Under the pieces are notes generated by a model, which saw only the letters and a list, made by a program, of their open reading frames with translations, did not search any database and had not been told where the DNA came from. A stretch of 64,000 bases of DNA from Candidatus Nanohalococcus occultus (GTDB taxonomy: Archaea > Nanohalarchaeota > Nanosalinia > Nanosalinales > Nanosalinaceae), in the NCBI RefSeq assembly GCF_029207735.1, contig NZ_CP104395.1, positions 62,001-126,000 on the forward strand. Direction: 5' to 3'. The translations under genes were made by a program, and so were the position numbers. Below, piece after piece: positions 1 through 64,000 of this stretch (positions are counted from its first letter, which is position 1; each line of letters begins with the position of its first letter).

Positions 1-33
1 GTAGCAGATATCGAAGTTGAGTCTGACCAGTAA
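1..33 (+). CDS. 3' end of an upstream gene (partial)
   Basis: Frame 1 is open from the window edge and ends with TAA at 31-33, encoding the acidic tail VADIEVESDQ. The other two forward frames have stops within the first 25 bases. The acidic composition matches the other proteins here, so this is probably the C-terminus of a gene that begins outside the window. Too little remains to name it. Confidence 0.5.
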   Translation, partial: VADIEVESDQ

Positions 34-75
34 CTTTGGTAAGGATTAGTAAGTTTCCGCACCTATTTTCTGATT

Positions 76-1218
76 ATGACTAACAGAGAGGACGCACTGA
101 ATCTTCACTCGAAAAAACCTGGAAAGATCTCGGTCGAACCCGCGGTAAAAGTCGAGACCAAGGAGGATTTAAACCTTGTTTATACTCCAGGCGTCGCAGA
201 GCCATGTAGAGAAATAGCAAAGGACTCAAGAAAAGCATACGATTATACGACTAAAGGAAACATGGTCGCAGTTGTATCCGACGGTTCCGCAGTCCTTGGA
301 CTCGGAGATATCGGACCAGAAGCATCAATGCCGGTTATGGAAGGAAAAGCCAACCTAATGAAAAAATTCGGTGAAGTCGATGGATTCCCGATCGTAGTCA
401 ATGCTGAGAACGCCAAAGATATAATTGAACACACAGAAGGCATAGCTCCGACTTTCGGAGCAATAAATCTTGAAGACATCAAGTCTCCGCGATGCTTCGA
501 AGTAGAAAAACAGCTGAAAGAAAAACTCGACATACCTGTGTTCCACGACGATCAACACGGCACAGCTATCGTTGTAGGCGCAGCTATCAGAAACGCACTT
601 GATTTAACTGAGCGGAACATCGAGGATTCGAAAATAGTCGTCTTAGGCGCAGGAGCTTCCGGTATAGCCGTATCAAACTTCTTGCTTAACCTAGGGGCTG
701 GAGAACTTCTGCCAGTCGATTCATCGGGCATACTAACAACTGACGATGAAAACAAGTACAAAGCCGATCTCGCACAGAGAACTGCGGCCTCCGAACAGTC
801 CGGCGATCTCTCCGATGCTATGAAGGATGCTGACGTTCTAATCGGGCTTTCAACAGGAGGCATCGTATCAAAACAGATGGTTGAATCCATGGCGGATGAT
901 TCGATCGTTTTCGCCTTAGCAAACCCTGATCCAGAGATAATGCCGGAAGAAGCAAAGGAGGCTGGCGCTGAAATCGTAGCAACTGGTAGAAGCGATTTCC
1001 CTAATCAGGTCAACAACAGTTTGGCGTTCCCCGGTATTTTCAGAGGCGCACTTGACGCACGGGCCGATGAAATCAATGAAAAAATGAAGAAAGCGGCCTC
1101 GGATGTCATCAAAAACTTCATCGAACCAGAGAAAGACAAGATCGTGCCGGAAACTCTTGACAAAGAGCTTGCTATGGCTATTGCCGAAAAAGTCGAACAG
1201 ACAGCAGAGAGTCGGTAA
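76..1218 (+). CDS. Malic enzyme (oxaloacetate-decarboxylating malate dehydrogenase)
   Basis: This 380-residue protein has the short prokaryotic malic enzyme layout. The family motif YTPGVAEPC lies near residue 36, the GKANLMKKF segment with candidate catalytic lysines near 91, FHDDQHG near 156, and a Rossmann GAGASG dinucleotide loop near 192. The enzyme converts malate to pyruvate and CO2 while reducing NAD(P)+. Cofactor preference cannot be read from the sequence. The ATG at 76 follows the upstream stop by 42 bases. It ends four bases before the methionine aminopeptidase start, so the two are probably co-transcribed. Confidence 0.9.
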   Translation: MTNREDALNLHSKKPGKISVEPAVKVETKEDLNLVYTPGVAEPCREIAKDSRKAYDYTTKGNMVAVVSDGSAVLGLGDIGPEASMPVMEGKANLMKKFGEVDGFPIVVNAENAKDIIEHTEGIAPTFGAINLEDIKSPRCFEVEKQLKEKLDIPVFHDDQHGTAIVVGAAIRNALDLTERNIEDSKIVVLGAGASGIAVSNFLLNLGAGELLPVDSSGILTTDDENKYKADLAQRTAASEQSGDLSDAMKDADVLIGLSTGGIVSKQMVESMADDSIVFALANPDPEIMPEEAKEAGAEIVATGRSDFPNQVNNSLAFPGIFRGALDARADEINEKMKKAASDVIKNFIEPEKDKIVPETLDKELAMAIAEKVEQTAESR

Positions 1219-1221
1219 AAA

Positions 1222-2109
1222 ATGGAGAAAGAAGTAAAGGAAAATTACATTGAAGCCGGAAAGGTGATCCAGAAAGCACGTAAGAAGGCCAGAGAGGTAG
1301 CGGAGCCAGGAACTTCGTTTGTAGAGATCGCGGAGACGGTAGAGCAGCTAATCCGTGATGAAGGTCTTCAGCCCGCATTTCCTGTAAACTTATCGGTTAA
1401 TGAGGAAGCCGCTCACTTTACGCCTGCGGAAGACACTGAGAGAAAGCTACAGGAAGACGATGTCTTAAAGATCGATATAGGCGCACAGTCCGAAGGCTAC
1501 ATCGCGGATACAGCGTTAACTGTTAATCCTTCGGGTAAAGACCAGGAAATCATTGATGAAGTGGAAAAAGTACTTGAGGAAGCATTAGATTTCCTTGAGC
1601 CAGGTGTAACTGTCGGAGAGCTTGGAACCTTTATCGAAAAACAGGTTCCGGATGAATACAACATCGTCCAGAACCTTACAGGCCACTCTCTTGGAAACTA
1701 CAATCAGCACGCAGGTCTCTCGATCCCTAACAAGGCAAATACCAACAGCTACGAGTTCCAGGAAGGAGATGCCGTCGCGATTGAGCCGTTTCTGACAACA
1801 GGCACAGGTACTGTCAAAAACGGCCGGGATGGGAACATCTACAAGCTTGAGTCCGAACGGTCTGTCAGGAGCCGTACCGCCCGCCAGTTAATGAAAAAGA
1901 TCAAGAACTACCGTGGTCTTCCGTTTACAACTCGCTGGATGGATCTAAGCGGCAAAGAAAAGATGGCGTTCCGGAAGCTTCTTCAGCAAAACATTGTACG
2001 GAACTATCCAGTCTTACAGGACAAGGATGGCTCTGTGGTCGCACAGGCAGAACACACTGTGCTTGTTGGAGCTGATGACGGCGAGAACGTAGTCACTACT
2101 CGTCGATAA
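1222..2109 (+). CDS. map: Methionine aminopeptidase, type II
   Basis: This cytosolic metallopeptidase removes the initiator methionine. The five metal ligands of the pita-bread fold are visible: two Asp around residues 86-97 (KIDIGAQ and IADTAL), His in GHSLGNY near 154, Glu in IEPF near 187 and Glu in AEHTV near 276. The length of 295 residues and the helical insert before the last ligand are typical of archaeal type II enzymes. It sits three bases after the malic enzyme. Its 3' end overlaps the opposing membrane-protein gene by 14 bases. Confidence 0.93.
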   Translation: MEKEVKENYIEAGKVIQKARKKAREVAEPGTSFVEIAETVEQLIRDEGLQPAFPVNLSVNEEAAHFTPAEDTERKLQEDDVLKIDIGAQSEGYIADTALTVNPSGKDQEIIDEVEKVLEEALDFLEPGVTVGELGTFIEKQVPDEYNIVQNLTGHSLGNYNQHAGLSIPNKANTNSYEFQEGDAVAIEPFLTTGTGTVKNGRDGNIYKLESERSVRSRTARQLMKKIKNYRGLPFTTRWMDLSGKEKMAFRKLLQQNIVRNYPVLQDKDGSVVAQAEHTVLVGADDGENVVTTRR

Positions 2110-2608
2110 GGCAAGTCGTCGGGTCTCCGTTTTTAGTAATTACGCCGAGTAGAAGTCCTACAGCAAGCACTCTAATCAGGTTGCCGTTGAAAGGCATCAG
2201 GGCTAGCGTTCCTCCGAGACCTATGAACGCAAGTATGCCTACTCCGCATGAGGCGCAACCTGCTGCCGTTAAACCAGGAATAATTGTCGCCAGATCTTTA
2301 CTTGAAGCCAGGCCTGATATTCTAAGCTTCTCGACTATGTTTACTAAAGCAACGCCTGTAAGAACCGAGTAAGCTACTGTAAGACCTAGGCCGAGCGCGC
2401 CTGCCGAGGAAAAGGTATTGAAAGTCAGGCTGACAACGGCTTCATCTAGGTATAGGATATTTCTTCCCAGCAACTGTAGGCTGTACTGTGGGAAGGATGC
2501 GAGAGTAACCAGTATATAGAAAACTGAGCTGACGGCCAGGGTTTTCAAAGCGGTCTTGCCTTTGAAAGCTGCCTTGATGCCGTCTCTCAGGGCTTTCCTG
2601 TATTTCAC
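2096..2608 (-). CDS. Small polytopic membrane protein with a CxxC motif, coupled to the DsbA-like gene
   Basis: The 170-residue protein has about four hydrophobic segments and a Cys pair in AAGCASCGVG at the start of the third. The GTG start at 2608 overlaps the TGA of the upstream DsbA-like gene (GTGA), which implies translational coupling. I do not recognise the family. The membrane CxxC beside an extracytoplasmic thiol oxidase suggests an electron-transfer partner with a DsbB-like role, but that is inference. A DxTTCLIDE tail adds another Cys near the C-terminus. Confidence 0.7.
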   Translation of the reverse strand: MKYRKALRDGIKAAFKGKTALKTLAVSSVFYILVTLASFPQYSLQLLGRNILYLDEAVVSLTFNTFSSAGALGLGLTVAYSVLTGVALVNIVEKLRISGLASSKDLATIIPGLTAAGCASCGVGILAFIGLGGTLALMPFNGNLIRVLAVGLLLGVITKNGDPTTCLIDE

Positions 2609-3393
2609 TGTCCTAGCTTTGATTCGATTACCTGTTTTACCGCCGAGTACGGCTGTGCGCCTACAAGCGGTTCTCCCCGTTGATCGCCCTCGCTGTAGAT
2701 TACAACCGAGGGTGTTCCGGAGACGAACGAGTTGCCACCGACCATGGTATCGAAGCTTGTAGCCTCTTCCATGTCGTCACGGACAGCGTCCCGAGGATTT
2801 CCGTTATCCAGACAGCTCTGGACGGCACTTGGGGAAACATCTTCCTCGCTCGCCCAGCCTTTGATTTTTTCAACGACGTTGGACTCGCTTAAACTTTCCT
2901 GGTTGTCGAATACTGTGTCTTTAACGTTCCAGAACGCTTCTTCGTCCTGTCTGTAGACGCATTCGGCGGTTTCTGCTGCTCTTGTCGCCCAGGGATGTAT
3001 TCTCTGTAGAGGGAAGTCTTTCCAGACTATCTTTACCTCTCCGGACCTTACATAGTTGTTTTCTATCTGCGGGACTGCTCCTGATTCGAAGCGTTTACAG
3101 AAAGGACATTCAAAGTCTTCATAAATGACCATTGTTACTTCCGCATCTTCCTGTCCTAGAACAGGGTCTCTGCTGTTGTTAATATTTGATAAATCGAGTT
3201 TACCGGAGTTTGTGTCTGTCCCCGAACCTGTATCTGGTTGAGGGGTATCTGAGGTAGCTATTCTCGGAGCTGTGAGATCCTTGAAAGTTGTTCCGCTAGC
3301 AAACCCTACTGTAAGCCCTAATGCGAAAAACAGTCCTATTAGATGGGTTGCCTGTAGCTCAAACTTTGTTTCAAATACCTCTGGTAAATCCAT
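2605..3393 (-). CDS. Membrane-anchored DsbA-family thiol:disulfide oxidoreductase
   Basis: This 262-residue protein has an N-terminal transmembrane segment (about residues 15-35), a polar linker rich in Ser, Thr, Asp and Gly, and a thioredoxin-fold domain with the active site CPFC at residues 96-99. A TP dipeptide near the C-terminus (SFVSGTPSVV) matches the cis-proline loop. It likely acts outside the membrane, forming or exchanging disulfides in secreted proteins. It is first in a two-gene unit with the CxxC membrane protein, overlapping it by four bases. Confidence 0.88.
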   Translation of the reverse strand: MDLPEVFETKFELQATHLIGLFFALGLTVGFASGTTFKDLTAPRIATSDTPQPDTGSGTDTNSGKLDLSNINNSRDPVLGQEDAEVTMVIYEDFECPFCKRFESGAVPQIENNYVRSGEVKIVWKDFPLQRIHPWATRAAETAECVYRQDEEAFWNVKDTVFDNQESLSESNVVEKIKGWASEEDVSPSAVQSCLDNGNPRDAVRDDMEEATSFDTMVGGNSFVSGTPSVVIYSEGDQRGEPLVGAQPYSAVKQVIESKLGQ

Positions 3394-3470
3394 GCTATAT
3401 CTTCCTTTATGTCAAGTTATTCGCCGTCCTTGCTTTTAACCAGCAGGGTTTCTATCACGTTAGTAGGTGG

Positions 3471-3485
3471 AAAAGAAAAAAGAGA
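3471..3485 (-). terminator. T-tract terminator after cdc48
   Basis: On the minus strand the cdc48 stop is followed by a pyrimidine-rich run with CTTTTTTCTTTT and no obvious stem. Archaeal termination commonly uses such oligo-T tracts. Confidence 0.45.
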
Positions 3486-3509
3486 GGGATGAGGGGAAAG
3501 AGAGGTTTC

Positions 3510-5780
3510 CTAGCCGAAGTAATCTGGTGTTTTATCGGAGGTATCGATCTCTTCCATTCTCTGCATCATCTGCTTGTAGTGATCGATGTTTTCCTCTGTC
3601 GCGGTTGGCTTAACTTCCTTCATTGCTTCCTCGAAGTCCTCTAATGTTACTTCTTCGCTGTCCGGATCGCCTCGCAGAGCTTTCATACCTGCTTCGCGGC
3701 ATAATGCTTCGATATCGCTGCCAACGTATCCTTCGAGATCTTCCGATAGTTTCTCTAGGTCAATGTCCTCGGCTAGAGGCATCTTGCCTGTGTGGACATC
3801 GAGAATCTTCTTGCGTCCTTCTACGTCCGGCACCTCGACTTCAATCGACCTATCGATTCTTCCAGGTCTCAATAGCGCTGGATCGATCAGATCCGGTCGG
3901 TTGGTTGCCGCGATGACTGTGACGCCTTCAAGGCTTTCGATTCCATCGAGTTCTGTCAGTAGCTGGTTAACTACTCGGTCCCCGACACCGGAGTCGCTTC
4001 TCGAGCCTCTCCGGGTTGCGATTGAATCGATCTCATCTATGAACAGGATACAAGGTGCGACCTGCCGGGCTTTCTTGAAGACTTCTCGGATTGATTCTTC
4101 GGACTCTCCGACGTATTTGGAGAAGATCTCAGGTCCCTTGATTGAAATGAAGTTCGCATTTGCCTCGTTTGCTACTGCTTTCGCTAGCAGTGTCTTCCCG
4201 GTTCCCGGTAGCCCGTAAAGTAAGATTCCTTTCGGAACTTCGATGCCCATGCGTTTGAACCTTTCAGGGTATTTCTGTGGCCACTCGACCATTTCCTGAA
4301 GCTTTTCCTGGGTGTCGTGTAGGCCTCCGACGTCTTCCCATGAGACCTTCGGAACTTCCACCATGACCTCTCTCATAGCGGATGGCTGGACTTTCCGGAT
4401 GCCTTCCTTGAGTGCGCCCTGGTTTACGACCAGTTTCTCCATTATCTCGCTTGGTATCTCATCGTCCAGATCGATCTCAGGTAATACGTTCCGTAAGACG
4501 CTCATCGCAGCCTCCTTACAGACTGCTTCTAGGTCTGCTCCGACGTAGCCGTGTGTCATGTCCGCGACCGAATCTAACTCGACTTCATCTGTCAGCGGCA
4601 TGTTCCGGGTGTGGATCTGCAGGATTTCCTTACGTCCCTGGCGGTTTGGAACACCGATCTCGATCTCACGGTCGAAACGTCCTCCACGTCTAAGTGCGGA
4701 ATCGATTGCATCCACGCGGTTTGTCGCTGCGATAACGATAACGTTTTCACGTTCCTCAAGACCGTCCATCAGTGAAAGTAGCTGTGCGACAACTCTTCGC
4801 TCTACTTCTCCGCCGGCTTCTCCACGTTTAGAGGCGATGGCATCTATCTCGTCGATGAAGATGATTGCCGGAGAGTTATCCTGTGCTTCTTCGAACTTTT
4901 CACGCAGCTGTTTTTCGGACTCTCCGTAGTACTTGGACATGATCTCCGGGCCGTTAATGGACATGAAAGTCGCATCGGCTTCGTTTGCCACTGCTTTCGC
5001 TAGCAGGGTCTTCCCGGTTCCCGGCGGTCCGTGTAGCAGTACTCCGCTTGGGGCATCGATTCCCAGCTGTTGGAAAACCTCTGGATGCTTTAGAGGTAGC
5101 TCGATCATCTCTCTTACTTGCTGGATCTCGCTGTCAAGTCCTCCGATGTCCTCGTAGGTGACCTCTGGTACTTGGACCTGCTGTTCCTGGCTTCCGCCCT
5201 TTACAGCCTGCTGTTTGACCTCGATCTCCGTGTTCTCAGTTATCTTTACAGGACCGTTCGGCTTGGTGTTTACAACCGCTAGCTTGGTCTCTCCGAATGA
5301 GAACCGGAACTGATCGACGTCCAGGTCGAACATCTCGTCAAATACGCTTTTCCGTCCGTCGCCGTCTCCGGGTACTACTATATCGCCTTTGGTGACTGCG
5401 CGTCCGGAAAGTGCGCGTTTGAAGATGTTGGGGTTTGATACCTGGATGACTACTCCTTCTTCGGCTGGAGCGAGTGTTACTCTATCTGCTTCTTTTAACT
5501 CTGCCTTTTGTACTGTTACTTTCTCTCCTAGGCTGGTGCCTGCGTTTTTCCGCATGTAGCCATCCATGCGTGCGATTCCAAGTCCTTTGTCGGCCGGATA
5601 GCTTCTTGCTACTCTTCCAACGGTTTTGCGGCCGCCTTCAATTGTTACGGCATCGCCTTCGGCTATCTCTAGCTCTTCCATCACCGTTGAGTCTATGCGG
5701 ATGATTCCTCGGCCTATGTCTTGCTGTGCGTTTGGCGGGACCTCTCCCACTCTCAGCTTAACGTCTTCGTTTTCTGTCAT
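3510..5780 (-). CDS. cdc48: Cdc48/VAT-type AAA+ ATPase (two AAA modules)
   Basis: This 756-residue unfoldase has the archaeal VAT layout: an N-terminal double-psi-barrel/Vat-C domain (about 1-190), then two AAA modules. D1 carries GPPGTGKT near residue 250 with [12 protein letters not shown]2 carries GLPGTGKT near 522 with [11 protein letters not shown] and an arginine-finger region LLRPGRID. It extracts and unfolds proteins for the proteasome. The ATG at 5780 was preferred because the family N-terminus begins just after it and the preceding gene stops at 5785. D2 has Leu where GPPGTGKT is usual. The protein ends in YFG, a possible variant of the HbYX proteasome-docking tail. Confidence 0.95.
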
Positions 5781-5784
5781 AACA

Positions 5785-6108
5785 TTAATTTTTGAGCTTC
5801 TCGATGAGCTCGGGGTCTTCAACTATCACAGTGAAGATTCGGTGGGTGACTTTTTCGCCCCAGCTTGAGAAGTACTCCTCTACCTTTTCCTGATTTTTCT
5901 TTCCGAATATGAATACTGAGTCATCGATCCTTATACAAGATATCTCGTCCATCAAACCGTCTTTCTCGTAGTTGTACTCTTTCCCGTTTTTCGTAACGGT
6001 CTGCTTGTAGCCGAAAAGCCCGCGGTAGAACTTGTTGCGCTCATACACTGAGTCGAACTCCGAGGAGTTCGTATCGTAGGTCAGTAACGCAGCCTCTTCG
6101 GGTTTCAT
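5785..6108 (-). CDS. Conserved-looking hypothetical protein upstream of cdc48
   Basis: The 107-residue protein has mixed charge, no membrane segment and a Tyr/Lys-rich middle ([18 protein letters not shown]). I do not recognise the family. The ATG at 6108 was chosen because a TATA-like GTTTTAAAC is centred 26 nt upstream, while the longer reading frame would begin inside that promoter. The gene ends four bases before the cdc48 start, so it is probably the first gene of a cdc48 operon. Confidence 0.7.
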
Positions 6109-6128
6109 ACTCTGGTTCAGGTAATGAA

Positions 6129-6137
6129 AGTTTAAAA
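6129..6137 (-). promoter_or_regulatory. TATA-like box for the 5785-6108/cdc48 unit
   Basis: Read on the minus strand, GTTTTAAAC is centred about 26 nt upstream of the ATG at 6108, which predicts a leaderless transcript. Confidence 0.5.
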
Positions 6138-6188
6138 CGGTTTTTGTGTACGTCACTAAAAAACTTGTTTTATTCGTTACAACCCACT

Positions 6189-6196
6189 GATAAAAG
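6189..6196 (+). promoter_or_regulatory. TATA-like box for radB
   Basis: GATAAAAG is centred 27 nt upstream of the GTG at 6219, the spacing seen at many leaderless starts in this window. Confidence 0.4.
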
Positions 6197-6218
6197 AATT
6201 GTAAGCAAACCCTCGACT

Positions 6219-6905
6219 GTGGAAGTTCAAAGAATCAGCACCGGCAGCAAGCCCTTAGACGAGCTGTTAAACGGCGGACTGGAGAAAAAAGTAATTACAA
6301 ACGTCTTTGGAGAGTCCGGAACCGGTAAGACAAACTTATGTGTCCAGGTAGCTGCGGAAGTCGCAGCAAACGGTAAGAAAGTGATTTACATAGATACAGA
6401 AGGCGGTTTTTCGCCTGAAAGATTTGTACAGGTCGCATCTGAAGACGCCCTAGAAGAAGTAACGATGTTCGAGCCACTGGACTTCGAACAGCAGGAAAAT
6501 GTCTTGGACTCGCTCGAAGAAGCCGTAGATCAGGAAACAGGTCTCGTTGTTATCGACTCACTGGTCTCGCTTTACAGATTAGAGGTCAACGACAACAACG
6601 CATCCGATATCAACCAGAAGCTCTCCGGACAGCTATCAGAGCTATCGAAGATCGCCAGAAAACACGAAATACCGGTCATGGTCACCAACCAGGTTTACTC
6701 GAACTTCGATGGTGACGGACTGGAGCTTGTAGGCAAGGACGTGCCACGTTACTGGTCAAAATGTCTTTTACAGCTCGAAAACGACGAGAAATCGCTACGA
6801 ACTGTCGCGATTGAAAAACACCGCTCGCTGCCGGAAGGAAAGACCCGGAGATTCCAGATAGTCGATGACGGACTGGTCGAACCGGAGAAAAAAGGTCTTT
6901 TCTAA
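6219..6905 (+). CDS. radB: RadB, RecA/Rad51-family DNA repair ATPase
   Basis: This is a single-domain RecA-fold protein of 228 residues with Walker A GESGTGKT near residue 31 and a Walker B region LVVIDSLVSL near 109. It lacks the N-terminal helix-hairpin-helix domain of RadA, which marks it as the RadA paralogue RadB. RadB assists homologous recombination. An ATG at 6144 is in frame, but the GTG at 6219 gives the family length, begins at the conserved RISTGSKPLDELL segment and has a correctly spaced TATA-like box. It is divergent from the cdc48 operon. Confidence 0.9.
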   Translation: MEVQRISTGSKPLDELLNGGLEKKVITNVFGESGTGKTNLCVQVAAEVAANGKKVIYIDTEGGFSPERFVQVASEDALEEVTMFEPLDFEQQENVLDSLEEAVDQETGLVVIDSLVSLYRLEVNDNNASDINQKLSGQLSELSKIARKHEIPVMVTNQVYSNFDGDGLELVGKDVPRYWSKCLLQLENDEKSLRTVAIEKHRSLPEGKTRRFQIVDDGLVEPEKKGLF

Positions 6906-6928
6906 GTTTTAGCTCGCTGAACGGCAGA

Positions 6929-6936
6929 TTTAAAAG
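6929..6936 (+). promoter_or_regulatory. TATA box for the 25-codon ORF at 6960
   Basis: TTTAAAAG is centred about 28 nt before the ATG at 6960, predicting transcription that starts at or next to the start codon. Confidence 0.5.
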
Positions 6937-6959
6937 TAATATGTGCCAAAGTTTTCGTT

Positions 6960-7037
6960 ATGTCAGAGCTGGTAGATGAGGTTATCAGATTATTCGCAGC
7001 CAGTTCTAACGTTATCGTGGAAGTCGTATTTGTTTAG
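6960..7037 (+). CDS. Tiny hydrophobic protein, 25 residues
   Basis: ATG to TAG encodes a 25-residue peptide: an acidic N-terminus (MSELVDEV) followed by a hydrophobic stretch that ends VIVEVVFV. The TATA box at the leaderless spacing supports expression. It could be a small membrane-associated peptide, or a leader whose translation matters more than its product. No family is recognised. Confidence 0.45.
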   Translation: MSELVDEVIRLFAASSNVIVEVVFV

Positions 7038-7099
7038 ACGCAGCCCGTTCCCAAAATCCAGGTTGTAGAGCGGGCGGGCGCAGTCAAAAGATAAGCTTG

Positions 7100-7116
7100 T
7101 TCTATAGCCTATAGAA
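7100..7116. repeat. 17-nt perfect palindrome upstream of the 48-residue protein
   Basis: TTCTATAG-C-CTATAGAA is a perfect inverted repeat with a one-base centre, 20 nt upstream of the ATG at 7136 and just before its SD site (GGAGGTGA, 7122-7129). It could be an operator for a dimeric repressor; a one-base loop makes a simple RNA hairpin less likely. Confidence 0.6.
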
Positions 7117-7135
7117 AACACGGAGGTGAATTAAC

Positions 7136-7282
7136 ATGGTTGAAGGACCGAAATACGGACAAATAGAAAATTTTGCGGGATACGATCCTGCGAATCCGGA
7201 TCATATCAAAGATCCAGGATTAGCCACAGAGCCAGGCAAAGATGCTGACGGACTAGAGTTCGGGGAGCTGCTGGAAGAATAG
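7136..7282 (+). CDS. Small acidic protein, 48 residues
   Basis: The ATG is preceded by a very strong SD site, GGAGGTGA, 6 nt upstream. The product is acidic, Gly/Pro-rich and has no hydrophobic core (for example GYDPANPDHIKDPG and GLEFGELLEE), so it may be largely disordered. No family is recognised. The strong SD and the palindrome just upstream suggest a regulated, well-translated gene. It is the first clear member of the small-protein cluster that precedes topA. Confidence 0.65.
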   Translation: MVEGPKYGQIENFAGYDPANPDHIKDPGLATEPGKDADGLEFGELLEE

Positions 7283-7356
7283 TGGCTCCGCCGCCAACTT
7301 TTCCTCGTCCAAACTCTTTACTTATTTAAGCTATGTTGTTTCAAGTATAGATTACA

Positions 7357-7443
7357 ATGAACATTGATACCTGCAACACGGTAGCCCGATCTTCTACGGG
7401 GGGATGCTTTATCTCGGGTGGATATGTTCTGCGGCGCAGATAG
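7357..7443 (+). CDS. Possible 28-residue peptide
   Basis: This short ORF starts 27-31 nt after a TATA-like TTATTTAA (7322-7329). The product is Ser/Gly/Cys-containing and ends in a basic VLRRR. It has no SD site, so it would need leaderless translation. It could equally be part of the untranslated leader of the downstream genes. Confidence 0.25.
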   Translation: MNIDTCNTVARSSTGGCFISGGYVLRRR

Positions 7444-7589
7444 TTTTTCCTACAAGTTTATACAGAGTTTTTCAGCTAGAGTTACTTCTATTCTGCTGAG
7501 TCTGTTTGTACTTATTCTGTAAAATACAGACCTTGAAAGGCGCTAAAACCGTTTTTCAGGGCATTTCTCTTTTCGAGGTTCACAATCAA

Positions 7590-7667
7590 ATGACACAACA
7601 CACAACAACGCGAACAACACGCAACGTAAAAGCGAATCAAGAAGGTTCAACGAGGAGATCTCGGTGA
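7590..7667 (+). CDS. 25-residue basic Thr-rich leader ORF
   Basis: The peptide begins MTQHTTTRTT, is Thr/Arg-rich and has 25 residues. Its TGA (7665-7667) overlaps the GTG start of the next gene (GTGA), and its last codons contain the GAGGAG SD site of that gene. This is the arrangement expected of a translationally coupled leader. A second 25-residue ORF with a similar MTNNTT start occupies the same position at 10484. Confidence 0.45.
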   Translation: MTQHTTTRTTRNVKANQEGSTRRSR

Positions 7668-7960
7668 CTGAGCGTTCAGGAACTTATGCTGGCAGAGAAG
7701 GCCGTCACTTCGGTCTAGATAGAGATCCGAGAACTACTGCTGCCAACGACTGGAATAAAGAGTATGGCGGGCAGTCTCCCGGCTATGAAAAAACTTCTGA
7801 AGCCCGTGAAGCCAGCAGAGACGCCGAAAGCGAGTTTGGGGTCGATGATGAAAACCCTTTGAGGTCGGATGGTGGAGAACCAACTATGGCGGATGTAGAT
7901 CACACTCCGAGAAACGGAGAGGGCGTACAACACGTCTATCAGCGAGGCACAGAGAAATGA
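7664..7960 (+). CDS. Small hydrophilic protein, 98 residues
   Basis: The GTG start overlaps the leader stop and has GAGGAG upstream. The protein is highly polar, rich in Gly, Glu, Arg and Asp, has no membrane segment and is probably disordered. Its middle (PGYEKTSEAREA and SEFGVDDENP) aligns with PGMEIPSKNREA and SDFQSGYENA of the next gene, so the two appear to be diverged tandem paralogues. Its stop overlaps the next ATG (ATGA at 7957). Function is unknown. Confidence 0.65.
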   Translation: MTERSGTYAGREGRHFGLDRDPRTTAANDWNKEYGGQSPGYEKTSEAREASRDAESEFGVDDENPLRSDGGEPTMADVDHTPRNGEGVQHVYQRGTEK

Positions 7961-8175
7961 ATACTGGAGGCGACGATACTCCGCACGAACACAGAGTATG
8001 TGAGCTGGCGTACCGAAAAGACCGACCCTCGTACGGCAGGCCGGGAATGGAAATTCCCAGCAAAAATCGGGAAGCCAAAGCATACAGTGAATCAGACTTC
8101 CAGTCGGGCTATGAGAACGCCAGCGCTCTCCAAGAAGCTGTTGGAAAGCTGGATGGCTCGGAGTTAGAGCCTTAA
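7957..8175 (+). CDS. Small hydrophilic protein, 72 residues, paralogue of its neighbour
   Basis: The ATG overlaps the TGA of the preceding gene, which implies coupled translation. The protein is polar, with one Cys, and shares the PGxE...S..REA...S(D/E)F....EN pattern with the 98-residue protein upstream. It ends one base before the convergent topA. The function is unknown. Confidence 0.62.
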   Translation: MNTGGDDTPHEHRVCELAYRKDRPSYGRPGMEIPSKNREAKAYSESDFQSGYENASALQEAVGKLDGSELEP

Positions 8176-8176
8176 G

Positions 8177-10228
8177 CTACCAGTCGTCTTTTGAAGGACA
8201 GTCTGGGTCCACGCACATACTGTAACTTTTCTTCTTTTTTCTTTCCACGTAGATAACAGGTTTGCCGCAGGTGCTACATTCCTGGTCGGTCGAGTTCACT
8301 TTACCGGTGTTAGGCAGCGGATAAGTGTTCTCACAGTCCGGATAGTTGCTACAGCCTACGAAACTGCTTCCCTTGCTTTTTATAATCCGCAGCATACCGT
8401 CCTCGCGGCCCTGTTCTTCGCATTCGTGGCATGGTCCGAGTTTACGTCTTCTCTTACGTTCGTCGTCGATTGTGTTGACTAGTTCGGCGCCGATCTCTTT
8501 TTCCTGGTCTTTGAACTTTCCAAGCATCTTATCCAGGTCTTCTCTGGCTTTCTCTATTACGCCTTCGGAGGTTTCCTCGCCCTGTCTAATCGATTCCATC
8601 TTTTCCTCGAACTCTCTGGTTAGATCAGGGGAGAGTAGATCGGGTATGTGGTCTTCCAGGGTATCGACGATCGCTAAGCCTAGGTCTGTGACGTTTATCG
8701 GATCGCCTTCGATGTAATTTCGGTTGTAAAGCCGGTCGATGGTCGAGGCACGGGTTGCTTTCGTTCCTAGGTTTTCTTTTTCCAGTTTGTTGACGATACG
8801 GGACTGGCTGTAGCGCTGCGGTGGCTGGGTCTCTTTGTCCTCTAAATCGAAGCCTTCGACATCTAGGATATCTCCTACCTCCAGTTCCGGCAGTGCGGCC
8901 TCTGAAACCTTCACGTAAGGGTCGTAGAGATCGAACCAGTTGCGCTCAACTGTTATCTTCGATTTAGCCTGGAAATCATAGTCTTCGACGGTTAACGTCA
9001 TTGTAAGGCTCCGTCTCTTTGCTGCCTTTCCGAAAACTGCGAAAAACCTTTTGACAATCAGATCGTAGACCTTACGTTCCTGTTTTGACAGTCCTGACGG
9101 GTGTTCGCCGGTTGGATAGATCGCAGGGTGCGCATCGTCCTTTTTCTTACCTTGAGTGGTTGAGAGACTGTCCTTTTTCATCACTTTCTTCGCTAAGTCC
9201 TCGTAGCTGTCCTGAGACTTGAGCTTTCCAAGGATGTCCTTGTATCCAATCTTAGGCGGAAGCTTCTGGGATTCTGTACGAGGATAGGAGATCAAGGAGT
9301 TCTCGTAAAGTGTCTGTGCGATCGACTGGGTCTTTTTAGGTGAGATGTTGAACTGGCTGGAGGCCTCGCTCTGAAGCCCTGTCAAGTTAAACGGGATAGG
9401 CGGGTTATGCGAGTAGTTGTTGATGTCGATGTCCGTGACCTCTGTCCGGCCTTCGTCCTTTACCGTCAGGAAGATTCCGTTGGCTTCATCTTCGTCCCAG
9501 ATACGGTCGTCGCTGCCGTAGCTTAGCTTCGCATCGAACTCCGAGTGTTTGAGGAAGATCTCCCAGTAGTCATCGGGTTCGAAGGCTCTGATCTCCCGTT
9601 CCTTATCAGCCAGAATCTTCAATGTAGGTCCCTGTACCCGTCCGGTAGAAAGGGTCTTGTACCGATTGTTTTCCCGTACAGCCTGCATCAATGCCCGGGA
9701 AACGTTTACACCGTAGTAAAAATCCAGTGTGTGGCGGGTAATCCCGGCATCCGTCATTCCTTTATCGAAACCCTCCAGGTTGTCAAATGCTTCCTGTAAA
9801 TCGCTTTGCGTTAGCGTAGAGAACTTCATCCGTTCGATCCGTTCCTCATCCGGATCCGCCATGTGCTTGATTATGTTCGCACCGATCACTGATCCTTCCA
9901 GATCGAAGTCGCATGCGTTGATGTATGTATCAGCTTTCTCGATCTGATCACGTAGGTTGTTGTAGTATTTTTTCACGTAATCCGAGCTATCGGAGGTCTC
10001 GAAGATCGGCCGCCATTCAACGTCGAAAACTGGATAATCCCAGCCCTCGCTGATCTGTTCAAGGTTGAAAATGTGTCCTACTGCCGGAGCGATGATTATA
10101 CGTCTCTCATCTGTCTCGATAACGTAGTTTTTCACGCCTCGGTTAGTCTTCGTCGAGTAGTTTCCGAGAGCGTTCGCAAGCTTCGAGGCTACCTTCGGCT
10201 TCTCACCGATCATCACTGTGGTTTCCAT
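8177..10228 (-). CDS. topA: DNA topoisomerase I (type IA)
   Basis: This 683-residue enzyme has an N-terminal TOPRIM domain (IGEKPKVASKLANAL start, DFDLEG acidic motif), the active-site tyrosine in SLISYPRTES near residue 314, and two C-terminal four-Cys zinc ribbons (CHEC...CSNYPDC and CSTC...CVDPDC). It relaxes negatively supercoiled DNA through a single-strand break. The ATG at 10228 is taken as the start; a TTG at 10243 is in frame and near the predicted transcription start. The gene lies between two clusters of small plus-strand genes. Confidence 0.94.
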   Translation of the reverse strand: METTVMIGEKPKVASKLANALGNYSTKTNRGVKNYVIETDERRIIIAPAVGHIFNLEQISEGWDYPVFDVEWRPIFETSDSSDYVKKYYNNLRDQIEKADTYINACDFDLEGSVIGANIIKHMADPDEERIERMKFSTLTQSDLQEAFDNLEGFDKGMTDAGITRHTLDFYYGVNVSRALMQAVRENNRYKTLSTGRVQGPTLKILADKEREIRAFEPDDYWEIFLKHSEFDAKLSYGSDDRIWDEDEANGIFLTVKDEGRTEVTDIDINNYSHNPPIPFNLTGLQSEASSQFNISPKKTQSIAQTLYENSLISYPRTESQKLPPKIGYKDILGKLKSQDSYEDLAKKVMKKDSLSTTQGKKKDDAHPAIYPTGEHPSGLSKQERKVYDLIVKRFFAVFGKAAKRRSLTMTLTVEDYDFQAKSKITVERNWFDLYDPYVKVSEAALPELEVGDILDVEGFDLEDKETQPPQRYSQSRIVNKLEKENLGTKATRASTIDRLYNRNYIEGDPINVTDLGLAIVDTLEDHIPDLLSPDLTREFEEKMESIRQGEETSEGVIEKAREDLDKMLGKFKDQEKEIGAELVNTIDDERKRRRKLGPCHECEEQGREDGMLRIIKSKGSSFVGCSNYPDCENTYPLPNTGKVNSTDQECSTCGKPVIYVERKKKKSYSMCVDPDCPSKDDW

Positions 10229-10290
10229 TATCTCTAAACGCAACTTTGTGCGAGAGGCTTTTAGTGTCTTATACGAAACGGTGAGAAAGA

Positions 10291-10298
10291 TTTAAAAA
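10291..10298 (+). promoter_or_regulatory. TATA box for the second small-gene cluster
   Basis: TTTAAAAA is centred 27 nt before the ATG at 10322. On the other strand GTATAAG (10271-10277) sits at the right distance for topA, so this is a divergent promoter region. Confidence 0.5.
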
Positions 10299-10321
10299 CG
10301 ATTATACTTTACTATACAGTT

Positions 10322-10438
10322 ATGCGCGAAGTCACGAGAGCAAACCTAGAGAACTCTGCTCCTAGATTCAGCGCTATGAATATTTCATATACCTTCTCAG
10401 TCGGCATCTGGAATTTTATGCCGAAGATTCTGCATTAA
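10322..10438 (+). CDS. Small protein, 38 residues
   Basis: The ATG lies at the leaderless spacing from a TATA box. The product has a polar N-terminus (MREVTRANLENSAP) and an aromatic C-terminal half (ISYTFSVGIWNFMPKIL). No family is recognised. It may be a real small protein or a translated leader of the genes that follow 46 nt downstream. Confidence 0.4.
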   Translation: MREVTRANLENSAPRFSAMNISYTFSVGIWNFMPKILH

Positions 10439-10483
10439 ACGCAGGATTGCTACTTTACTAACTCAACACGGTGATCCTGCAAC

Positions 10484-10561
10484 ATGACAAACAACACAAC
10501 TAAAGCTTTGCATTCGATCCGGATAAAATCGCCTTTAGAGCCTAAAGGAGGTGAGAAATAG
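10484..10561 (+). CDS. 25-residue basic leader ORF abutting the 52-residue gene
   Basis: The peptide begins MTNNTTKALH, is basic and has 25 residues. Its TAG (10559-10561) directly abuts the ATG at 10562, and its final codons contain the GGAGGTGA SD site for that gene. Length, charge, the MTxxTT start and coupling all match the leader at 7590. Confidence 0.45.
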   Translation: MTNNTTKALHSIRIKSPLEPKGGEK

Positions 10562-10720
10562 ATGGGACTGCCGGAAACAGTTGCTGAAGCACTAACTCCT
10601 GGTCAGAAAGCACAGGTGGAAAACGCTTTAAGAGACACACAGGGAGATGTTGAAGCTGCTATGGATTACGCACTAGGAGATGGCTCGAAAGGTTACGAGC
10701 AAGAAGACAAAGATTACTAG
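10562..10720 (+). CDS. Small acidic protein with a UBA-like helix pattern, 52 residues
   Basis: The ATG follows a strong GGAGGTGA SD site contained in the leader ORF. The segment VENALRDTQGDVEAAMDYAL resembles the final helices of UBA/CUE folds, where AL...GDVEAA is typical. The protein ends in an acidic DKDY tail. A UBA-like three-helix fold is possible but rests on one short pattern. It shares an ALTxG segment and an acidic xDY end with the 55-residue protein downstream. Confidence 0.6.
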   Translation: MGLPETVAEALTPGQKAQVENALRDTQGDVEAAMDYALGDGSKGYEQEDKDY

Positions 10721-10763
10721 ATAGAGAACGCCGGTCTAAACGGCTGGCATTCTCTCTTTCCCT

Positions 10764-10802
10764 ATGAGAACAGTCACTCAATCAAGAGGTGTTGGAAAAT
10801 GA
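10764..10802 (+). CDS. 12-residue leader ORF overlapping the 78-residue gene
   Basis: MRTVTQSRGVGK ends with TGA, which overlaps the following ATG (ATGA). The ORF contains the GAGGTG SD site of the next gene. It is too short to prove on its own, but it repeats the coupled-leader arrangement seen at 7590 and 10484. Confidence 0.3.
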   Translation: MRTVTQSRGVGK

Positions 10803-11035
10803 AAAACTCGCTTAGAGACTTGAAACACGGAGAATCAGTGGAGGTAGAAGGAGAGCTATATACATCGTCATTCGACCTCCTGTTACACGGAGACGAGTTC
10901 CCAGACCGCTGTTCTGCTGATCCCGCTCTCGAAGAAAATCACAATCCGGATTATCCGGTGGATCGGCCCGGATATGAAGACGATATTTCCGAAGAGACCT
11001 CGCTTGTTCCAACAACAGCCAACTATACGAAATAA
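10799..11035 (+). CDS. Small acidic protein, 78 residues
   Basis: The ATG has GAGGTG upstream and overlaps a tiny ORF. The product is acidic and Pro-rich, with YPVDRPGYEDD near the C-terminus, which weakly echoes the PGYE/PGME segments of the cluster before topA. It has no hydrophobic core and one Cys. Function is unknown. Confidence 0.6.
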   Translation: MKNSLRDLKHGESVEVEGELYTSSFDLLLHGDEFPDRCSADPALEENHNPDYPVDRPGYEDDISEETSLVPTTANYTK

Positions 11036-11097
11036 CAGGTCTATGGAAAACCTCTTAATGTTGCGATATAGTATACATGTTAGTGAGGTGAGAATAA

Positions 11098-11265
11098 ATG
11101 GATCTGGACGATGTGGATAGAGCTCTTACAGAAGGCCCGCAGACTGCACTTGACGAGGCACAGGAAGAATACGGTCTCAGCAACGGACCTACTAACGACG
11201 AAATAGGTAAGCTGGCCGCTGAAGAGCTTGCTCTAGACTACAAGGGGTCTGAAAGCGACTACTAG
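11098..11265 (+). CDS. Small acidic protein, 55 residues
   Basis: GAGGTGAG lies about 6 nt before the ATG. The acidic product is probably helical (RALTEGPQTALDEAQEEY), ends in SESDY, and shares its ALTxG segment and tail style with the 52-residue protein. It overlaps the end of the convergent serS by four bases. No family is recognised. Confidence 0.6.
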   Translation: MDLDDVDRALTEGPQTALDEAQEEYGLSNGPTNDEIGKLAAEELALDYKGSESDY

Positions 11266-12527
11266 CTAACCTCTATTTTTTCTTTTCCTTTCATATACTC
11301 CTGAAGAGGCTCAGGTATGTGGATCACGCCGTCCTCGTAATGGTTCTCGATTAAAGCAGTCATTGTGCGCTGTGTAGCACAGGCCGTTGCGTTAAGGGTG
11401 TGTGCGACTGTGTTTTCATCGCTTCCACGGATACGGACATTTACCTTCCGGGCCTGGAAATCCGTACAGTTCGAACACGAAACTACCTCGCCGTACTCGC
11501 CTAACGGAGGTCTCCACGCTTCAATATCGTATTTTTTAGCGGCGTTATCGTTCATGTCGCCTGTACAAACGTTTACGACGCGGTAAGGGATCTCCAGTTT
11601 TTCGAAGACTTCCTTCGAGTTTTCAAGAAGCTCTTCATGTAAATCCCAGCTGTTTTCTGGTTTACAGAAGATGTACTGTTCGACTTTCTCGAACTGGTGG
11701 ACTCTCCAGATTCCTCTGGTCTGCTGACCGTGCTTGCCTGCTTCCTGCCGGAAGTTCGTCGAGAAACCAGCGTACTTTTTCGGGAACTCGTCTGGTAAAA
11801 GCAGTTCGTCCATGTGGTAGGTCGCCAGTGTCTGTTCTGATGTGGCGATCAGGTACTTGTCCTCGTCTTCGATTTTATACAGCTGTTCTTCGAAGTCTTC
11901 TAGCTCGGCTGCGGCCGCCATAGGCTTGTATTTGAGCATGTAAGGTGTCTGCATCGGGATGAAATCTTTTTCCTGAAGCAGATCCATCGTAAAGTTGATC
12001 AGCGCCTGGTTTAGCTCGAAAAGCTCGTTTTTCAGGTAGTAAGCTCGTTCTCCGGCAAGATCGGCTGCTTTTTCCGTCTCAACAAGCCTTGTGTTTTCTA
12101 ATATGTCTGCTGCGAGCTTTCCGTCTTTGTCCTTTTCGTTTGCCTCCCAGCTCTCAACTTCGACGTTATCGTCCTCGTCCTCTCCGTTTGGAACCGATTC
12201 GTGTAGTATATTTCCGACCCTGTAACGGGCTTCATCTCTCCGTTCTTTCAGCTCGGATTCCTTTTCCTCTAACTCGCTTACTTCATCTTTAACTTCGCCC
12301 ATCTCCTCGATAAGCTCTTCGGCGTCCTCTCCGTTACGTTTTTTCTCAGCGATTTCGTCTCCGACTTCGTTACGTCTCTGCTGAAGCTTCTGTAGCTCCT
12401 GGGTTGTAGAACGCCATTTTTCATCCAGTTCAATTACTTTTTCGACTGTTTCAGGGTCTTTTCCTCTGCGTTTCTCTGATTCTTTGATCTTCTCCGGGTT
12501 CTCGCGGAAGAGTTCGATGCTGAGCAT
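11262..12527 (-). CDS. serS: Seryl-tRNA synthetase (bacterial/common type)
   Basis: This is a 421-residue class II synthetase. A long antiparallel coiled-coil tRNA-binding arm (about residues 30-115) is followed by motif 2 (TNFRQEAGKHG...RGIWRVHQF) and motif 3 (NATACATQRTMTALIE). It charges tRNA-Ser. The ATG at 12527 gives the family start MLSIELFRENPEKI; a longer frame adds only seven unusual residues. It is the common SerRS type, not the rare methanogen type. Confidence 0.95.
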   Translation of the reverse strand: MLSIELFRENPEKIKESEKRRGKDPETVEKVIELDEKWRSTTQELQKLQQRRNEVGDEIAEKKRNGEDAEELIEEMGEVKDEVSELEEKESELKERRDEARYRVGNILHESVPNGEDEDDNVEVESWEANEKDKDGKLAADILENTRLVETEKAADLAGERAYYLKNELFELNQALINFTMDLLQEKDFIPMQTPYMLKYKPMAAAAELEDFEEQLYKIEDEDKYLIATSEQTLATYHMDELLLPDEFPKKYAGFSTNFRQEAGKHGQQTRGIWRVHQFEKVEQYIFCKPENSWDLHEELLENSKEVFEKLEIPYRVVNVCTGDMNDNAAKKYDIEAWRPPLGEYGEVVSCSNCTDFQARKVNVRIRGSDENTVAHTLNATACATQRTMTALIENHYEDGVIHIPEPLQEYMKGKEKIEVS

Positions 12528-12553
12528 ACTAACTAGTTGTTGAATCAACTAAT

Positions 12554-12931
12554 TTAATCCTGTTCAAGCTCCAGAAGCTTCTGTTTGACTTCCCTTCCTG
12601 CCTGGTATCCTCCGATGTCGTTTCTGCCCACGACTCGGTGGCACGGAATGATCAGAGGCAAAGAGTTCTGGCTACAGTAGCTTCCGATAGCCACAGGCGC
12701 GGTATCAAGCTTCTCAGCTATCTCTCCGTACGTCTTGGTTTCTCCGTAAGGAATCTCATTCATCTCACGTAAAACTTGGCCTAAAGCTCCGCTGGGAAAA
12801 GAAAAAGAAAGATCGAAGCAGGTTCGTTTTCCTTCAACGTACTCACGAACCTGCCTTTCTATGATGTCTTTCGACTCTTCGATAAGCGATTCGTCTATTA
12901 TAAGCGCTCCATCGAAGACGTTGACGATCAT
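12554..12931 (-). CDS. ogt: Methylated-DNA--protein-cysteine methyltransferase
   Basis: The 125-residue protein consists mainly of the catalytic domain, with the methyl-acceptor cysteine in IPCHRVVGRND and the substrate loop IGGYQAG. It removes O6-alkyl groups from guanine in a suicide reaction. The N-terminal domain is shortened relative to Ada/Ogt of bacteria. The ATG overlaps the TGA of tyrS by one base, so it is translated as the second gene of a tyrS-ogt unit. Confidence 0.9.
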   Translation of the reverse strand: MIVNVFDGALIIDESLIEESKDIIERQVREYVEGKRTCFDLSFSFPSGALGQVLREMNEIPYGETKTYGEIAEKLDTAPVAIGSYCSQNSLPLIIPCHRVVGRNDIGGYQAGREVKQKLLELEQD

Positions 12932-13950
12932 CAGTAGTATTCCGGCATCTCAACCTCTAGATCTTCGAGCGGCTTGAGAAGCTCAGGGTTCTCCTTGAAC
13001 TTCTTTCTAACAGGCTTGAGTTTGGCGGCAATATGCTCTGCTACTGCGTTCTTCAAGTCCTGTGGGTGTAGCTCTCCGGACTCGAAGTCTGCCTGAAGGT
13101 TCTCGAACTCCGAGTACTCTAGGTTTCCTCCGTACTTTTCCGGTCTTTCAATCTTCAGCTCCTCGTCGTCTCCGAAGATGTGGAAGCGTGAGATCTGTAG
13201 AACTGGGTTTTCCTCCAGTTCCTCTGCCGGGCAGTATGCGTCCTTGATGCGTTCTTTGACGGTTTCTTCTGCGGCGTGGAGAGGGAACATCGTCTTCGGC
13301 TTCGAGGAACTCATCTTCTCGGTGCCTTGAAGTGAGACAACCAGTGGGTGATGTAGGCAGGTAGGTTTTCTGTATCCGATCTTCGGTAAGGCTTCTCTTG
13401 CCAGCATGTGGATCTTTCTCTGATCTGTAGCACCCATTGCCAGATCAACGTCAAGGTACTCTATGTCAAGTGCCTGCATAAGCGGATAGATAATCTGTGA
13501 GACCGCCCGGGAATCTTCGTCGCCTGAGGCAACTTCTGACATCGAGCGTTGACCTCTATTGATAGTGGTGCTGGTCGCTAAGTCCAGGACGTCGTGGAAG
13601 TACTCTGTTTTCTCCTGGAACTCTCGGCCGCGGATGAACTCCGCTTCAAGCCCGCATGCTTCAAAAGTAGCTTCCCAGTACTCGGTCATTGCCTGGATCC
13701 AGTCTTCCTCACCTTTCTTGTTCAGGTAGGTGTGTAGATCGGCGAACAGCACTTTGACGTTGAAACCAGCCTTCTGTAGATCTGAGAGTTTCCGGATAGA
13801 TGCCCAGTGACCGAGGTGTACAGGCCCTGAAGTCTCATAGCCTACATAAGTATTCGGAGATTCTTTTTCCAGAACTTCATCTAGCTCTTGTTCAGTTACG
13901 ATTTCGGTTGTGTTCCTTAGGACCAGCTGTTTACGTTCCTCGGTGTCCAT
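12931..13950 (-). CDS. tyrS: Tyrosyl-tRNA synthetase, archaeal type
   Basis: This 339-residue class I synthetase shows the HIGH-type motif in GPVHLGHWAS near residue 40 and the KMSKS-type loop EKMSSSKP near 208. It lacks the C-terminal S4 domain of bacterial TyrRS, as archaeal enzymes do. It attaches tyrosine to tRNA-Tyr. It is followed at a one-base overlap by ogt. Confidence 0.93.
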   Translation of the reverse strand: MDTEERKQLVLRNTTEIVTEQELDEVLEKESPNTYVGYETSGPVHLGHWASIRKLSDLQKAGFNVKVLFADLHTYLNKKGEEDWIQAMTEYWEATFEACGLEAEFIRGREFQEKTEYFHDVLDLATSTTINRGQRSMSEVASGDEDSRAVSQIIYPLMQALDIEYLDVDLAMGATDQRKIHMLAREALPKIGYRKPTCLHHPLVVSLQGTEKMSSSKPKTMFPLHAAEETVKERIKDAYCPAEELEENPVLQISRFHIFGDDEELKIERPEKYGGNLEYSEFENLQADFESGELHPQDLKNAVAEHIAAKLKPVRKKFKENPELLKPLEDLEVEMPEYY

Positions 13951-13968
13951 ACATCACTAAACGGGGCT

Positions 13969-14424
13969 TCAAGAGTTAAAACGTTCGTCCGCAACCTCGT
14001 GGTCGACTTCGCTTTCCGTCAGACTGTAGCTTCCCGGCCGGTAAATATCGTCCTCCCACTTAAACGAGTTAGAAACTGGCGGAACATTGCTAATCCATTT
14101 CAGCCGCTCGTACTCCAGGACAGTTCTACGTGCTTCTTCCAGTATCTCCTCCTTGCTGGCGTTCGAACTGTTAGAAACCGCTGAGAAATGCTCGTTTTCG
14201 CACTCCAGCGCAAAGTTGGTTGTCTCATCCGGATACTCGCTCACAGCCGGCAGATCCTCGTAGTCTGTGTCCAGAAGCTCGACTAGCTCTCCGTAACTGA
14301 CTTCTGCCTGCGCTCCGTAGTATACTGCCGTCTCTTCATTATCTCTTTCATCGGCCAGAAACATTACGGAAGAGCTGAATTTAAGATCTTCCAGAGATTT
14401 ACAGACGTTTTCAATCTTCATCAA
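13969..14424 (-). CDS. Hypothetical acidic protein, 151 residues
   Basis: The product is a soluble acidic protein with two Cys and no membrane segment; I do not recognise the family. Predicted secondary structure by eye is mixed alpha/beta, with a helix around EEILEEARRTVLEYERL. Either of two adjacent ATGs (14424, 14421) could start it. It lies 15 bases after the YbaK-type gene and before tyrS, so it may belong to one long minus-strand unit. Confidence 0.65.
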   Translation of the reverse strand: MMKIENVCKSLEDLKFSSSVMFLADERDNEETAVYYGAQAEVSYGELVELLDTDYEDLPAVSEYPDETTNFALECENEHFSAVSNSSNASKEEILEEARRTVLEYERLKWISNVPPVSNSFKWEDDIYRPGSYSLTESEVDHEVADERFNS

Positions 14425-14439
14425 TCAGCTTTAGAGTCT

Positions 14440-14949
14440 CTAATCTTTTACATCTATCTGTCTGTCGGTGACTTTGGTGAGTTCTTCCGGTGTTATCTCC
14501 GCACCTACCGCACGGGAACCTGCCGCCGGCCTCAGCAAGTCCTCTTCAAGCAAGGATTCTTCCATGAAGACCGGTATCTCCAGATCGAAGGGGGAGACCG
14601 CACCGATCGGATATCCTGTTGCTTCCTTGACTTCATCAGGATCGGCCATACGTACATCAGTGTCCAGAATGTCTTCGAGTTTCTCGGTATCAACCCGCTG
14701 GCTTCCAGGACAGAGAACGGCTACCGGTTTTTCTCCAATGAATACCAGTGTCTTTACGATCTGATCGAGTGAAACCGGGGAGTGTTCAGCTGATTCTTCA
14801 CATGTCTCGGCTTTCGCATGGACTTCGAAATCCATCTCCAGGCTGTTTTCCTCGGCGAAGCTGATAACTCGCTGAACGTTTTCAAGGTCTTCAGCTAGAA
14901 AGCCGGCTAGCTCTTCCATCTCTTCCAGACTCTGTTTGAATGAGTTCAC
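14440..14949 (-). CDS. YbaK/ProX-type aminoacyl-tRNA deacylase
   Basis: The 169-residue protein matches the YbaK/EbsC fold, including IVKTLVFIGEKPVAVLCPG in the first half and ATGYPIGAVSPFDL in the second. These proteins hydrolyse mischarged aminoacyl-tRNAs such as Cys- or Ala-tRNA-Pro. The start is either the GTG at 14949 or the in-frame ATG at 14919. It sits next to two tRNA synthetases, which fits a translation-quality role. Confidence 0.85.
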   Translation of the reverse strand: MNSFKQSLEEMEELAGFLAEDLENVQRVISFAEENSLEMDFEVHAKAETCEESAEHSPVSLDQIVKTLVFIGEKPVAVLCPGSQRVDTEKLEDILDTDVRMADPDEVKEATGYPIGAVSPFDLEIPVFMEESLLEEDLLRPAAGSRAVGAEITPEELTKVTDRQIDVKD

Positions 14950-14967
14950 ATCTACGGTTGTTTCGCT

Positions 14968-14975
14968 AGTTTAAT
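14968..14975. promoter_or_regulatory. Shared AT-rich promoter between the YbaK-type gene and rtcA
   Basis: AGTTTAAT is centred 28-29 nt before the rtcA ATG at 15001. Its complement, ATTAAACT, is 20-24 nt before the GTG at 14949. Confidence 0.4.
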
Positions 14976-15000
14976 CAGCGCTTCGATACCAACCTAGAGT

Positions 15001-16014
15001 ATGATTAAGATAGATGGAAAAGCAGGAGGCGGACAGATACTCAGGACAGCGCTTTCAATGTCCGCGATAAAAGGAGAAGATTTCCGGATCGAGAACATCA
15101 GAGGTTCGCGCTCTGATCCAGGTCTCAAAAGCCAGCATCTGGAGTGTGTAAGAACCATCCAGCGTCTTTGTGATGCGGACGTAAAGGGCGCTGAGCTTAG
15201 CTCGGAGAAACTAGTCTTCAAGCCGAACAAGTTAGAGCCGGAGAATCTCACGGTCGATATCGGGACAGCAGGAAGCATCAGCCTGCTGATAGACTCTGTC
15301 TTACCTTTGATAACTCAGTTCAACGAAGATTTCCGGTTAACTGTCAAAGGCGGAACACACGTCCGTTACTCGCCGGCCTTCGAATCACTAGAGGCTAAAC
15401 TCGATTTGCTTGAACGGTTCGGCCTCCAGACCGAAATTCGGCTCGAGAAAACCGGTTACTATCCGAAAGGCGGAGGGAAAATCACGTTAACTGCCGAACC
15501 GTCCAGCATGAAGCCTGTGGTTTTGACGAACCGTGGCAAGCTTAAATCGCTGGAAATACAGTCAAAAGCCTCGGTAGAACTGGAAGAAAAACAGGTAGCG
15601 GACAGGCAGCTAGAAGAACTCCTCGAACTACTCGAGGATAGATTGTCCTCAGTACTGGTAGAGAAAGATAGTGTCTACGTAGATACGTTATCTACAGGAT
15701 CCTCGCTGGTTTTAAAGGCAGATTATGGAGATTCGCTGGCAGTATTCGACGCGTTGGGCGAAAGAGGGAAGAGAAGTGAACAAGTTGCTTCTGAAGTCTT
15801 CGAACAGTTTGAAACATTTGAAAACACCGAAGGCGCGATCGACCGGCATCTTGCCGACCAGCTGATGGTATTTATGGGCTTGGCAGGTGGGAAAATAAGA
15901 GTTCCGCAAATAACGCCGCATATACAGACCAACCTGGAGGTCTTGAAGAAATTCGGCGTTGAACTCGGTTGTAGTATGGACAAAAACTCGGTGCTGATAT
16001 CTTCAAAGAGTTAA
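15001..16014 (+). CDS. rtcA: RNA 3'-terminal phosphate cyclase
   Basis: This 337-residue enzyme begins with the family signature GKAGGGQILRTAL and contains the catalytic histidine in AIDRHLADQLMVF near residue 280, followed by GLAGG. It converts RNA 3'-phosphates to 2',3'-cyclic phosphates through an adenylated enzyme. It reads divergently from the deacylase gene, with a TATA-like box at leaderless spacing. Confidence 0.94.
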   Translation: MIKIDGKAGGGQILRTALSMSAIKGEDFRIENIRGSRSDPGLKSQHLECVRTIQRLCDADVKGAELSSEKLVFKPNKLEPENLTVDIGTAGSISLLIDSVLPLITQFNEDFRLTVKGGTHVRYSPAFESLEAKLDLLERFGLQTEIRLEKTGYYPKGGGKITLTAEPSSMKPVVLTNRGKLKSLEIQSKASVELEEKQVADRQLEELLELLEDRLSSVLVEKDSVYVDTLSTGSSLVLKADYGDSLAVFDALGERGKRSEQVASEVFEQFETFENTEGAIDRHLADQLMVFMGLAGGKIRVPQITPHIQTNLEVLKKFGVELGCSMDKNSVLISSKS

Positions 16015-16037
16015 GTTTTGTGAATTAGTTCAGTGCT

Positions 16038-16475
16038 ATGTCCGGGGAAAGGTCTTCAAAGAATATCTATTTGGATTCGGAGATTGAAGAAGCGCTTTTA
16101 GAGCTGGAGGATTCTGCCGGACCGGATTTTGTGGCTGCGAGAATGGGTCTTTGTGGAGGAGGGCAGATCGATATTCTTCGTTACACTCATGATAATTACA
16201 ATGTTTATATGACAGGTATAGCTGAAGATATTGGATCTAAAAGGCGTCAGACAAGGAACTGGATGGATGTTATGCTTGAAGCAGGGTTTTCTAATCCTAT
16301 GCGGTCGCTCAAGTCCCCGGATTTTACAAACAAGGATTTCGGAGAGCCTAAGTCATACGGTTCTGGATACAGGTTCTCTTCAGAAGTTAGTCGGGATAAG
16401 AGACGTGAGATCGAAGCTACGTTCAGAGGTATTTTAGCTCCTTCTCCGTTTGAAGAGTATTATTCGGAGCTGTAA
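16038..16475 (+). CDS. Putative winged-helix protein, 145 residues
   Basis: The protein is soluble with an acidic N-terminus. A helix-turn-helix-like stretch, GIAEDIGSKRRQTRNWMDVM followed by LEAGF, suggests a winged-helix fold, but I cannot name a family. It lies 23 bases after rtcA and 77 bases before a possible nuclease-fold gene. The region around it looks more AT-rich than its neighbours (for example 16478-16530), which could mean recent acquisition. Confidence 0.65.
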   Translation: MSGERSSKNIYLDSEIEEALLELEDSAGPDFVAARMGLCGGGQIDILRYTHDNYNVYMTGIAEDIGSKRRQTRNWMDVMLEAGFSNPMRSLKSPDFTNKDFGEPKSYGSGYRFSSEVSRDKRREIEATFRGILAPSPFEEYYSEL

Positions 16476-16533
16476 ACGAAACATACAAAAATATGTTTGA
16501 TATATCACACTTGTGAAGCGTATATATCTGTCT

Positions 16534-16541
16534 GAGGAGGT
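16534..16541 (+). promoter_or_regulatory. Strong SD site for the 202-residue gene
   Basis: GAGGAGGT lies 11 nt before the ATG at 16553. This is one of the few strong SD sites in the window and fixes the start. Confidence 0.6.
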
Positions 16542-16552
16542 AAGCAGATAGA

Positions 16553-17161
16553 ATGAGTGGCCGATCTCTAACTGTAGCGGATCGAGCCAAAAACGACCAC
16601 CGACGCACGCCACATGACTATGCTGTAGATCTTTTCACAGAGTCATTCCTTGAAAAATATGAGGATTCTCACTTTGATGATGCTATACTTCTCGCGGAAA
16701 AGGATTATTTTTTCACGCCCACAAACACTTCGCTGGACAGAATAAGAGAGTTGGGGCGGCCTAGAAATATTTACGGTAAGTCTAAAGGAGATCTCGATTT
16801 CGCAGTTATCTTTCTCGATCAGCAGGCTGTTGAGCACTTCGAGTTCAAGGAAACAGAGGATAGAGAGGACTTCGAGCCGACTAATTCTTTGGAAGAACAA
16901 GGAGAACGAATGAGAGAGACTTTCGAATATTTGGAGAACATGGGTTCAGAATGGTCTTACGAAAGAGAGGTGGTATTCCTAGACGAGAGGCCAATTAACA
17001 CTGGTATGATAGAGGCCGCTCATCCTTCCGAGTACACAGAAGGATATCATATGGATGAAGCTGTAGAGGAGATGGCCAGAAACTCTGAGGGCTTCGAAGC
17101 ATTGAACAAACATATGTTTGACGGAAGGTTCTTCCACAGCACTAAGATAAGAGAAAAATAG
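16553..17161 (+). CDS. Hypothetical protein with a possible PD-(D/E)XK nuclease core
   Basis: The 202-residue protein has no family I recognise. Residues 79-100 contain GDLDFAVI, a spacer, then FEFKE, giving Asp82...Glu97-x-Lys99 across two likely strands. That is the layout of the PD-(D/E)XK nuclease core. The sequence after it is helical and acidic. The strong SD supports expression. The alternative is a non-catalytic protein with a chance motif. It follows a winged-helix gene, an arrangement often seen in defence or regulatory pairs. Confidence 0.65.
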   Translation: MSGRSLTVADRAKNDHRRTPHDYAVDLFTESFLEKYEDSHFDDAILLAEKDYFFTPTNTSLDRIRELGRPRNIYGKSKGDLDFAVIFLDQQAVEHFEFKETEDREDFEPTNSLEEQGERMRETFEYLENMGSEWSYEREVVFLDERPINTGMIEAAHPSEYTEGYHMDEAVEEMARNSEGFEALNKHMFDGRFFHSTKIREK

Positions 17162-17172
17162 GAGAGGTGTTT

Positions 17173-17586
17173 TTACTCGATTTCCACGTCTTTACCCTCG
17201 GATTCTGTCTTCTCAGCTGTAACTGTTAGAACTCCGTCGTCGTATTCGGCGGTAACTGTCTCCGGATTGATCTCTGCCGGCCAGGAAACTGTGCGGTGGA
17301 ACTTCCGGGAGGTTCGCTCACGGGTAAAGTACTTTTCATTTTCCTCCTGAATAGCCGTGCTTGACTCTGCGCTTACATCGATCTTGTTCTTATCGGCCTT
17401 CAGGTTGATATCTTCCTTGGAAATTCCGGGTAGATCGGCTTTAACTACGATTTTGCCGTCTTCCTCGTGTATGTCAACAGGCATTCCACGGAATCCTTTG
17501 AGGTCGGCCTTGCCCTGGAACTCGTCGAAAAGGTTTTGCATCCGGTCGAACATGTCGTCTATAGAATCACGTCTCATTCGTCTCAT
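17173..17586 (-). CDS. hsp20: Small heat-shock protein Hsp20
   Basis: This protein of about 137 residues has an alpha-crystallin domain (KIVVKADLPGISKEDI, then RKFHRTVSWPAEI and DDGVLTVTAEK) after a Met/Arg-rich N-terminal helix. It is an ATP-independent chaperone that holds unfolded proteins. The ATG at 17586 is preferred to an in-frame TTG at 17619. The usual C-terminal IXI motif is not clear, as the tail is acidic (GKDVEIE). Confidence 0.92.
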   Translation of the reverse strand: MRRMRRDSIDDMFDRMQNLFDEFQGKADLKGFRGMPVDIHEEDGKIVVKADLPGISKEDINLKADKNKIDVSAESSTAIQEENEKYFTRERTSRKFHRTVSWPAEINPETVTAEYDDGVLTVTAEKTESEGKDVEIE

Positions 17587-17625
17587 TTTTTGAACACTCT
17601 GTTTTATTGACGTGAACAAAAAGTT

Positions 17626-17763
17626 TTATCCTTTGTTGTTGATATGCCGGTCTAAAAGCGCGATCTGTTCATGGACTTCATCCAGTTTCTCATCGATCTG
17701 CCTGTGTTTTTCCTCAACCGTCTCCCTATCAAGCCGGTCAAGAATCTCTTCAACGTCGTCCAT
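17626..17763 (-). CDS. Small coiled-coil protein, 45 residues
   Basis: The ORF encodes a single heptad-patterned helix (EEILDRLDRETVEEKHRQID, then EKLDEVHEQIALLDRHI) with hydrophobic residues at 3-4 spacing. A TTTATCTTT element on the minus strand is about 25 nt upstream of the ATG. It lies 39 nt upstream of the hsp20 start on the same strand and might be co-transcribed with it. Too short for a family call. Confidence 0.6.
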   Translation of the reverse strand: MDDVEEILDRLDRETVEEKHRQIDEKLDEVHEQIALLDRHINNKG

Positions 17764-17801
17764 ACATAATCTTTAACCGGTTCTAAAGATAAAGTTCAGG
17801 T

Positions 17802-18011
17802 ATGGAACGTGCTGAAAAAGTCCGGGAAAAAGCCGTTGAGATAATAAACGAGAGCCAGAAACCGTCCGCAGTACGGGTAGCACAGGAACTGGAAATGACT
17901 GAATCCGACGTACACCGCTGTTTGAACGTTCTTGAAAAACAGAAAAAAGTAAATACCTATACCAAAGAAGTTCTTGGAGCCAGGCACCGTATGATAGGCG
18001 TTAACCGGTGA
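17802..18011 (+). CDS. Winged-helix DNA-binding protein, 69 residues
   Basis: The protein is essentially one winged helix: KPSAVRVAQELEMTESDVHR provides helix-turn-helix, then LNVLEKQKKVNTY and a wing. Its last codons overlap the GTG of the photolyase-related gene by four bases, so the two are translationally coupled. It may regulate that gene or bind damaged DNA with it. No effector domain is present. Confidence 0.75.
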   Translation: MERAEKVREKAVEIINESQKPSAVRVAQELEMTESDVHRCLNVLEKQKKVNTYTKEVLGARHRMIGVNR

Positions 18012-19435
18012 AAGTTCTTTTTCCAAACCAGCTTTTCGAGCAAGCACTTGAAGAACAGAAAGTCATCCTTGTAGAGGATAAGAGATATTTCACTGAGTTC
18101 AACTTCCATAAACAGAAGCTGGTTTTACACCGCGCCTCAATGAAAGCCTTTGAAGACAGGCTCAAGCAAAACGGCGTTCAAACAGAATACATTAGATTTG
18201 ATGAAGAACTTGGAACTGCCTTTGAAGCTGAAGAAGGACTGGAGTTCTACGATCCGGTCGATCGCCAGTTAAGAGGCCGGATTAAGAGTCTGGCTTCTCA
18301 GGAAAACGTTGAAATCTCCTTTGAGGAAACGCCTATGTTTCTCACCTCGATGAGCTGGAACAAAAAATACTTTGATGAAAACAGTTATTTCCAGCTGTTG
18401 TATTACAAACAGCAGAGAAGACGACTCGATATATTGATGAACGACGGGGAGCCTGTCGGCGGGAAATGGAGTTTTGACCCGGAAAACAGGAGGAAGATGC
18501 CGGAGGAGGAAGAACTTCCGGAGATACCGGAGTTCAACTCGGAATACGTCGAAGAAGCCAAAGAATACGTTGAACAGCATTTTTCCGAGAATCCTGGTTC
18601 TATGGACGGTTTTTCCTGGCCTGTGACTCATCGACAGGCAACGGAGAATCTCGAGGATTTTCTGGAAAACCGCTTGGAGAAGTTCGGAGACTGCCAGGAT
18701 GCGATAGACAGGGACTTGAAGTTCGGATACCACTCGCTTCTATCGCCTTCGATTAATACAGGGCTTATAACGCCTCAAGAGGTAGTTGAGAAAACACTGC
18801 GCTACCATGAAGAGAAAAACTACTCTATGAACTCTCTGGAAGGTTTCTTACGCCAGATAATCGGCTGGAGGGAGTACATAAGAGCAGTCTATGAACTCGA
18901 GGCCGAGGAGATGAGGCAGAGAAACTTCTTCAATGCGGAAAACAAGATGCCGGAAGCGTTTTACACGGCTGAAACCGGGCTTCCGCCGGTTGATGACTCT
19001 ATAAACAATGTGCTGGAAAACAGCTACGGTCATCACATCGAACGTTTGATGGTTCTTGGAAACGTGATGCTTTTACTCGAGATAGATCCTGATGAGGTTT
19101 ACAGGTGGTTTGTGGAGCTGTTCATCGATTCCTATGACTGGGTGATGGTTCCCAACGTCTATGGGATGAGTCAGTACGCTGACGACCGGATAATGACAAA
19201 GCCTTACATCTCATCGTCGAACTACATCCATAAAATGAGCCATTACCCGGAAGGCGACTGGGACAGTGACTGGACAGGTCTTTACTGGAGTTTCATCGAT
19301 AAACACCGGGAGAAATTATCGGATATACAGAGAATGAGTTTCATGGTCTCTACGCTTGACAGAATGGATGAAGCGACTCTGGAAGAACACAGAGAAAACG
19401 CCGAGAAGCTCCGTGAAAACATATTCGGGCAGTAA
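18008..19435 (+). CDS. Photolyase-related flavoprotein of the FeS-BCP (DPRP) family lacking Fe-S ligands
   Basis: The 475-residue protein follows the bacterial cryptochrome/(6-4) photolyase-like family: an N-terminal alpha/beta domain (MKVLFPNQLFE...VILVEDKRYF), then the helical FAD domain with IIGWREYIRAVYEL, SYGHHIERLMVLGN, VPNVYGMSQYADD and TKPYISSSNYIHKM. Known members bind a [4Fe-4S] cluster through four Cys. Here the only Cys in the whole protein is in FGDCQDA, and the segment after YIHKMSHY, which normally holds Cys ligands, reads PEGDWDSDW. The cluster is therefore absent. The start is GTG, overlapping the winged-helix gene. Confidence 0.85.
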   Translation: MKVLFPNQLFEQALEEQKVILVEDKRYFTEFNFHKQKLVLHRASMKAFEDRLKQNGVQTEYIRFDEELGTAFEAEEGLEFYDPVDRQLRGRIKSLASQENVEISFEETPMFLTSMSWNKKYFDENSYFQLLYYKQQRRRLDILMNDGEPVGGKWSFDPENRRKMPEEEELPEIPEFNSEYVEEAKEYVEQHFSENPGSMDGFSWPVTHRQATENLEDFLENRLEKFGDCQDAIDRDLKFGYHSLLSPSINTGLITPQEVVEKTLRYHEEKNYSMNSLEGFLRQIIGWREYIRAVYELEAEEMRQRNFFNAENKMPEAFYTAETGLPPVDDSINNVLENSYGHHIERLMVLGNVMLLLEIDPDEVYRWFVELFIDSYDWVMVPNVYGMSQYADDRIMTKPYISSSNYIHKMSHYPEGDWDSDWTGLYWSFIDKHREKLSDIQRMSFMVSTLDRMDEATLEEHRENAEKLRENIFGQ

Positions 19436-19439
19436 ATGG

Positions 19440-19826
19440 CTAGAAATCGCCGTTAAGATACTTTACGGTCTTGAGATCTTCGAGTTTTATGCCGTAGGCT
19501 TCCTCTACAGCCGCACGTGTTTCATCTGCGTCTGTGTTTAACTCGCCGTAATCAGGCTTTCCTAGAGGATGGTAGTCTATACTATCGCTTTTCCTCATGG
19601 TCATTGTGATGTCCATATCGGATACACGGTCCAGGTAGTTTTCGTTACCTCTTAAATCGTTTAAAACATCGCTTACATCATGAACTGTCTTCGGTCCTGC
19701 GCTTAGAATCGCTAGAACCTCTGCTTCCAGCCTTTCCGCATCATTAATAACGTACTGTCTTTCCAGAAGGCTTTCCAGTGACTCTCCTTCGTCATCGTCC
19801 TCCGATTTGTATGTGCTGTTGTTCAT
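19440..19826 (-). CDS. Hypothetical acidic protein, 128 residues
   Basis: An acidic N-terminus precedes a helical segment (ERLEAEVLAILSAGPKTVHD, then VSDVLNDL) that could be a winged helix. The C-terminal half is acidic with GIKLEDLKTVKYL. I do not recognise the family. It is convergent with the photolyase-related gene, four bases apart. Confidence 0.6.
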   Translation of the reverse strand: MNNSTYKSEDDDEGESLESLLERQYVINDAERLEAEVLAILSAGPKTVHDVSDVLNDLRGNENYLDRVSDMDITMTMRKSDSIDYHPLGKPDYGELNTDADETRAAVEEAYGIKLEDLKTVKYLNGDF

Positions 19827-19940
19827 ACGTTAGTAACTGTCGGGAAGATTTAAGAAACAACTAAACGGATTTTTGTTTCTTCTAAGTGACAAGACTGTAT
19901 ATTTGTCTGTGAATAAAAAGAAAAAAGGATATGTGGGTCA

Positions 19941-19957
19941 GAGGTCTTGCGACCTTC
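19941..19957 (-). terminator. Stem-loop terminator of the first S-layer gene
   Basis: On the minus strand GAAGGTC-GCAA-GACCTC follows the stop by one base and is followed by a T-rich run (complement of the A-run at about 19914-19927). The second S-layer gene has nearly the same stem. Confidence 0.65.
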
Positions 19958-19958
19958 T

Positions 19959-22900
19959 TTACTGAGTTGCCAAGTTGACGGTGTCCTTGCCTGAGAGCTT
20001 CTCGCTGATAGAGTTCCAGTTAGCCATGGCTGCTGCGGCTGAACGTGTATCGCTCGAGCTGTAACCTGCTACAACTAGGGCGTCCTGTCCCTGGCTGAAG
20101 GCGTCGTTGACCATATCAACTACCTGATCGCCTTCGCTGTACTCGTTGCCGGTCCAGGTCTGGTTGTTCTCAGCGAGATCCGCTACAAGCTGGTTGACCG
20201 CTGGTCCTCCAACAAGGATCATGTTGCCAACTGCCTCCGGACTCGATACTTCGCTGTCAAGAGCCACGAAGCTCTCAGCTGGGAAACCGGTCCCGCTGTA
20301 GCTAGGGTTCATGCTGACCGAGCTACTGTCTCCGCCCGCTGAAAGGCTTCCGCCGGCAGCTGTGAATGCTGCGCCGACAACTGCTTGGGCGTCAGGATAG
20401 CTAATCGTCAAACTACCTTCCTCGTTCGAGTCATAGCTGGTGAAGGCTCCGAACACGTCAAAGCCTTCAGTTACATCGTCGTTGCTCTCAAGAGAATCAG
20501 TTTCCCTCATCGAAGGATCAGAGAACGTCGGAGCTGAAAGCTCAAGTCTTTCCTCACTTGAACTGTAATCAGCTGTCACAACGTAACCATGCTGGTTCTC
20601 GCTGTCAGTTTCCTCCTCGATAAACACTGCTCCTGGCTCGCTGCTAGGTAGAGCGCTGAACAAACCGCTTGTAACGCCATTGGTTTCCTCAGAATCCGTC
20701 GAGAAATACTCTACGCTCCCGGAAGAACCTCCGAAAACCGTATCGCCCGTTGTGTAATCGTCTGAACCGTCAGCGTCGTCAACAACAGTCTCACCGGAAT
20801 CAAACTGGCTGTTACCTCCATCCATGTGTTTGATGTTCGATGAGAAGGCGTTCAGGTTTGAACCTGCCACTGTGGCACTTGAGGAGCCGGTATCAAGTAC
20901 GGAGTAGGCGATGATGTCTTCTCCGTCCGTGTACTGAGAGTTCCCGGACTGCTCGACATACAGGTTCGATGTTGCGCTCAGATCGGAGAGATCCGCAGAT
21001 CCAGAAGTCACTACGGTATCTCCACTGTCTAGGTTCGAGTCAGCTGAGCTTACAATTGCTTCACCGTTCTCGAATACGTCGCTGTCTCCGCTGTCGTCGG
21101 TGAACTTCTCGCTGCTCGCAAAGCTAGCTAAAGAGGCTCCAACATCCATGTCGCCAGCAGAAACTGTTGATCCAGCTGAATAGGTTGTCTGGAATCCTCT
21201 GATACGGAAATCAGGGTTGTCTGCGCTTGCGGTCTCATCTGTAACTGTGCCACTCCCGCTCATGTCAATGTAGACGGAGTCTGAAGCATCCTGTCCTGAA
21301 GACGTTCCTGGTACATCAAAGTACTTGACAGGGTTACTGACTCCTGTCGCAGATCCTACAGTGATTGTGGATGCGTCGCCGATCGTCCCTGTTCCTCCTG
21401 AGAAGTAGACATCGGTGTCGGCATCACCTCCTCCGTCGTTACTTCCTACATCGAAGATCACGGCTTCGTTCGTTCCATCTTCTCCTTCTGTCCAGCTACC
21501 CGTTAAGGTTTGATCCGTTGTGGAAGATCCTGCTGTCAGTCCGTTGTCTACAAGCACAGGGTCTTCTGCGTTATATGTGCCATCGTTTCCTAGATCGATG
21601 AAAACAGAGTCTCCGGCCTCAAGAGTTCCGGAAGTTCCGCCTGTGTCAACAACGTCTACGCTTGCCGAGCTAACTGAGCTTAAGGACTTGCCTGCGTCCT
21701 CATCGGTGTCTTTAACAGAGGTCAGCTGGTTCAGTCCGTAATCAATTGTGCTTACGTCCGTATCTGAACCTGACTTAACGGTTACTGACGTGATTCTTGT
21801 CTCACTTGCTGCTACGGTATTGTCGTCAGTTCCTCCTGACTCATCGTAGATGACCTCGCCATCCGTATAACTGCCGGTGTCTGAGGCATCATCGTAGTAG
21901 TTAACAGCTGATCCGAAGTTCGTTAAATCAAGGCTTCCGGAGGTTATGACTGTGTCGCCAGACTCAAGTTGGCTGTCAGATCCTCCACCTGACTGGTCAA
22001 TAATCGCTTCGCCCGAGCTGTAAGCGCCGTCATGATCGCTGTCACCCCAGTAAATGTTGCTTCCGAAGCTCTCAACAGCGTTCCCGTCGTAAGTTGTGGA
22101 TGTGGCGCCGTTGGTCTTGAGGGTCGCCCTCAATATATCGTCTTCAGTCTCATAACTTCCGGTCGATGTGCCATCGTCAATGAAGAACTCTCCTGTGTTT
22201 CCCTCAGAGTCTCCGAGCGAGTTAAACCCGATAAGGTTTGTTCCTAGTCCAAGTCCGGATGGGTCCTGTGATGGCTCGTAGAACGTTAATCTTCCGCCGT
22301 TTTCAGTTTCAAGCGTTGGGAAAGCGGTTGTGGTTCCTGAAGAGCTTCCTCCGGTTTGAACTCCGCTGCCGTCTGTTCCTGCGTCCGTTCCCCAGGCAAC
22401 TTCGAAGTAAGGATCAGAACCTGTTCCTTCAAGGAAAAAGTGGTATGTCTGGCCGTCAATGATCTCCGTGTCTCTGTAGACGTCGTTGGAGGTATCGGCA
22501 TCCAAGGTGACTTCGACGTCTGAGCCTGAAGCTCTGTCCGTCAGATCGATTGTGGCCTGATCTCCGCTTGAAAGAGTCTCTGTTGAGTCTCTATCGATTC
22601 CTGTGGTTTCCCAGTAATGGCTGAATCCTCCGGCATCTGTGATGAAGTACTCATCTTCTCTTACCTGGGCGCCTTCGACCCCGTGGATTGTCTCTCCGTC
22701 ATCGTCGGCTAGTTCGATGCTGGATCCATCGTAGTGTAGGAAATCAAGGTTTGAATCCTGGTTTAAGGATGCTGAGACCTGGATGGTCTCATCGTTCCGG
22801 GCTGAGAACTCGATCTCTTCGGTGGAATCAGCTTCTGAACTGTCAGGGTTCAAGCCTCCGAACTGGAACTCTATGCCTGGGAAAGCATCGTGGACGAACG

Positions 22901-24038
22901 TTTCATCGGCAACGACAGCGTCTTCGTCGTCTTCCGGCGCACCAACGTATACATCGATGCTTGAAACTGAGTCAATGCTGTCGGATCCGCTGTCTCCGTT
23001 GAACTCGACGTAGGTACCATCAACATCGTCGTCTTCATCGTTCTGAATAGGCTCTCCATCGGAAAGAGTCATCTCTGCGGAACCAATCGAGAAACTGACG
23101 GTTCCAGCTGACTGGTCGTTGCTTGTCTGGATGATGTTATCAACCCGGACTTCCTGACCGTTTACCGTGAACGATTCATCTTCCTCGTATTCGTCTAACT
23201 CTCCGTTGACGGTTATGGCCGCGGTATCGGAGCCTGTAACTGCTTCAACTCCGATCGTGACTTCTTCGCCATCGATCGAGATGGTTGAAGGCTCTTCGTC
23301 TGTGGAGACAGAAACAGTCTCCGATGATCCGTAAAGAAGCAGCTCGTCTGTGTTGTCCTTGTTGTCTTCGGCGATTGTGTATGTTGTACCGAACAACGTG
23401 ATTTCCTCTCCTGCGACCTCCGAGTCCGTGAAATCAAGAGTGTCCTCGAAGTTCGCCTGAAGATTGTAAAGATGATCGGAAGGTGAGGCACCTACGCTGG
23501 TAGGTGTGGAAACATAGACTTCCGGATCTTCGTTGTCAAGTTCCTCTGCGTCGTTACTGAATGTTACCTCGAGTTTGCCGACGTTCAGGTAGTTTGTTAC
23601 GTCGGTTTCGTCTCCGCCGTCGTCTCTGAATGTTGTCTCCGATAAAACGTTTAACTCATCCTGCGTCAGTGTTTTCCTGACTGCGTTGATCTCATCTCCG
23701 AAGTACAGATCATCGTTCCGGGTGTTAAGTGTAACGCCTTCAGTCGCCGACCAGCCGAAACCGCCTACGGAAACAGACTCGGTCGTGAAAGCTGCGTTCC
23801 CTAAACCGGCAGCGATACTGGTTGCTCCTAGAACATCCGCGCTCTTCGCGGACTCTCCTACCACAACCGTGGTATCTACCATCCCGTCTTCATCGATAAA
23901 CTGTGAAGGATACTCGCCTAGAGATCCACTTGACCCACTGGACTGGGCAGCGCCCATAGAAGCTGCTCCTGCCAAGGTCGCTCCAACCAGTAGTGCGGAA
24001 CCTGCGAGTGTCTTTGTAATCTTCTTGATATTTCGCAT
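19959..24038 (-). CDS. S-layer protein with a long acidic repeat insert (paralogue 1)
   Basis: This is a secreted 1359-residue protein. A signal peptide (MRNIKKITKTLAGSALLVGA, cleavage probably near AQSS) leads into the archaeal S-layer N-terminal domain with VVVGESAKSADVLGAT. The C-terminal domain contains ILVGGPAVNQLVADL and DALVVAGYSSSDTRSAA. This is the Methanococcus/Thermococcus-type S-layer architecture. Residues about 620-1105 are an insert of acidic Gly/Ser/Asp repeats that is absent from the second paralogue. It is extremely acidic, as expected for a halophile surface protein. Confidence 0.88.
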   Translation of the reverse strand: MRNIKKITKTLAGSALLVGATLAGAASMGAAQSSGSSGSLGEYPSQFIDEDGMVDTTVVVGESAKSADVLGATSIAAGLGNAAFTTESVSVGGFGWSATEGVTLNTRNDDLYFGDEINAVRKTLTQDELNVLSETTFRDDGGDETDVTNYLNVGKLEVTFSNDAEELDNEDPEVYVSTPTSVGASPSDHLYNLQANFEDTLDFTDSEVAGEEITLFGTTYTIAEDNKDNTDELLLYGSSETVSVSTDEEPSTISIDGEEVTIGVEAVTGSDTAAITVNGELDEYEEDESFTVNGQEVRVDNIIQTSNDQSAGTVSFSIGSAEMTLSDGEPIQNDEDDDVDGTYVEFNGDSGSDSIDSVSSIDVYVGAPEDDEDAVVADETFVHDAFPGIEFQFGGLNPDSSEADSTEEIEFSARNDETIQVSASLNQDSNLDFLHYDGSSIELADDDGETIHGVEGAQVREDEYFITDAGGFSHYWETTGIDRDSTETLSSGDQATIDLTDRASGSDVEVTLDADTSNDVYRDTEIIDGQTYHFFLEGTGSDPYFEVAWGTDAGTDGSGVQTGGSSSGTTTAFPTLETENGGRLTFYEPSQDPSGLGLGTNLIGFNSLGDSEGNTGEFFIDDGTSTGSYETEDDILRATLKTNGATSTTYDGNAVESFGSNIYWGDSDHDGAYSSGEAIIDQSGGGSDSQLESGDTVITSGSLDLTNFGSAVNYYDDASDTGSYTDGEVIYDESGGTDDNTVAASETRITSVTVKSGSDTDVSTIDYGLNQLTSVKDTDEDAGKSLSSVSSASVDVVDTGGTSGTLEAGDSVFIDLGNDGTYNAEDPVLVDNGLTAGSSTTDQTLTGSWTEGEDGTNEAVIFDVGSNDGGGDADTDVYFSGGTGTIGDASTITVGSATGVSNPVKYFDVPGTSSGQDASDSVYIDMSGSGTVTDETASADNPDFRIRGFQTTYSAGSTVSAGDMDVGASLASFASSEKFTDDSGDSDVFENGEAIVSSADSNLDSGDTVVTSGSADLSDLSATSNLYVEQSGNSQYTDGEDIIAYSVLDTGSSSATVAGSNLNAFSSNIKHMDGGNSQFDSGETVVDDADGSDDYTTGDTVFGGSSGSVEYFSTDSEETNGVTSGLFSALPSSEPGAVFIEEETDSENQHGYVVTADYSSSEERLELSAPTFSDPSMRETDSLESNDDVTEGFDVFGAFTSYDSNEEGSLTISYPDAQAVVGAAFTAAGGSLSAGGDSSSVSMNPSYSGTGFPAESFVALDSEVSSPEAVGNMILVGGPAVNQLVADLAENNQTWTGNEYSEGDQVVDMVNDAFSQGQDALVVAGYSSSDTRSAAAAMANWNSISEKLSGKDTVNLATQ
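20720..22190 (-). repeat. Degenerate DxDGxYxxGE-type repeats within S-layer protein 1
   Basis: About eight degenerate units have an acidic loop followed by Y/F-x-x-G-E: DSDHDGAYSSGE, DASDTGSYTDGE, DSGDSDVFENGE, EQSGNSQYTDGE, DGGNSQFDSGE, DLGNDGTYNAED and similar. The best copy fits an EF-hand-type calcium loop at positions 1, 3, 5 and 12. Many units are followed by SGDTVxTSGSxDL. Boundaries are approximate. Confidence 0.7.
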
Positions 24039-24161
24039 AATTTAGTACCTATTACATTTACAATGAGTTCCACCGGGATTTAAGCTTGAGCAAAAACTCA
24101 AAGAGAAAAAAGTCAGAGACTTTCTGGCATTCAATCCCCGGTCATGTTTTCGAGGCGTTTT

Positions 24162-24467
24162 TCAACCTCTTCGAGATCTTCCTGACTGTAAATAGTCTCT
24201 GTGCCTGACTGCGAAAACCACAGTCTCTGAATCATTGTAATCAAAGTAAACTCGGTGATCCAAACCGTTTTCCTTCAGCTTTAACCTGTGAAACTCGATT
24301 CCAAACTGAGGCTTGCTGATGTAACTGATGTGGTCTCGATCTAACTCTCCGGTTAAACGTTCTTTTATCTCCAGAGCTAGCTCTCTCCGGTTGTAATCCT
24401 CTTGAGCATCTATGTCCTTCTCAGCTTCTTCTGTAATCTTCACTCGCTGATCATTCGTATTTCTCAA
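24162..24467 (-). CDS. RelE/ParE-family toxin, probably frameshifted at its C-terminus
   Basis: The 101-residue protein has the RelE/ParE core, with conserved segments FHRLKLKENGLDHRVYFDY and TVVFAVRHRDY. It would be an mRNA interferase or gyrase-type toxin and overlaps the antitoxin gene by 17 bases. A GTG at 24443 (KITEEAEKDID start) is a plausible alternative start. The C-terminus after RHRDY reads as basic non-family sequence, whereas a one-base shift restores YSQEDLEEVEKRLENMTGD ending at 24131, so the gene looks frameshifted. Confidence 0.75.
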   Translation of the reverse strand: MRNTNDQRVKITEEAEKDIDAQEDYNRRELALEIKERLTGELDRDHISYISKPQFGIEFHRLKLKENGLDHRVYFDYNDSETVVFAVRHRDYLQSGRSRRG

Positions 24468-24678
24468 TGATGTCGTCTATACTTGTTGTTTCCACATCGC
24501 CCTGTTTCAGCTTCAAAGCTCGCAAAAGCAGTTCCTGATCAAGCTCGCTGTCCTCTTCCAGCTTCTCCCTGAGTGCCTGACGGATGTACTCGGAAGGACT
24601 CTTGAAGTTCTTTCTTTCCGCAGTTTCCTTAATCTCGTCTTTCAAACCGTCGGGGACGTCCACACTTATTCTTGCCAT
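24451..24678 (-). CDS. Ribbon-helix-helix antitoxin
   Basis: The 75-residue protein has an N-terminal ribbon-helix-helix (RISVDVPDGLKDEI...FKSPSEYIRQALREKL) followed by an acidic toxin-binding tail. It precedes the RelE-like toxin and has a GAGGTG SD upstream. It would repress its own promoter, and three 11-bp-spaced repeats lie just upstream. Confidence 0.85.
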   Translation of the reverse strand: MARISVDVPDGLKDEIKETAERKNFKSPSEYIRQALREKLEEDSELDQELLLRALKLKQGDVETTSIDDIIEKYE

Positions 24679-24692
24679 TCTATAACACCTCG

Positions 24693-24721
24693 ATGTGATA
24701 AATATGTGATGAAGATGTTAA
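24693..24721. promoter_or_regulatory. Phased operator repeats of the minus-strand TA module
   Basis: ATGTGAT occurs at 24693-24699 and 24704-24710, followed by ATGTTAA at 24715-24721, with an exact 11-bp period. It lies 15-43 bp upstream of the antitoxin start and overlaps the expected TATA region, as expected for autorepression by a ribbon-helix-helix protein. Confidence 0.6.
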
Positions 24722-24832
24722 AAATATTTCTTTACTTCTCAAGCTGTTTTGGATTAACCTTTCTGCCATGTCCTGCCCGAGCGCTATAAACAATATACGG
24801 TCTTGAAAAGTTACCTTGAATTACCATAAGAG

Positions 24833-24847
24833 TATTAAATTTTAATA
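24833..24847. promoter_or_regulatory. Palindromic operator/TATA of the plus-strand TA module
   Basis: TATTAAA-T-TTTAATA is a perfect palindrome centred 23 nt before the ATG at 24863. It can act both as the TATA element and as a ribbon-helix-helix operator. Confidence 0.55.
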
Positions 24848-24862
24848 TCGGAAAGCTATTTT

Positions 24863-25108
24863 ATGCCATCTACCAGTATCAATCTGCCTGAAGGACTCAA
24901 AAAACAGTTAGAGGAACGGCTTGAAAGAGGCGACTACCAGAACACCTCCGAGTTCATCAGGGAGGCTATAAGAGAGAAGCTGAAAAGAGAGACCCAGCTC
25001 CACCCTAAGGAGATACAGCGGATAATGAACGTCCGTGAAAGAGAACGAAAAGGAGAGCAAAAATGGATTCCATTTGAACAAGTCAAGGAAGAGCTAGGGA
25101 TAGAATAA
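24863..25108 (+). CDS. Ribbon-helix-helix antitoxin (second module)
   Basis: The 81-residue protein starts STSINLPEGLKKQLEERLER and continues NTSEFIREAIREKLK, a ribbon-helix-helix fold, then a charged tail. It is one base from the toxin gene that follows. The N-terminal half resembles the antitoxin of the neighbouring divergent module, so the two are related, but their tails differ and cross-neutralisation cannot be assumed. Confidence 0.85.
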   Translation: MPSTSINLPEGLKKQLEERLERGDYQNTSEFIREAIREKLKRETQLHPKEIQRIMNVRERERKGEQKWIPFEQVKEELGIE

Positions 25109-25109
25109 G

Positions 25110-25421
25110 ATGGAGATCGTAGTCGAACCTGGAGCGAAGCAAGACCTGAAGGAAATAGAGGGTCCTGTTAGACAGACTATAGGGAAGGCTATAGAAAATC
25201 TGGCTGAAGATCCGCTGCCAGAGAACAGCTACGTAATCTATCTGCCCGACAACACGGAAATACAGGTCCTGAAACTACAGGAAGAGGACAGAAACAGCAA
25301 GTTAAACCATAGAGTAACTTACGATATTGTAGAAAACGACCATGTCCGTGTTTACGGAGTCTTCTCAAGACAGTCCGGCTACCAGAACATCAAACAAAAT
25401 ACAGCCAAACGCGTAGAATAA
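25110..25421 (+). CDS. RelE-family toxin (second module)
   Basis: The 103-residue protein opens MEIVVEPGAKQDLKEIEG and has the family pattern LNHRVTYDIVENDHVRVYGV near the C-terminus. It is likely an RNase-type toxin. It follows the antitoxin with a one-base gap. Unlike the neighbouring module, the reading frame looks intact. Confidence 0.8.
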   Translation: MEIVVEPGAKQDLKEIEGPVRQTIGKAIENLAEDPLPENSYVIYLPDNTEIQVLKLQEEDRNSKLNHRVTYDIVENDHVRVYGVFSRQSGYQNIKQNTAKRVE

Positions 25422-25544
25422 TCACAGCTGCCTGTAAAACGAACCAGGCAAACATTTTTTGTAAAAACTTTTTCTCTTACCCCCGGCTTTAACTCAGGGC
25501 CGAATAACTTGAAATCGGGAAATAAAGAAAGAAAAAGGAAATGT

Positions 25545-25564
25545 TGAAGGTCTCTCGACCTTCA
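25545..25564 (-). terminator. Stem-loop terminator of the second S-layer gene
   Basis: TGAAGGTC-TCTC-GACCTTCA is a perfect 8-bp stem with a 4-nt loop. On the minus strand it follows the S-layer stop by 6 nt and is followed by a T-rich run. It closely resembles the terminator of the first S-layer gene. Confidence 0.8.
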
Positions 25565-25570
25565 GTGGAC

Positions 25571-28336
25571 TTACTGAGTTGCTAGGTTGACAGAAGTCTG
25601 TCCTGAGACTTCGTCACTCCAGTCTCCCCAGTTGGTGACTGAACGTGCTGCTGCACGTGTGTCGCTTGCAGAGTAACCTGCTACGACAAGTGCGTCCTGA
25701 CCTTCTGTGAAAGCGTTGTTGACCAGTTCGATTCTCTGATCTCCTTCGCTGTAGTCAGATCCAGCTGCTGTCTTGTTTGCTGAAGCAAGTTCAGAAACAA
25801 GGTTGTTGACTGCTGGTCCTCCGACAAGGATCAGGTCATTCTGCTTGAGCTGGCTTGGATTCTCACTGTCCAGTGCGACAAAGTCGCTAGCTGGGAATCC
25901 TGCTCCGTTGTAAGTAGGAGTCATGCTTGTTGCAGATCCTGCGCTTCCGCCTGCTGAAAGGCTTCCGTCAGCACCTGTAACTGCTGCTCCTGCGACTGCC
26001 TGACCTTCAGGCTGATGTAGTGTGAAGCTTCCCTGTTCGTCGGAATCGAACTCGGAGTAAGCTCCGTAGACATCGTAAGCGGCAGATACATCGTCATCAG
26101 ACTCAAGATCTACGTAGCCGTCGCCCTGTCCGCCTGTGTAATCAGGCTGGTCGATTGTGACTTCTTCTTCTCCGTCATCCTCTCCTGGAGTGAAGACGTA
26201 TGCGTTCTCGTCATCGTCTTCGTTCTCAGGCTGGAAGACTGCTACAGAAGGTTCTGCTAGTCCGTACTCGTTGTTGCTTGTGTCGACTGACGCGCCGGAG
26301 TCTACACCGAAGTGTAGGTCGTCGTCTGCATCAAGAGTTGCTCTGTAGGTGATTCCCTGATCGGAAACTTCGACTATGTCGGTTGCGTTTCCGTTTCCTA
26401 CATCTAGGTTCAGATCTCCGTCTGTTGAGCTGTCTCCTCCGTCTTGGATGTCAACAGTTACAGTCTTCATGTCTGTGCTCTCCGTTGATGGGATTTCCAG
26501 TGTGAAGTCTGCTGTGTCTGAGCTACTTGAAACTCCTGTTGCAAGCTCTGTGCTCTGCATGAAGGAAACTGCTGAATCAGACTCTGTGTCTAGAGGTGTG
26601 AAGACTGATGTTTCAGTTCCTACGTTGTTGAATTCTGCGTCTCCCCAAGTTACACTTAGAGTTGGTTCTTCGTCAGATTCGTCTCCGGTGTCGACTTCGA
26701 AGTGGTAGGTCTGTCCATCGATGATTTCTTCTCCCTGTCGGACATCGTCGTCGCTGTCAGATTCTGTTCTGTTGCTGTCGTCTAGCTCGACTTCTACTGT
26801 CTCGCCTGTGACTACGTCTCTTATGTCTGCTGTTGTGTCAGCTCCGTCGACGTCGATTCCTGTGACTTCCCACATGTGGCTGAAGTCTCCTGCGTCTGTG
26901 AATAGGTACTGATCTTCTTCAGCTTCTAGACCTTCAGCTGTGACGAAGTCGTCTCCGTCTCCGTCAGCTAGTGCTACAGAGTCGTCGTCATCTCCGTCGT
27001 AACTATCGACGTATCCGAATGTCTGAGAGACTGAGTCTCCGTTTGCGCCTGTGAAGCTGATCTGTGCTTCGTCGTCGCCTGATGTGGATACTTCGATCTC
27101 TTCGACGTTCTCCCCTGCTTCCATTGTGTCAGGGTTGAGTCCGCCGAACTGTACTTCAACGTTCTCGAACATTGGGTGGCTGAATGTTTCGTCAGCTGTT
27201 AGAGCGTCTTCATCGTCGTCCTGTGCTCCAACGTAAACGTCAATGCTTGAGATTGAGTTGATGTCTGAGAATCCTGTTCCGCCGTTAAGTTCGACGTATG
27301 TTCCGTCGATCTCGTCACCGTCAGCGTCTTCTACAGCCTGACCGTTGATCAGTGTCATCTCAGCTGATCCGATTGAGAATGTTACTGTTCCTGCTGACTG
27401 GTCGTTGGATGTCTGGATGATGTTGTCGACTCTGACTTCCTGATCGTTTACTGTGAACGATTCATCTTCGTCGTACTCATCTAGCTCTCCGTTGACTTCG
27501 ATTGCTGCTGTGTCTGATCCTGTTACAGCTGTTACGGAAAGTGTGACTTCTTCGCCGTCAATTGTGACTGTCTGAGGTTCTTCGTCTGTGGATACAGAAA
27601 CTGTTTCTGATGCTCCGTACAGAAGAAGTTCGTCGTCGTTGCCTGTGTTGTCTTCGGCAATTGTGTAAGTTGTGCCGAATAGCTCGATCTCTTCTCCTGC
27701 GACTTCGTCGTCTGTGAAGTCAATGGAGTCTTCGAAGTTAGCCTGTAGATTGTACAGGTAACTCTCGTCGTTTACTGAGCTCTCTGAAGGTACGGAAACG
27801 TGTAGAACTGGATCTTCGTTGTCTAGTTCATCTGCGTCGTTTCCGAACGTGATGTTCTGTGATCCTACGTTCAGGTAGTTTGTGATGTCGGTTTCGTCTC
27901 CGCCATCGTCACGGAAAGTTGTTTCTGCTAGGATGTCTAGTTCATCCTGTGTTAGTGTTTCTCTAACTGTGTCTAGTGCGTCTCCGAAGTAAAGCTGGTC
28001 GTTTCGTGTGTCTAGTGTGACGCCGTTTGATGCTGACCAACCGAAGCTTCCGCCTTCTGCGGATACGGATTCTGTTGTGAATGCTGCGTTTCCTAGTCCT
28101 GCAGCGATGTTTGTTGCTCCTAGAACGTCTGCTGTCTTTGCTGACTCTCCTACTACTACTGTAGTGCCGTCAACTGTACCATCTTCGTCTACGAATGGTG
28201 CTGGATAGTCGCCAAGGGTATTTCCACTGGACCCACTTGACTGAGCTGCGCCCATTGCAGATGCTCCTGCTAGGGTGGCTCCGACAAGTAGTGCGGATCC
28301 TGCGACTGTCTTTGTAATCTTCTTGATTGATTTCAT
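25571..28336 (-). CDS. S-layer protein (paralogue 2)
   Basis: This 921-residue secreted protein has signal peptide MKSIKKITKTVAGSALLVGA, the S-layer N-terminal domain (VVVGESAKTADVLGAT) and C-terminal domain (LILVGGPAVNNLVSEL, DALVVAGYSASDTRAAA). It aligns along its length with paralogue 1 except for the latter's repeat insert. The ATG at 28336 starts the signal peptide; the longer frame upstream is part of a structured 5' leader. It is probably the main surface-lattice protein, judged by its elaborate promoter region. Confidence 0.9.
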   Translation of the reverse strand: MKSIKKITKTVAGSALLVGATLAGASAMGAAQSSGSSGNTLGDYPAPFVDEDGTVDGTTVVVGESAKTADVLGATNIAAGLGNAAFTTESVSAEGGSFGWSASNGVTLDTRNDQLYFGDALDTVRETLTQDELDILAETTFRDDGGDETDITNYLNVGSQNITFGNDADELDNEDPVLHVSVPSESSVNDESYLYNLQANFEDSIDFTDDEVAGEEIELFGTTYTIAEDNTGNDDELLLYGASETVSVSTDEEPQTVTIDGEEVTLSVTAVTGSDTAAIEVNGELDEYDEDESFTVNDQEVRVDNIIQTSNDQSAGTVTFSIGSAEMTLINGQAVEDADGDEIDGTYVELNGGTGFSDINSISSIDVYVGAQDDDEDALTADETFSHPMFENVEVQFGGLNPDTMEAGENVEEIEVSTSGDDEAQISFTGANGDSVSQTFGYVDSYDGDDDDSVALADGDGDDFVTAEGLEAEEDQYLFTDAGDFSHMWEVTGIDVDGADTTADIRDVVTGETVEVELDDSNRTESDSDDDVRQGEEIIDGQTYHFEVDTGDESDEEPTLSVTWGDAEFNNVGTETSVFTPLDTESDSAVSFMQSTELATGVSSSSDTADFTLEIPSTESTDMKTVTVDIQDGGDSSTDGDLNLDVGNGNATDIVEVSDQGITYRATLDADDDLHFGVDSGASVDTSNNEYGLAEPSVAVFQPENEDDDENAYVFTPGEDDGEEEVTIDQPDYTGGQGDGYVDLESDDDVSAAYDVYGAYSEFDSDEQGSFTLHQPEGQAVAGAAVTGADGSLSAGGSAGSATSMTPTYNGAGFPASDFVALDSENPSQLKQNDLILVGGPAVNNLVSELASANKTAAGSDYSEGDQRIELVNNAFTEGQDALVVAGYSASDTRAAARSVTNWGDWSDEVSGQTSVNLATQ

Positions 28337-28538
28337 GATTGATTCACGTGTGTTGTAAACCTTGTTTTTGTCAAGCCGTGTTGGTTTACCCTGTGCCACG
28401 GCTGAGACCTGTTCGGGAGGGCCGGCCTCACGTCCCCGGGATCCCATTCCCAAAAAAATCAGATGGGAACTTTCGTTCCGATCCTGTCGGGAAGTGACAT
28501 GGGATCGCCACCGAGCAGATTATAGCGTCTGCCCTTAT
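28337..28538 (-). promoter_or_regulatory. Structured 5' leader of S-layer gene 2
   Basis: About 200 nt lie between the predicted transcription start and the ATG. Inverted repeats include AGCCGTG/CACGGCT (28374-28403), TTCCCA/TGGGAA (28447-28469) and GATCCTGTC/GACA-GGATC (28480-28506). The leader is GC-richer than nearby intergenic DNA. Such a long leader is exceptional in a window of mostly leaderless genes and may stabilise the mRNA or control translation. Confidence 0.5.
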
Positions 28539-28560
28539 GTCCTACTCAAGGAACAATACC

Positions 28561-28568
28561 TTTTAAAA
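28561..28568 (-). promoter_or_regulatory. TATA box of S-layer gene 2
   Basis: TTTTAAAA is the best TATA-like element upstream on this strand and predicts a start near 28538. A weaker alternative, GCTATAAT, lies near 28520. Confidence 0.45.
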
Positions 28569-28592
28569 CCCTCGGAAGAACTACCCGATTTA

Positions 28593-28630
28593 ACCGTTCA
28601 TCGTAAGCTCCAGACCGTTCACAACCGTTC
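28593..28630. promoter_or_regulatory. Three phased ACCGTTC elements upstream of S-layer promoter 2
   Basis: ACCGTTC occurs at 28593-28599, 28614-28620 and 28624-28630, spaced 21 and 10 bp, that is two and one helical turns. They lie 25-60 bp upstream of the TATA box, where archaeal activators bind. Between 28631 and 28853 I see no gene, only AT-rich sequence with a repeated AGCTTGA. Confidence 0.5.
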
Positions 28631-28853
28631 TTTCAGCGTATAGAATAGTTTAAAATGGCTTATTCAAGGATCGGAACGCTTAAACGGCTTTAACTGAGGT
28701 TTCTAAGGCCAATTAGAGCTTGAAACCTGAAAAAGCTTGAGAATGCTCTTTGAGTCCTATGAATGATTTTCTGTCTTTTTTTCAGCCTGTGTTTTTCTGA
28801 AAAACTTTCGTGAACTTTCTAGGACTTGGATATAAGAGATAAAGGAAAAGGTT

Positions 28854-28875
28854 CTGTTCGATGGGGGTCGAACAG
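28854..28875 (-). terminator. Stem-loop terminator of the SecB-like gene
   Basis: CTGTTCGA-TGGGGG-TCGAACAG is a perfect 8-bp stem. It begins 12 nt after the gene's stop codon on the minus strand and is followed by CCTTTTCCTTT. Confidence 0.7.
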
Positions 28876-28887
28876 GGTTGAGTCCGC

Positions 28888-29283
28888 TTAATTCTCGACT
28901 GTTGGAGTCGGAATCGGCGGAATCAGGTTCAGAGTGTCTGCGATGCCGACTGCCTGAGACAGGCATTTTCTGTAAAGATCGTTCATCAGCGGCGCATTCA
29001 CGTTCTCCGGAAGAGACTGTTCGTTTTCCCATGTTTCAAGAAGTTCTTCTGTGTCTCCGTTCCATAGAAGATGTCCTTCAAGGTTAATACTGGCTGCCTT
29101 CGCGCTGCCGGTTACATAGTTGACCTCGAAGCTGAAATCGATCTTTGCGACGTCTCCATCGATCGCGCTGACCGAAGCCTTCTCAACTGATGTGATCTTT
29201 GGGTTGTACTGTACCTGAAGTTTTCCCTGACCTGCGTTCTCTCTCGAGCCATCAATCGACTCGATGTTGAATCCTACTATCAT
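28888..29283 (-). CDS. SecB-like protein (tentative)
   Basis: This 131-residue soluble protein has an antiparallel-strand N-terminal half (GKLQVQYNPKITSVEKASV, IDFSFEVNYV) and a helical C-terminal half (APLMNDLYRKCLSQAVGIAD) ending LNLIPPIPTPTV. The helix-then-PPxPxP tail resembles archaeal SecB-like proteins (the MJ0357 group) that bind unfolded clients. The ATG at 29283 is preferred over an upstream start that would add 18 residues. It lies upstream of the S-layer 2 gene on the same strand, separated by a terminator. Family assignment is by pattern only. Confidence 0.6.
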   Translation of the reverse strand: MIVGFNIESIDGSRENAGQGKLQVQYNPKITSVEKASVSAIDGDVAKIDFSFEVNYVTGSAKAASINLEGHLLWNGDTEELLETWENEQSLPENVNAPLMNDLYRKCLSQAVGIADTLNLIPPIPTPTVEN

Positions 29284-29471
29284 AACCAACTCTGTGTCTT
29301 GAAACTGTATAAAGTTCGAACCGTTTCTTTTGCTCAAATCGGAGATCGAGTCAAATTTCGGATCTGGTCTTTGATCTCTATATAAACAAAACCTGTCTTA
29401 TTTGATAAAAAACGTAGTTTTGTCAAATATAAACCACTTGATTTAAAATTACAGCGGTGTTTAATCAAATT

Positions 29472-30662
29472 ATGGACTCGAGAAAATTCAACAATAGTAG
29501 AGCTGGAGATATCTTTGAATATGAAAAGGACGGTGAGAGGGTCTCTACGTTTGTCCCGGAGCCTCTTCCACCAGAGATAAGGTATGATCAGGAGACTGTA
29601 AAGCTCATTGAGGATGCGGCAAGCAACCTAAATGATCTGAAGGGTACGGGCAGAAATCTTCCGGATCCGAATATTTTCATAAGGCCCTATATTTTGAAGG
29701 AGGCTGTACTCAGCTCCCAGATAGAGGGTACTCAAACTTCCTTCGAGGAAGCGGTAGTACGCAGCGAGTCCGGTGACCTGGAACCTAGCAGAGAAGCTAG
29801 AGATCTTGAGGAAGTCCGGAACTACGTTGAGGCTCTGAATTATGGTTTAGAGCGGTTAAACGTTGAACCTCTGACGGTTGACTTGATAAAGAGGATACAT
29901 GAGAAGCTGATGTCTGGGGTGAGAGGAAAAGATAGATCGCCTGGGCAGTTTCGGGAAAAACAGGTACATATAGGTGAGGTAGGGGTCTCCAGAGAGGACG
30001 CGGAATACGTTCCGATGGCTCCTGAGAAGATCTCTTCCGCTATGGAAGATCTTGTTGATTTCATGAATGAGGATAGAGGGATGCCTTATCTTGTCAAATC
30101 TGCGTTGATACATTATCAGTTCGAGGCCATCCATCCGTTTGAAGATGGGAACGGCAGAATGGGCAGGCTTCTGATAATAATTGATATGATACGGTCTGGG
30201 AAGCTTTCTCAGCCTCTACTTTATCTGAGTGAGTACTTCAACAACAATAGAGGTCGGTACTACGATAAGCTTCTTAGAGTCAGCAGGGATGGTGAATACG
30301 AGGAGTGGATAGATTTCTTCCTACGCGCTGTAAAGACTCAGTCTTCCAATTCTACTAGCACCGCGGTAAAGATCCTAGAAAAGAGAGAAAAGTACAAACA
30401 AAGTCTGCGCCAGGGGGAGGTACCTGAAAACTGTGTTGTGCTTATGGAGAACGTATTTGATCTCAGGCCGCGTACTATCACCCAGGTTGCTGAAGAACTA
30501 GGTGTAAAGTACCATGCTGCTCGAAACTACGTCAATGTGCTTGTTGAACACGGAGTGCTTGAACAGAGAGACAAGAAGGGAAGGGAAAAACAGTATGTCG
30601 CAGGCGAGCTTCTCAGAATGATGGAGGAAGAATCGTCCCGGGTGGAAACGAACGTTATCTGA
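29472..30662 (+). CDS. Fic-domain AMP transferase with a winged-helix C-terminus
   Basis: This 396-residue protein has an N-terminal Fic_N region (PEPLPPEIRYD...), the inhibitory motif SSQIEGTQ ([S/T]xxxE[G/N]) near residue 80, the active site HPFEDGNGRMGRL near residue 220, and a C-terminal winged helix (TITQVAEELGVKYHAARNYV). Such proteins transfer AMP to hydroxyl side chains and are held inactive by the inhibitory helix (class II). A GTG at 29457 is in frame, but TTTAAAA at about 29442 places transcription close to the ATG at 29472. Confidence 0.92.
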   Translation: MDSRKFNNSRAGDIFEYEKDGERVSTFVPEPLPPEIRYDQETVKLIEDAASNLNDLKGTGRNLPDPNIFIRPYILKEAVLSSQIEGTQTSFEEAVVRSESGDLEPSREARDLEEVRNYVEALNYGLERLNVEPLTVDLIKRIHEKLMSGVRGKDRSPGQFREKQVHIGEVGVSREDAEYVPMAPEKISSAMEDLVDFMNEDRGMPYLVKSALIHYQFEAIHPFEDGNGRMGRLLIIIDMIRSGKLSQPLLYLSEYFNNNRGRYYDKLLRVSRDGEYEEWIDFFLRAVKTQSSNSTSTAVKILEKREKYKQSLRQGEVPENCVVLMENVFDLRPRTITQVAEELGVKYHAARNYVNVLVEHGVLEQRDKKGREKQYVAGELLRMMEEESSRVETNVI

Positions 30663-30712
30663 ACTTTACTTCACCACTGGTTCTTTAATATCTTCCAATG
30701 GAATTTCTGTGT

Positions 30713-31234
30713 ATGGACAATCAGAAAATACTTCAGATGGTGGTCTTGTTATTCGGGCTGTTTTTCGCAGGTTCATTTGCCTTCGGAGGTATCGCAAACT
30801 ACGGTAATATGATTTCTACGCCGAACTCTCAGAACTCGGGTGGTTCGAACCAGCAGCCGGCCACACTTCCGTCGACTAACTATCAGGAGACTGGTTTTAA
30901 CGTAAGTATGGAGGATAGGAGGAACTTGGCGCGGATGAATGATGTTGTGTTCGTATCACTGCTTTACAACACTTCTGAGCAACGTGAACAGCTTCAGTCT
31001 CTTGAAGGATTGGAGGCTAATTTCAATGGACGGGTTTTCATCGAGGTTGTAAACTCTTCGGAGACCACGAGATTTATCACGCTCGGAGAGGGTACGCCTA
31101 GAGCGGTTTTAATCAGCGCTCGGCAAAGTGCGGCGGTTGTATCCGAACCAACAAGCTCGAATATTGCTTCAGCAGCCTGTAGCTCGTTGATTAACTGGGG
31201 TTCGACAGCATCTTACTGTACCCAGTATCAGTAA
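30713..31234 (+). CDS. Membrane-anchored extracytoplasmic protein, 173 residues
   Basis: An N-terminal membrane segment (MVVLLFGLFFAGSFAFGG) precedes a Ser/Asn/Gln-rich linker and a small alpha/beta domain (DVVFVSLLYNTSEQREQL, GRVFIEVVN, RAVLISAR). The domain pattern might be thioredoxin-like but lacks an N-terminal CxxC; two Cys lie near the C-terminus. The ATG at 30713 is at leaderless spacing from TTTAATAT (about 30682). Confidence 0.65.
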   Translation: MDNQKILQMVVLLFGLFFAGSFAFGGIANYGNMISTPNSQNSGGSNQQPATLPSTNYQETGFNVSMEDRRNLARMNDVVFVSLLYNTSEQREQLQSLEGLEANFNGRVFIEVVNSSETTRFITLGEGTPRAVLISARQSAAVVSEPTSSNIASAACSSLINWGSTASYCTQYQ

Positions 31235-31266
31235 CCCTTTATTGTGCGATATCAAATACCTAATTC

Positions 31267-32022
31267 GTGGCCGACGAAAAACTCAGTAAGTGGGTTCGGA
31301 AAAAGCTGGATGAAGGTGTCTCCAAGCAGAGACTTAGGAAGGTCTTGGAAAACTCCGGTCACGATCCCTCGATTGTAGACGAGGCTGACAGCCCGTTTGA
31401 CGCATCTTCAAACGGTAAAGCCGAAAACAGTTTTGAGCCAGACGACGGTCAGAACTCTGAAGACCAAGACGGCAAGATTGATCTCTCCGGACACGAAAAG
31501 AAACGTGAACGGGACGATGAAGACGATGAAAGCGGCTTAAAAAATCTCAAGCCGTCGTTGCCACGTCCAAATTTCTCGATGCCGAAGCCAAAGTTGCCGG
31601 AGATATCTCTAAGTAAGCCTGAACTCGATTTTGATTTCAAGGTTCCTTGGAGAGCGTTAATTGTTGTTTTCATAATCGGAGTGGCTTTTTACGGTGTAAC
31701 TAAAGCGTTTAACTCGCCGGACTCTCAGGTACAGACTCCGGAATCGGTAGAACAACAACGGGAGTTCGATGGCTGTCCGGATATCGGCGTACGGATTGTA
31801 TCGGCTTCAGCTTCCGCTTTCGAAGTTAAAATTGATGCGAGGGTTTCCCGAGGTCCTGGAACGGTTATAGCAGAGCTTTACAACAACGATAATCTTGTTG
31901 CTATCCAGCAGGATCGTTTTAACGGCGTGAAGACATTTACATTCACCGGGGAAACCGGTGACTCGGTTGTGCTTCGTCCGGTGGGCTGTTACAGTGTTAG
32001 AGATGTTATATCTCTGCTTTAA
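31267..32022 (+). CDS. Single-pass membrane protein with an N-terminal helical domain
   Basis: The 251-residue protein starts with GTG. Its N-terminal module, LSKWVRKKLDEGVSKQRLRK followed by VLENSGHDPSIVDEA, is a small helical domain often found at the N-terminus of archaeal membrane proteins. It is followed by a long acidic/Pro-Lys linker, one transmembrane segment (ALIVVFIIGVAFYGV, about residue 140) and an external beta-rich domain with two Cys. Function is not recognised. It overlaps the convergent alaS by four bases. Confidence 0.7.
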   Translation: MADEKLSKWVRKKLDEGVSKQRLRKVLENSGHDPSIVDEADSPFDASSNGKAENSFEPDDGQNSEDQDGKIDLSGHEKKRERDDEDDESGLKNLKPSLPRPNFSMPKPKLPEISLSKPELDFDFKVPWRALIVVFIIGVAFYGVTKAFNSPDSQVQTPESVEQQREFDGCPDIGVRIVSASASAFEVKIDARVSRGPGTVIAELYNNDNLVAIQQDRFNGVKTFTFTGETGDSVVLRPVGCYSVRDVISLL

Positions 32023-34820
32023 ACGTCGAAGGCTTTCGCAAAGCTTTCATCGCCCTGAATGTTCTCCGAGTACTTTTCCAGGTTCTCATCGGCATCATAG
32101 TCTTCATGGTAAGAAGCACTTACTGCGCCTTTCTCACCGATCAGGGTCACCGATGCCTCGAAGCCACTTGAGAGCTTCTGGGCGACCTGTATCAACAGTC
32201 CGACGTTTTCCGTAGGCACTTCGGTTTCAACAACTCTGTCTTCCATTCGGCTGCGTACCTCGCCTTCGATACCGGTTTCCAGTTCCTCGACTGTTTTCTC
32301 ATTTTCCCTCCAGGCACTGAATAGACTTTCAACCCGTTTGAAAACCGTGCCGGTTTCTGTCTCGGCAGGTTTCCGGTCTTCACCTATGAAATCCGATAGC
32401 TTCTCGATACGTTCTTTCAGGTTCGAGTTATCGTTTTTGAACCTCTCAATCGAGTTCATCAACTGGTCTGGTTCAACGCTTAGAAGCTCACACAGCTTTC
32501 TTTCGGTCTCCCGGTAGGTTCCGCCCAGCATCTGATCGCTGACGGTCTCGACACCTACAAGTCCGGCGACATCATCGATCCGGCTCTCAACCTCTTTCAT
32601 GTAGTCTCTTGCGGCCTCTCCTGCCTTGTATTCTAACCGGATAACTCCATCCTGGATCCGCCTCGAGTTCGTTATGTAAAACTCCTCGATATGAGAAGTT
32701 GTTGTTAGATGGGTTCCTCCACATGCTTCTATATCCAGATCCTCTATCTCGATCAGCCGGATGTTGTTGCCTGGAGGCGCTCCTCCCTGGTATATCCTGA
32801 AACCGTATTTTTTCTCGGCCTCGGCTTTCGACATCTCCAAGACATTTACCTTATGATCCTCGCTAACAGCGGTCTGAACCTTTGATTCGATGCTATCAAG
32901 GGTCTCTTGAGTCAGTTTCTCATAATGTGTGATGTCCAGACGGCCTTTTTCCAGTGTCTTTGATGCCCCGCTCTGGTAGATATGTTCTCCGAGCTGTTCT
33001 CTTGCTGCCGCATTTACCACGTGGGTTGCGGTGTGGTGTTGGGTCAGCTGCTTTCTCTTGAACCCGTTTACCACTCCTTTGACCGTTTTGCCTTCGGAAA
33101 GCTCATGATCCGGAGCTTTGTGTAAAATCACTCCGTTCTGTTTCTGGACGTCTTTTACCTGGAAGTTGTTGATCTTTCCAACGTCGTGGAGCTGCCCTCC
33201 ACCCTCTGGGTAAAACATGGTTCTATCCAGTACGATCCATTCGTCTATAACCTTCAGAACCTCTGCTTTGAAATCGAAGTGTTCGGTTCCGTTCTGCCGG
33301 TAAGGCTCGTTGTTTTCGTAGTAAAGTTTCTCCGTGTCTTCAACTCCTTCGAGATCGAAGCCTTCCTCTATTTCCTTCACGACTTCTTCGCTACCTCCAA
33401 GCATGGCGTAAAAGTCTTCAGGAACCTTGTAGCCGGCTGACTCCATCATCTCCGGGCTGACTCCGTGGGACTCGTATAGCTCGATCATCTCCTCGACTGT
33501 TGGCTGGCCATCAAGCTTACCTAGCTCTTCTTGTGCTTTTTCACGGGCTTTCTCGTACTTTCTTTCCTCTACGTCCAAGATTTCCTCTATCTCATCCATT
33601 GAGTCCAGAAGCTCTGGGAACATAGGCTCTAGTTCTTCTGCGTTCCACCGTGCGACTTCAACCAGATCGATGTCCCAGTCGTACTTTTCGATAAAATCTT
33701 TGGCTCGTCGGTAGATCATACGCAGGTTGTGGCCTCCTCCGGTGTTCGAAGGGATCTTTCCGTCCGCTAAAGCGAAAATCAGTGCGCGTGTATGCTCTGC
33801 GATCGAGTAAAGAGCAGCAGCAGGCTTAATAGCTTTCTTTAACTCGTCTACGTCTTCATCTATTTCTTCTGCGATCTCAACCCATTTTTCCTCGATGTCT
33901 TCTACCTCATCTACGTTTAACTCGGATGAGTAAGGTAGGAACTTTTCCCAGACCTCATCATCGGTCTCCAAACCAGTCCTTTCTTTCAGTTTCTCGACGG
34001 TTTCAGGCATCACACACTCGTAGCTGGTTTCCGTTCCATGGCTGATCCAGGTGATTCTTTCCTGTCCCATACCCATGTCCAGTACTTTCAGGTCGAGTTC
34101 CTCGTAGCCATCCGGTGTCTGCTCGTAGAACATGTATACCTGGTTCCATAGTTCGAGGCCGTCAACGAAAAACTCCATACATGCTCCGAGGTTTCCGCCT
34201 CCGCCCCAGGAGTCTTCGTGTAGTATTAGTTTCTCCTTTGGAATCCCGAGACCCTGGACTGCGAACTCGAACATGTCCTTGAAATACCGGTCCTGGTCGT
34301 ATTCATCTGCTTCCCGGAAACAGGTCTGTCCGATATGGTTGTGTAAAACATAATGGCGGCCTGTGATACCTACGTTGTCAACATCGTTAAACCTTAGAGA
34401 TGGCTGTGGTACCACCAGTTCCGGTGCCGGTGGCTCGGCTTCACCGCTTACTACGTATGGCTGGAAGTTATAGATTGATCCGCCTACGAACTCGACGTCG
34501 TCTCTCCAGCGAGCAACTACAGGGTACCGATCGATCGGTGTGTAGCCTCTATCAGCCATGAAGTCTCTGAAACGTTCCCATGCCTCGATGTAGCCAAAAC
34601 TTTTTTCGGTCGGAGAGTCGTTGATGAATGTGTATCCGCCGGAGCATTCTGGTTCGCCACATACCTCTCTGTCCTCGTTGAAGCTCCAGAACCGCATTCC
34701 GCAGTTAGTACATTTTCCACGTGAGAAGCCTTTTTCCTTTAGTATATCTGTTGCGAAGAACTTCTCAGGGTTTTCACTTGCTTCCTGTTTTATCTCTTTT
34801 TTGAGTTCAGAGAGGCTCAT
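32019..34820 (-). CDS. alaS: Alanyl-tRNA synthetase, archaeal type
   Basis: This 933-residue class II enzyme begins with the archaeal N-terminal zinc-like extension (CTNCGMRFW, CGEPECSG), then the catalytic core, the editing domain with HHTATH near residue 593 and CGGTH near 697, and a C-terminal oligomerisation domain. It charges tRNA-Ala and hydrolyses Ser- or Gly-tRNA-Ala. Length and the N-terminal module match archaeal AlaRS. Confidence 0.96.
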   Translation of the reverse strand: MSLSELKKEIKQEASENPEKFFATDILKEKGFSRGKCTNCGMRFWSFNEDREVCGEPECSGGYTFINDSPTEKSFGYIEAWERFRDFMADRGYTPIDRYPVVARWRDDVEFVGGSIYNFQPYVVSGEAEPPAPELVVPQPSLRFNDVDNVGITGRHYVLHNHIGQTCFREADEYDQDRYFKDMFEFAVQGLGIPKEKLILHEDSWGGGGNLGACMEFFVDGLELWNQVYMFYEQTPDGYEELDLKVLDMGMGQERITWISHGTETSYECVMPETVEKLKERTGLETDDEVWEKFLPYSSELNVDEVEDIEEKWVEIAEEIDEDVDELKKAIKPAAALYSIAEHTRALIFALADGKIPSNTGGGHNLRMIYRRAKDFIEKYDWDIDLVEVARWNAEELEPMFPELLDSMDEIEEILDVEERKYEKAREKAQEELGKLDGQPTVEEMIELYESHGVSPEMMESAGYKVPEDFYAMLGGSEEVVKEIEEGFDLEGVEDTEKLYYENNEPYRQNGTEHFDFKAEVLKVIDEWIVLDRTMFYPEGGGQLHDVGKINNFQVKDVQKQNGVILHKAPDHELSEGKTVKGVVNGFKRKQLTQHHTATHVVNAAAREQLGEHIYQSGASKTLEKGRLDITHYEKLTQETLDSIESKVQTAVSEDHKVNVLEMSKAEAEKKYGFRIYQGGAPPGNNIRLIEIEDLDIEACGGTHLTTTSHIEEFYITNSRRIQDGVIRLEYKAGEAARDYMKEVESRIDDVAGLVGVETVSDQMLGGTYRETERKLCELLSVEPDQLMNSIERFKNDNSNLKERIEKLSDFIGEDRKPAETETGTVFKRVESLFSAWRENEKTVEELETGIEGEVRSRMEDRVVETEVPTENVGLLIQVAQKLSSGFEASVTLIGEKGAVSASYHEDYDADENLEKYSENIQGDESFAKAFDV

Positions 34821-34863
34821 ACTGTTTGTATAGACAGTGAATCTTTTTGATTACTGGCGTTAG

Positions 34864-34882
34864 GAAAAAAGAAGAAAAAAAA
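34864..34882 (-). terminator. T-tract terminator of the membrane protein at 34896
   Basis: On the minus strand, CTTTTTTTTCTTCTTTTTTCC follows about 13 nt after the stop codon. Confidence 0.5.
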
Positions 34883-34895
34883 GGGTTGGCGGAGC

Positions 34896-35597
34896 TTACT
34901 CCAGCTGTCTTAACTGGTTGTAAGCCTGTGCCATGGTAGCGATGGTGAAGACGCCTGTGATCGCGGATGCGATCTGACCTAGAAGCGCGCCTGCTAGCTC
35001 AAAGCCGAAGAACGAAGGCAGTCCGAAGAAGCTTGTGAATACTCCGGTGCCGACAAGTACGGTGGCTCCGAGTACGAAAAGCTTGAACCGGTGTCCTTCT
35101 GTGAGGTTCCAGCTGCTTTCCAGGGCTTCGATAAAGTTCTCGTCTTCCACTGTAACGTAAACGTTCCAGTAGTAGAGAGCTGTCAGCAGGAAGAAACCTG
35201 GGATGATCAGTGCGATAAATCCTGCCGCTACGATCAATGCGAAGGCTAATCCGCCTGCGATCAGGTTTAGAGCTGCCATCAGCATGTTACGGGAGTAAAA
35301 CTCCTCTCTGATGGTTTCTGTTTCCTCGCTTACAAATGTTCTAATCGATACGATTGTTAGAACCAGTGATGCGAGATAAGCTACGCCTGCTATAACTGCT
35401 GCTGCCTCTATAGGTACTGGAAGCGCTAAGGCAGTTCCGACTCCGATAGGGTCGTATAGGTTTGACTGTGCGAGTGTCTGACTTGCTGCGGTCGTAACAA
35501 GACCGAGGATGAAGTACAGACCTGCGAGCATCAAACCGTTTTTCTGGAATGTGCGTTCGAAACCATCGCTTAGGGCTTCGAAAATGTCTAGTTCCAT
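34896..35597 (-). CDS. Polytopic membrane protein, 233 residues
   Basis: The protein has about five to six membrane segments rich in Ala, Gly and Leu. The N-terminus (MELDIFEALSDGFERTF) is an amphipathic helix, as in archaeal proteins resembling the membrane domain of glycerophosphodiester phosphodiesterases. No catalytic motif is seen. It lies downstream of the L12 gene on the same strand, 69 bases away, and may be read through from it. Confidence 0.7.
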   Translation of the reverse strand: MELDIFEALSDGFERTFQKNGLMLAGLYFILGLVTTAASQTLAQSNLYDPIGVGTALALPVPIEAAAVIAGVAYLASLVLTIVSIRTFVSEETETIREEFYSRNMLMAALNLIAGGLAFALIVAAGFIALIIPGFFLLTALYYWNVYVTVEDENFIEALESSWNLTEGHRFKLFVLGATVLVGTGVFTSFFGLPSFFGFELAGALLGQIASAITGVFTIATMAQAYNQLRQLE

Positions 35598-35666
35598 GTT
35601 AGAATTTGCGTTAAGTAAAATAAAAAGAATGTAGGTGAAAGAGTGCTGGTCTGAGGCCAGACTGGT

Positions 35667-35975
35667 TTAGAAGAGGTCTCCTAGTCCTTCTTCTGCTCCG
35701 TCGTCTTCCTCTTCCTCTTCTTCCTCTTCTTCCTCAGCGTCGTCCTCATCTGCTGATTCGGAAGCGTCAGCTGCTCCGCCTGCTGCGGCGCCGCCAGCTG
35801 CTACTGCAGTTTCCATAGCTTCTTCGATGTCAACGTCTTCAAGTGCTGCTACAAGAGCCTTGATTTCTGTCTCATCTACTTCTAGGTCTGCTGCGTCTAC
35901 GATTGCCTGAAGGTTGTCTTCGTTGACTTCCTTTCCGGCTTCGTGAAGAGTAAGTGCTGCGTATACAAGTTCCAT
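35667..35975 (-). CDS. rpl12: Ribosomal protein L12/P1
   Basis: The 102-residue stalk protein has the helical dimerisation domain ([17 protein letters not shown]), an Ala/Gly hinge, a long run of Glu/Asp and the conserved factor-binding end EEGLGDLF. It recruits elongation factors to the ribosome. The ATG at 35975 has a GAGGTGAG SD 9 nt upstream; a longer frame would run into the promoter. It is separated from its usual partner P0 by an opposite-strand gene, so it has its own promoter. Confidence 0.95.
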
Positions 35976-36017
35976 TATTTTCTCACCTCGTCTATGGGAA
36001 ACCAACAACGGCTTACC

Positions 36018-36027
36018 CTTAAAAAAG
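36018..36027. promoter_or_regulatory. Divergent promoter between L12 and the 36050 gene
   Basis: CTTAAAAAAG is centred 27 nt before the ATG at 36050 (plus strand). Its complement serves as a TATA-like element about 45 nt before the L12 start, leaving a short leader with an SD. Confidence 0.45.
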
Positions 36028-36049
36028 ACGAACACATAGCTGAACTTAG

Positions 36050-36739
36050 ATGGATCTAGAAAGGCTGCCCGATTCTATACGTTTGAAACTAGAAGCCGAA
36101 GACGAGCGACAGCTTTGGGAACGAGCAGAAAAGAAGGGTCTGAAAACATTAGCAGAGGAAAACGGTTTCAAACCGTACAATCTCTACAGCTGGCGAGCTG
36201 AAAAAACATTTTTACCTAAAAAAGTTGTTCAACTGATCTTAGAGAATCCTGAAATCGCAGAGATTAAAGGAGAAGGCCGAAGCCGGCCGACCAAAGATTT
36301 TCAGCCGGAAAACATAACCGATGAGCTTCTGACAAGGATATCTGAATCAGTCTCCGTAAACAAGGAGGGTGTCCCGATATATCAGAACACCGATAGAGGG
36401 TGTGCTAAACGTTTCATTCAGCTTTTGGACGAACTTGGAGCGGTTCCGTACTCGGTGTATGATAGAGATGTCTATGAGGTACGTTACCCGAAGTATCTTC
36501 ACGAAATTTTCGAGAAAAAAGTTTTCGAACCGGTTTTCTGGGTAAAGGTTGATGAGTCCGGATCCGTTCAAAACGGCCGGCTAGAAGCCGAGGGCAAGAC
36601 CATGGGTGTCAGTGAGTTCGACGGCAGGCTTTACTCTCGTGAAAAACGGTTACAGTTAGCGATTGAGAGAAAGGATAGTAAGGAAATAGAAGAGTTGATG
36701 GCGGCCGAAGCCGCCAGGATAAGAGAAGCCTTCGAGTGA
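36050..36739 (+). CDS. Unknown protein inserted between the L12 and P0 genes
   Basis: The 229-residue soluble protein has an N-terminal helical stretch ([20 protein letters not shown]) that resembles a helix-turn-helix, a middle region with one Cys, and a charged helical end. I do not recognise the family. It has a leaderless-type promoter. It reads against the ribosomal operon and ends one base from the P0 stop, which points to a later insertion between two genes that are normally adjacent. Confidence 0.7.
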
Positions 36740-36740
36740 A

Positions 36741-37721
36741 CTATTCTTCGTCGGCTTCTTCCTCGGATTCGTCCTCTGACTCATCTTCTGAGTCGTCAGA
36801 TTCCTCTTCGGATTCTTCTGCTTCAGACTCGTCATCTTCAGCTTCGTCAAGATCGACGTCTTCAAGGTCAAGCTGGCTTTCCAGTCCTCTTGAACTTGAG
36901 GCTGCGAGTGCCAGTGCTTCCTTGATTGTTTCCTTGACAGGTAGTCCTTCGCTGATCGCAAGGTTCTTTGCGTTCTGGACTGCCTTTGAGACGATTGTCG
37001 ATGCTGTCCTGTCGTTGATAACTCCTGCGTTGACCGCAAGGTTGAACGAGCGGATTGCTGCGGCTTCGACGTCCTTTCTGTAAGCTTCCGTATCGATGTC
37101 CAAGTCTTCGCGTGTGAAAACCTGATCCTGTGCGAAAGCTAGCTTGAGATCAAGTCCGATCTCAAGAGGTTCGATTCCAAGCTGGTTCAGTAGGTCGGCA
37201 TCTTCCCGGGTGATTTCCTCGCCCTGTTCGATGATGACTCCTGATTTGGTGACGTGGATTGAACCATCGTCTACCTGTACCTGGAGACCTGCCTGCTGTA
37301 GCTTTCCAAGCATAGGTCCTGGGCCGATCCCGGTATCGCCTTCGTCGACTTCGATGTCGGTAGGTGCGATCTCTCCTCCCTGTGCTGCTGCGCTTGTCTT
37401 GTTCTTCTTGATAAGGCTGAACAGCTGGAAAGGATCCTTTTCAGAGAAGATGAATGCCGGCTGAACTGCTTCGTTCAGATCAAGCTGGTCGACTCCATCT
37501 CTATCGGAGTTCTCCAGTGCGAGATCCATCAGAGTCTTTCTCGACATACGAACTGTCGCAAACTCCTTCATCTCCTTTTTGATATCCTGTAGCTGACGTG
37601 CTGGAAGAGAGTGCATGTCTAGAACTCCTACGACATCGAAGTTCTCGATGTTTTCCTGGAACTCTTCGACCTTTGCTTCTTTCTCTTCACGGCTCATCTG
37701 CTTTGGGGTTGGTTGTACCAT
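36741..37721 (-). CDS. rpl10: Ribosomal protein P0 (L10)
   Basis: This 326-residue protein has the rRNA-binding N-terminal domain (MSREEKEAKVEEFQENIENF, then VVGVLDMHSLPARQLQ), the archaeal insert domain, the helical region that carries L12 dimers, and a Ser/Glu/Asp tail. It forms the stalk base. Archaeal P0 normally ends with a GLGxLF-like hydrophobic hook, but here the tail ends EEEADEE without it. A GAGGTG SD lies upstream within a hairpin. Confidence 0.95.
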   Translation of the reverse strand: MVQPTPKQMSREEKEAKVEEFQENIENFDVVGVLDMHSLPARQLQDIKKEMKEFATVRMSRKTLMDLALENSDRDGVDQLDLNEAVQPAFIFSEKDPFQLFSLIKKNKTSAAAQGGEIAPTDIEVDEGDTGIGPGPMLGKLQQAGLQVQVDDGSIHVTKSGVIIEQGEEITREDADLLNQLGIEPLEIGLDLKLAFAQDQVFTREDLDIDTEAYRKDVEAAAIRSFNLAVNAGVINDRTASTIVSKAVQNAKNLAISEGLPVKETIKEALALAASSSRGLESQLDLEDVDLDEAEDDESEAEESEEESDDSEDESEDESEEEADEE

Positions 37722-37727
37722 TAGTAC

Positions 37728-37814
37728 GAAACACCTCGTGTTTCTTGGCTAACAGAGAAGATCTTTGATTCGAAAATCTTCGCAGATTTTCTTGTAGAAA
37801 ATCCGTTGGATTTT
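37728..37814 (-). promoter_or_regulatory. Three-hairpin leader between rpl1 and rpl10
   Basis: Three perfect stems fall in the 103-nt gap. GAAACAC-CTC-GTGTTTC (37728-37744) holds the rpl10 SD in its minus-strand loop. GAAAATCT-TCGC-AGATTTTC (37772-37791) has a minus-strand GCGA (GNRA) loop. AAAATCC-GTT-GGATTTT (37798-37814) lies closest to rpl1. They may attenuate, process or autoregulate the stalk genes. Confidence 0.65.
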
Positions 37815-37824
37815 AGACTTCGCA

Positions 37825-38454
37825 TTAGTTCTGGACCTCCACTGTTGGACCCATTGTGGTTTTGAGTAGAATGTTCTTCAGGTTGTTCTCTCCTTCAGGT
37901 AGCTGCTCTACAAGGAAGTTGTAAACTGTCTGTGCGTTCCTTGCTACGTTTGAAGCGTCCTGTTCCTCGTTTCCGATCTTTAACTGGATTAGAGGTTCTT
38001 CCTTCAGTCTTACACTGATTGTGGATCGAAGACCTTCGATCTTCTCGGTCGGGTTGCTTCCTGGAGGCATTGGATCCGGCATCATGTCCCGTGGTCCAAG
38101 TACCTGTCCTAGGTGCTGTCCGATGTCAGGCATCAGAGGTGCTTCTGCGATCAGGAAGTCGTATTCCTCTGCGATGTCCTTTGCTTCATCCGGGTTCTCG
38201 AACAGATCTTCAAGTTCGTTTTCTGTAATTGTCAGATCTGCTGCGTCTCCACCGTTGTTTACAAGCGTGTCTCCGATTACTGCGATCTTTACGTCCTCGT
38301 CTGCCTGGTATGGCAGCTTGAGTCCTTCGTTAACACGGTTGTTCGGGTTGGAAAGATCGATCTTCCCAAGGTTGATGATCATATCGATCGACTGGTTGAA
38401 GTTACGTGCTTTTGCTTCTGCTACTGCGTCTTCAACTGCTGTCTCAAAGTTCAC
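37825..38454 (-). CDS. rpl1: Ribosomal protein L1
   Basis: The 209-residue protein matches archaeal L1, with FNQSIDMIINLGKIDLSNPN near the start and LGPRDMMPDPMPPG in domain II. It binds 23S rRNA and, in methanogens, also represses its own mRNA. The start is GTG at 38454 with GGTGAG upstream. It sits in the L11-L1-P0 order of archaeal operons. Confidence 0.95.
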   Translation of the reverse strand: MNFETAVEDAVAEAKARNFNQSIDMIINLGKIDLSNPNNRVNEGLKLPYQADEDVKIAVIGDTLVNNGGDAADLTITENELEDLFENPDEAKDIAEEYDFLIAEAPLMPDIGQHLGQVLGPRDMMPDPMPPGSNPTEKIEGLRSTISVRLKEEPLIQLKIGNEEQDASNVARNAQTVYNFLVEQLPEGENNLKNILLKTTMGPTVEVQN

Positions 38455-38504
38455 TCGGTCTCACCTGAGAGCGTGTGATTGAGAAAATTTGTTTCATTTC
38501 CATC

Positions 38505-39002
38505 TTATATTCCCTCCTCGTCTTCTAGCTGCTGGTCGTACTTACCGTCAGCGATCTCTTGTTGGGCTTCGTATGCTTCTACGCCTTCAAGCGTGACTCC
38601 CATTGACTGAGCTGTTCCAAGGATTTCCTTACATGCTCCGCGGAGATCCATTGCCTGTAGATCACTTGCTTTCATCCGAGCTACCTTACATAGCTGCTCG
38701 AAACTCATGTCTGCGACCTTGTTCAGGTTAGGTTCTCCTGAGCCTTTCGGAATCCCTAGCTCGTCGATAAGTAGCTGTGCTGCTGGAGGCTTTCCTACTT
38801 CGATTTCGAATTCTCCGGTTTCCTCATCGACAATAACGTCGACAGGTACTTCCATTCCTTCGAAACTTGCTGTCTGTTCATTGATTTTATTTACAACGTC
38901 TCCGACGTTGGTTGGTAGTGGACCTAGTTCTGGTCCTAGCGGAGGTCCTGCGCTAGCACTTCCTCCTTCTATGAGTGTCGAAATTGTTTTTTTGTCTCCC
39001 AT
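38505..39002 (-). CDS. rpl11: Ribosomal protein L11
   Basis: The 165-residue protein has the N-terminal GPPLGPELGPLPTNVGDVVN signature and the C-terminal rRNA-binding domain with GTAQSMGVTLEG. It forms part of the GTPase-associated centre. It lies 15 bases after spt5 and 50 bases before rpl1 in a common operon. Confidence 0.95.
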   Translation of the reverse strand: MGDKKTISTLIEGGSASAGPPLGPELGPLPTNVGDVVNKINEQTASFEGMEVPVDVIVDEETGEFEIEVGKPPAAQLLIDELGIPKGSGEPNLNKVADMSFEQLCKVARMKASDLQAMDLRGACKEILGTAQSMGVTLEGVEAYEAQQEIADGKYDQQLEDEEGI

Positions 39003-39017
39003 AGTAGTATAACTCGT

Positions 39018-39449
39018 TTAACTTGATTTCTTGCGAACCATATCGACGTCTACAGTTGTTGGAATAGGAACTGCGGCATCGAGTAGCTCGATTGTGATTT
39101 CGCGGTTTGTATCATCGACGCGTTTGACCTTTGCGTTCTCTCCTTTGAACGCTCCGCCGATGACTTCTACTTCATCTCCTTCCTCGATCTTGATGTCCTC
39201 CTGCTCTTCGCTGAGGTACTTTTCGATCTGATCGACTCCTACTTCGTTATCGATTATTCCACGCAGGTGTCTTAGATCGCTTGCTAGATCGCGGATAACC
39301 GATTCCTTGCCTTCTATGAAGATGTATCCTTTCAGCTCTTCCGGATGGAAGACGGCTTTGATATCAAGGTTCTGAGCCTTGACCTCTGATTTCATTTCGT
39401 TGATCGCCGTCTTTTCACGGCCTCGTGTGGTTCGTGCTGTTAGAATCAT
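39018..39449 (-). CDS. spt5: Transcription elongation factor Spt5 (NusG)
   Basis: The 143-residue protein has a NusG N-terminal domain (LTARTTRGREKTAINEM) that clamps RNA polymerase and a C-terminal KOW domain (VEVIGGAFKGENAKVKRV). With Spt4 it increases processivity. Linked to secE and the L11 operon, as in most archaea. Confidence 0.94.
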   Translation of the reverse strand: MILTARTTRGREKTAINEMKSEVKAQNLDIKAVFHPEELKGYIFIEGKESVIRDLASDLRHLRGIIDNEVGVDQIEKYLSEEQEDIKIEEGDEVEVIGGAFKGENAKVKRVDDTNREITIELLDAAVPIPTTVDVDMVRKKSS

Positions 39450-39457
39450 TGTTTGGT

Positions 39458-39664
39458 TTATCCCAGTAGGTACTGTGGAATCAGGTTCTGTAGCAGATAG
39501 AATACGAATCCGATAGCGCCGATTAAAATAATCCCTGCGCCAGTAATCTTCGCCGACATCTCGAACTCATCTCTGTCCGGTCTTTCGGCAATCTTTAGAA
39601 CTCTCTTGTACTCGTTAAGCTTCGATTCTACTCTGCTCTTAATCTTCTTTGGTTTTAGCTCCAT
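39458..39664 (-). CDS. secE: Protein translocase subunit SecE (Sec61 gamma)
   Basis: The 68-residue protein has a basic amphipathic helix (KSRVESKLNEYKRVLKI) and one C-terminal membrane segment (IGAIGFVFYLLQNLI). It belongs to the SecYEG channel. It is first in the secE-spt5-rpl11-rpl1-rpl10 unit, with an AGGTGAT SD before the ATG. Confidence 0.93.
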   Translation of the reverse strand: MELKPKKIKSRVESKLNEYKRVLKIAERPDRDEFEMSAKITGAGIILIGAIGFVFYLLQNLIPQYLLG

Positions 39665-39772
39665 GAAGTATCACCTAATGTCAGCTAAGAGAGAATTACA
39701 GCATTAACGACTATGCTTTCCCTCCCACGTGCGTGGTGCTGACGGGGTTCAAATTAAAAACCGGTAGGAAAT

Positions 39773-39781
39773 TTTTTATAC
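39773..39781 (-). promoter_or_regulatory. TATA box of the secE-ribosomal operon
   Basis: Read on the minus strand, GGTATAAAAAAT predicts a start near 39750 and a leader of about 85 nt. A second AT-rich element (39751-39760) could start a shorter leader. The leader contains CCACGTGCGTGG, a short inverted repeat. Confidence 0.5.
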
Positions 39782-39800
39782 CGTCCCCAGCATTCCGGTT

Positions 39801-40046
39801 CTAGACAAACTTCATCTCGCTGAATAGGTCAGCTGTCTTTTCCTTCCCAAGTATCAGGTAGATCGCCCAGCCCAGAGGTATCAGCCAGATCAAAACAAGG
39901 TAGATAATCTTCTGTTCGGAGGACAGATCCTCTCTTACAAGACTGTCAAATGTTGTATACAGCTTTCCAAGCAGTTCGGCAAGACTTACCAGTACTGCTG
40001 TAAGTATAACTGTTCCGAAAATACTTGTGACTGCGACATCAAGCAT
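39801..40046 (-). CDS. Two-helix membrane protein resembling PLDc_N
   Basis: The 81-residue protein has two membrane segments (IFGTVILTAVLVSLAELL and IIYLVLIWLIPLGWAIYLIL). The second resembles the short PLDc_N family, where WxxxPlxGxxiYl...G is typical. Function is unknown. Confidence 0.65.
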   Translation of the reverse strand: MLDVAVTSIFGTVILTAVLVSLAELLGKLYTTFDSLVREDLSSEQKIIYLVLIWLIPLGWAIYLILGKEKTADLFSEMKFV

Positions 40047-40077
40047 GAATCAACTTTCTCGCCGTAGCTTATAGTTT

Positions 40078-41043
40078 TTAGTTTGTTTGATCTTCTATGT
40101 TGAATTCGTGTGATCCGTCGACGTATGCGTCACTGGATCCTTGTGTTGCGAATCTGATTCTGTTGATTTCTCCTGTTATTCCGCTGAGTGTTCTGGTGTA
40201 TGCGCCGTTATCTATGTTTATGCTCCAATCCGTGCCGTCGTAAGACAGTTCTATTTCGTGCGTACCGCTGCTATCAATCCCTGTATTATAACTGTTATCT
40301 CGTTTTCCTAGGTATCCTGGACTTGTGCTTTGAGCATCGAAAACATGTATATTGTTATCAGGCAGGTGGACAGCAAACATAGTGTTGCCGTTACTGTTTT
40401 CCGCTTCTAAAATACCGTGGTATCGATCATCCACGCCATCTGAAGGACTTAGGCTTGTTTGCTCGTAACTGAGCGTAAGATCTTGGCTGTAGCCGTCGTT
40501 ATACTCGAAAACTGCCTGTTCGTCCGAACCGCTGCCTGTTGAGAAAAGTGACTCAATCCTCGGTTCGGTTATGGTTACGCCAGAATCGGAAGAAATCGAG
40601 TCTGCTGTGAAAAGACCTGTTACAGGGGTTGGAGCAGGAGAAAGACTGCGGCATTGGAATGTGGCGTCACTCCCGTCACCAGATACTATTCTCATTAGCT
40701 CTTGGCTGCTGAATCTTTCATCCACGGTTATACGGAAAGAGTTCTGAGGTGCTACTACTGTCTCGCTTGCGGTAAAGCTTTCGGTTGAGCCGTTCACCAC
40801 TACTGATATCTGAGAGGTGTTTAGGCGGTCCTCGTCCTGTCCGTTCCTCATTGAAAACATTGTATGGGTTGTATTCGCCCAGCAGCTCATCATGGTGAGT
40901 TCGCCGGGGTTGAAATCCGGTACGGTGTCTTCCGGACTCTGGCTGTTGATTATGCCGAAGATCTGATCGGAGACAACGCCGACAGCTGCGACTGTCAAGC
41001 CCATCAAAAGTATTACTGCGATCGCCTGGTTTTGGCCTTTCAT
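40078..41043 (-). CDS. Pilin-like surface protein with a LamG/concanavalin-like domain
   Basis: The N-terminus KGQNQAIAVILLMGLTVAAV resembles archaeal class III signal/pilin segments: a charged start followed by a continuous hydrophobic helix. The 321-residue protein continues with a short beta domain and then a jelly-roll-like region (HGILEAENSNGNTMFAVHL, THEIELSYDGTDWSINID, INRIRFATQGSSDAYVD) typical of LamG lectin folds. It may form or decorate surface fibres and bind glycans, for example on a host. The exact prepilin cleavage site is unclear. Confidence 0.7.
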   Translation of the reverse strand: MKGQNQAIAVILLMGLTVAAVGVVSDQIFGIINSQSPEDTVPDFNPGELTMMSCWANTTHTMFSMRNGQDEDRLNTSQISVVVNGSTESFTASETVVAPQNSFRITVDERFSSQELMRIVSGDGSDATFQCRSLSPAPTPVTGLFTADSISSDSGVTITEPRIESLFSTGSGSDEQAVFEYNDGYSQDLTLSYEQTSLSPSDGVDDRYHGILEAENSNGNTMFAVHLPDNNIHVFDAQSTSPGYLGKRDNSYNTGIDSSGTHEIELSYDGTDWSINIDNGAYTRTLSGITGEINRIRFATQGSSDAYVDGSHEFNIEDQTN

Positions 41044-41079
41044 ACAGTAGTTGTTGAGATGCTTGGATAAAAAGTATAG

Positions 41080-41090
41080 AGAAAAAAGAG
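41080..41090 (-). terminator. T-tract terminator after ftsZ
   Basis: CTCTTTTTTCTC on the minus strand lies about 9-19 nt after the ftsZ stop codon. Confidence 0.45.
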
Positions 41091-41098
41091 GTGAGTTC

Positions 41099-42208
41099 CT
41101 AGATGAACTCGACGCCTAGTTCCTGTTCGATCTCTTCTTCGTACTCGTCTTTGTGAGTCTTTTCCTGACCGTAGATCTGAGGTGAGTTGACTCCTGTGAC
41201 GATGATCATTGACTGAAGTGTCTCGTCCATGTCGTCTCTGATCTGTGCGCCCCAGATAACCTTTGCGTTATCGCTCAGTCTGTCCGAGACAGTGTTTACA
41301 ACCTGCTGTGCTTCCTTCAGGGAAAGGCTTGTTCCTCCTGTAACGTTTACAAGAGCGCCTTTACCGCCGGAGATTTCTACGTCAAGCAGCGGGTTGGACA
41401 GTGCCTTGGAAACTGCTTCCTGCGCACGGGAATCGGTATCGCTTTGACCCATTCCGATCATCGCGATTCCTCCTTCGCCCATGACTGCGCGGATGTCCGC
41501 AAAGTCGAGGTTGACCAGTCCAGGCTTCGTAACGAGTTCGGTTACTCCTTTAACTGCGTTTACAAGGATCTCGTCCGCGATCTTGAACGCTGTGTTCAGC
41601 GAGACGTCTGGAACGATCTCGAGGAGCTTGTCGTTCGGAATTACAATTAGTGTGTCGACGACGTCTTCTAGTCTTTCAAGTCCGTATTCGGCGTTTTCCT
41701 GTCGGGACTGTCCTTCCATCTCGAAAGGCAGTGTTACGATTCCGACTGTCAATGCGCCTTCTTTCTTGGCTGTCTGTGCGATTACAGGTGCGGAACCTGT
41801 TCCGGTTCCTCCTCCAAGTCCGCAGGTGATGAAAACCATGTCTGCGCCTGAAACACTTTGTTTAACTTTTTGCTGGGATTCTTTCGCTGATTCCTCTCCG
41901 ACCTTCGGGTCGGCTCCTGCGCCCAGTCCTCCGGTAAGCTCTTTCCCGATCAAGACTTTCTTATCGGCGTTGGCGTATAGAAGATCCTGTGCGTCGGTGT
42001 TCATCGCGATTGTCTCGCATCCTTCGATTCCGACCTCTACAAGTCTGGATATAGTATTGTTTCCTGCTCCGCCGCTTCCAATAACCTTTATTTCGGCTTT
42101 ACGTTCCCGGATCAGCTCTTCTAGCTCATCGTCGATATCATGGTTTTTCTGTGCTTCTGGTACGTTCGAAGAACCTCGGTCCCTTGCCTGTTTAAGTTGA
42201 TCTTCCAT
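41099..42208 (-). CDS. ftsZ: Cell division GTPase FtsZ
   Basis: The 369-residue protein has the tubulin signature GLGGGTGTGSAPVIA, the nucleotide-binding GSGGAGNNTI and the T7 synergy-loop region NLDFADIRAVM. It polymerises at midcell. The C-terminus ends in an acidic helix (EEEIEQELGVEFI) that may dock to a membrane anchor. It stands alone; the next gene upstream on the same strand is FKBP. Confidence 0.96.
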   Translation of the reverse strand: MEDQLKQARDRGSSNVPEAQKNHDIDDELEELIRERKAEIKVIGSGGAGNNTISRLVEVGIEGCETIAMNTDAQDLLYANADKKVLIGKELTGGLGAGADPKVGEESAKESQQKVKQSVSGADMVFITCGLGGGTGTGSAPVIAQTAKKEGALTVGIVTLPFEMEGQSRQENAEYGLERLEDVVDTLIVIPNDKLLEIVPDVSLNTAFKIADEILVNAVKGVTELVTKPGLVNLDFADIRAVMGEGGIAMIGMGQSDTDSRAQEAVSKALSNPLLDVEISGGKGALVNVTGGTSLSLKEAQQVVNTVSDRLSDNAKVIWGAQIRDDMDETLQSMIIVTGVNSPQIYGQEKTHKDEYEEEIEQELGVEFI

Positions 42209-42333
42209 GTTTAGTTCACGCCTTTTGCGGACTTTACTACTGTCTTACCTCTTAACTCATAAAAACCTGTCTGCGCCGGCATCCGGTTCAACAGCTTCAA
42301 ATAGAAAGGAAAAAGGAAATATGGAGATGTTTT

Positions 42334-42975
42334 CTAGACGAACTCTACGTCCAGACTGGTTGCTTCCTCAATCTCCTCACGAAGCATGTCCCTGACCTCT
42401 TCCGGTAGCTCGTGGTCGTGATCGCCGTGAGAATGCGTCGAAGGAATCTTTACGGTTCCGTCCTCGATATCGATGTCGCCGTGACCGATTCTGTAACCGT
42501 AGATGTGTTCGGCTATCTCTTTGTCGTCCTCAACCTTTTCCAGGACCTCAAGATCGTACTCAAGCTCTTTGCCAGCTAACGGATGGTTGAAATCGATTCT
42601 GACACGTCCGCTGCCCTTTGAGACAACCTTTCCACGTCTCTGACCGATCATCAACTCTTCGCCCGGTCTAACCTCGACTCCCTGCTTCTGGAACTCTTTT
42701 TCAGGGTATGTCGCTATATTGTCGCTTGAACGCTTTCCATAACCTTTTTCCGCGGGAACTGTTACTTCTTGTTTGTCTCCGACCTCCATGTCGTACAGTT
42801 TTTCCTCAAGGCCTTCGATAATGTATTCTCTTCCGATCAGAACAGGTACTGGCTTTAACTCGGCGTCTTCCCGGTCGATACTGTTTTCTTTCGCCACATC
42901 TTCGTCTGTGGTATCAAAGATTTCTCCTTCAGCTCTTCCTGTGTATCCTATTAGAACTAGTTCTCCTTCTTTCAT
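42334..42975 (-). CDS. FKBP-type peptidyl-prolyl isomerase (SlyD-like)
   Basis: The 213-residue protein has an FKBP core split by an IF chaperone insert (IATYPEKEFQKQG...FNHPLAGKELEYDLEVLE) as in archaeal and SlyD FKBPs. A C-terminal extension contains His-rich HSHGDHDHELPEE and ends EATSLDVEFV. It speeds proline isomerisation and binds unfolded chains. The His-rich part might bind metal ions. Confidence 0.92.
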   Translation of the reverse strand: MKEGELVLIGYTGRAEGEIFDTTDEDVAKENSIDREDAELKPVPVLIGREYIIEGLEEKLYDMEVGDKQEVTVPAEKGYGKRSSDNIATYPEKEFQKQGVEVRPGEELMIGQRRGKVVSKGSGRVRIDFNHPLAGKELEYDLEVLEKVEDDKEIAEHIYGYRIGHGDIDIEDGTVKIPSTHSHGDHDHELPEEVRDMLREEIEEATSLDVEFV

Positions 42976-43006
42976 ACTCGATCATTCGAAGGTAAGATTA
43001 AAACCT

Positions 43007-43390
43007 CTACTCGAAGAACTCTTCCAGAATTTTGTCCTCAACTTCGATAGCTTTTGAGACTGCGCCGATCCTGTGATCGAGTAAAACTATTGAGGCTCCC
43101 AGAAAATTCACTGCTATATCCTCGAAGGAAAATGAGCGGTAAGGTATGGTGCTTTGGATTAATTCGATTCCAAGACCGAAAGCACCTGCGGCCAGAACTG
43201 CCTCTAAATGACCTCTACGAGTGTCATGGAAGTAGAGTAAAAATGCTGCGCTCAGCCCAAAGTAAGCAGTAAGGTGTAATAGCGAAAACGTGCCTGAAGG
43301 CGCCCCGGAACTGTTCAACGAAACGGTGCTGAAGTACGTGATTGTGGCTGCGACCGCCAGTAGAAACGCGGCGTTTATCTTGGTTCTCAC
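43007..43390 (-). CDS. VanZ-like membrane protein
   Basis: The 127-residue protein has four predicted membrane segments with the family pattern LLHLTAYFGLSAAFLLYF and GIELIQSTIPYRSFSFEDI, followed by NFLGA. VanZ-like proteins are widespread; their function is mostly unknown. It lies 31 bases upstream of the FKBP gene on the same strand. Confidence 0.8.
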   Translation of the reverse strand: MRTKINAAFLLAVAATITYFSTVSLNSSGAPSGTFSLLHLTAYFGLSAAFLLYFHDTRRGHLEAVLAAGAFGLGIELIQSTIPYRSFSFEDIAVNFLGASIVLLDHRIGAVSKAIEVEDKILEEFFE

Positions 43391-43441
43391 ATCTAGGTTT
43401 TCGAGGTCAGATTGAAAACTGTTAGAACCTTATACAGCGGT

Positions 43442-43711
43442 ATGGACTGGATCGATCAGCTACCGGAAAGAGAGAGAAACTCACTTGAATCACTGCTAGA
43501 CTCGGTAAACAAACACGATAACGTATACATGCAGGCTGAAAACGCCTCGGTCGGCCAGATATGGGTCGCGATGACTCTTTTGAACCAGAGAATGGAGAAA
43601 CTGGAATCTCTCGTCAAAGCACAGAGAAAAGCGTTAAACGAGATGAACGTCGAAGTCGATGTCGACAAACATCTCAGCGAGAACCTGGAAAACAGCTTAA
43701 GAAACTACTGA
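43442..43711 (+). CDS. Small helical protein, 89 residues
   Basis: The protein is helical, with LPERERNSLESLLDSV and a coiled-coil-like LLNQRMEKLESLVKAQRKAL. No family is recognised. The ATG at 43442 is preferred to an in-frame TTG 30 bases upstream. It is convergent with leuS, one base apart. Confidence 0.6.
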   Translation: MDWIDQLPERERNSLESLLDSVNKHDNVYMQAENASVGQIWVAMTLLNQRMEKLESLVKAQRKALNEMNVEVDVDKHLSENLENSLRNY

Positions 43712-43712
43712 A

Positions 43713-46484
43713 CTACTCCAGGACGATAGCCGGTCGTCCTGGCTCGGCTCTACTTGCTTTCTCGTTTTCAGACTCTTTTTCGGTCTCAACTACAACTTCC
43801 AGATCGAATTCTGCCTTCCAACGTTTCTTGTTCAAGCTGAGGAACTCGGTTTCATCCTCTAGCTCGGTCTTCTGATTGTTGAACTTTCCAGGGTTCTCAA
43901 TGGCTTTCATCACGTATTTTTTAACCGTCTCAGCCTTTGGTTTCAGCTCATCAGTCAGGACTTCTCCCATCGCCTCGCCAATGTTTTGGGTCTCGACTTC
44001 ACTTACCTTCTCGAACACATCATACTTCCAGTCAGCTGCCTGAATAACACGGATCGTTGCCGGCTCATCGTCAATCATCTCCTGGATGTCTCTAACATCT
44101 GAGGAAATCCGCTCGAAGTATTCTTGGGTTGCCTCGGCTTTTCTATCAAGCAGCTCTTCTTCGACCTCCGGCCATGATTCTTCAAGCATGAAGTACTCTC
44201 CGTCAAGTTGCTCCCATAGCTCATCGGCGGTGTGAGGTGCGAACGGCGCGATAAGTTTCACAAGCGTGCGAACGCCGTGGCTGAAAATCGCTTTATCCGG
44301 ATCGGACTGGCGGTAACGGTAGAGTTCAGTCATCAAACGGTCGGTCTCTCCGATCGAGAGGTTGAACTCGTGGTTCTCGGTGTGTTCCGTGACTTTTTCG
44401 ATCGTTCTCTGGATCCGGCTGGAAACTATCCGGTCCTCGAGATCCGCATCATCCAGCGAAGGCTCTTCCGATACTATCAGTTCTTCGTTTTCCTCCACAA
44501 GTCGGAAGATTCTTTCTAGCATTTCGGCTGATGCTTTAACTCCATCTTTGCTCCAGTCCAGCTCCTTGTTCGGATGAGCGGCACGGAGAATGAAGGTCCG
44601 GGCGACATCGGCGCTGTGTTCTTCTATTAGCTCGCTTGGCCGCACAACGTTGTTTTTCGATTTCGACATCTTGATTGTCTCGACTTCGAGACTTGATCCG
44701 CATTCCGCACAGACATCTCCTTCTTCGACGTTTTCAGGGTAGATCCAGCCGTGGTTTGGACAGTTGTAGGCCGGATGGTTCACCATGCCTTGAGTTAAGA
44801 GTCTCTCGAAAGGCTCGTCGTTTTCAATCATTCCCTGATCTCTCAGGAACTTGTTGAAGAAACGAGCGTACAAGAGATGCATTACTGCGTGTTCGATCCC
44901 TCCGACGTACTGGTCGACGTTCATCCAGTAGTTGGCCTCGTCCTGGTCGAAAGGAGCCTCCTCTAGGTTCGGAGAGCAGAAACGGAGGAAGTACCACGAG
45001 GAGTTGATGAAAGTATCCATTGTATCGGTCTCACGTTCCGCAGGGCCTCCACACTCCGGACATTCTGTCTCAACGAAAGTATCTGATGTCTCAATAGGGT
45101 TACCCTGACCTGTAAACTCGACATCTTCCGGTAGCTCGACAGGCAGCTCTTCTTCCGGAACAGGAACTGTTCCACAGTCCTCACAGTGGACAATCGGGAT
45201 CGGCGTCCCCCAGTAACGCTGTCGGGAGATCAGCCAGTCACGTAGCTTGTAGTTGACATCGGCTTCTCCTTTGTTCTGTAGTTCAAGTCTTTCAATTATC
45301 TCTTCGATCGCCTCGTCTTTTTCCATTCCATCGAGGAACTCGGAGTTAACGTGATCGCCATCGCCTTCATACGCTTGTTCCTGGAAGCTGTGATCTCCTT
45401 CCGGCTCGACAACCTTCCGGACCTCAATTCCGTGTTCCTGAGCAAATTCGAAGTCACGTTGATCGTGTGCCGGAACCGCCATGATCGCTCCGGTTCCGTA
45501 ATCGGATAGAATGAACTCTGCGACATAGATCGGGATCTCTTCTCCCGTGAAAGGATTTTCCGCGTATCTTCCGGTGAAAACTCCGGACTTCGATTTTTCC
45601 TCTCGTTCTTCGGCATCCCGCATCTTTGCCTCTTCAATGTATTCAGCTACTTCTTCGTTTTCTCTTGCGACTTTTTCCGCGAAACTGTGTTCCGGTGCGA
45701 TCGCCATGAAGGTCGCTCCAAATACAGTATCAGGTCTTGTGGTAAACACTTCCAGCTCGCCGCCATCGACGATATCGAACTCTATCTGCGCGCCTTTCGA
45801 CTTACCTATCCAGTCGTTTTGCATTTTACGGACCTTCTGCGGCCATTCATCTAGTTTATCGAGATCTTTGAGTAGCTCATCGGCGTACTCGGTCATCCCG
45901 AGCTTCCACTGGTTCATATCCTTGTTCTCGACTTCGTTGTCGCATCTCCAGCAAAGCCCGTTTTCCACCTGCTCGTCGGCCAGAACGGTTTCACATGAAG
46001 GACACCAGTTTACCTCAGCATCGTCCTGGTAGGCCAAATCCTCTTCCAGCATCTTCAGGAAGATCCATTGATCCCATTTGTAGTAATCCGGTTTACAGGT
46101 CGTGACTTCCCGATCCCAGTCCAATGTATAACCTAGCCGTTTGAACTCGTCTCGCATCTCATCGATACATTCCATAGTCCATTTTTCCGGGCTAGTATCC
46201 CGATCGATCGCAGCGTTCTCCGCCGGCATACCGAATGCGTCCCAGCCCATAGGATGCATCACGTTAAAGCCTTGCATCGACTTGAATCGGGCGAAAGCAT
46301 CGCCCAGCGAGAACGCACGGCCGTGACCCATGTGCATTTTCCCGGAAGGATACGGAAACATGTCCAGGACGTAGTATTTTTCCTTATCTTCGTCTTTCTC
46401 TGCGTGATGGAGTTCTTCTTTCTCCCATCTTTCCTGCCATTTTAGCTCGATATCGTTTAGTCTTGAGGAAAAGTCCTGGCTCAT
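43713..46484 (-). CDS. leuS: Leucyl-tRNA synthetase (bacterial type)
   Basis: This 923-residue class I enzyme has the HIGH motif HMGHGRAFSLGDAFARF near residue 52, GWDAFGMPAENAAI as in bacterial LeuRS, two zinc sites (CPSCETV...CWRC; CPECGG), the CP1 editing domain, and KMSKSKNNVV near 605. It charges and edits tRNA-Leu. The bacterial-like N-terminal signature suggests an ancient transfer, also seen in haloarchaea. Confidence 0.95.
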   Translation of the reverse strand: MSQDFSSRLNDIELKWQERWEKEELHHAEKDEDKEKYYVLDMFPYPSGKMHMGHGRAFSLGDAFARFKSMQGFNVMHPMGWDAFGMPAENAAIDRDTSPEKWTMECIDEMRDEFKRLGYTLDWDREVTTCKPDYYKWDQWIFLKMLEEDLAYQDDAEVNWCPSCETVLADEQVENGLCWRCDNEVENKDMNQWKLGMTEYADELLKDLDKLDEWPQKVRKMQNDWIGKSKGAQIEFDIVDGGELEVFTTRPDTVFGATFMAIAPEHSFAEKVARENEEVAEYIEEAKMRDAEEREEKSKSGVFTGRYAENPFTGEEIPIYVAEFILSDYGTGAIMAVPAHDQRDFEFAQEHGIEVRKVVEPEGDHSFQEQAYEGDGDHVNSEFLDGMEKDEAIEEIIERLELQNKGEADVNYKLRDWLISRQRYWGTPIPIVHCEDCGTVPVPEEELPVELPEDVEFTGQGNPIETSDTFVETECPECGGPAERETDTMDTFINSSWYFLRFCSPNLEEAPFDQDEANYWMNVDQYVGGIEHAVMHLLYARFFNKFLRDQGMIENDEPFERLLTQGMVNHPAYNCPNHGWIYPENVEEGDVCAECGSSLEVETIKMSKSKNNVVRPSELIEEHSADVARTFILRAAHPNKELDWSKDGVKASAEMLERIFRLVEENEELIVSEEPSLDDADLEDRIVSSRIQRTIEKVTEHTENHEFNLSIGETDRLMTELYRYRQSDPDKAIFSHGVRTLVKLIAPFAPHTADELWEQLDGEYFMLEESWPEVEEELLDRKAEATQEYFERISSDVRDIQEMIDDEPATIRVIQAADWKYDVFEKVSEVETQNIGEAMGEVLTDELKPKAETVKKYVMKAIENPGKFNNQKTELEDETEFLSLNKKRWKAEFDLEVVVETEKESENEKASRAEPGRPAIVLE

Positions 46485-46633
46485 GGAACCGAGTTTTTCA
46501 TCAAAGTTATTTCAAACTGACTGCGTTCCCAGCGGTGTTGTCTAAATCCGGCTTGGAGCAGTAACAGTCTCTGAGATTTTCCAGAGGGTTAACGTAGTAA
46601 TTTAAATTCGGCTCGCCAAAATTCTTTGATACA

Positions 46634-47401
46634 ATGACCAGGCTGGTATGCGTAGCGAGTGGGAAGGGAGGAACAGGGAAAACCACAGTCACATCAAATC
46701 TAGGAGCCGCACTAACACAGTTTGGAACAGATACTATAGTATTAGACGCTAATCTTACTAACCCGAACTTAGGCTTCCACTTAGGCATTCCTCTCTACCC
46801 GAAAACGCTTCACGACGTCTTGAAAGGAGACGCACATATCACCGAAGCAATGTACATCCACAACTCGGGTCTGAGAGTTGTACCGGCCGGACTATCGATC
46901 GATGATCTTATCGACACTTCTCCGGACAACTTAAGCGATGTACTCTTGGATGCGGTCGGCGAACCGGATTTCGTGCTGGTTGACTCGGCGGCAGGACTAG
47001 GAAACGAATCCATCAGCGCAATCGAGGCAAGCGACGAAGTTCTAATTGTCACAAATCCTAATCTTCCGGCTGTAACTGACGCACTGAAAACAGTCAACAT
47101 TGCCGAAGAAGCAGGTACAGACGTACTTGGAGTCGTACTGAACCGTAAAACGAACCATGATTCGGAGCTAGAATCCAGCGAGGTCGAGTCAATGATCGGC
47201 CATCCGGTTATAATGGATGTTCCGGAGCATGAGAAAGTTCAGGAAGCGTTAGCTGTTAAGAAGCCGGTTGTACACCACGCTCCTGATCACCATGTATCTG
47301 AGCGTTTCAAAGGAGTGGCCGCGGAGGTCGCTGGAATCGATTACGAGCCTGATCTAAGTAAGAAAGGTTTCCTCTCAAAGCTACTCGGCAATCTCAGATA
47401 A
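46634..47401 (+). CDS. MinD/ParA-type ATPase (first copy)
   Basis: The 255-residue protein has the deviant Walker A motif SGKGGTGKTTVTSNLG, the switch region VLDANLTNPNLG and FVLVDSAAGLG. A C-terminal amphipathic tail (KKGFLSKLLGNL) could bind membranes, as in MinD. TTTAAAT lies about 30 nt before the ATG. It overlaps the next gene at TAATG. The role is probably in positioning a surface or division structure. Confidence 0.92.
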   Translation: MTRLVCVASGKGGTGKTTVTSNLGAALTQFGTDTIVLDANLTNPNLGFHLGIPLYPKTLHDVLKGDAHITEAMYIHNSGLRVVPAGLSIDDLIDTSPDNLSDVLLDAVGEPDFVLVDSAAGLGNESISAIEASDEVLIVTNPNLPAVTDALKTVNIAEEAGTDVLGVVLNRKTNHDSELESSEVESMIGHPVIMDVPEHEKVQEALAVKKPVVHHAPDHHVSERFKGVAAEVAGIDYEPDLSKKGFLSKLLGNLR

Positions 47402-47769
47402 TGGCGTCTCTAAATCAGCTTCAAACCGTTGCGTTAGTAGTTATAGGATCAGCTTTACTGCTTTCTGTCTGGACCTGGGCATCTGAAACTGTCGGAGAGC
47501 AAAAACAGGTCTCAACTGAAAACAAACAGACTGCGATAACCTGTAGCAGCCTGGAGATAAACCAGGTCGATACCTTACATAACGAGACACATACAACCGT
47601 TTTCTTCAGCACCAACACTGACGTAGATGCTCTCAGAGTGCGGTTTTACGGTAACGGCACCCGGGAAGTCAACGTCACCGATGTATCCCAGCAGTCGCTG
47701 AACGAGGTCTCTGTGGCATTGCCGGAGGCTGAAGCCGAGATCTATGCGCCGAGCTGCCGGCAACCGTAG
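47401..47769 (+). CDS. Membrane-anchored protein between two MinD genes
   Basis: The 122-residue protein has an N-terminal hydrophobic helix (QTVALVVIGSALLLSVWTWA) with a short preceding segment, like pilin-type proteins, then an external beta-rich domain with two Cys (ITCSSLEINQV and YAPSCRQP). Its ATG overlaps the first MinD stop and the second MinD starts 40 bases later. No family is recognised. Confidence 0.7.
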   Translation: MASLNQLQTVALVVIGSALLLSVWTWASETVGEQKQVSTENKQTAITCSSLEINQVDTLHNETHTTVFFSTNTDVDALRVRFYGNGTREVNVTDVSQQSLNEVSVALPEAEAEIYAPSCRQP

Positions 47770-47808
47770 TCGGGTTTTTTATTCAGGCCAGTGGAATCTG
47801 TTACTGAA

Positions 47809-48570
47809 ATGACACGCGTCATATCGGTTGTATCCGGAAAAGGAGGAGTAGGCAAGACAACGTTAACATCGAACCTAGGTGTATCTCTGGCTAAACAGGG
47901 CCACGACGTCTTACTAATCGATGGAAACTTCACTGGCGCGAACATGGCCCAGCACTTCGGACTTGGATTCCAAGACGTCTCGTTAAACGACGTTCTCAGC
48001 GGCGAAGCATACATAACACAGGCTGTGGCCAAACACCCGGCAGGAGTATCGATTCTGCCGGCATCAATACTTGAATTCTCCGCGAACGGAGAGTCGTTAA
48101 AACATACTTTAGTCGAATTCTTAGGCGATAAGGACTTTGTGCTTATCGATGCCGGAGCCGGTACAAACGATGAGGTCGAACACGCAATCGAGGCAAGCGA
48201 TGAGGTGTTGCTCGTATCCGAACCTGAGCTACCTTCGCTTACAAACTGTCTTGGCGCAAAGAAACTGGCCGAGCAGCTCGAAAGAGACGTACTAGGTCTT
48301 GTACTTAACTCGGTGCGGAAGGAAAAATCCGAGGTAGATAAAGCCGACATCAAGAACCTGATAGAAACCGATATCATCGGCAGAGTTCCGGACCACAGGC
48401 ACGTAAGAGAGGGAATCGCTCTGCGCGAACCCGTTGTGTCTTACAAGCCTAAATCAGAGGTTTCAAACGCTATCAAAGACGTTTCCCACAGGATTCAGGG
48501 CAACGAACCTCCGAAAAGAACGTTGAAAGACAAGCTGGCCTCGAAGATCGAAGGAGTCTCCCCCTTCTAG
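47809..48570 (+). CDS. MinD/ParA-type ATPase (second copy)
   Basis: The 253-residue paralogue has SGKGGVGKTTLTSNLG, LLIDGNFTGANM and FVLIDAGAGTND, and ends with an amphipathic KRTLKDKLASKIEG. The ATG at 47809 starts the conserved MTRVISVVSGKGG. It is clearly related to the first copy along its whole length, so this is a local duplication with an intervening gene. Confidence 0.92.
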   Translation: MTRVISVVSGKGGVGKTTLTSNLGVSLAKQGHDVLLIDGNFTGANMAQHFGLGFQDVSLNDVLSGEAYITQAVAKHPAGVSILPASILEFSANGESLKHTLVEFLGDKDFVLIDAGAGTNDEVEHAIEASDEVLLVSEPELPSLTNCLGAKKLAEQLERDVLGLVLNSVRKEKSEVDKADIKNLIETDIIGRVPDHRHVREGIALREPVVSYKPKSEVSNAIKDVSHRIQGNEPPKRTLKDKLASKIEGVSPF

Positions 48571-48612
48571 AGGTCCAACAGAGTTAAATCCCGGCTTCAC
48601 CACTAACTGTTT

Positions 48613-49134
48613 ATGACAGACCTGAAGCCGTACGAATACTACCTCTGGAGTCCTAAACGAGAAGAGTACGAAGCAAACGAAATACCTGACGATATTAACT
48701 GTATTTTCTGTAGCCAGGCAGAAGACGATGAACGCATAAGCAAACTGGAGATATACGAAGACGACTTTCTGATGGTCGAGTTAAACATCTTCCCTTACAA
48801 CACCGGCCACCTCATGGTTGTGCCGAAAAGACATCTCAACTCTCTTACGGAGCTTGAAGACGAGGAACGCGACCGACTTTTCTCGATGGTGGCGAAGGTC
48901 GAAGAGCTACAGAGAGAGGTTGTCGATCCAGCAGGCATCGATGTAGGATTAAACATTGGAGAGGCAGCAGGAGAGTCCATCCAGCACCTTCACGTCCAGC
49001 TAGTTCCGATCTACGGACACGACAGAGGATTCATGGAGACTTCGCTAGATACAAAGGTCATGAAAAAGTCCTTGCCGGACATGCAAGAAGAGTACAAAGA
49101 CAACGTAGAGATCCTGGAAGGATACTGGGAATGA
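48613..49134 (+). CDS. HIT-family protein with an HxHxQ motif
   Basis: The 173-residue protein has the HIT fold, a CIFC zinc pair near residue 34 and GHLMVVPKRH. The active-site motif is QHLHVQLVP, so the third His of the usual HxHxH is Gln. HxHxQ is typical of transferases such as GalT and Ap4A phosphorylase, which suggests nucleotidyl transfer rather than simple hydrolysis. It overlaps the phosphohexomutase gene by four bases (ATGA), so the two are coupled. TTAAAT is centred 27 nt upstream. Confidence 0.88.
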   Translation: MTDLKPYEYYLWSPKREEYEANEIPDDINCIFCSQAEDDERISKLEIYEDDFLMVELNIFPYNTGHLMVVPKRHLNSLTELEDEERDRLFSMVAKVEELQREVVDPAGIDVGLNIGEAAGESIQHLHVQLVPIYGHDRGFMETSLDTKVMKKSLPDMQEEYKDNVEILEGYWE

Positions 49135-50456
49135 CCTCTTTCTTCCATGCCTACGATCTCAGAGGAACCTATCCTGATCAGATAGACGAAGAAGTCGCTG
49201 AAAAAGTCGGGAAAGCCTACGGAACCTACGTAGATGGAAAAGTCTTAGTCGGCAGGGACGGTCGCACGCATGGAGAAAAGATCACAGAAGCATTTATCGA
49301 GGGAGTAAAATCGACTGGAACTGATGTAGTGAATGCTGGAGCAGTTCCCTCTCCTGTAATATACTATGGGTCCGTTGAACTTGATGTAGCCTCGTCTGCG
49401 GTTGTAACGGCCTCTCACAACCCTTCAGAGTACACTGGTTTCAAGTTCACGAAGGAAAACGCTTTAGCGATGAGCAGAGAAGGCGGAATGAAACAGATTC
49501 AGGAGATATACGAGTCAGAAAGCTTCGATAAAGGAGATGGCTCGGAGAAAACCGTCGATCTTGAAAAAGATTATATTGAGTTCGTTGCCGAGAAAACCAA
49601 ACTGGAAACTGATCTAGAAGTCGCTGTAAACTACGGTAACGGCATAACAGCCGGTATTGGAGGTAAGATGCTTGAGGCAATTGGCTGTAAAGTAACTGAG
49701 GTCAACTCCGAGATAGACGGGGACTTTCCGAACCATCTGCCGGCACCAGGGGAAAAGGAGGCTCAAAAACAGCTCAAAGAAGCGATGAGCGACGAGGAAC
49801 TCGGTATAATATTTGATGGAGACGGAGACCGAGCAGGTTTCATCTACGAAGGTGATTACATAACAGAAGATGAGGTCTTGGCACTTTTCTCGGAAAACAT
49901 ACTTGAAAAAGGAAAAGGCAAGGTGGTACATGATCTCAGAGCCTCCAAGCTCGTTAAAGAACGTATAACGGAGTCAGGAGGAGAGCCTCTTGAGACACGT
50001 GTTGGCCATACCTTTATCTCCGAGGAAATCCATGAAGACCCGGAAATTGTTTTCGCAGGCGAGTTATCGGGTCATTACTACTTCCCGGCGCTCGATGCGC
50101 CATGGGACGACGGTCTTTTAGCCGCAGCCCTGATGTGTCGTATGGTATCGGAAGATGAACTTGAGAAACTCGGTGCGTACCCGGATTACCCGGTGTCTCC
50201 AGAGTTACGTATTGACTGTCCGGAGAGATCCAAGCAGAAAGTTGTATCCTCGATCACAGAGAGTTATACTGGTTATGAGACTTCAACGGTCGACGGTGTT
50301 AAGATATACTTCGAGTCCGGCTGGGCGCTTGTCCGGCCGTCCAACACCGAGCCAAAGATGTCGGTTCGCTGTGAAGCCGATACCGAACAAGACTTAGAGA
50401 ACATACTTTCCGAAGTAAGAGAGAACGTGGAGGAAAGTATCGAAGAGTTCAGCTGA
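49131..50456 (+). CDS. Phosphohexomutase (phosphoglucomutase/phosphomannomutase)
   Basis: The 441-residue protein has the phosphoserine loop VTASHNPSEYTGFKF, the metal loop DGDGDRAGF, the sugar loop GELSGHYYF and the phosphate loop RPSNTEPKMSVR. It interconverts hexose 1- and 6-phosphates and links glucose 6-phosphate to nucleotide sugars for glycogen or surface glycans. Substrate preference is not readable. It converges with the ADP-dependent kinase, overlapping by eight bases. Confidence 0.93.
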   Translation: MTSFFHAYDLRGTYPDQIDEEVAEKVGKAYGTYVDGKVLVGRDGRTHGEKITEAFIEGVKSTGTDVVNAGAVPSPVIYYGSVELDVASSAVVTASHNPSEYTGFKFTKENALAMSREGGMKQIQEIYESESFDKGDGSEKTVDLEKDYIEFVAEKTKLETDLEVAVNYGNGITAGIGGKMLEAIGCKVTEVNSEIDGDFPNHLPAPGEKEAQKQLKEAMSDEELGIIFDGDGDRAGFIYEGDYITEDEVLALFSENILEKGKGKVVHDLRASKLVKERITESGGEPLETRVGHTFISEEIHEDPEIVFAGELSGHYYFPALDAPWDDGLLAAALMCRMVSEDELEKLGAYPDYPVSPELRIDCPERSKQKVVSSITESYTGYETSTVDGVKIYFESGWALVRPSNTEPKMSVRCEADTEQDLENILSEVRENVEESIEEFS

Positions 50457-51690
50457 TCTCTCCGATGAAAGAGCCGGCCGAGATAACATCGCCCATTCCC
50501 ACAAGTCTTTCCGGGTCTTCATGGATCAGGGTCGGTATGGCGAAAACGTTGAACTCTTCAAGCTCTGCTATTCCTGTGGATACGAAACCGTCTAAATCCA
50601 GGCTGTCAGCGAAGCTCTCTATACTGTCCAGTTTATGGAGATGTAGGTCATCGAACCCGAGGTCCTCGAATCCGCTGTATGAAAGCCCTCCGGAGTCAGC
50701 CATTGAGATAGCACACAGCTCTCCGAAAAGCATTCCGTCCAGAACTTTCTCCGGTTCAACCTCGTAATCAGAGTCGGTTACAGTCAAGTGGTAGCTGTAG
50801 GTGTGTATGGCTACACGTGAGAGATCGAAACGCTGAATCAGCTTTTTACCTGCCTCGAAACTGTCTTCAAAGGATAGCTCATTGATTTCTAATCCTAAAT
50901 GTTTGGAGATTTCCTTTAACTCGTTTTCATCGACGCCGATGCTGTCTACATGTTCTAAAATGTGTTCGATCACCAGCTTGTCGGTTTTCTCCCGGTGAAC
51001 GAACTCTAGGTGGATTGGTTCGCTGATCTTCGAGAGCTGCTGAGCTGACTTTTTCAGTTTGGCTTCGATATTGCCGTCGGCATCGTGGAAACCTGAGACG
51101 ATAGCTCTCTCGAAACCGTTTTCCAGCTGTTCCATGTTGTCTTCGACCCCTTTCCTGAAGTAAGGTCCGAAACCTCTCAGCTTCTGTGAGAAAATCGTGC
51201 GAGAAGTCTTTTCCCCGCCAAACTCTACAATTACATTCTCCTTCGTCCTATCTGTCGTCGAGGCATCTCTAATATTTTTCAGCACGAAATCTCCGTCCAT
51301 AACCGGGTAAAGGACCTTCTCGTTAAGCCTCTGGGCAAGAGTCTCTGAGAGCAGAGGTGTGTAGAAAATCACTCCGTGGCCGTGTTCCGAGAGAAAGTTC
51401 GATACTATGCCTGCCTGGCCGCCTATACGAACATCTCCTTTCTCAAGGCCGGGATTGAAATCCAGATCGACTTCTTCGTTAACTCGTTTTTCAGCACTGT
51501 AACGTATCTGCTCGCGGAACTCCTCGATGGTCTCAACGCGGTCGTGATGCCTTGCTTCTACGGACTCAACGTCAAAGCTTTCTCCCTCAACTATACGATC
51601 AAGGTTCGCGTTAAAACCGACCAAAACATCTCTCGGCTCCCGGCGTCTTTCCTGCGCCTCCCGGTATTTTTCAAGCCAAAGCTGTTTCAC
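50449..51690 (-). CDS. ADP-dependent glucokinase/phosphofructokinase
   Basis: The 413-residue protein matches the ADP-dependent kinase family: VLVGFNANLDRIVEGE near the start, IRIGGQAG-like segment (DVRIGGQAGIVSNFL) and the C-terminal catalytic GMGDVISAGSF. It phosphorylates glucose or fructose 6-phosphate using ADP. Whether it prefers glucose or fructose 6-phosphate cannot be decided here. Its start overlaps the triosephosphate isomerase region by four bases. Confidence 0.9.
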   Translation of the reverse strand: MKQLWLEKYREAQERRREPRDVLVGFNANLDRIVEGESFDVESVEARHHDRVETIEEFREQIRYSAEKRVNEEVDLDFNPGLEKGDVRIGGQAGIVSNFLSEHGHGVIFYTPLLSETLAQRLNEKVLYPVMDGDFVLKNIRDASTTDRTKENVIVEFGGEKTSRTIFSQKLRGFGPYFRKGVEDNMEQLENGFERAIVSGFHDADGNIEAKLKKSAQQLSKISEPIHLEFVHREKTDKLVIEHILEHVDSIGVDENELKEISKHLGLEINELSFEDSFEAGKKLIQRFDLSRVAIHTYSYHLTVTDSDYEVEPEKVLDGMLFGELCAISMADSGGLSYSGFEDLGFDDLHLHKLDSIESFADSLDLDGFVSTGIAELEEFNVFAIPTLIHEDPERLVGMGDVISAGSFIGEIS

Positions 51691-52325
51691 AGTCCTTCAC
51701 ACAGCTCCATTACTGCCGAATAACTGTCCTCGGATTTTACAACACCTGAAGCGACTAAAACTCCTTTACATCCTAGCTCCATGCTCTTTTCAACGTCCTG
51801 ACTGGTTTTCACACCGGCCCCGGTCAGTAAATCAACTTTTGATCGTTCCACGGCTTCCTCTATTAATTCTGGTTTTGCTTCAGAGACGGAGACGTCTCCG
51901 CCGATCAGCTCTGGTGGCTCGAAAGCAACGTAGTCAGGATCGAACTCGCTGAACTTCTCGCATTCTTCAGGGGACTGCGCACACACTATACTGGTTAAAC
52001 CAGCTTCATTTGCTTTCTCAATAGTTTTTCTAATCTTTTCTGGTTTAAGTCTTCGCTCTGAGTGGTTTATAAGCGTCCCGCTTGCTCCGGCAGCTTTCAA
52101 AGCCTTTGCCAGACTGTGTCCTGTATGGCTACCGGGGTTTACAGGATCTAGGTGCTGTCCAAATACCTCTATTTCTTTATCTTTCGCTCTCAGTAGATCA
52201 GGGCTTTGTGGTGCGATTATAACGTTTTCTCCGGATTCTTTGCGGGCTTTACTACATTTTTCCGCTAGACTGTCGGCTTTCTCTCCGGTGCTTTCGCTGT
52301 ATGTCTTGAAGTTGACTACTATCAT
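51687..52325 (-). CDS. tpiA: Triosephosphate isomerase
   Basis: The 212-residue archaeal-type enzyme has the active-site Lys in NFKTYSE, His in INHSERR, Glu in FEPPELIGG and the phosphate loop LTGAGVKTSQDV. It interconverts dihydroxyacetone phosphate and glyceraldehyde 3-phosphate. The ATG at 52325 gives the family start MIVVNFKTYSE. It lies upstream of, and overlaps, the ADP-dependent kinase gene. Confidence 0.95.
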   Translation of the reverse strand: MIVVNFKTYSESTGEKADSLAEKCSKARKESGENVIIAPQSPDLLRAKDKEIEVFGQHLDPVNPGSHTGHSLAKALKAAGASGTLINHSERRLKPEKIRKTIEKANEAGLTSIVCAQSPEECEKFSEFDPDYVAFEPPELIGGDVSVSEAKPELIEEAVERSKVDLLTGAGVKTSQDVEKSMELGCKGVLVASGVVKSEDSYSAVMELCEGL

Positions 52326-52347
52326 AGGTTGATTTACCGTTTCGTGG

Positions 52348-53973
52348 TTAAGAAGTATCTCCAATATCGGAGTCTATGAATGATTTTAGAACATGTACTG
52401 TCATGCCGGCGCTCCAAGCCTGTTCCGGGCAGCCAAGCAGATCTCCTGACTCTGCGTCCACAACTTCGGGTAATGCGCCGGGCTGATCTCTATCTAAGAA
52501 CTGTGAGAATCTTTCCAGGTAGTTTAAGGCCTGGCGTTCGTTCCCGTACCTTGCGTTTGCCGCAGCAGCCCAGCAAGTTGTCAGACCCCAGACCGAGCCG
52601 GTATGGTATCCTCCGGACTCGTAACCAGGATCGGCCATGCTTCTAGTCCGGGCGCCGTACTTCGATGTGAATTCGCCGTTAAGTCTTGAAAGATATTTTC
52701 CTGCTCGTTCAGCGTCTATATGACCGAACATCAACGGAACTGCGAAGTTAACAGCCTGCGGAGAGCCGTCTTCAAGACTGTCCTTTACCATTTTTTCATC
52801 TAAGAACTTTTCTAGACCTTTTTCCAGATCCTTGGCTCTGCTATCGTCTCTCAAACGAGCGGCTTCAAGCCATAAAGACTGTATGTCGACGGCAGGAGAT
52901 CTTTTAAGCGTATCCATCCAGGTACCTTCCTCATCATGTACTACAATTCCGTTTTCCAGTTTAAGCATCTCCATCGCAGCATTACAACGGTTTTCAATTA
53001 GCTCCGATGCTTCATCGGCTTCCCGGAGTTTCTCGGCAGCTATAACAAATAGGGGGTAAGTATCCTCTCTTGGAAACTCTTCGCTGCCGCTATCCAGAGA
53101 TATTTTCCCAGGGAGGTTTTTTTCAGCAAAGTTCTCGAGTATCTGTCTTGAAAGATCGTATCTGCCGGCATCAATCAAGCCCAGAACTGTCCAAAACGTA
53201 TCTCTAGCCCAGTAACTCTGGAACCAGGGGTGTCCTGCGATTATACCTTTTCCATTTCTTTCGTATATCAGATTTTCTATACTGCGTACGCTTTCCTGGT
53301 ACAAGTCTTTCATAGGCCCGTTATAGTTAATACCAGTCTTTTCTAAGCTTCCATGGCTTTCGCCGCCTGTTTTTATCTCGAAGCTGAAGCTTTCCGTTTC
53401 TCTTGGCTCTACTTCTGTGTTTTTTACGAACTCTCCGGGAACAAAACATCGCTGACTTTCCCCGGGATAGTGGTCTTTGATATAGGCTTTGCCTTCGAGT
53501 TTTCCGCCTGTTAGAACGAGTTTACGTCCGTTTTTTGAAACTTCGACGTTTTCTTCATTTTTTAAACTGTATTCGTCTGATCCGATGTCTTTTGATTTCT
53601 CTCGGATGTCTATGCCTGCCTCTAAGCTGGTTCGAACTGCTTTGGGGTCGTCTGTCATGTTTTCAACTTTAATCTGGCATCGAAAGCCTACGGCATCGTC
53701 TAAGAATTCTATTCTCTCAGTTATCTTCAGGCTGCTGGTTCTGTAACGGTAAATCAGGTTCTGGCCGTAACCGGTCTCGATCAGGTTTTCTGAGTTCAGC
53801 CAGCTGCCGTTAACTTTCAACGCGTAGTAATCTAGGTACTTGTACGGTGGAACCCAGAAACCGCTCCATTTAGTCTTGAAGCCTGTATCAAGGCTTCTGT
53901 GGATAAAACAGTCGAGATCCGAGATCGTTCCTGAGAGATTCTCGAGACCCGATCCTGGATCAAAGAACTTCAT
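52348..53973 (-). CDS. Glycogen debranching enzyme (amylo-alpha-1,6-glucosidase)
   Basis: The 541-residue protein has an N-terminal beta-sandwich (about 1-210) and a C-terminal (alpha/alpha)6 barrel with HPWFQSYWARDTFWTVLGL, EGTWMDTLKRSPAVDIQSLW and GSVWGLTTCW, as in GDE_C glucosidases. It cleaves alpha-1,6 branches of glycogen or starch. It is divergent from the glycogen synthase gene and precedes tpiA by 22 bases. No signal peptide, so it acts in the cytoplasm. Confidence 0.9.
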   Translation of the reverse strand: MKFFDPGSGLENLSGTISDLDCFIHRSLDTGFKTKWSGFWVPPYKYLDYYALKVNGSWLNSENLIETGYGQNLIYRYRTSSLKITERIEFLDDAVGFRCQIKVENMTDDPKAVRTSLEAGIDIREKSKDIGSDEYSLKNEENVEVSKNGRKLVLTGGKLEGKAYIKDHYPGESQRCFVPGEFVKNTEVEPRETESFSFEIKTGGESHGSLEKTGINYNGPMKDLYQESVRSIENLIYERNGKGIIAGHPWFQSYWARDTFWTVLGLIDAGRYDLSRQILENFAEKNLPGKISLDSGSEEFPREDTYPLFVIAAEKLREADEASELIENRCNAAMEMLKLENGIVVHDEEGTWMDTLKRSPAVDIQSLWLEAARLRDDSRAKDLEKGLEKFLDEKMVKDSLEDGSPQAVNFAVPLMFGHIDAERAGKYLSRLNGEFTSKYGARTRSMADPGYESGGYHTGSVWGLTTCWAAAANARYGNERQALNYLERFSQFLDRDQPGALPEVVDAESGDLLGCPEQAWSAGMTVHVLKSFIDSDIGDTS

Positions 53974-53997
53974 GGTATGTCAATGGGTGCGCTCGGG

Positions 53998-54003
53998 TTT
54001 AAA
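53998..54003 (-). promoter_or_regulatory. TATA element of the debranching enzyme operon
   Basis: TTTAAA is centred 27 nt upstream of the ATG at 53973, predicting a leaderless mRNA. Confidence 0.5.
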
Positions 54004-54046
54004 GACAGTATTTTGACTGCGCAGTGACTACTCGTTCCGTCGATGG

Positions 54047-54054
54047 TTTTTATA
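54047..54054 (+). promoter_or_regulatory. TATA box of the glycogen synthase operon
   Basis: TTTTTATA is centred 28 nt before the GTG at 54079, predicting a leaderless GTG-started transcript. Confidence 0.5.
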
Positions 54055-54078
54055 CTGAGGACGGCGAAGTAAGATGTA

Positions 54079-55827
54079 GTGGCTCCAAAAAACTGTATCG
54101 AAGTATCGTTCGAAGTGGCAAACAAGGTAGGAGGGATCTACCAGGTGTTGAAATCAAAATCCAGTACAATGCAGAAGTTCTACGGCGATAACTACTGGAC
54201 TATAGGTATATACAACGAAGAAAACGCTAGAGACGACTTTACTCCAGGTAAGCCGCCGGAAGAAGTCAAAAGAATAATTGAAAAGTTTGAATCGAACGGT
54301 ATAGATGTAAAATACGGGAGCTGGAGAGTCCCTGGCAATCCAAACTGCTTGCTACTCGATATATCCGATGTAATGGATAGAGCCGACGACCTGAAATCAG
54401 AACTCTGGGAGGAACACGGAATCGACTCTATGAATGTCGGCAACGACTTCGATGAGCCGCTTGTCTGGTCGAATGCCGTTGGAAAGCTGGTAAACGAGCT
54501 TGAAGATGTTCTCGAAGGCGAAACTGTTGTACAGATGCATGAATGGCTTTCGGCGCCAGCAATGTTCGAGTTTGACTCTCCGTCGGTCTTTACGACCCAC
54601 GCAACGGTTCTAGGCCGCGCGCTGTCGAACTCGGATTTCCATCTACAGGAAGCGGTAAAACGCGGAGAGGTAGATGATTCGCTGGCCGAAGAGTACGGAG
54701 TCAAGGCCAAACACCAGATAGAAAAGGAAGCTGCCCGGGGTTCTGATGTCTTTACAACAGTAAGTAAGGTAACAGCAGAAGAAGCACAGGCCGTACTGAA
54801 CAGAGAGCCTGACGTGGTGCTATCAAACGGTTTCAACGTCGAGGAGTTCCCTTCACTTGAGGAACTTTCCTTCCAGCACACCAACAAAAAAGAGAGGATG
54901 AAAGAGTTCCTCAGAGCATACTTCGAACCATACTACGATGTGGATCTGGAGAAAGATCCGCGTGTAATGTATATCTCAGGGCGTTACGAGTTCCACAATA
55001 AAGGACTGGATGTATTCATAGACGCTTTAGCCGAGATGAATGAGATGGATGGCGATGACGTATTCGCATTTATATTTGTTCCAAGCGATGTTAGCGGCCC
55101 GAAAGACGAGGTACTGGAAAATATCGCGCTCTATCAGGAACTTGAGGATTATATCGATTCGGTTATGCCTGAGATGCGAACACAGCTTCTGAACTCTCTT
55201 ACATCTTACGAAGACCCTGGTGAGAAGCTAAATGAGCTTATAGAAGAGACTTCAAGAGATGTCGAGTCCTTACAGCACAATTTCCACGCAAGAGATACGG
55301 AAAACGCACCATTGTGTGCGTATGATCTGAATTACTTTGAAGATGAGATAATTGATAGGCTCCAGAGTTCTGGGCTTACAAACAGCGAGGACGACCGTGT
55401 AAAGGTTGTTTTCTACCCGACCTATCTTTCAAGAGGAGATAGACTGCTTTCAATGGACTATCAGGATGCGATCAAAGCCTCAAGCGCCGGAATCTTCCCA
55501 AGCTACTACGAGCCATGGGGATACACTCCTGTAGAAACAGCAGCGAACGGAGCGCTCTCAGTAACTACTGACATGGCAGGATTCGGCCAGTTCCTACTGG
55601 AGAACACTGACGAGTCCGAGCGCAAAGGAATCAGAGTGCTTGAGAGGAAAGGCGTTAGTGACAGCGAGGCGGCTTCGAACCTCGCGGAGATGTTACAGGA
55701 TATAGTTACTTACTCGAAAACTGAGATCACGGAAAGAAAGCACAATGCTCGCCGTATGGCGCAGCTAACTTCCTGGGATAAGCTAGGAGAGAACTACAGA
55801 AAAGCACATGAGAAAGCGATAAAATGA
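54079..55827 (+). CDS. Glycogen synthase, GT3 family (eukaryote type)
   Basis: The 582-residue protein matches GT3 glycogen synthases of fungi and animals: EVANKVGGIYQVLKSK near the start, TTHATVLGRALSN, ISGRYEFHNKGLDVFIDALA, and IFPSYYEPWGYTPVETAANG with the E-x7-E pair. It extends alpha-1,4-glucan from UDP- or ADP-glucose. The start is GTG. It leads a plus-strand operon with pgi and two glycosyltransferase genes. Confidence 0.93.
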   Translation: MAPKNCIEVSFEVANKVGGIYQVLKSKSSTMQKFYGDNYWTIGIYNEENARDDFTPGKPPEEVKRIIEKFESNGIDVKYGSWRVPGNPNCLLLDISDVMDRADDLKSELWEEHGIDSMNVGNDFDEPLVWSNAVGKLVNELEDVLEGETVVQMHEWLSAPAMFEFDSPSVFTTHATVLGRALSNSDFHLQEAVKRGEVDDSLAEEYGVKAKHQIEKEAARGSDVFTTVSKVTAEEAQAVLNREPDVVLSNGFNVEEFPSLEELSFQHTNKKERMKEFLRAYFEPYYDVDLEKDPRVMYISGRYEFHNKGLDVFIDALAEMNEMDGDDVFAFIFVPSDVSGPKDEVLENIALYQELEDYIDSVMPEMRTQLLNSLTSYEDPGEKLNELIEETSRDVESLQHNFHARDTENAPLCAYDLNYFEDEIIDRLQSSGLTNSEDDRVKVVFYPTYLSRGDRLLSMDYQDAIKASSAGIFPSYYEPWGYTPVETAANGALSVTTDMAGFGQFLLENTDESERKGIRVLERKGVSDSEAASNLAEMLQDIVTYSKTEITERKHNARRMAQLTSWDKLGENYRKAHEKAIK

Positions 55828-56996
55828 GTTTCCAGATAGAGATAGATCACGTAAACGAGAAAAACCGTTCGGTACAGGACCTGCCGAAAAACAAGGTGCC
55901 TGGCTTTGTAAGGGCAGATCCTGATCTGGACAAGATCCGGAGAAAGGCAGAGGAAAACAGCGAGTACGAAAACCTGGTGGTCATAGGAAACGGCGGCTCT
56001 GTGACGTCCTTCAGAGCATATCTGTATGCTTTCATGCCTGAGACTGATCTCAACGTCCGTATAGTTACAACTCCTGAACCTGATTTCTTAAACCGTGTTT
56101 CAAGTGAAATGCGTCCGGAAAATACGATTGTCATGCCTATATCCAAGTCCGGAGAAACTGTAACGGTTATAGAATCACTTCTTTACTTTTTGAAGAGAGA
56201 ATACGATGTATTCGGCATCACTTCCGACAACGATGGCGCGTTAAAACAGATACTTGAGAAAACCGGTTCTGACTGGATTGAACACCTAGATGTCGGCGGC
56301 CGTTTTTCCGGAGCCACAGAGACTGCTTTAGTGCCGGCAGCGTTCGCAGGGATCGATATACGAGAGATAAGAGAGGGAGCGGAAGAAATGTATGAGAAGC
56401 TCTCGCCTCAGAATAACTACAATCCTGCGCTGAACGTAGCATCAGCCTTCTACGATGCGGAAAAACAGGGTTTCGAACAGATCTTTACGGGTTTTTACTC
56501 TACACGGCTCTTCGGTTTCAAACCGCTTTTCGTACAGCTAATGCATGAAACCGTCTGTAAGGAGGGAGAGGGACAGACTGTCTTCGGCGATCTAGGCCCG
56601 GAGTTCCAGCACCACACCAACCAGAGAATATTCGGAGGCGAGCAAGATGTTCTACCTGTCTTTTTCAGAACAGATACTAACGAAAGAGAACACATCGAAA
56701 TAAGTCACGAATTCGAAGGCATCGATCTTGGAGGTAGAGAACTATCCGAACTGGACGGTATGGAGCTGAAAGAAAGTGTTAAATCTGAGTACCAGGGCGT
56801 TAAAGACGCTTTGGACGATCAAGATGCGCCCAACATCACTTTCAATCTCACAAAGCTCTCTCACCGGGCGGCAGGAGAAACAGTTGCGTTTCTACAGTAT
56901 GTTGCTGTTTACTCGGCCTGGTTACGGGATGTAAATCCTTTCGACCAGCCTGATGTGGAAAAAAGCAAGAAAAAAGGTTTTGAGGCACGTTTCTAG
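55824..56996 (+). CDS. pgi: Glucose-6-phosphate isomerase (SIS domain)
   Basis: The 390-residue protein has two SIS domains with VVIGNGGSVTSFRAY, MPISKSGETVTVIE and the catalytic-region GPEFQHHTNQRIFGG. It interconverts glucose and fructose 6-phosphates. The ATG overlaps the glycogen synthase stop by four bases (ATGA), so the enzymes are co-expressed. Confidence 0.9.
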   Translation: MSFQIEIDHVNEKNRSVQDLPKNKVPGFVRADPDLDKIRRKAEENSEYENLVVIGNGGSVTSFRAYLYAFMPETDLNVRIVTTPEPDFLNRVSSEMRPENTIVMPISKSGETVTVIESLLYFLKREYDVFGITSDNDGALKQILEKTGSDWIEHLDVGGRFSGATETALVPAAFAGIDIREIREGAEEMYEKLSPQNNYNPALNVASAFYDAEKQGFEQIFTGFYSTRLFGFKPLFVQLMHETVCKEGEGQTVFGDLGPEFQHHTNQRIFGGEQDVLPVFFRTDTNEREHIEISHEFEGIDLGGRELSELDGMELKESVKSEYQGVKDALDDQDAPNITFNLTKLSHRAAGETVAFLQYVAVYSAWLRDVNPFDQPDVEKSKKKGFEARF

Positions 56997-57002
56997 TCAA
57001 AG

Positions 57003-57596
57003 ATGAATGTCGCAATACTTTCCCAAAAACTAAGTGATGGAGAGGACATCTCCGAGTACACGAAGTCTATCGCGATGTTTCTTAACGGAAAAGGTCATGA
57101 GGTTTCGATAGTCGCATTTGAGGACGGATCGGAGTATTCTTTACCGGAGGAAATCGATGTTGAGCGCGTCCCATTACATTTCGAAGCTGATAATCTTTAC
57201 AACTGGGCGATGATGCTTAACAACGAGATAAAAGCAGGTGTTAACAACTTGCTGGATGGGAAAGACGTAGATATTATTCATGCCAACGACTGGGCGACTG
57301 TTCCTGGAGGTATAACGCTTTCAAACTATCTTGAGATTCCTCTTGTGGTGACTGTTCATTCGACCGAAAATCAGCGCGGTTTTGGTGGAGAAAACTCCGA
57401 GATGATATCGGAGATGGAATGGAAGGCAGGGTTCGAAGCAGACAAGGTTCTGGCGACCAATAATGATACTAGAAACTCTCTTCTCTTTGATTTGGATGTT
57501 CCGGAAGAGAAAATAGAGGTTATAGATCCGTTCGACGAGGGCTGGCAACACGAGCTTGTTGGGCAGTACAGCCAGCTCGTGGAGGAAAAAGCATGA
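57003..57596 (+). CDS. N-terminal glycosyltransferase domain only (half GT-B protein)
   Basis: The 197-residue protein aligns with the first Rossmann domain of GT4/GT5 enzymes (SIAMFLNGKGHEVSIVAF, DIIHANDWATVPGGITLS, VVTVHSTENQRG) and with the N-terminal half of the next gene. The C-terminal nucleotide-sugar domain is missing and the sequence ends cleanly with EEKA before an ATGA overlap with the next gene. It may pair with the full glycosyltransferase as a non-catalytic partner. Confidence 0.85.
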   Translation: MNVAILSQKLSDGEDISEYTKSIAMFLNGKGHEVSIVAFEDGSEYSLPEEIDVERVPLHFEADNLYNWAMMLNNEIKAGVNNLLDGKDVDIIHANDWATVPGGITLSNYLEIPLVVTVHSTENQRGFGGENSEMISEMEWKAGFEADKVLATNNDTRNSLLFDLDVPEEKIEVIDPFDEGWQHELVGQYSQLVEEKA

Positions 57597-58735
57597 AACC
57601 GCTTTTCATAACCTGGGAGTATCCGCCGATCAAGGCCGGAGGGATCGCAGCACACTGTGAAGATCTTGCGACAACCCTTGCCGATCAAGGCCATGAACCG
57701 GTTGTAATCAGCTACGGCCCACAGGAAGGGGTCGAACACCGCGATGGCGTGGAGATACACCGGGTCAACTCCACTGACAGAGCTAACGACACTCTCTCAT
57801 GGGCGATGAGACTAGGACATGAAATCGAGCAGAAAGCCATCGAGCTATCTAAGGGAAAGCAGTTTGACCTGGTACATGCTCATGACTGGATGGCTGTGCC
57901 AGGAGCCACCGGCATCAAAAAGACTTTACAGATTCCGATGGTGTTCACGATCCACTCAACTCAGAAGGGAAGAGACGGGATCGACAGCAAGTACCAGTCA
58001 ACAATCCATAACCTAGAATGGTACGGAACCTATGAGGCCGAAGAGGTCATTACGGTCGGAAAGGATTTCTGCGAGGAGGTAAAACACGTATTCGACGTTC
58101 CCGAAGAGAAGGTAAACTACATTCCAAACGGAGTTGACCTTGAAAAATTCGATTCTCACTCGCATGATCTGAATTACAACGACTATGCCTTAGACTGGGA
58201 GAATATCGTGCTTTTTGTCGGACGGATGTATCCACAGAAAGGTCCAGGGCATTTAATCGAGGCTATGCCGGAGATACTGGACAGGAATCCGGAGGCAAAG
58301 TTCGTTATGTGTGGAAGCGGAGCCACCGAACACTACAAAGGACTTGCCAAACAGCAGGTCGGTCAGAAAGTTCATTTTCCGGGATATGTCGCAGAGGAAG
58401 AGCTGCTCTCGCTTATGAAAAATGCTAAGATGACTGTCGCACCGAGCGTGTACGAACCGTTCGGTATCGTCCCGCTTGAGGCCGCAGCGTGTCGGACAGC
58501 AACTGTCGGAAGCTACGTCGGCGGGATGAAAGACACTATCGTCCATGAGTACACCGGTCTCCATACCTACCCGGAGGATTCTAACTCGATCGCCCACCAG
58601 GTATCGAGAGCGTTGAACGATCCTGGCTGGAGCGACTGGATGGGCGATAAAGCCCGTGAAAGGGTTGAGGATAACTTCCGATGGGAACAGATAAGCGCCT
58701 GGACTACCGGTATCTACCAGAGTGCTTCAAGCTAA
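57593..58735 (+). CDS. GT4-family glycosyltransferase
   Basis: The 380-residue GT-B enzyme has an N-terminal acceptor domain (ITWEYPPIKAGGIAAHCEDL, LVHAHDWMAVPGATGIKK) and a C-terminal donor domain (ENIVLFVGRMYPQKGPGHLI, and VYEPFGIVPLEAAACRT with the E-x7-E pair). It resembles archaeal alpha-glucan/trehalose-type glycosyltransferases. It is last in the glycogen synthase operon. Confidence 0.92.
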   Translation: MKPLFITWEYPPIKAGGIAAHCEDLATTLADQGHEPVVISYGPQEGVEHRDGVEIHRVNSTDRANDTLSWAMRLGHEIEQKAIELSKGKQFDLVHAHDWMAVPGATGIKKTLQIPMVFTIHSTQKGRDGIDSKYQSTIHNLEWYGTYEAEEVITVGKDFCEEVKHVFDVPEEKVNYIPNGVDLEKFDSHSHDLNYNDYALDWENIVLFVGRMYPQKGPGHLIEAMPEILDRNPEAKFVMCGSGATEHYKGLAKQQVGQKVHFPGYVAEEELLSLMKNAKMTVAPSVYEPFGIVPLEAAACRTATVGSYVGGMKDTIVHEYTGLHTYPEDSNSIAHQVSRALNDPGWSDWMGDKARERVEDNFRWEQISAWTTGIYQSASS

Positions 58736-58986
58736 GTATTTCTGATAGATGAACTCTGGTACCGAAGTCCGACGTCGCTGAAAAATTCTTTGAGCTTCAT
58801 GTAGTTTTCCGAGTCTCCACGTTTCAACGGAGTAAACGTCTTTAGCCCTACATTGATCAGAACGGTTGTTCGACCCATCTTGAGGATGAATCTTTCGTTC
58901 TCATCCGATGGCTGGAAAGCATCGACTTTTTGATCAAATCTTTCCTCCAAACTATCTGCTGTCAGCTTCACAATTTTCTCAGACAT
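58732..58986 (-). CDS. Hypothetical protein, 84 residues
   Basis: The small charged protein has a possible beta-hairpin (FILKMGRTTVLINVG) and a helix near the C-terminus. No family is recognised. It overlaps the end of the convergent glycosyltransferase by four bases. Confidence 0.6.
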   Translation of the reverse strand: MSEKIVKLTADSLEERFDQKVDAFQPSDENERFILKMGRTTVLINVGLKTFTPLKRGDSENYMKLKEFFSDVGLRYQSSSIRNT

Positions 58987-59025
58987 AATTTTGTTACCTT
59001 ACAGTGAACCATTAGCTCCACAGAC

Positions 59026-59033
59026 TATATAAA
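59026..59033 (+). promoter_or_regulatory. TATA box for the small gene at 59057
   Basis: TATATAAA is a near-consensus TATA box centred 27 nt upstream of the ATG at 59057. Confidence 0.65.
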
Positions 59034-59056
59034 CATTTTGTTATTTAACGGTGACA

Positions 59057-59242
59057 ATGGCTTCGTACGAGGATGAGGAAAAGTTACAGAACTATGTCGT
59101 AGACGAGTTCATCGACGAGCTAGGTCCTAATACGGCTTCCAGCATATTCGAGGTGGCTTCTCAAAGGCTTGAAGAGCAAGGTTCTGTAACCGAGGACGAA
59201 ATCGAAGAGATAGTCGTCAATCTGGAAAGGTACACTCTCTAG
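59057..59242 (+). CDS. Small acidic helical protein, 61 residues
   Basis: The product is acidic and helical (EEKLQNYVVDEFIDEL, SSIFEVASQRLEEQ). An in-frame GTG at 59051 would add two residues. The strong TATA box supports expression. No family is recognised. It overlaps the convergent hydrolase by four bases. Confidence 0.65.
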   Translation: MASYEDEEKLQNYVVDEFIDELGPNTASSIFEVASQRLEEQGSVTEDEIEEIVVNLERYTL

Positions 59243-59955
59243 TCCAGATGAACGGCCATAAGCTCCAGCATTCTGGCCTCTGCTTTATCGCTGAAGGAAT
59301 GTCGCTCACCTTCGAACTTATGTAAGCTGACGTCAGAATTAAGCGCTTGAGCGGCTTCAAACGAGTTTTCCGGATGAACTGTCGTATCAGCGCCGCCGTG
59401 GAATATAACTGTCTCTGCTTCGAGATTTTCTACTACGCTATCGAACTGGTAGCTGTCAAAATCTTCGTAGAACCGTCTGTCAATAGTTTTTTCGCCGTGG
59501 TGTGTGAATTCTCCTTTCTCTTCAACTACTGCTCTGTACTTTTCCATAATCTTGTTGTAGGTTACTGGCGCCCTTCCGATAACAACCTCGGGTTCTAGAT
59601 CCTCTGCGGCGTGAAATACAACTTTCTCTCCAAAACTGGAGCCGAACAGCACGAAAGTTCCGGGTTCAAAATGGTCTATAACTGCCTTTAGATCGTTTAT
59701 ACGAGAAGAAAGAGTCTGCTCTATGAAGTCTCCATCGCTCTCTCCATTTCCCCGGAAATCAAACCGAACAGTGTTGTATCCTCGTTCTTGAAAGTACTCA
59801 CAGCGTTTTTCGTAACTGCCTTCCTTGTTCGAGCCGAATCCGTGGCAGAAAAAGATCCACTTATCTGAGTCGTCCTCGTGGTGAACGGCTGCGACCTCTT
59901 CGTTGTTTTCTACTTCGATAAAATGCTTCGAGCTTGGTTTCTCCGGAAGTCCCAT
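59239..59955 (-). CDS. Alpha/beta hydrolase
   Basis: The 238-residue protein has the HG-x oxyanion segment FFCHGFGSNKEGS, the nucleophile Ser in LFGSSFGEK, the acid Asp in FHGGADTTVHPE and His in EGERHSFSD. It is a soluble esterase- or peptidase-like enzyme of unknown substrate. It follows the GH57 gene by six bases and is probably co-transcribed with it. Confidence 0.88.
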   Translation of the reverse strand: MGLPEKPSSKHFIEVENNEEVAAVHHEDDSDKWIFFCHGFGSNKEGSYEKRCEYFQERGYNTVRFDFRGNGESDGDFIEQTLSSRINDLKAVIDHFEPGTFVLFGSSFGEKVVFHAAEDLEPEVVIGRAPVTYNKIMEKYRAVVEEKGEFTHHGEKTIDRRFYEDFDSYQFDSVVENLEAETVIFHGGADTTVHPENSFEAAQALNSDVSLHKFEGERHSFSDKAEARMLELMAVHLD

Positions 59956-59961
59956 AGTTAT

Positions 59962-61179
59962 TCACTTTGAGGCAAGTTTTTTCTCAACCTGCTGTTGGAA
60001 ATCCATTAAGTGTTCGGTTATAACTGCGAATCCTTCGTGAGGGTGATCGAAGTACGAAAAGTAGTTGTGTACGTTCCCGTCCTCGTAGGTCTTCGTAGCG
60101 ATGTGGTGTAGGTGATCTGAGGTCAGGAATTTTCTCCAGACGTCTTTGATCTCCGGATCGTCCAGCTTCTTCACCTTGCTTTCCAGATCCTGCATCTTCT
60201 CGAAAAGCATTTTCTGCATCGGGTTGCCAAGCCATGCGCTCGCATCCATCTCCTGGTCAGCCCATGAAACGGTGTTGTACTCGAAGGCATCGAACTCTCC
60301 GACCGGCTCGTTTTCCTCTACGACGTCCCGGACCTTCGCGAACTTGATATCGCGTTCGGCGAACTCATGTGGCAGTGCTTCTAGGAACCAGAGGATTCCG
60401 GTGCCTTCCCAGTGGTGTTCTCCGAAGGTCTCATAGTCCATAAACAGGTTGATCATATCGCCTTCGGTCTCATCTATCCATGCGGCATACTTTTCAGCTG
60501 TCAGAGGGAACTCGCTCCACCATTCTGCGGAAAACCTGTATCCAACATCGTCGGTCAGCTTCCTGTTGCGCAGCATGATCGCCGGTGAGTCTTCTGCTAC
60601 AAACTCCGGGACCTTGTAAGTATGGTTAGCTGAACGCCAGCCAAGTATTCGGTCAGCACCTTCCGTAAATATTCCTTTGTATCCTTCCTCGCCCGCGATC
60701 TTCCCGATCTCGTTGTGGTAGATCAATTCTGTATTCGTCATTACCTGAGGGGTGACTCCGAAGGTGTCTTCTATAATCTCTCTGTGATGGTTTAGCTGCC
60801 AGCGGAACTCCTCTTTGTCCTCGAAAAGACCTGCCAGTGAGTGGAAGTATGCCTGGCCGATGAAATCAATCGAGGAATCCGGGAAGCTGTTTAGCATATC
60901 GATTAGCTCGGGGTGGTACTCTTTGGCCTGTTCGATCCAAGACGTTGAGATCGAGAAGTTGACTTTCAATTCGTTTTCCGTTCCCTCAAGTTCCTTTGCC
61001 GCCCGCAGTAGCCGTTCGGTCGCAGGGAAATAACAGTTTTCCGCCACGTCCTTGAAGAAATGCTCGTTCATCTCATCGTCAAAATAACGGTCGTAAAGAG
61101 CGTCTGCGTCCTTTTTTACTCCGTCTACTCTCAGACGGTGTGGTTGATGTACTTCGAACGAAAGGGTTACCGGCGGCAT
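59962..61179 (-). CDS. GH57 alpha-amylase-family glycoside hydrolase
   Basis: The 405-residue protein opens LSFEVHQPHRLRV, contains the nucleophile-region MTNTELIYHNEIG near residue 150 and the acid-region FMDYETFGEHHW, all hallmarks of GH57 amylases. It has no signal peptide and so would act on internal alpha-glucan. It could supply maltodextrins or glucose to the ADP-dependent kinase. Confidence 0.93.
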   Translation of the reverse strand: MPPVTLSFEVHQPHRLRVDGVKKDADALYDRYFDDEMNEHFFKDVAENCYFPATERLLRAAKELEGTENELKVNFSISTSWIEQAKEYHPELIDMLNSFPDSSIDFIGQAYFHSLAGLFEDKEEFRWQLNHHREIIEDTFGVTPQVMTNTELIYHNEIGKIAGEEGYKGIFTEGADRILGWRSANHTYKVPEFVAEDSPAIMLRNRKLTDDVGYRFSAEWWSEFPLTAEKYAAWIDETEGDMINLFMDYETFGEHHWEGTGILWFLEALPHEFAERDIKFAKVRDVVEENEPVGEFDAFEYNTVSWADQEMDASAWLGNPMQKMLFEKMQDLESKVKKLDDPEIKDVWRKFLTSDHLHHIATKTYEDGNVHNYFSYFDHPHEGFAVITEHLMDFQQQVEKKLASK

Positions 61180-61249
61180 ATTAGAATTTTCTTTTGACGG
61201 GTTAAAAATCGGTCAGTGGTTTAAAGGGACTGATCGCGAATATACTAAT

Positions 61250-61477
61250 ATGGAGATTGAAACCCAGAAGCTAAAAGAGGGCGTCGAGATCACCGTCAGA
61301 TCCGATGAAAAAGTCGCTCTCTCGGTCTGGGACGGAGATTTAGAGGAAATATACTTACCGGAGATGTCGGGCGATAACTCAACTTACTATGTTGAAAAAG
61401 AATCCAGAGAATGGGAAAACGGATTTCAGGTCTTACATCGCGGCGAAGTCGATGAAATAGAAGTAATATCCTCGTAA
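61250..61477 (+). CDS. Small beta-rich hypothetical protein, 75 residues
   Basis: The protein looks beta-rich (GVEITVRSDEKVALSVWDG, STYYVEKESREW, GFQVLHRGEVDEIEVI). TTTAAA is centred 27 nt upstream of the ATG. Its end overlaps the convergent GT4 gene by 52 bases, an unusually long overlap in this window. No family is recognised. Confidence 0.6.
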   Translation: MEIETQKLKEGVEITVRSDEKVALSVWDGDLEEIYLPEMSGDNSTYYVEKESREWENGFQVLHRGEVDEIEVISS

Positions 61478-62487
61478 ATTCTGTAAATTTTCTCAGAACT
61501 ACTTTTCCAAGACCTTTCAGTTGCTATTTCTACATCGGTTTCCAGAGCTTTCTCTATGTTTTCCTTTAGAGAATCCGAGTTACCTTCCGCCTTAAAATAG
61601 GTTTGCTCAGGTAGGATTTCAAGCGCACCGCTCTCAGTAGCAACCACGGGCGTACCACAGCAAGCTGCTTCTGTAATAGTCAGTCCAAACGGCTCGTTTC
61701 TGGATGGGGAGACGAAAACATCAGCTGAGCTGTAGTAATCGCCTAATTCGCTGTCGGGGATAAAGCCTACGAACCTGACGGAATCTTCTATTCCCAGAAG
61801 CTCTACGAACTGTTCAAGCGCGTTTTTCATGTGTCCGGTCCCGCCGAGTACAAGCGTGCCTCTATCCAGCTTCTCGAAAGCCCGGATCAGAAGCTCGATT
61901 CTTTTCTGCTCGGCATGCCGACCTACATAGAAGATCATCTCACCCTCAATCCCTAAATCGGATTTGACGTCTTTTCCATGGGTCTCCGGCTTCTCGTAGC
62001 CGTTGTAGATAACTTCTGGTTGTCTGCTGTATTTTTCATTTACTTCCTCGGCCAGGCTTTCACTGACTGATATCAGGACATCAGATTCTTCGGCTGCGGC
62101 CTTTTCCATTCGCTCAAGCCGTTTCGAGGGTGTTCGGGATCGTCCGGAGCTAAGTGAGTGGAATGTCGAGACCCATTTTACATCGCTGTATTTTTTGGAT
62201 TTGAATCCGGCTTCGGCTCCAAACCAGTCGTGAGTGTGGATTATATCGTAGTCTTCGGCGATCTCTGCGACTTTCTGGCTCATTATCCGGGACCGGTCTA
62301 TCATGTCTCCGTTCCCGGTCTCGATTGGTATCACGTTCTCAAGAGAGGGCGCACGAGCCTCCGGTAAGGCTAGATCGATCCGAACTTCTTCATTTTCCCT
62401 CAGGTGTTTGAATACTTCTGCCACGTGGATGTCCAGCCCGCCATCGATGTCCGGGGGGAAACCCCAGCCGAGCATCAAGACATTCAT
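61426..62487 (-). CDS. GT4-family glycosyltransferase
   Basis: The 353-residue GT-B enzyme has LMLGWGFPPDIDGGLDIHVA at the N-terminus, IIHTHDWFGAEAGFKSKKY, the donor-site MIFYVGRHAEQKRIELLI and VSPSRNEPFGLTITEAACCG. Its start overlaps the GAPDH stop by four bases. The target glycan is unknown; glycogen or surface glycan are both possible. Confidence 0.92.
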   Translation of the reverse strand: MNVLMLGWGFPPDIDGGLDIHVAEVFKHLRENEEVRIDLALPEARAPSLENVIPIETGNGDMIDRSRIMSQKVAEIAEDYDIIHTHDWFGAEAGFKSKKYSDVKWVSTFHSLSSGRSRTPSKRLERMEKAAAEESDVLISVSESLAEEVNEKYSRQPEVIYNGYEKPETHGKDVKSDLGIEGEMIFYVGRHAEQKRIELLIRAFEKLDRGTLVLGGTGHMKNALEQFVELLGIEDSVRFVGFIPDSELGDYYSSADVFVSPSRNEPFGLTITEAACCGTPVVATESGALEILPEQTYFKAEGNSDSLKENIEKALETDVEIATERSWKSSSEKIYRIYEDITSISSTSPRCKT

Positions 62488-63515
62488 TCGATCTCTAATG
62501 CTTCGTTCGTCTTCTGGATGCTGGTCTGTTTGTCCTCCATCTCGAACATCGCACGGATAGCATCAATGTTTTCCGGTACAACAATTGCTTCCTGGTGAAC
62601 CATGTGAATCCAGTAAGCTGTTCCGTCCTCAACGGTGACGGTTTCCTTCCAGACTCCTGCTTCCGGCATATCGCTTCGAGGTCTTTCAAGATCTCTCATC
62701 ATCTCATGTACTTTCCCCGTTGAATCGTATCCGTCTTCTGCCTCGATCAGACGTACGCGTGGCTGGCCGTCGAATGCGTCCAAGACTTCCTGTTCGCTGA
62801 CATCTTCTTCCAGATTCGCGGTAACCATGTGGACGTGTCCGTAGGTCACAGGTACTTTGACTGCAAGCGTTTTGATGTCCAGATCGGGCATCACTGCCTG
62901 CACGTCCGGTCCGTGGTGGCTTGGAACCTCTGTAACAGGGATTGTTGAGTTGATAGGTCCGCGCCCGTCCTGCGGGATGTCTCCTCCACGTCTAACCAGG
63001 TTTGCTACAGCATCTTCGACTCCGAAGGCTTCATCGACTGCGCTCATTGTTCTTGAAAGAGAGGTGGTGTTACAGGATACGACTTTCACAAAATCTTTTC
63101 CTTCTGCTTTTTCGTAGTTGGCATCGGCGTTGAACGCGACAGGTGCGATCTCTGGGTCGGCTCCTCCCTGGAAGATTGCTTTGACGCCGTTTGGCTCGTA
63201 AAGATTTTCCTTGTTTGCCTTATCGATTCCGGGCGGTGTGGCATCGATGACTACATCGACTTCTCCTGCCTCGATTAGCTCTTCCAGTACGCCTTCGACG
63301 TGGAAACCCTGGCTTTCCAGATTCTCCTTTCCGTCCTCGTTTGAAGCGTAAAGATCAGTTCCATGAAGCGCGCCTTTCTCCTTCAGTACGGTTCTCAAAC
63401 CTCCGTTCTGGGATACATCGGAGATCGCTCTCAAAGTCATATCGTCCTGTTTTTTGACAGCTTCCGCTGTTCTCTTCCCGATCGTTCCGATTCCGTTTAC
63501 AACTACGTTTACCAT
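62484..63515 (-). CDS. gap: Type II glyceraldehyde-3-phosphate dehydrogenase
   Basis: The 343-residue archaeal enzyme has the Rossmann start VVVNGIGTIGKRTAEAV, the catalytic Cys in VSCNTTSLSR and RRGGDIPQDGRGPINS. It oxidises glyceraldehyde 3-phosphate (or works in reverse). With tpiA, pgi and the kinase in the same region it makes up most of an upper-to-middle glycolytic route. Confidence 0.95.
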   Translation of the reverse strand: MVNVVVNGIGTIGKRTAEAVKKQDDMTLRAISDVSQNGGLRTVLKEKGALHGTDLYASNEDGKENLESQGFHVEGVLEELIEAGEVDVVIDATPPGIDKANKENLYEPNGVKAIFQGGADPEIAPVAFNADANYEKAEGKDFVKVVSCNTTSLSRTMSAVDEAFGVEDAVANLVRRGGDIPQDGRGPINSTIPVTEVPSHHGPDVQAVMPDLDIKTLAVKVPVTYGHVHMVTANLEEDVSEQEVLDAFDGQPRVRLIEAEDGYDSTGKVHEMMRDLERPRSDMPEAGVWKETVTVEDGTAYWIHMVHQEAIVVPENIDAIRAMFEMEDKQTSIQKTNEALEIE

Positions 63516-63563
63516 TGTTACAACTAGGTTTTGGCTCTCGCAGAATAAAAGTTGATGTAGGGG

Positions 63564-64000
63564 TTACTCGAATTCCGATAGGTTCTCGATCTTCCCTGCT
63601 CCGTCACCGGTGCCGCGGTTATGGAAAACCCTTTCCGCTGCTCTGTCAATTACCGCGGTGTATTCTTCAGTGTTTCTTATCTCGATGTCGCCTCGGCAGT
63701 CAACCCGCATCTCGTTGAGGTAATGGCCTTGCCAGCCTTCCTCACGCAGTAGGCCGAAAACTTTCGTGATCCATGAAGGGCTTGGCTTCGGTCGTTCCAC
63801 GAAAAAGTAGCCGCCGGTCATGTGGCCGAACTCGATAGCAGTAACAAGTCTCTTCGCTCCTTCGCCGTCATCTTTTTCCTCAAGATCTGTGACTTCCATC
63901 GGTATTGAATCGTTTTCCACTCGTATATCCGGCTCGCTCCAGACACTGTAAATCTTGAAGCTGTTAAAATCCTCTGTCTGAAGCTCTTCGTTCTCGAAAC
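63564..64000 (-). CDS. Hypothetical protein, 5' end outside the window (partial)
   Basis: The reading frame stays open from 63564 to the window edge and encodes ENEELQTEDFNSFKIYSVW upstream of the first internal Met, so the gene starts outside. The visible part contains AIEFGHMTGGYFFVERPKPS and CRGDIEIRNTEEYTAVIDRA. I do not recognise the family. Confidence 0.75.
   Translation of the reverse strand, partial: FENEELQTEDFNSFKIYSVWSEPDIRVENDSIPMEVTDLEEKDDGEGAKRLVTAIEFGHMTGGYFFVERPKPSPSWITKVFGLLREEGWQGHYLNEMRVDCRGDIEIRNTEEYTAVIDRAAERVFHNRGTGDGAGKIENLSEFE

Follow-up and report, generated by a model that had tools for sequence, protein, structure and literature searches.

The toxin–antitoxin (TA) modules relBE1 and parDE1 protect the superintegron of Vibrio vulnificus from deletions between its direct repeats (Szekeres et al. 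2007, reviewed in PMC5543033). Recombination at cell-surface islands has been described in Haloquadratum (PMC4535781; PMC4033161), and the sap locus of Campylobacter fetus carries multiple recombining S-layer gene copies, which give rise to sapAB recombinants (PMC4943207). TA modules in variable islands are already known. In the limited set of papers searched, we found no report of unrelated TA families recurring at S-layer genes.

The locus described here lies in a 64,000-base stretch of DNA (the window, meaning the whole stretch that was analyzed), which spans positions 62001-126000 of one 948,351-base contig from Candidatus Nanohalococcus occultus, a member of the Nanohaloarchaeota. It contains a short and a long S-layer gene, SLB and SLA, with two RelE/ParE-type modules between them. 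As in the Vibrio superintegron, RelE/ParE-type modules are situated within an interval bounded by direct repeats. Unlike in that system, the repeats consist of a pair of protein-coding paralogues whose exact identity extends over no more than 21 nt, TA genes also flank single S-layer genes, and stabilization is hypothetical. With the cell-wall genomic island GI1 of Haloquadratum walsbyi and replacement flexible islands, the locus has in common that S-layer genes of an archaeon lie between variable flanks and that surface genes recombine (PMC4535781, PMC4033161), a comparison based here on one genome per species. TA genes are the recurring cargo here, whereas the text of PMC4535781 makes no mention of toxins. 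The presence of several S-layer copies that recombine is shared with the sap locus (PMC4943207), but the window has no visible invertible promoter or sap-type array, carrying instead two old paralogues with homogenized ends. The modules themselves resemble archaeal RelBE and bacterial ParDE, in which an RHH antitoxin gene is followed by an overlapping or adjacent gene for a toxin of the RelE/ParE fold. Taken singly they are ordinary, and it is their placement that is unusual.

Anatomy of the locus

The features of the locus are collected in Table 1. Neither S-layer gene is interrupted, and the two are read in one direction, SLB being transcribed before SLA. A first-pass annotation of this DNA had described two S-layer genes in direct orientation, with two divergent TA modules exactly between them. 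This layout held throughout, once the S-layer genes had been reassigned to the minus strand. The two window proteins scored 83.1 and 62.5 bits against PF05124 (S_layer_C; cut-off 23.9), which places them in the MJ-type S-layer family, and 43.8 and 37.1 bits against TIGR01564 (cut-off 25). The S-layer profile also matched a solved S-layer protein, 9fsa. SLB and SLA are predicted to be ordinary S-layer proteins of the PF05124 family. The strong codon bias of SLB (ENC 35, compared with 47.6 for SLA) suggests that it is the major coat protein; in the related genome G006, the corresponding values are 39.5 and 48.3.

Table 1. Predicted features of the S-layer locus, in window coordinates.
Feature	Position	Strand	Evidence
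SLA, long S-layer protein, 1359 aa	19959..24038	-	PF05124 2.5e-23; TIGR01564 above cut-off
P0003, RelE/ParE-type toxin, module 1	24162..24467	-	ParE_toxin 3.7e-5, above cut-off
P0004, RHH antitoxin, module 1	24451..24678	-	RHH_1 5.1e-7; DUF6290 2.3e-8
Divergent promoter region common to both modules	24679..24862		184-bp gap
P0005, RHH antitoxin, module 2	24863..25108	+	RHH_1 6.3e-8; TIGR02606 ParD family 2.4e-9
P0006, RelE/ParE-type toxin, module 2	25110..25421	+	ParE_toxin 3.4e-4, just below the Pfam cut-off alone
SLB, short S-layer protein, 921 aa	25571..28336	-	PF05124 5.3e-17; TIGR01564 1.5e-9
P0008	28888..29337	-	Beside the S-layer gene in the window and in G006 (61%; L034 5704-6102)
SoFic-type protein adenylyltransferase	29457..30662	+	Fic 2.3e-21; PADLOC SoFic 1.3e-111

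SLA has a central region (about residues 601–1125) that is not present in SLB and is conserved in the G006 orthologue, the only other carrier among the entries compared. Many repeated D-x-D-x-D-like acidic motifs, which resemble calcium-binding loops, were noted at about residues 620–1130 of SLA; SLB is without them. The 5' side of SLB is occupied by variable cargo, a gene for a Fic protein with an HTH domain, classified as SoFic. P0008 and its G006 counterpart gave no match in the Pfam scan.

The two toxin–antitoxin modules

Each module consists of a toxin of the RelE/ParE superfamily and an adjacent RHH antitoxin in an operon arrangement, as is found in type II systems. P0003 has a TTG start and overlaps P0004 by 17 nt, and P0005 and P0006 are separated by 1 nt. 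In a profile search of the PDB, the toxin profile, built with homologues, matched archaeal RelE (1wmi, 3.7e-6) and RelE3 (3bpq), and the antitoxin profile matched ParD (5ceg). Judged by sequence, each module is predicted to be an ordinary RHH/RelE–ParE system. An imperfect 11-bp repeat, ATGTGATAAAT, present in 3.2 copies at 24693-24727, directly upstream of the P0004 gene, could be an RHH operator. Matches to sigma-70-type promoters in the window were set aside, the host being an archaeon.

The two modules are not recent duplicates of each other, as they share 22–29% identity, and a search of the surrounding DNA yielded none of the repeats that would indicate an insertion element. An RHH/ParE module in G006 was the nearest to P0005/P0006 in that comparison (52 and 41% identity). 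Because it has the opposite orientation relative to the S-layer genes, it is not certain that the two simply descend from one module at this position. The module closest to module 2 was an RHH/ParE pair in G014 (L070 1417-2002; 62 and 55%), a genome from which no S-layer gene was recovered.

Toxin–antitoxin genes at the S-layer loci of relatives

Two of the four toxins found by TA family searches of the 948-kb genome sit at the locus (p about 0.003 for 20 kb). However, the window had been picked because of its TA modules, so the relatives provide the real test of the association. TA systems were present within 6 kb of an S-layer gene in five of eight relatives from the same family and in two genomes of another family. 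Their types were mutually unrelated, comprising RelE/ParE, HEPN-MNT, TumE, PIN-like, MazF-like, UPF0175 and DUF4258/DUF2283. Frequently, the TA genes came directly after the 3' end of the S-layer gene; modules were often 100–300 bp past the stop codon, and both orientations occurred.

Between SLB and SLA, G006 carries DUF4258/DUF2283 and RHH/ParE modules, while the S-layer pair of G015 (L036 9338-10948) encloses a gene for a 423-aa AAA/DUF4143 ATPase and the one UPF0175 gene of that genome. Modules were also found at single S-layer genes. That of G007 has HEPN-MNT 109 bp downstream and MNT-HepT upstream, that of G009 is accompanied by about six modules (three TumE, DUF433/DUF5615, RHH/ParE-like and MarR/PemK), and that of G003 by UPF0175/DUF3368, DUF433/DUF5615 and RHH/UPF0175 genes. 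In the other family, G020 has a gene for a ParE-like toxin just 3' of its single-copy S-layer gene, and G023 has two TumE genes in the same position, on a contig that includes no more of its S-layer gene than the end. No TA genes were found at the S-layer gene in the family relatives G002, G008 and G010. Since relatives have different, unrelated TA pairs beside the same coat genes, the S-layer spot attracts or keeps TA pairs.

The size of the effect was assessed by scanning small ORFs against Pfam: 125 from nine genomes, each at most 6 kb from an S-layer gene, and 144 control ORFs from 16 control stretches in eight of those nine. The S-layer regions yielded at least 23 TA-type matches in 96 kb. 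In the controls, which cover 208 kb, the TA-type matches among the 25 families listed, of 48, were a single PIN and a single MazE. The matches listed near S-layer genes included RHH (7), UPF0175 (4), TumE (3), DUF433, DUF5615, DUF2283 and ParE (2 each), HepT (1) and others, as well as four nucleotidyltransferases, not all of which are necessarily TA proteins. Background TA counts came from family searches and the 16 control stretches. Genome-wide searches for eight TA families, tallied from the coordinates of the resulting family lists, gave 17 matches in 83 kb around the relatives' S-layer genes versus 1 in 208 kb of control sequence. Counted by locus, TA genes were present at five of eight S-layer loci versus 1 of 16 control stretches (Fisher p = 0.007). 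Based on the genome-wide totals for six toxin families, 9 were near S-layer genes and 1.2 were expected (p = 4e-6). When only the four families nameable beforehand were counted (ParE, PIN, HEPN and HepT), the excess was modest, 4 versus 1.0 expected (p = 0.02). The association between TA and S-layer genes is real in the genomes studied and strongest for the rarer TA families, and few lineages underlie it. TA placement exceeds chance, and to that extent the earlier interpretation is supported.

Such an excess might also arise if, in a compact genome, the space on the 3' side of a large gene with strong termination simply tolerated insertions, and if TA modules were the commonest small mobile cargo. 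The position of the modules shortly past the stop codon, in both orientations, agrees with this neutral explanation, as does the fact that TA-rich genomes (G003, G007 and G009 are TA-rich genome-wide) have TA genes elsewhere too. In contrast, the TA-poor genomes G006 and G015 have their few detected TA-type genes largely at the S-layer locus, and we consider the neutral explanation possible, but rather unlikely.

Similarity and recombination between the S-layer genes

SLA and SLB are 59% identical overall. The stretches of clear nucleotide identity between them that had been pointed out previously were recovered, with 300 nt at 74% (22890-23189 and 27176-27475), 258 nt at 74% and 118 nt at 83%. 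These stretches arise from the similarity of the proteins, and the DNA itself is not near-identical. No exact match is longer than 21 nt, and 11 of 60 codon-shuffled control pairs had a match of that length. As there is no excess over these controls, we rejected recent gene conversion between the window genes, and recombination-competent direct repeats flanking the TA modules are likewise absent.

Over residues 1–375, SLA and SLB are 76% identical, while each is 45–51% identical to its G006 counterpart, and G006's own pair is 68% identical. In trees of this segment, the paralogues grouped within their genome in four genomes: the window (100/99), G006 (94/92), G002 (90/87) and G015, in which the two copies were mutually nearest by branch length, their fork not being resolved. 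Orthologue clades were rejected (p < 1e-58). The C-terminal 160 residues of the window SLA and SLB also clustered within the genome (94/99). Over residues 451–600, however, the window SLA grouped with the G006 SLA, with moderate support (80/78), and within-genome pairs were rejected (p = 0.027 for the window SLA and SLB, and 0.036). The pair is a mosaic, in which the ends appear to have undergone concerted evolution and the middles to follow orthology.

Homogenization of the ends in the window is old, given the short longest exact match and a codon identity at identical residues of 0.53–0.57, compared with 0.39–0.46 expected. Codon identity in the G006 pair was at expectation over residues 226–375. 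A different reason for the similarity of the ends could be common functional constraint, through export, anchoring or lattice formation, and synonymous sites that are near random even at 89% protein identity (G006 residues 226–300) are consistent with this. Nevertheless, constraint seems a somewhat unlikely explanation. The paralogues came to cluster by genome on four independent occasions, at 45–50% identity between genomes, and weak residual codon identity persists at the 5' end of the window genes (residues 1–50, z = 3.6). Furthermore, a fresh tract is found in G017, which matches Candidatus Nanosalina J07AB43. There, two S-layer copies (L035 about 5098-8276) agree at every base over a 280-bp tract at the gene start, with near-identical sequence upstream and an abrupt fall to about 60% identity past the tract. 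Scaffold gaps (Ns) adjoin these tandem copies, which could thus be two population alleles scaffolded together, but the sharp boundary still indicates recombination. Subject to this caution about the gaps, S-layer recombination appears to be still active in the family. Recombination between paralogues is thus supported in the family, by the segment trees and the G017 tract, but not as a current tract in the window.

G006 has a third S-layer paralogue, SLC (L034 16317-18857), directly 3' of SLA, which is more divergent and not homogenized.

The modules and retention of the gene pair

The first-pass annotation had proposed that the antitoxins penalize loss of S-layer diversity: recombination between the directly repeated genes would fuse them and delete the interval, so that the TA pairs would keep both genes in place. 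The geometry of the locus fits this idea, S-layer paralogues have recombined in the family, and G006 and G015 likewise have TA-type genes between the pair. The blocking of direct-repeat deletions by relBE1/parDE1 in the Vibrio vulnificus superintegron (reviewed in PMC5543033) is a precedent. Even so, the comparison with relatives makes the proposal very unlikely. The short–long pair is present in the window, G006, G015 and G002, and in the complete genome of G002 the two genes are separated by an empty gap of 180 bp. SLA and SLC of G006 are also directly adjacent with no TA genes between them. By comparison of genomes, absence of TA does not entail loss of the interval, as G002 retains its pair. 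The searched TA toxin families are absent from G002 genome-wide, its one PIN protein being of a conserved 605-aa type, so the empty gap shows only that TA genes are dispensable for the pair. In addition, TA genes flank single-copy S-layer genes (G003, G007, G009 and G020), where direct-repeat fusion is impossible and a guarding role cannot explain their presence. The shared DNA in the window is no longer than in the codon-shuffled controls, and no fused product joining the N-terminal part of SLB to the C-terminal part of SLA was recognized among the single-gene relatives.

Both observations that the first-pass annotation had named as refuting its proposal were thus made for this locus, namely a relative that keeps both S-layer genes without TA modules and the lack of identity tracts in the window pair. 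Taken together, the TA pairs do not seem to be required to prevent fusion of the coat genes, and the earlier interpretation as a whole is partly supported. Reading the single-gene relatives themselves as SLB–SLA fusions is unsupported; the diagnostic C-terminal segment is SLB-like in G003, G009 and G010, and ambiguous in G007.

A probable variable surface-gene cassette

The explanation that we favor, with a probability of roughly 0.6, is that this locus forms a surface-gene cassette of Nanohaloarchaeota with variable flanks, in which TA and defence genes gather and are kept. An old short–long pair, SLB then SLA, would have had its conserved ends homogenized by gene conversion, with the middles and the extra central region of SLA remaining distinct. 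The intergenic flanks, above all just 3' of the S-layer gene, would repeatedly gain and keep unrelated TA and defence genes; in the window, the two RelE/ParE-type modules would in this way have filled the SLB–SLA gap, with the SoFic gene on the other side. Surface genes may be exchanged between strains via recombination in the conserved ends and flanks, as we infer from one genome per species. TA genes linked to an indispensable, highly expressed gene would seldom be lost by deletion, and would accumulate. Their retention may be passive, through this linkage, or active, through a penalty on replacement, and protection of the S-layer allele against replacement, if any, would be a by-product.

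Protection could instead be the main effect, if TA modules beside single or paired S-layer genes made replacement of the allele by incoming DNA lethal and so stabilized the surface type. In G007 and G009 the single gene has modules to its left and right, in other genomes modules lie between the pairs, and stabilization of islands by TA modules is known (PMC5543033). However, three relatives are without modules, and we regard such a lock on the allele as unlikely. A related and quite unlikely possibility is that Nanohaloarchaeota S-layer loci are locked by interchangeable TA modules, with each lineage recruiting whichever TA family is available, so that loss or replacement of the coat allele is lethal. 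Were this true, addiction would hold surface identity, which governs contact with viruses and hosts in these ectosymbionts.

Should further genomes bear out the association, addiction modules would have a recurrent home at the major surface gene of a group of obligate archaeal ectosymbionts. Hitchhiking of TA genes on indispensable genes could then be tested against active stabilization of surface alleles, with unrelated TA families at one position providing a natural experiment. The S-layer mosaic illustrates the evolution of a two-protein coat in a reduced genome.

With regard to the favored cassette, the genomic setting of the locus was compared between genomes. The flank at 30698-34820 of the window is common to the window, G006 and G007, and an HSP20 flank on the other side is common to the window and G007. 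Within the same flanks, the cargo beside the S-layer gene varies, being Fic, small ORFs or MNT/HepT. The window, G006 and G007 thus show the conserved flanks and variable content of a replacement flexible genomic island. In G009, G008, G015 and G002, the S-layer gene is apparently near ribosomal protein genes instead (L13 in G009 and an L18e-type gene in G008; G015 and G002 were judged by gene order alone). G009 is in this ribosomal setting, yet has modules, showing that the association follows the gene and not one chromosomal site.

Follow-up and report, generated by a model that had tools for sequence, protein, structure and literature searches.

A central array of twin EF-type loops in the longer of two tandem S-layer paralogues of a nanohaloarchaeal symbiont, a candidate movable surface module

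The window analyzed here, a 64,000-nt stretch of the genome of Candidatus Nanohalococcus occultus, encodes two tandem S-layer paralogues, the longer of which carries a central array of twin EF-type loops that its neighbor lacks (Table 1). We lean towards reading the long paralogue as an S-layer subunit on which an exchangeable, probably cation-stabilized array is displayed, and the array as a movable cassette also used on other surface proteins. The long protein would be a subunit of the Methanococcus voltae type, both termini of which would fold into a cell-side anchor. Between the termini, a cassette of about 535 residues of twin EF-type loops takes the place of about 90 residues of the short neighbor. 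The cassette would be a movable extracellular module, placed on distant S-layer backbones and on non-S-layer surface proteins of related nanohaloarchaea. The lattice-forming backbone would be common to the short and long subunits, with a divalent-cation-stabilized β-array held outward by the long one to serve as a spacer or to make contact with the haloarchaeal host or other cells. Within this scheme we infer the metal binding by the array, the co-assembly of both subunits in one lattice and the direction in which the module moved; adhesion or host contact through the array would be our guess from the biology.

Table 1 Features of the S-layer gene pair and of the array, in positions of the window.
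Feature	Residues	Position	Strand	Basis
Long S-layer paralogue (P0001)	1359 aa	19959..24038	minus	ORF; PF05124 S_layer_C; TIGR01564
Anchor domain, C-terminal piece	1257-1338	20025..20270	minus	TIGR01564 stretch; P0002 819-899 aligns with 9fsa
Insert	~597-1132	20643..22250	minus	BLASTP junctions 596/1133 vs 602/694
Repeat unit 7	1073-1101	20736..20822	minus	unit HMM 16.7 bits
Repeat unit 6	1027-1052	20883..20960	minus	unit HMM 11.7 bits
Repeat unit 5	979-1013	21000..21104	minus	unit HMM 18.5 bits
Methanogen-like unit	905-934	21237..21326	minus	methanogen-only HMM 16.5 bits (500 shuffles: up to 3.9)
Repeat unit 4	798-831	21546..21647	minus	unit HMM 10.8 bits
Repeat unit 3	713-738	21825..21902	minus	unit HMM 7.6 bits
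Repeat unit 2 (includes DSDHDGAYSSGE)	666-701	21936..22043	minus	unit HMM 24.9 bits; strict loop match
Loop DSDHDGAYSSGE	666-677	22008-22043	minus	strict EF-type pattern
Repeat unit 1 (weak)	616-637	22128..22193	minus	unit HMM 4.7 bits
Anchor domain, N-terminal piece	~50-95	23754..23891	minus	PF05124 span; P0002 51-96 aligns with 9fsa
Short S-layer paralogue (P0002)	921 aa	25571..28336	minus	ORF; PF05124; AlphaFold2 model

Both proteins score above the cut-offs of two S-layer family models. PF05124 (S_layer_C) gives 83.1 bits for the long paralogue, with a match covering residues 42–1340, and 62.5 bits for the short one (Pfam cut-off 23.9), and TIGR01564 gives 43.8 and 37.1 bits, respectively (NCBIfam cut-off 25). 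The scores bear out the initial annotation, which had called the two proteins S-layer paralogues; by sequence, both are assigned to the Methanococcus-type S-layer proteins. The genes are arranged in tandem on the minus strand, the short one upstream and the long one downstream. With the long protein as query and E values up to 0.001, no third S-layer gene was found beyond the pair in the source genome (one contig of 948,351 bases). The strain SVXNc is a cultivated nanohaloarchaeal symbiont of Haloferax, and its published description gives SVXNc_0478 and 0977 as S-layer glycoproteins and SVXNc_0069 as malic enzyme (PMC10266531). Malic enzyme is the first gene of the window. As tag order puts the S-layer pair (19959–28336) near tag 0090, the pair seems to be missing from the published S-layer list.

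Two ParE-like toxin ORFs are located between the S-layer genes, at 24162–24467 (minus) and 25110–25421 (plus); one scores 24.7 bits against PF05016, above the cut-off of 23, and the other 21.6 bits, below it. A Fic-domain protein is encoded near the pair at 29457–30662 (plus).

BLASTP of one paralogue against the other defines the borders of the insert. Residues 1–596 of the long protein align with 1–602 of the short protein at 60%, and residues 1133–1359 align with 694–921 at 50%, so that the segment of the short paralogue opposite the insert is ~603–693. The initial annotation had placed EF-hand-like repeats at 20720–22190; they do lie there, on the minus strand within the 1359-aa ORF, and the long-only part (20643–22250) is slightly larger. 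The insert is Asp-rich, with a D:E ratio of 71:26 vs 70:59 in the N-terminal backbone. Its GC content of 0.512 equals that of the backbone (0.515), with no foreign GC and no sign of recent import. A virus or plasmid origin was also rejected, as no relative was found in phages, plasmids or viral contigs (125 pattern matches in viral contigs, 0 confirmed). Tandem Repeats Finder, run over both S-layer genes, returned a single row at 24693–24727, which is intergenic between them. No DNA tandem repeats able to alter the copy number are present within the array, and the copies are therefore taken to be old and diverged; among the 20 of 33 DNA-level repeat families listed, there are only short, diverged matches.

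The unit of the array is a 37-residue twin, a pair of 12-residue EF-type loops separated by four residues and joined by β-type residues, with loop starts 16 residues apart (consensus kfvDddssggYedGeaiVrDsdgdgvydsgddvvvsG). The unit “DxDGxYxxGE” proposed earlier is present as a motif, but it makes up only half of this twin-loop unit. An HMM built from units of relatives, with no window sequence in it, finds seven units in the insert (E<0.01), none in the rest of P0001 and none in P0002, in agreement with the earlier proposal that the repeats are limited to the longer paralogue. The same HMM finds a mean of 0.13 and a maximum of 2 units in 500 shuffles of the insert. As the relatives were found with the window protein as query, this search tests homology and not independence of discovery. 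A loose 12-residue loop pattern, composed after the copies had been seen, matches eight times in the insert, while 2000 shuffles gave a mean of 0.88 and none reached eight. The pattern matches once in the rest of the long paralogue (shuffle mean 0.75) and three times in the short paralogue (shuffle mean 0.97, P 0.07). Chance or composition behind the motif was rejected on the basis of the shuffles with both the loose pattern and the unit HMM. Acidic low-complexity filler, that is, a motif arising as a by-product of the D, S, T and G-rich proteins of halophiles, would fit an insert that is 42% S+T+G. We nevertheless consider filler highly improbable, because shuffles of the same composition stay far from the seven units, because the short paralogue and the backbone of the long one are more acidic than the insert and give no unit, and because colinear homologues of the array occur in other proteins.

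The loop residues bear on the question of metal binding. Among 50 stretches of relatives matching the unit model, which include many partial ones and a few within backbones, position 1 of the first loop is acidic in 28/30, position 8 aromatic in 42/46, position 11 glycine in 34/48 and position 12 acidic in 41/48. The conserved EF-type loop spacing is present in these units, with positions 1, 8 and 12 kept. In the first loop of the seven window units, as aligned by the HMM, positions 1 and 12 are acidic (5/5 and 7/7), D is found at position 3 in 1/6, and D or N at position 5 in 4/6. The second loop of the window units is weaker, with an acid at position 1 in 5/7, D at position 3 in 2/7, D at position 5 in 1/7 and an acid at position 12 in 5/5. 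The consensus thus resembles a calcium-loop repeat of which the window copy is partly eroded. Of the window loops only DSDHDGAYSSGE fits the strict EF-type pattern. Since no other loop keeps the strict ligand set, calcium binding by the insert is plausible and no firmer. For most window copies the proposal of metal binding is not supported, as D at position 3 is found in two and D or N at position 5 in three of the eight loose-pattern loops. The term “EF-hand” in the sense of a helix-loop-helix is not supported either, as the residues after the loop are β-type. The sole model, a 95-aa two-unit prediction from an 11-row alignment, has short strands and no helices beside the loops, at a pLDDT of 55 that is too low for a fold search and too poor to judge by. 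Calcium loops in strand-loop-strand settings are known, as described by Rigden et al. (PMC3123361).

A different role for such loops would be reinforcement, in which they bind Ca2+ or Mg2+ between subunits and stiffen the lattice in brine with no part in display. Cations stabilize the interfaces of the Haloferax volcanii csg lattice (PMC8640222), and the insert does contain loop-like motifs. However, the ligand positions are partly lost in the window, the same arrays are also seen in proteins that lack an S-layer match, and only 3 of the 79 fetched S-layer loci, some of which cover only part of the gene, hold an ORF with at least two units, so the S-layer family does without the array. We regard reinforcement as unlikely.

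The placement of the array in the long paralogue was considered with an AlphaFold2 model of the short one, calculated from a 40-S-layer alignment (pLDDT 80, pTM 0.67). The termini of this model match the M. voltae structure 9fsa with a Z score of 16.7 over 130 of 135 residues (2.3 Å, 34% identity, residues 39..905). By sequence, the short paralogue matches 9fsa with a phmmer E value of 5e-4, and the N-terminal anchor stretch alone is weak (8.8 bits). Two glucuronidases (three rows, Z 10.9–12.6) come next after 9fsa in the fold search and match the same terminal domain; the comparison below draws on 9fsa only. Residues 24–75 and 484–576 of the M. voltae protein form a dimeric anchor domain (PMC11410804). 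In the predicted model, the N- and C-termini of the short paralogue likewise form one 9fsa-like anchor domain. Along the chain, the insert is flanked by the two anchor pieces and hence belongs to the portion away from the anchor, and the array would project outward. Residues ~600–694 of the short model, which lie opposite the insert, are strand-rich and among its less certain parts.

Whether the module is movable was judged from its carriers elsewhere. Within the phylum, a colinear four-row profile of the whole insert matches 5 of the 28 genomes and the unit profile 8 of the 28; among 394 relatives, the two profiles match 7 and 9, respectively. Among named genomes, the whole protein as query matched none; an alignment of the C-terminus gave 97 relatives, of which the best 80 were kept. 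S-layer carriers are the window's genome, G015, G006 and G002, with broken or gapped frames in G004. Carriers with no PF05124 match are large surface proteins in G011, where the frame runs off its contig and the C-terminus is unseen, and at two loci of G017 (1939-aa and 1196-aa proteins scanned). The insert has colinear relatives in the G015 S-layer protein (PF05124, 88.3 bits) and in the G011 and G017 proteins; the G015 S-layer insert and the G011 protein are colinear at 27% over 749 columns (E 4e-37). A second array type links residues 624–1018 of the G006 S-layer protein to the 1196-aa G017 protein at 31% (E 5e-33). The array differs between species. Searches with the insert and unit profiles found no second array carrier in the window's own genome. 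More distant carriers occur in G332, as a protein of 3637 aa, and in G275, where a protein of 249 aa looks secreted and has such units.

A related unit occurs in 55 of 199 sampled genomes of the class of G275; two of the seven rows of the profile come from a genome of that class (G275) and one from the window, so the number counts relatives along that chain. We call these genomes methanogens because methyl-coenzyme M reductase is present in all 12 tested genomes of the class; methane oxidizers are also possible, and the enzyme was not found in G332. A profile built from methanogen units only finds two units in the window insert (E<0.01), the best of which is listed in Table 1, and 500 shuffles gave a mean of 0.02 units. 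The protein family encoded at the methanogen loci L173–L191 and others is made up of twin EF-type loops, with GD[IV]RLT at their end. For the repeats of L183–L185, L190 and L191, Pfam gives nothing above its cut-offs; Vint in L184 reaches 23.7 bits against a cut-off of 27, and EF-hand in the L190 tail 15.1 bits against 25. L185 terminates in a true dockerin. No convincing solved relative was found for L191 and L146.

The window insert has no domain in Pfam or NCBIfam. Pfam at E≤1 gave only Cupin_3 (E 0.53) over the insert, where the HMMER filters drop most matches above 0.1. No solved structure in the PDB convincingly resembles the insert or its unit profiles by sequence; ribosomal L14, galectin-13 and others are the best matches, none of them better than E 0.13. 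The repeat block is a module family not found in the Pfam, NCBIfam or PDB scans, and no description of repeats in nanohaloarchaeal S-layers was found in the literature searched, mostly without subscription papers.

The history of the backbones was inspected with trees of 18 S-layer proteins, calculated separately for the N-terminal 400 and the C-terminal 185 residues with 200 bootstraps. The four long S-layer proteins do not form one group. The label “long” needs four changes in both trees, and 0% of the 200 bootstraps need one. The long and short copies of the window join with supports of 99/98 in the N-terminal tree and 96/93 in the C-terminal tree. In the N-terminal tree the long copy of G006 joins its own short neighbor (97/93), and the long and short copies of G015 and G002 form one five-row group with G008 whose inner branching is not resolved. 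In the C-terminal tree the G015 pair joins (99/93), the G006 pair is not resolved and the G002 copies do not pair. Each tree thus resolves the pairing of a long copy with its own short neighbor for two of the four genomes. The end branch, as drawn, is longer for the long copy in all four genomes and both trees.

In the 40-S-layer alignment, the stretch opposite residues 590–715 spans 24 to 570 residues, and the two longest are those of P0001 and the G006 long copy. The junctions in the window's genome and G006 agree, at residues 602/694 and 597/704 of the short proteins. The long-only parts of G015 and G002 overlap the same place with an earlier start, at residues 397 and 515 of the long proteins, and “one site” is therefore strictly true for two of the four genomes.

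Two histories fit these data: arrays were inserted repeatedly in one region, or an old pair had its backbones homogenized within genomes. In the latter, one tandem pair would be ancient, the arrayed long S-layer protein ancestral, the backbones kept alike by gene conversion, and the array would never have moved. The ORF coordinates place the short gene upstream of the long one in all four genomes (G006 has a third S-layer copy downstream), as would be expected for an ancient pair. Within-pair protein identity at residues ~200–300 is also high in three of the four pairs (82–86% in G000 and G006, 76–86% in G015), with 52–72% in the fourth, G002. On the other hand, the longest identical DNA run between paralogues is only 18–26 nt in the four pairs, and per block 22–66% of third codon positions are identical. 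No tract of recent conversion is therefore seen, and recent gene conversion was rejected; third positions are too diverged to reveal old conversion. Conversion also leaves unexplained why the same arrays are found in proteins without an S-layer match. We rate an ancient, homogenized pair as possible but doubtful. Repeated insertion is favored over it, not strongly, because arrays also occur outside S-layers. The likeness of residues ~200–300 in the paralogues, despite far-diverged third positions, perhaps reflects a shared lattice interface.

The two paralogous genes lying side by side could also encode alternative coats, with the long and short S-layers expressed at different times and replacing each other. 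One report gives a precedent in Sap and EA1 of Bacillus anthracis, which replace one another (PMC12175726). We hold such replacement to be rather improbable. The display reading set out at the start, in which both subunits would share one lattice, can be extended. As other coat and surface proteins of the relatives contain related blocks, the coat may be a platform for mounting different surface modules. Only tentatively, and with some doubt, we would go further and regard the S-layer locus as a display platform with an exchange site, a tandem pair whose short protein maintains the coat and whose long protein presents twin-loop arrays exchanged with free-standing adhesin-like proteins. If true, the symbiont could change its contact surface, and perhaps its host range, with the coat not rebuilt. 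With its putatively changeable module, the long S-layer protein is a concrete and expressible candidate for how nanohaloarchaea recognize and hold their haloarchaeal hosts, and it is present in a co-culture, that of Ca. Nanohalococcus occultus SVXNc with Haloferax, which has been cultivated. The repeat appears to be an archaeal extracellular family with no Pfam or NCBIfam model, frequent in methanogens too, and with a profile of the repeat, surface proteins now lacking any annotation could be annotated.

We also found an S-layer gene of this DPANN-type family in two haloarchaea, Halobellus captivus (L060/L147) and Natronococcus sp. A-GB1 (L098/L148), whose products are 42% and 29% identical, respectively, to the protein of the window. 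Symbiont–host transfer, a plasmid or contamination are possible sources. L060 has in addition a 648-aa ORF with a P-loop-like GPTGYGKT motif. Contigs labeled Chloroflexi and Syntrophomonadaceae (L090, L103) encode the archaeal S-layer family and are perhaps misbinned.

The long paralogue can be compared with four known systems. It resembles the Methanococcus-type S-layers (9fsa) in its Pfam and NCBIfam scores above the cut-offs and in the anchor fold that the termini of its short neighbor are predicted to form, and differs in its central array, which lies outside the Pfam and NCBIfam matches and occurs in 3 of 79 fetched loci. With the EF-hand and other Dx[DN]xDG calcium loops (Rigden et al., PMC3123361), the best copy and the consensus of the relatives share the 12-residue spacing D1-x-D3-x-D5-G6...E12, whereas the two loops of the window unit are four residues apart, with β-type residues after position 12 and an aromatic residue at position 8. 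The Pfam EF-hand model has no match in the insert. Dockerin type I (PF00404) is similar in being a short extracellular repeat with EF-type loops in pairs. Dockerins, however, are helical and occur as one pair, whereas the window repeat has a β-type spacing and forms long arrays. PF00404 has no match in the window protein or the insert, and the G011 protein reaches 14.4 bits against it, below the cut-off of 22.9. The repeat proteins of methanogens (L146, L183–L191) share the twin-loop unit ending in GD[IV]RLT. They differ in having no PF05124 match in the six scanned and in loops that look closer to canonical, and the window insert is matched by the twin-loop profile built from methanogens only.
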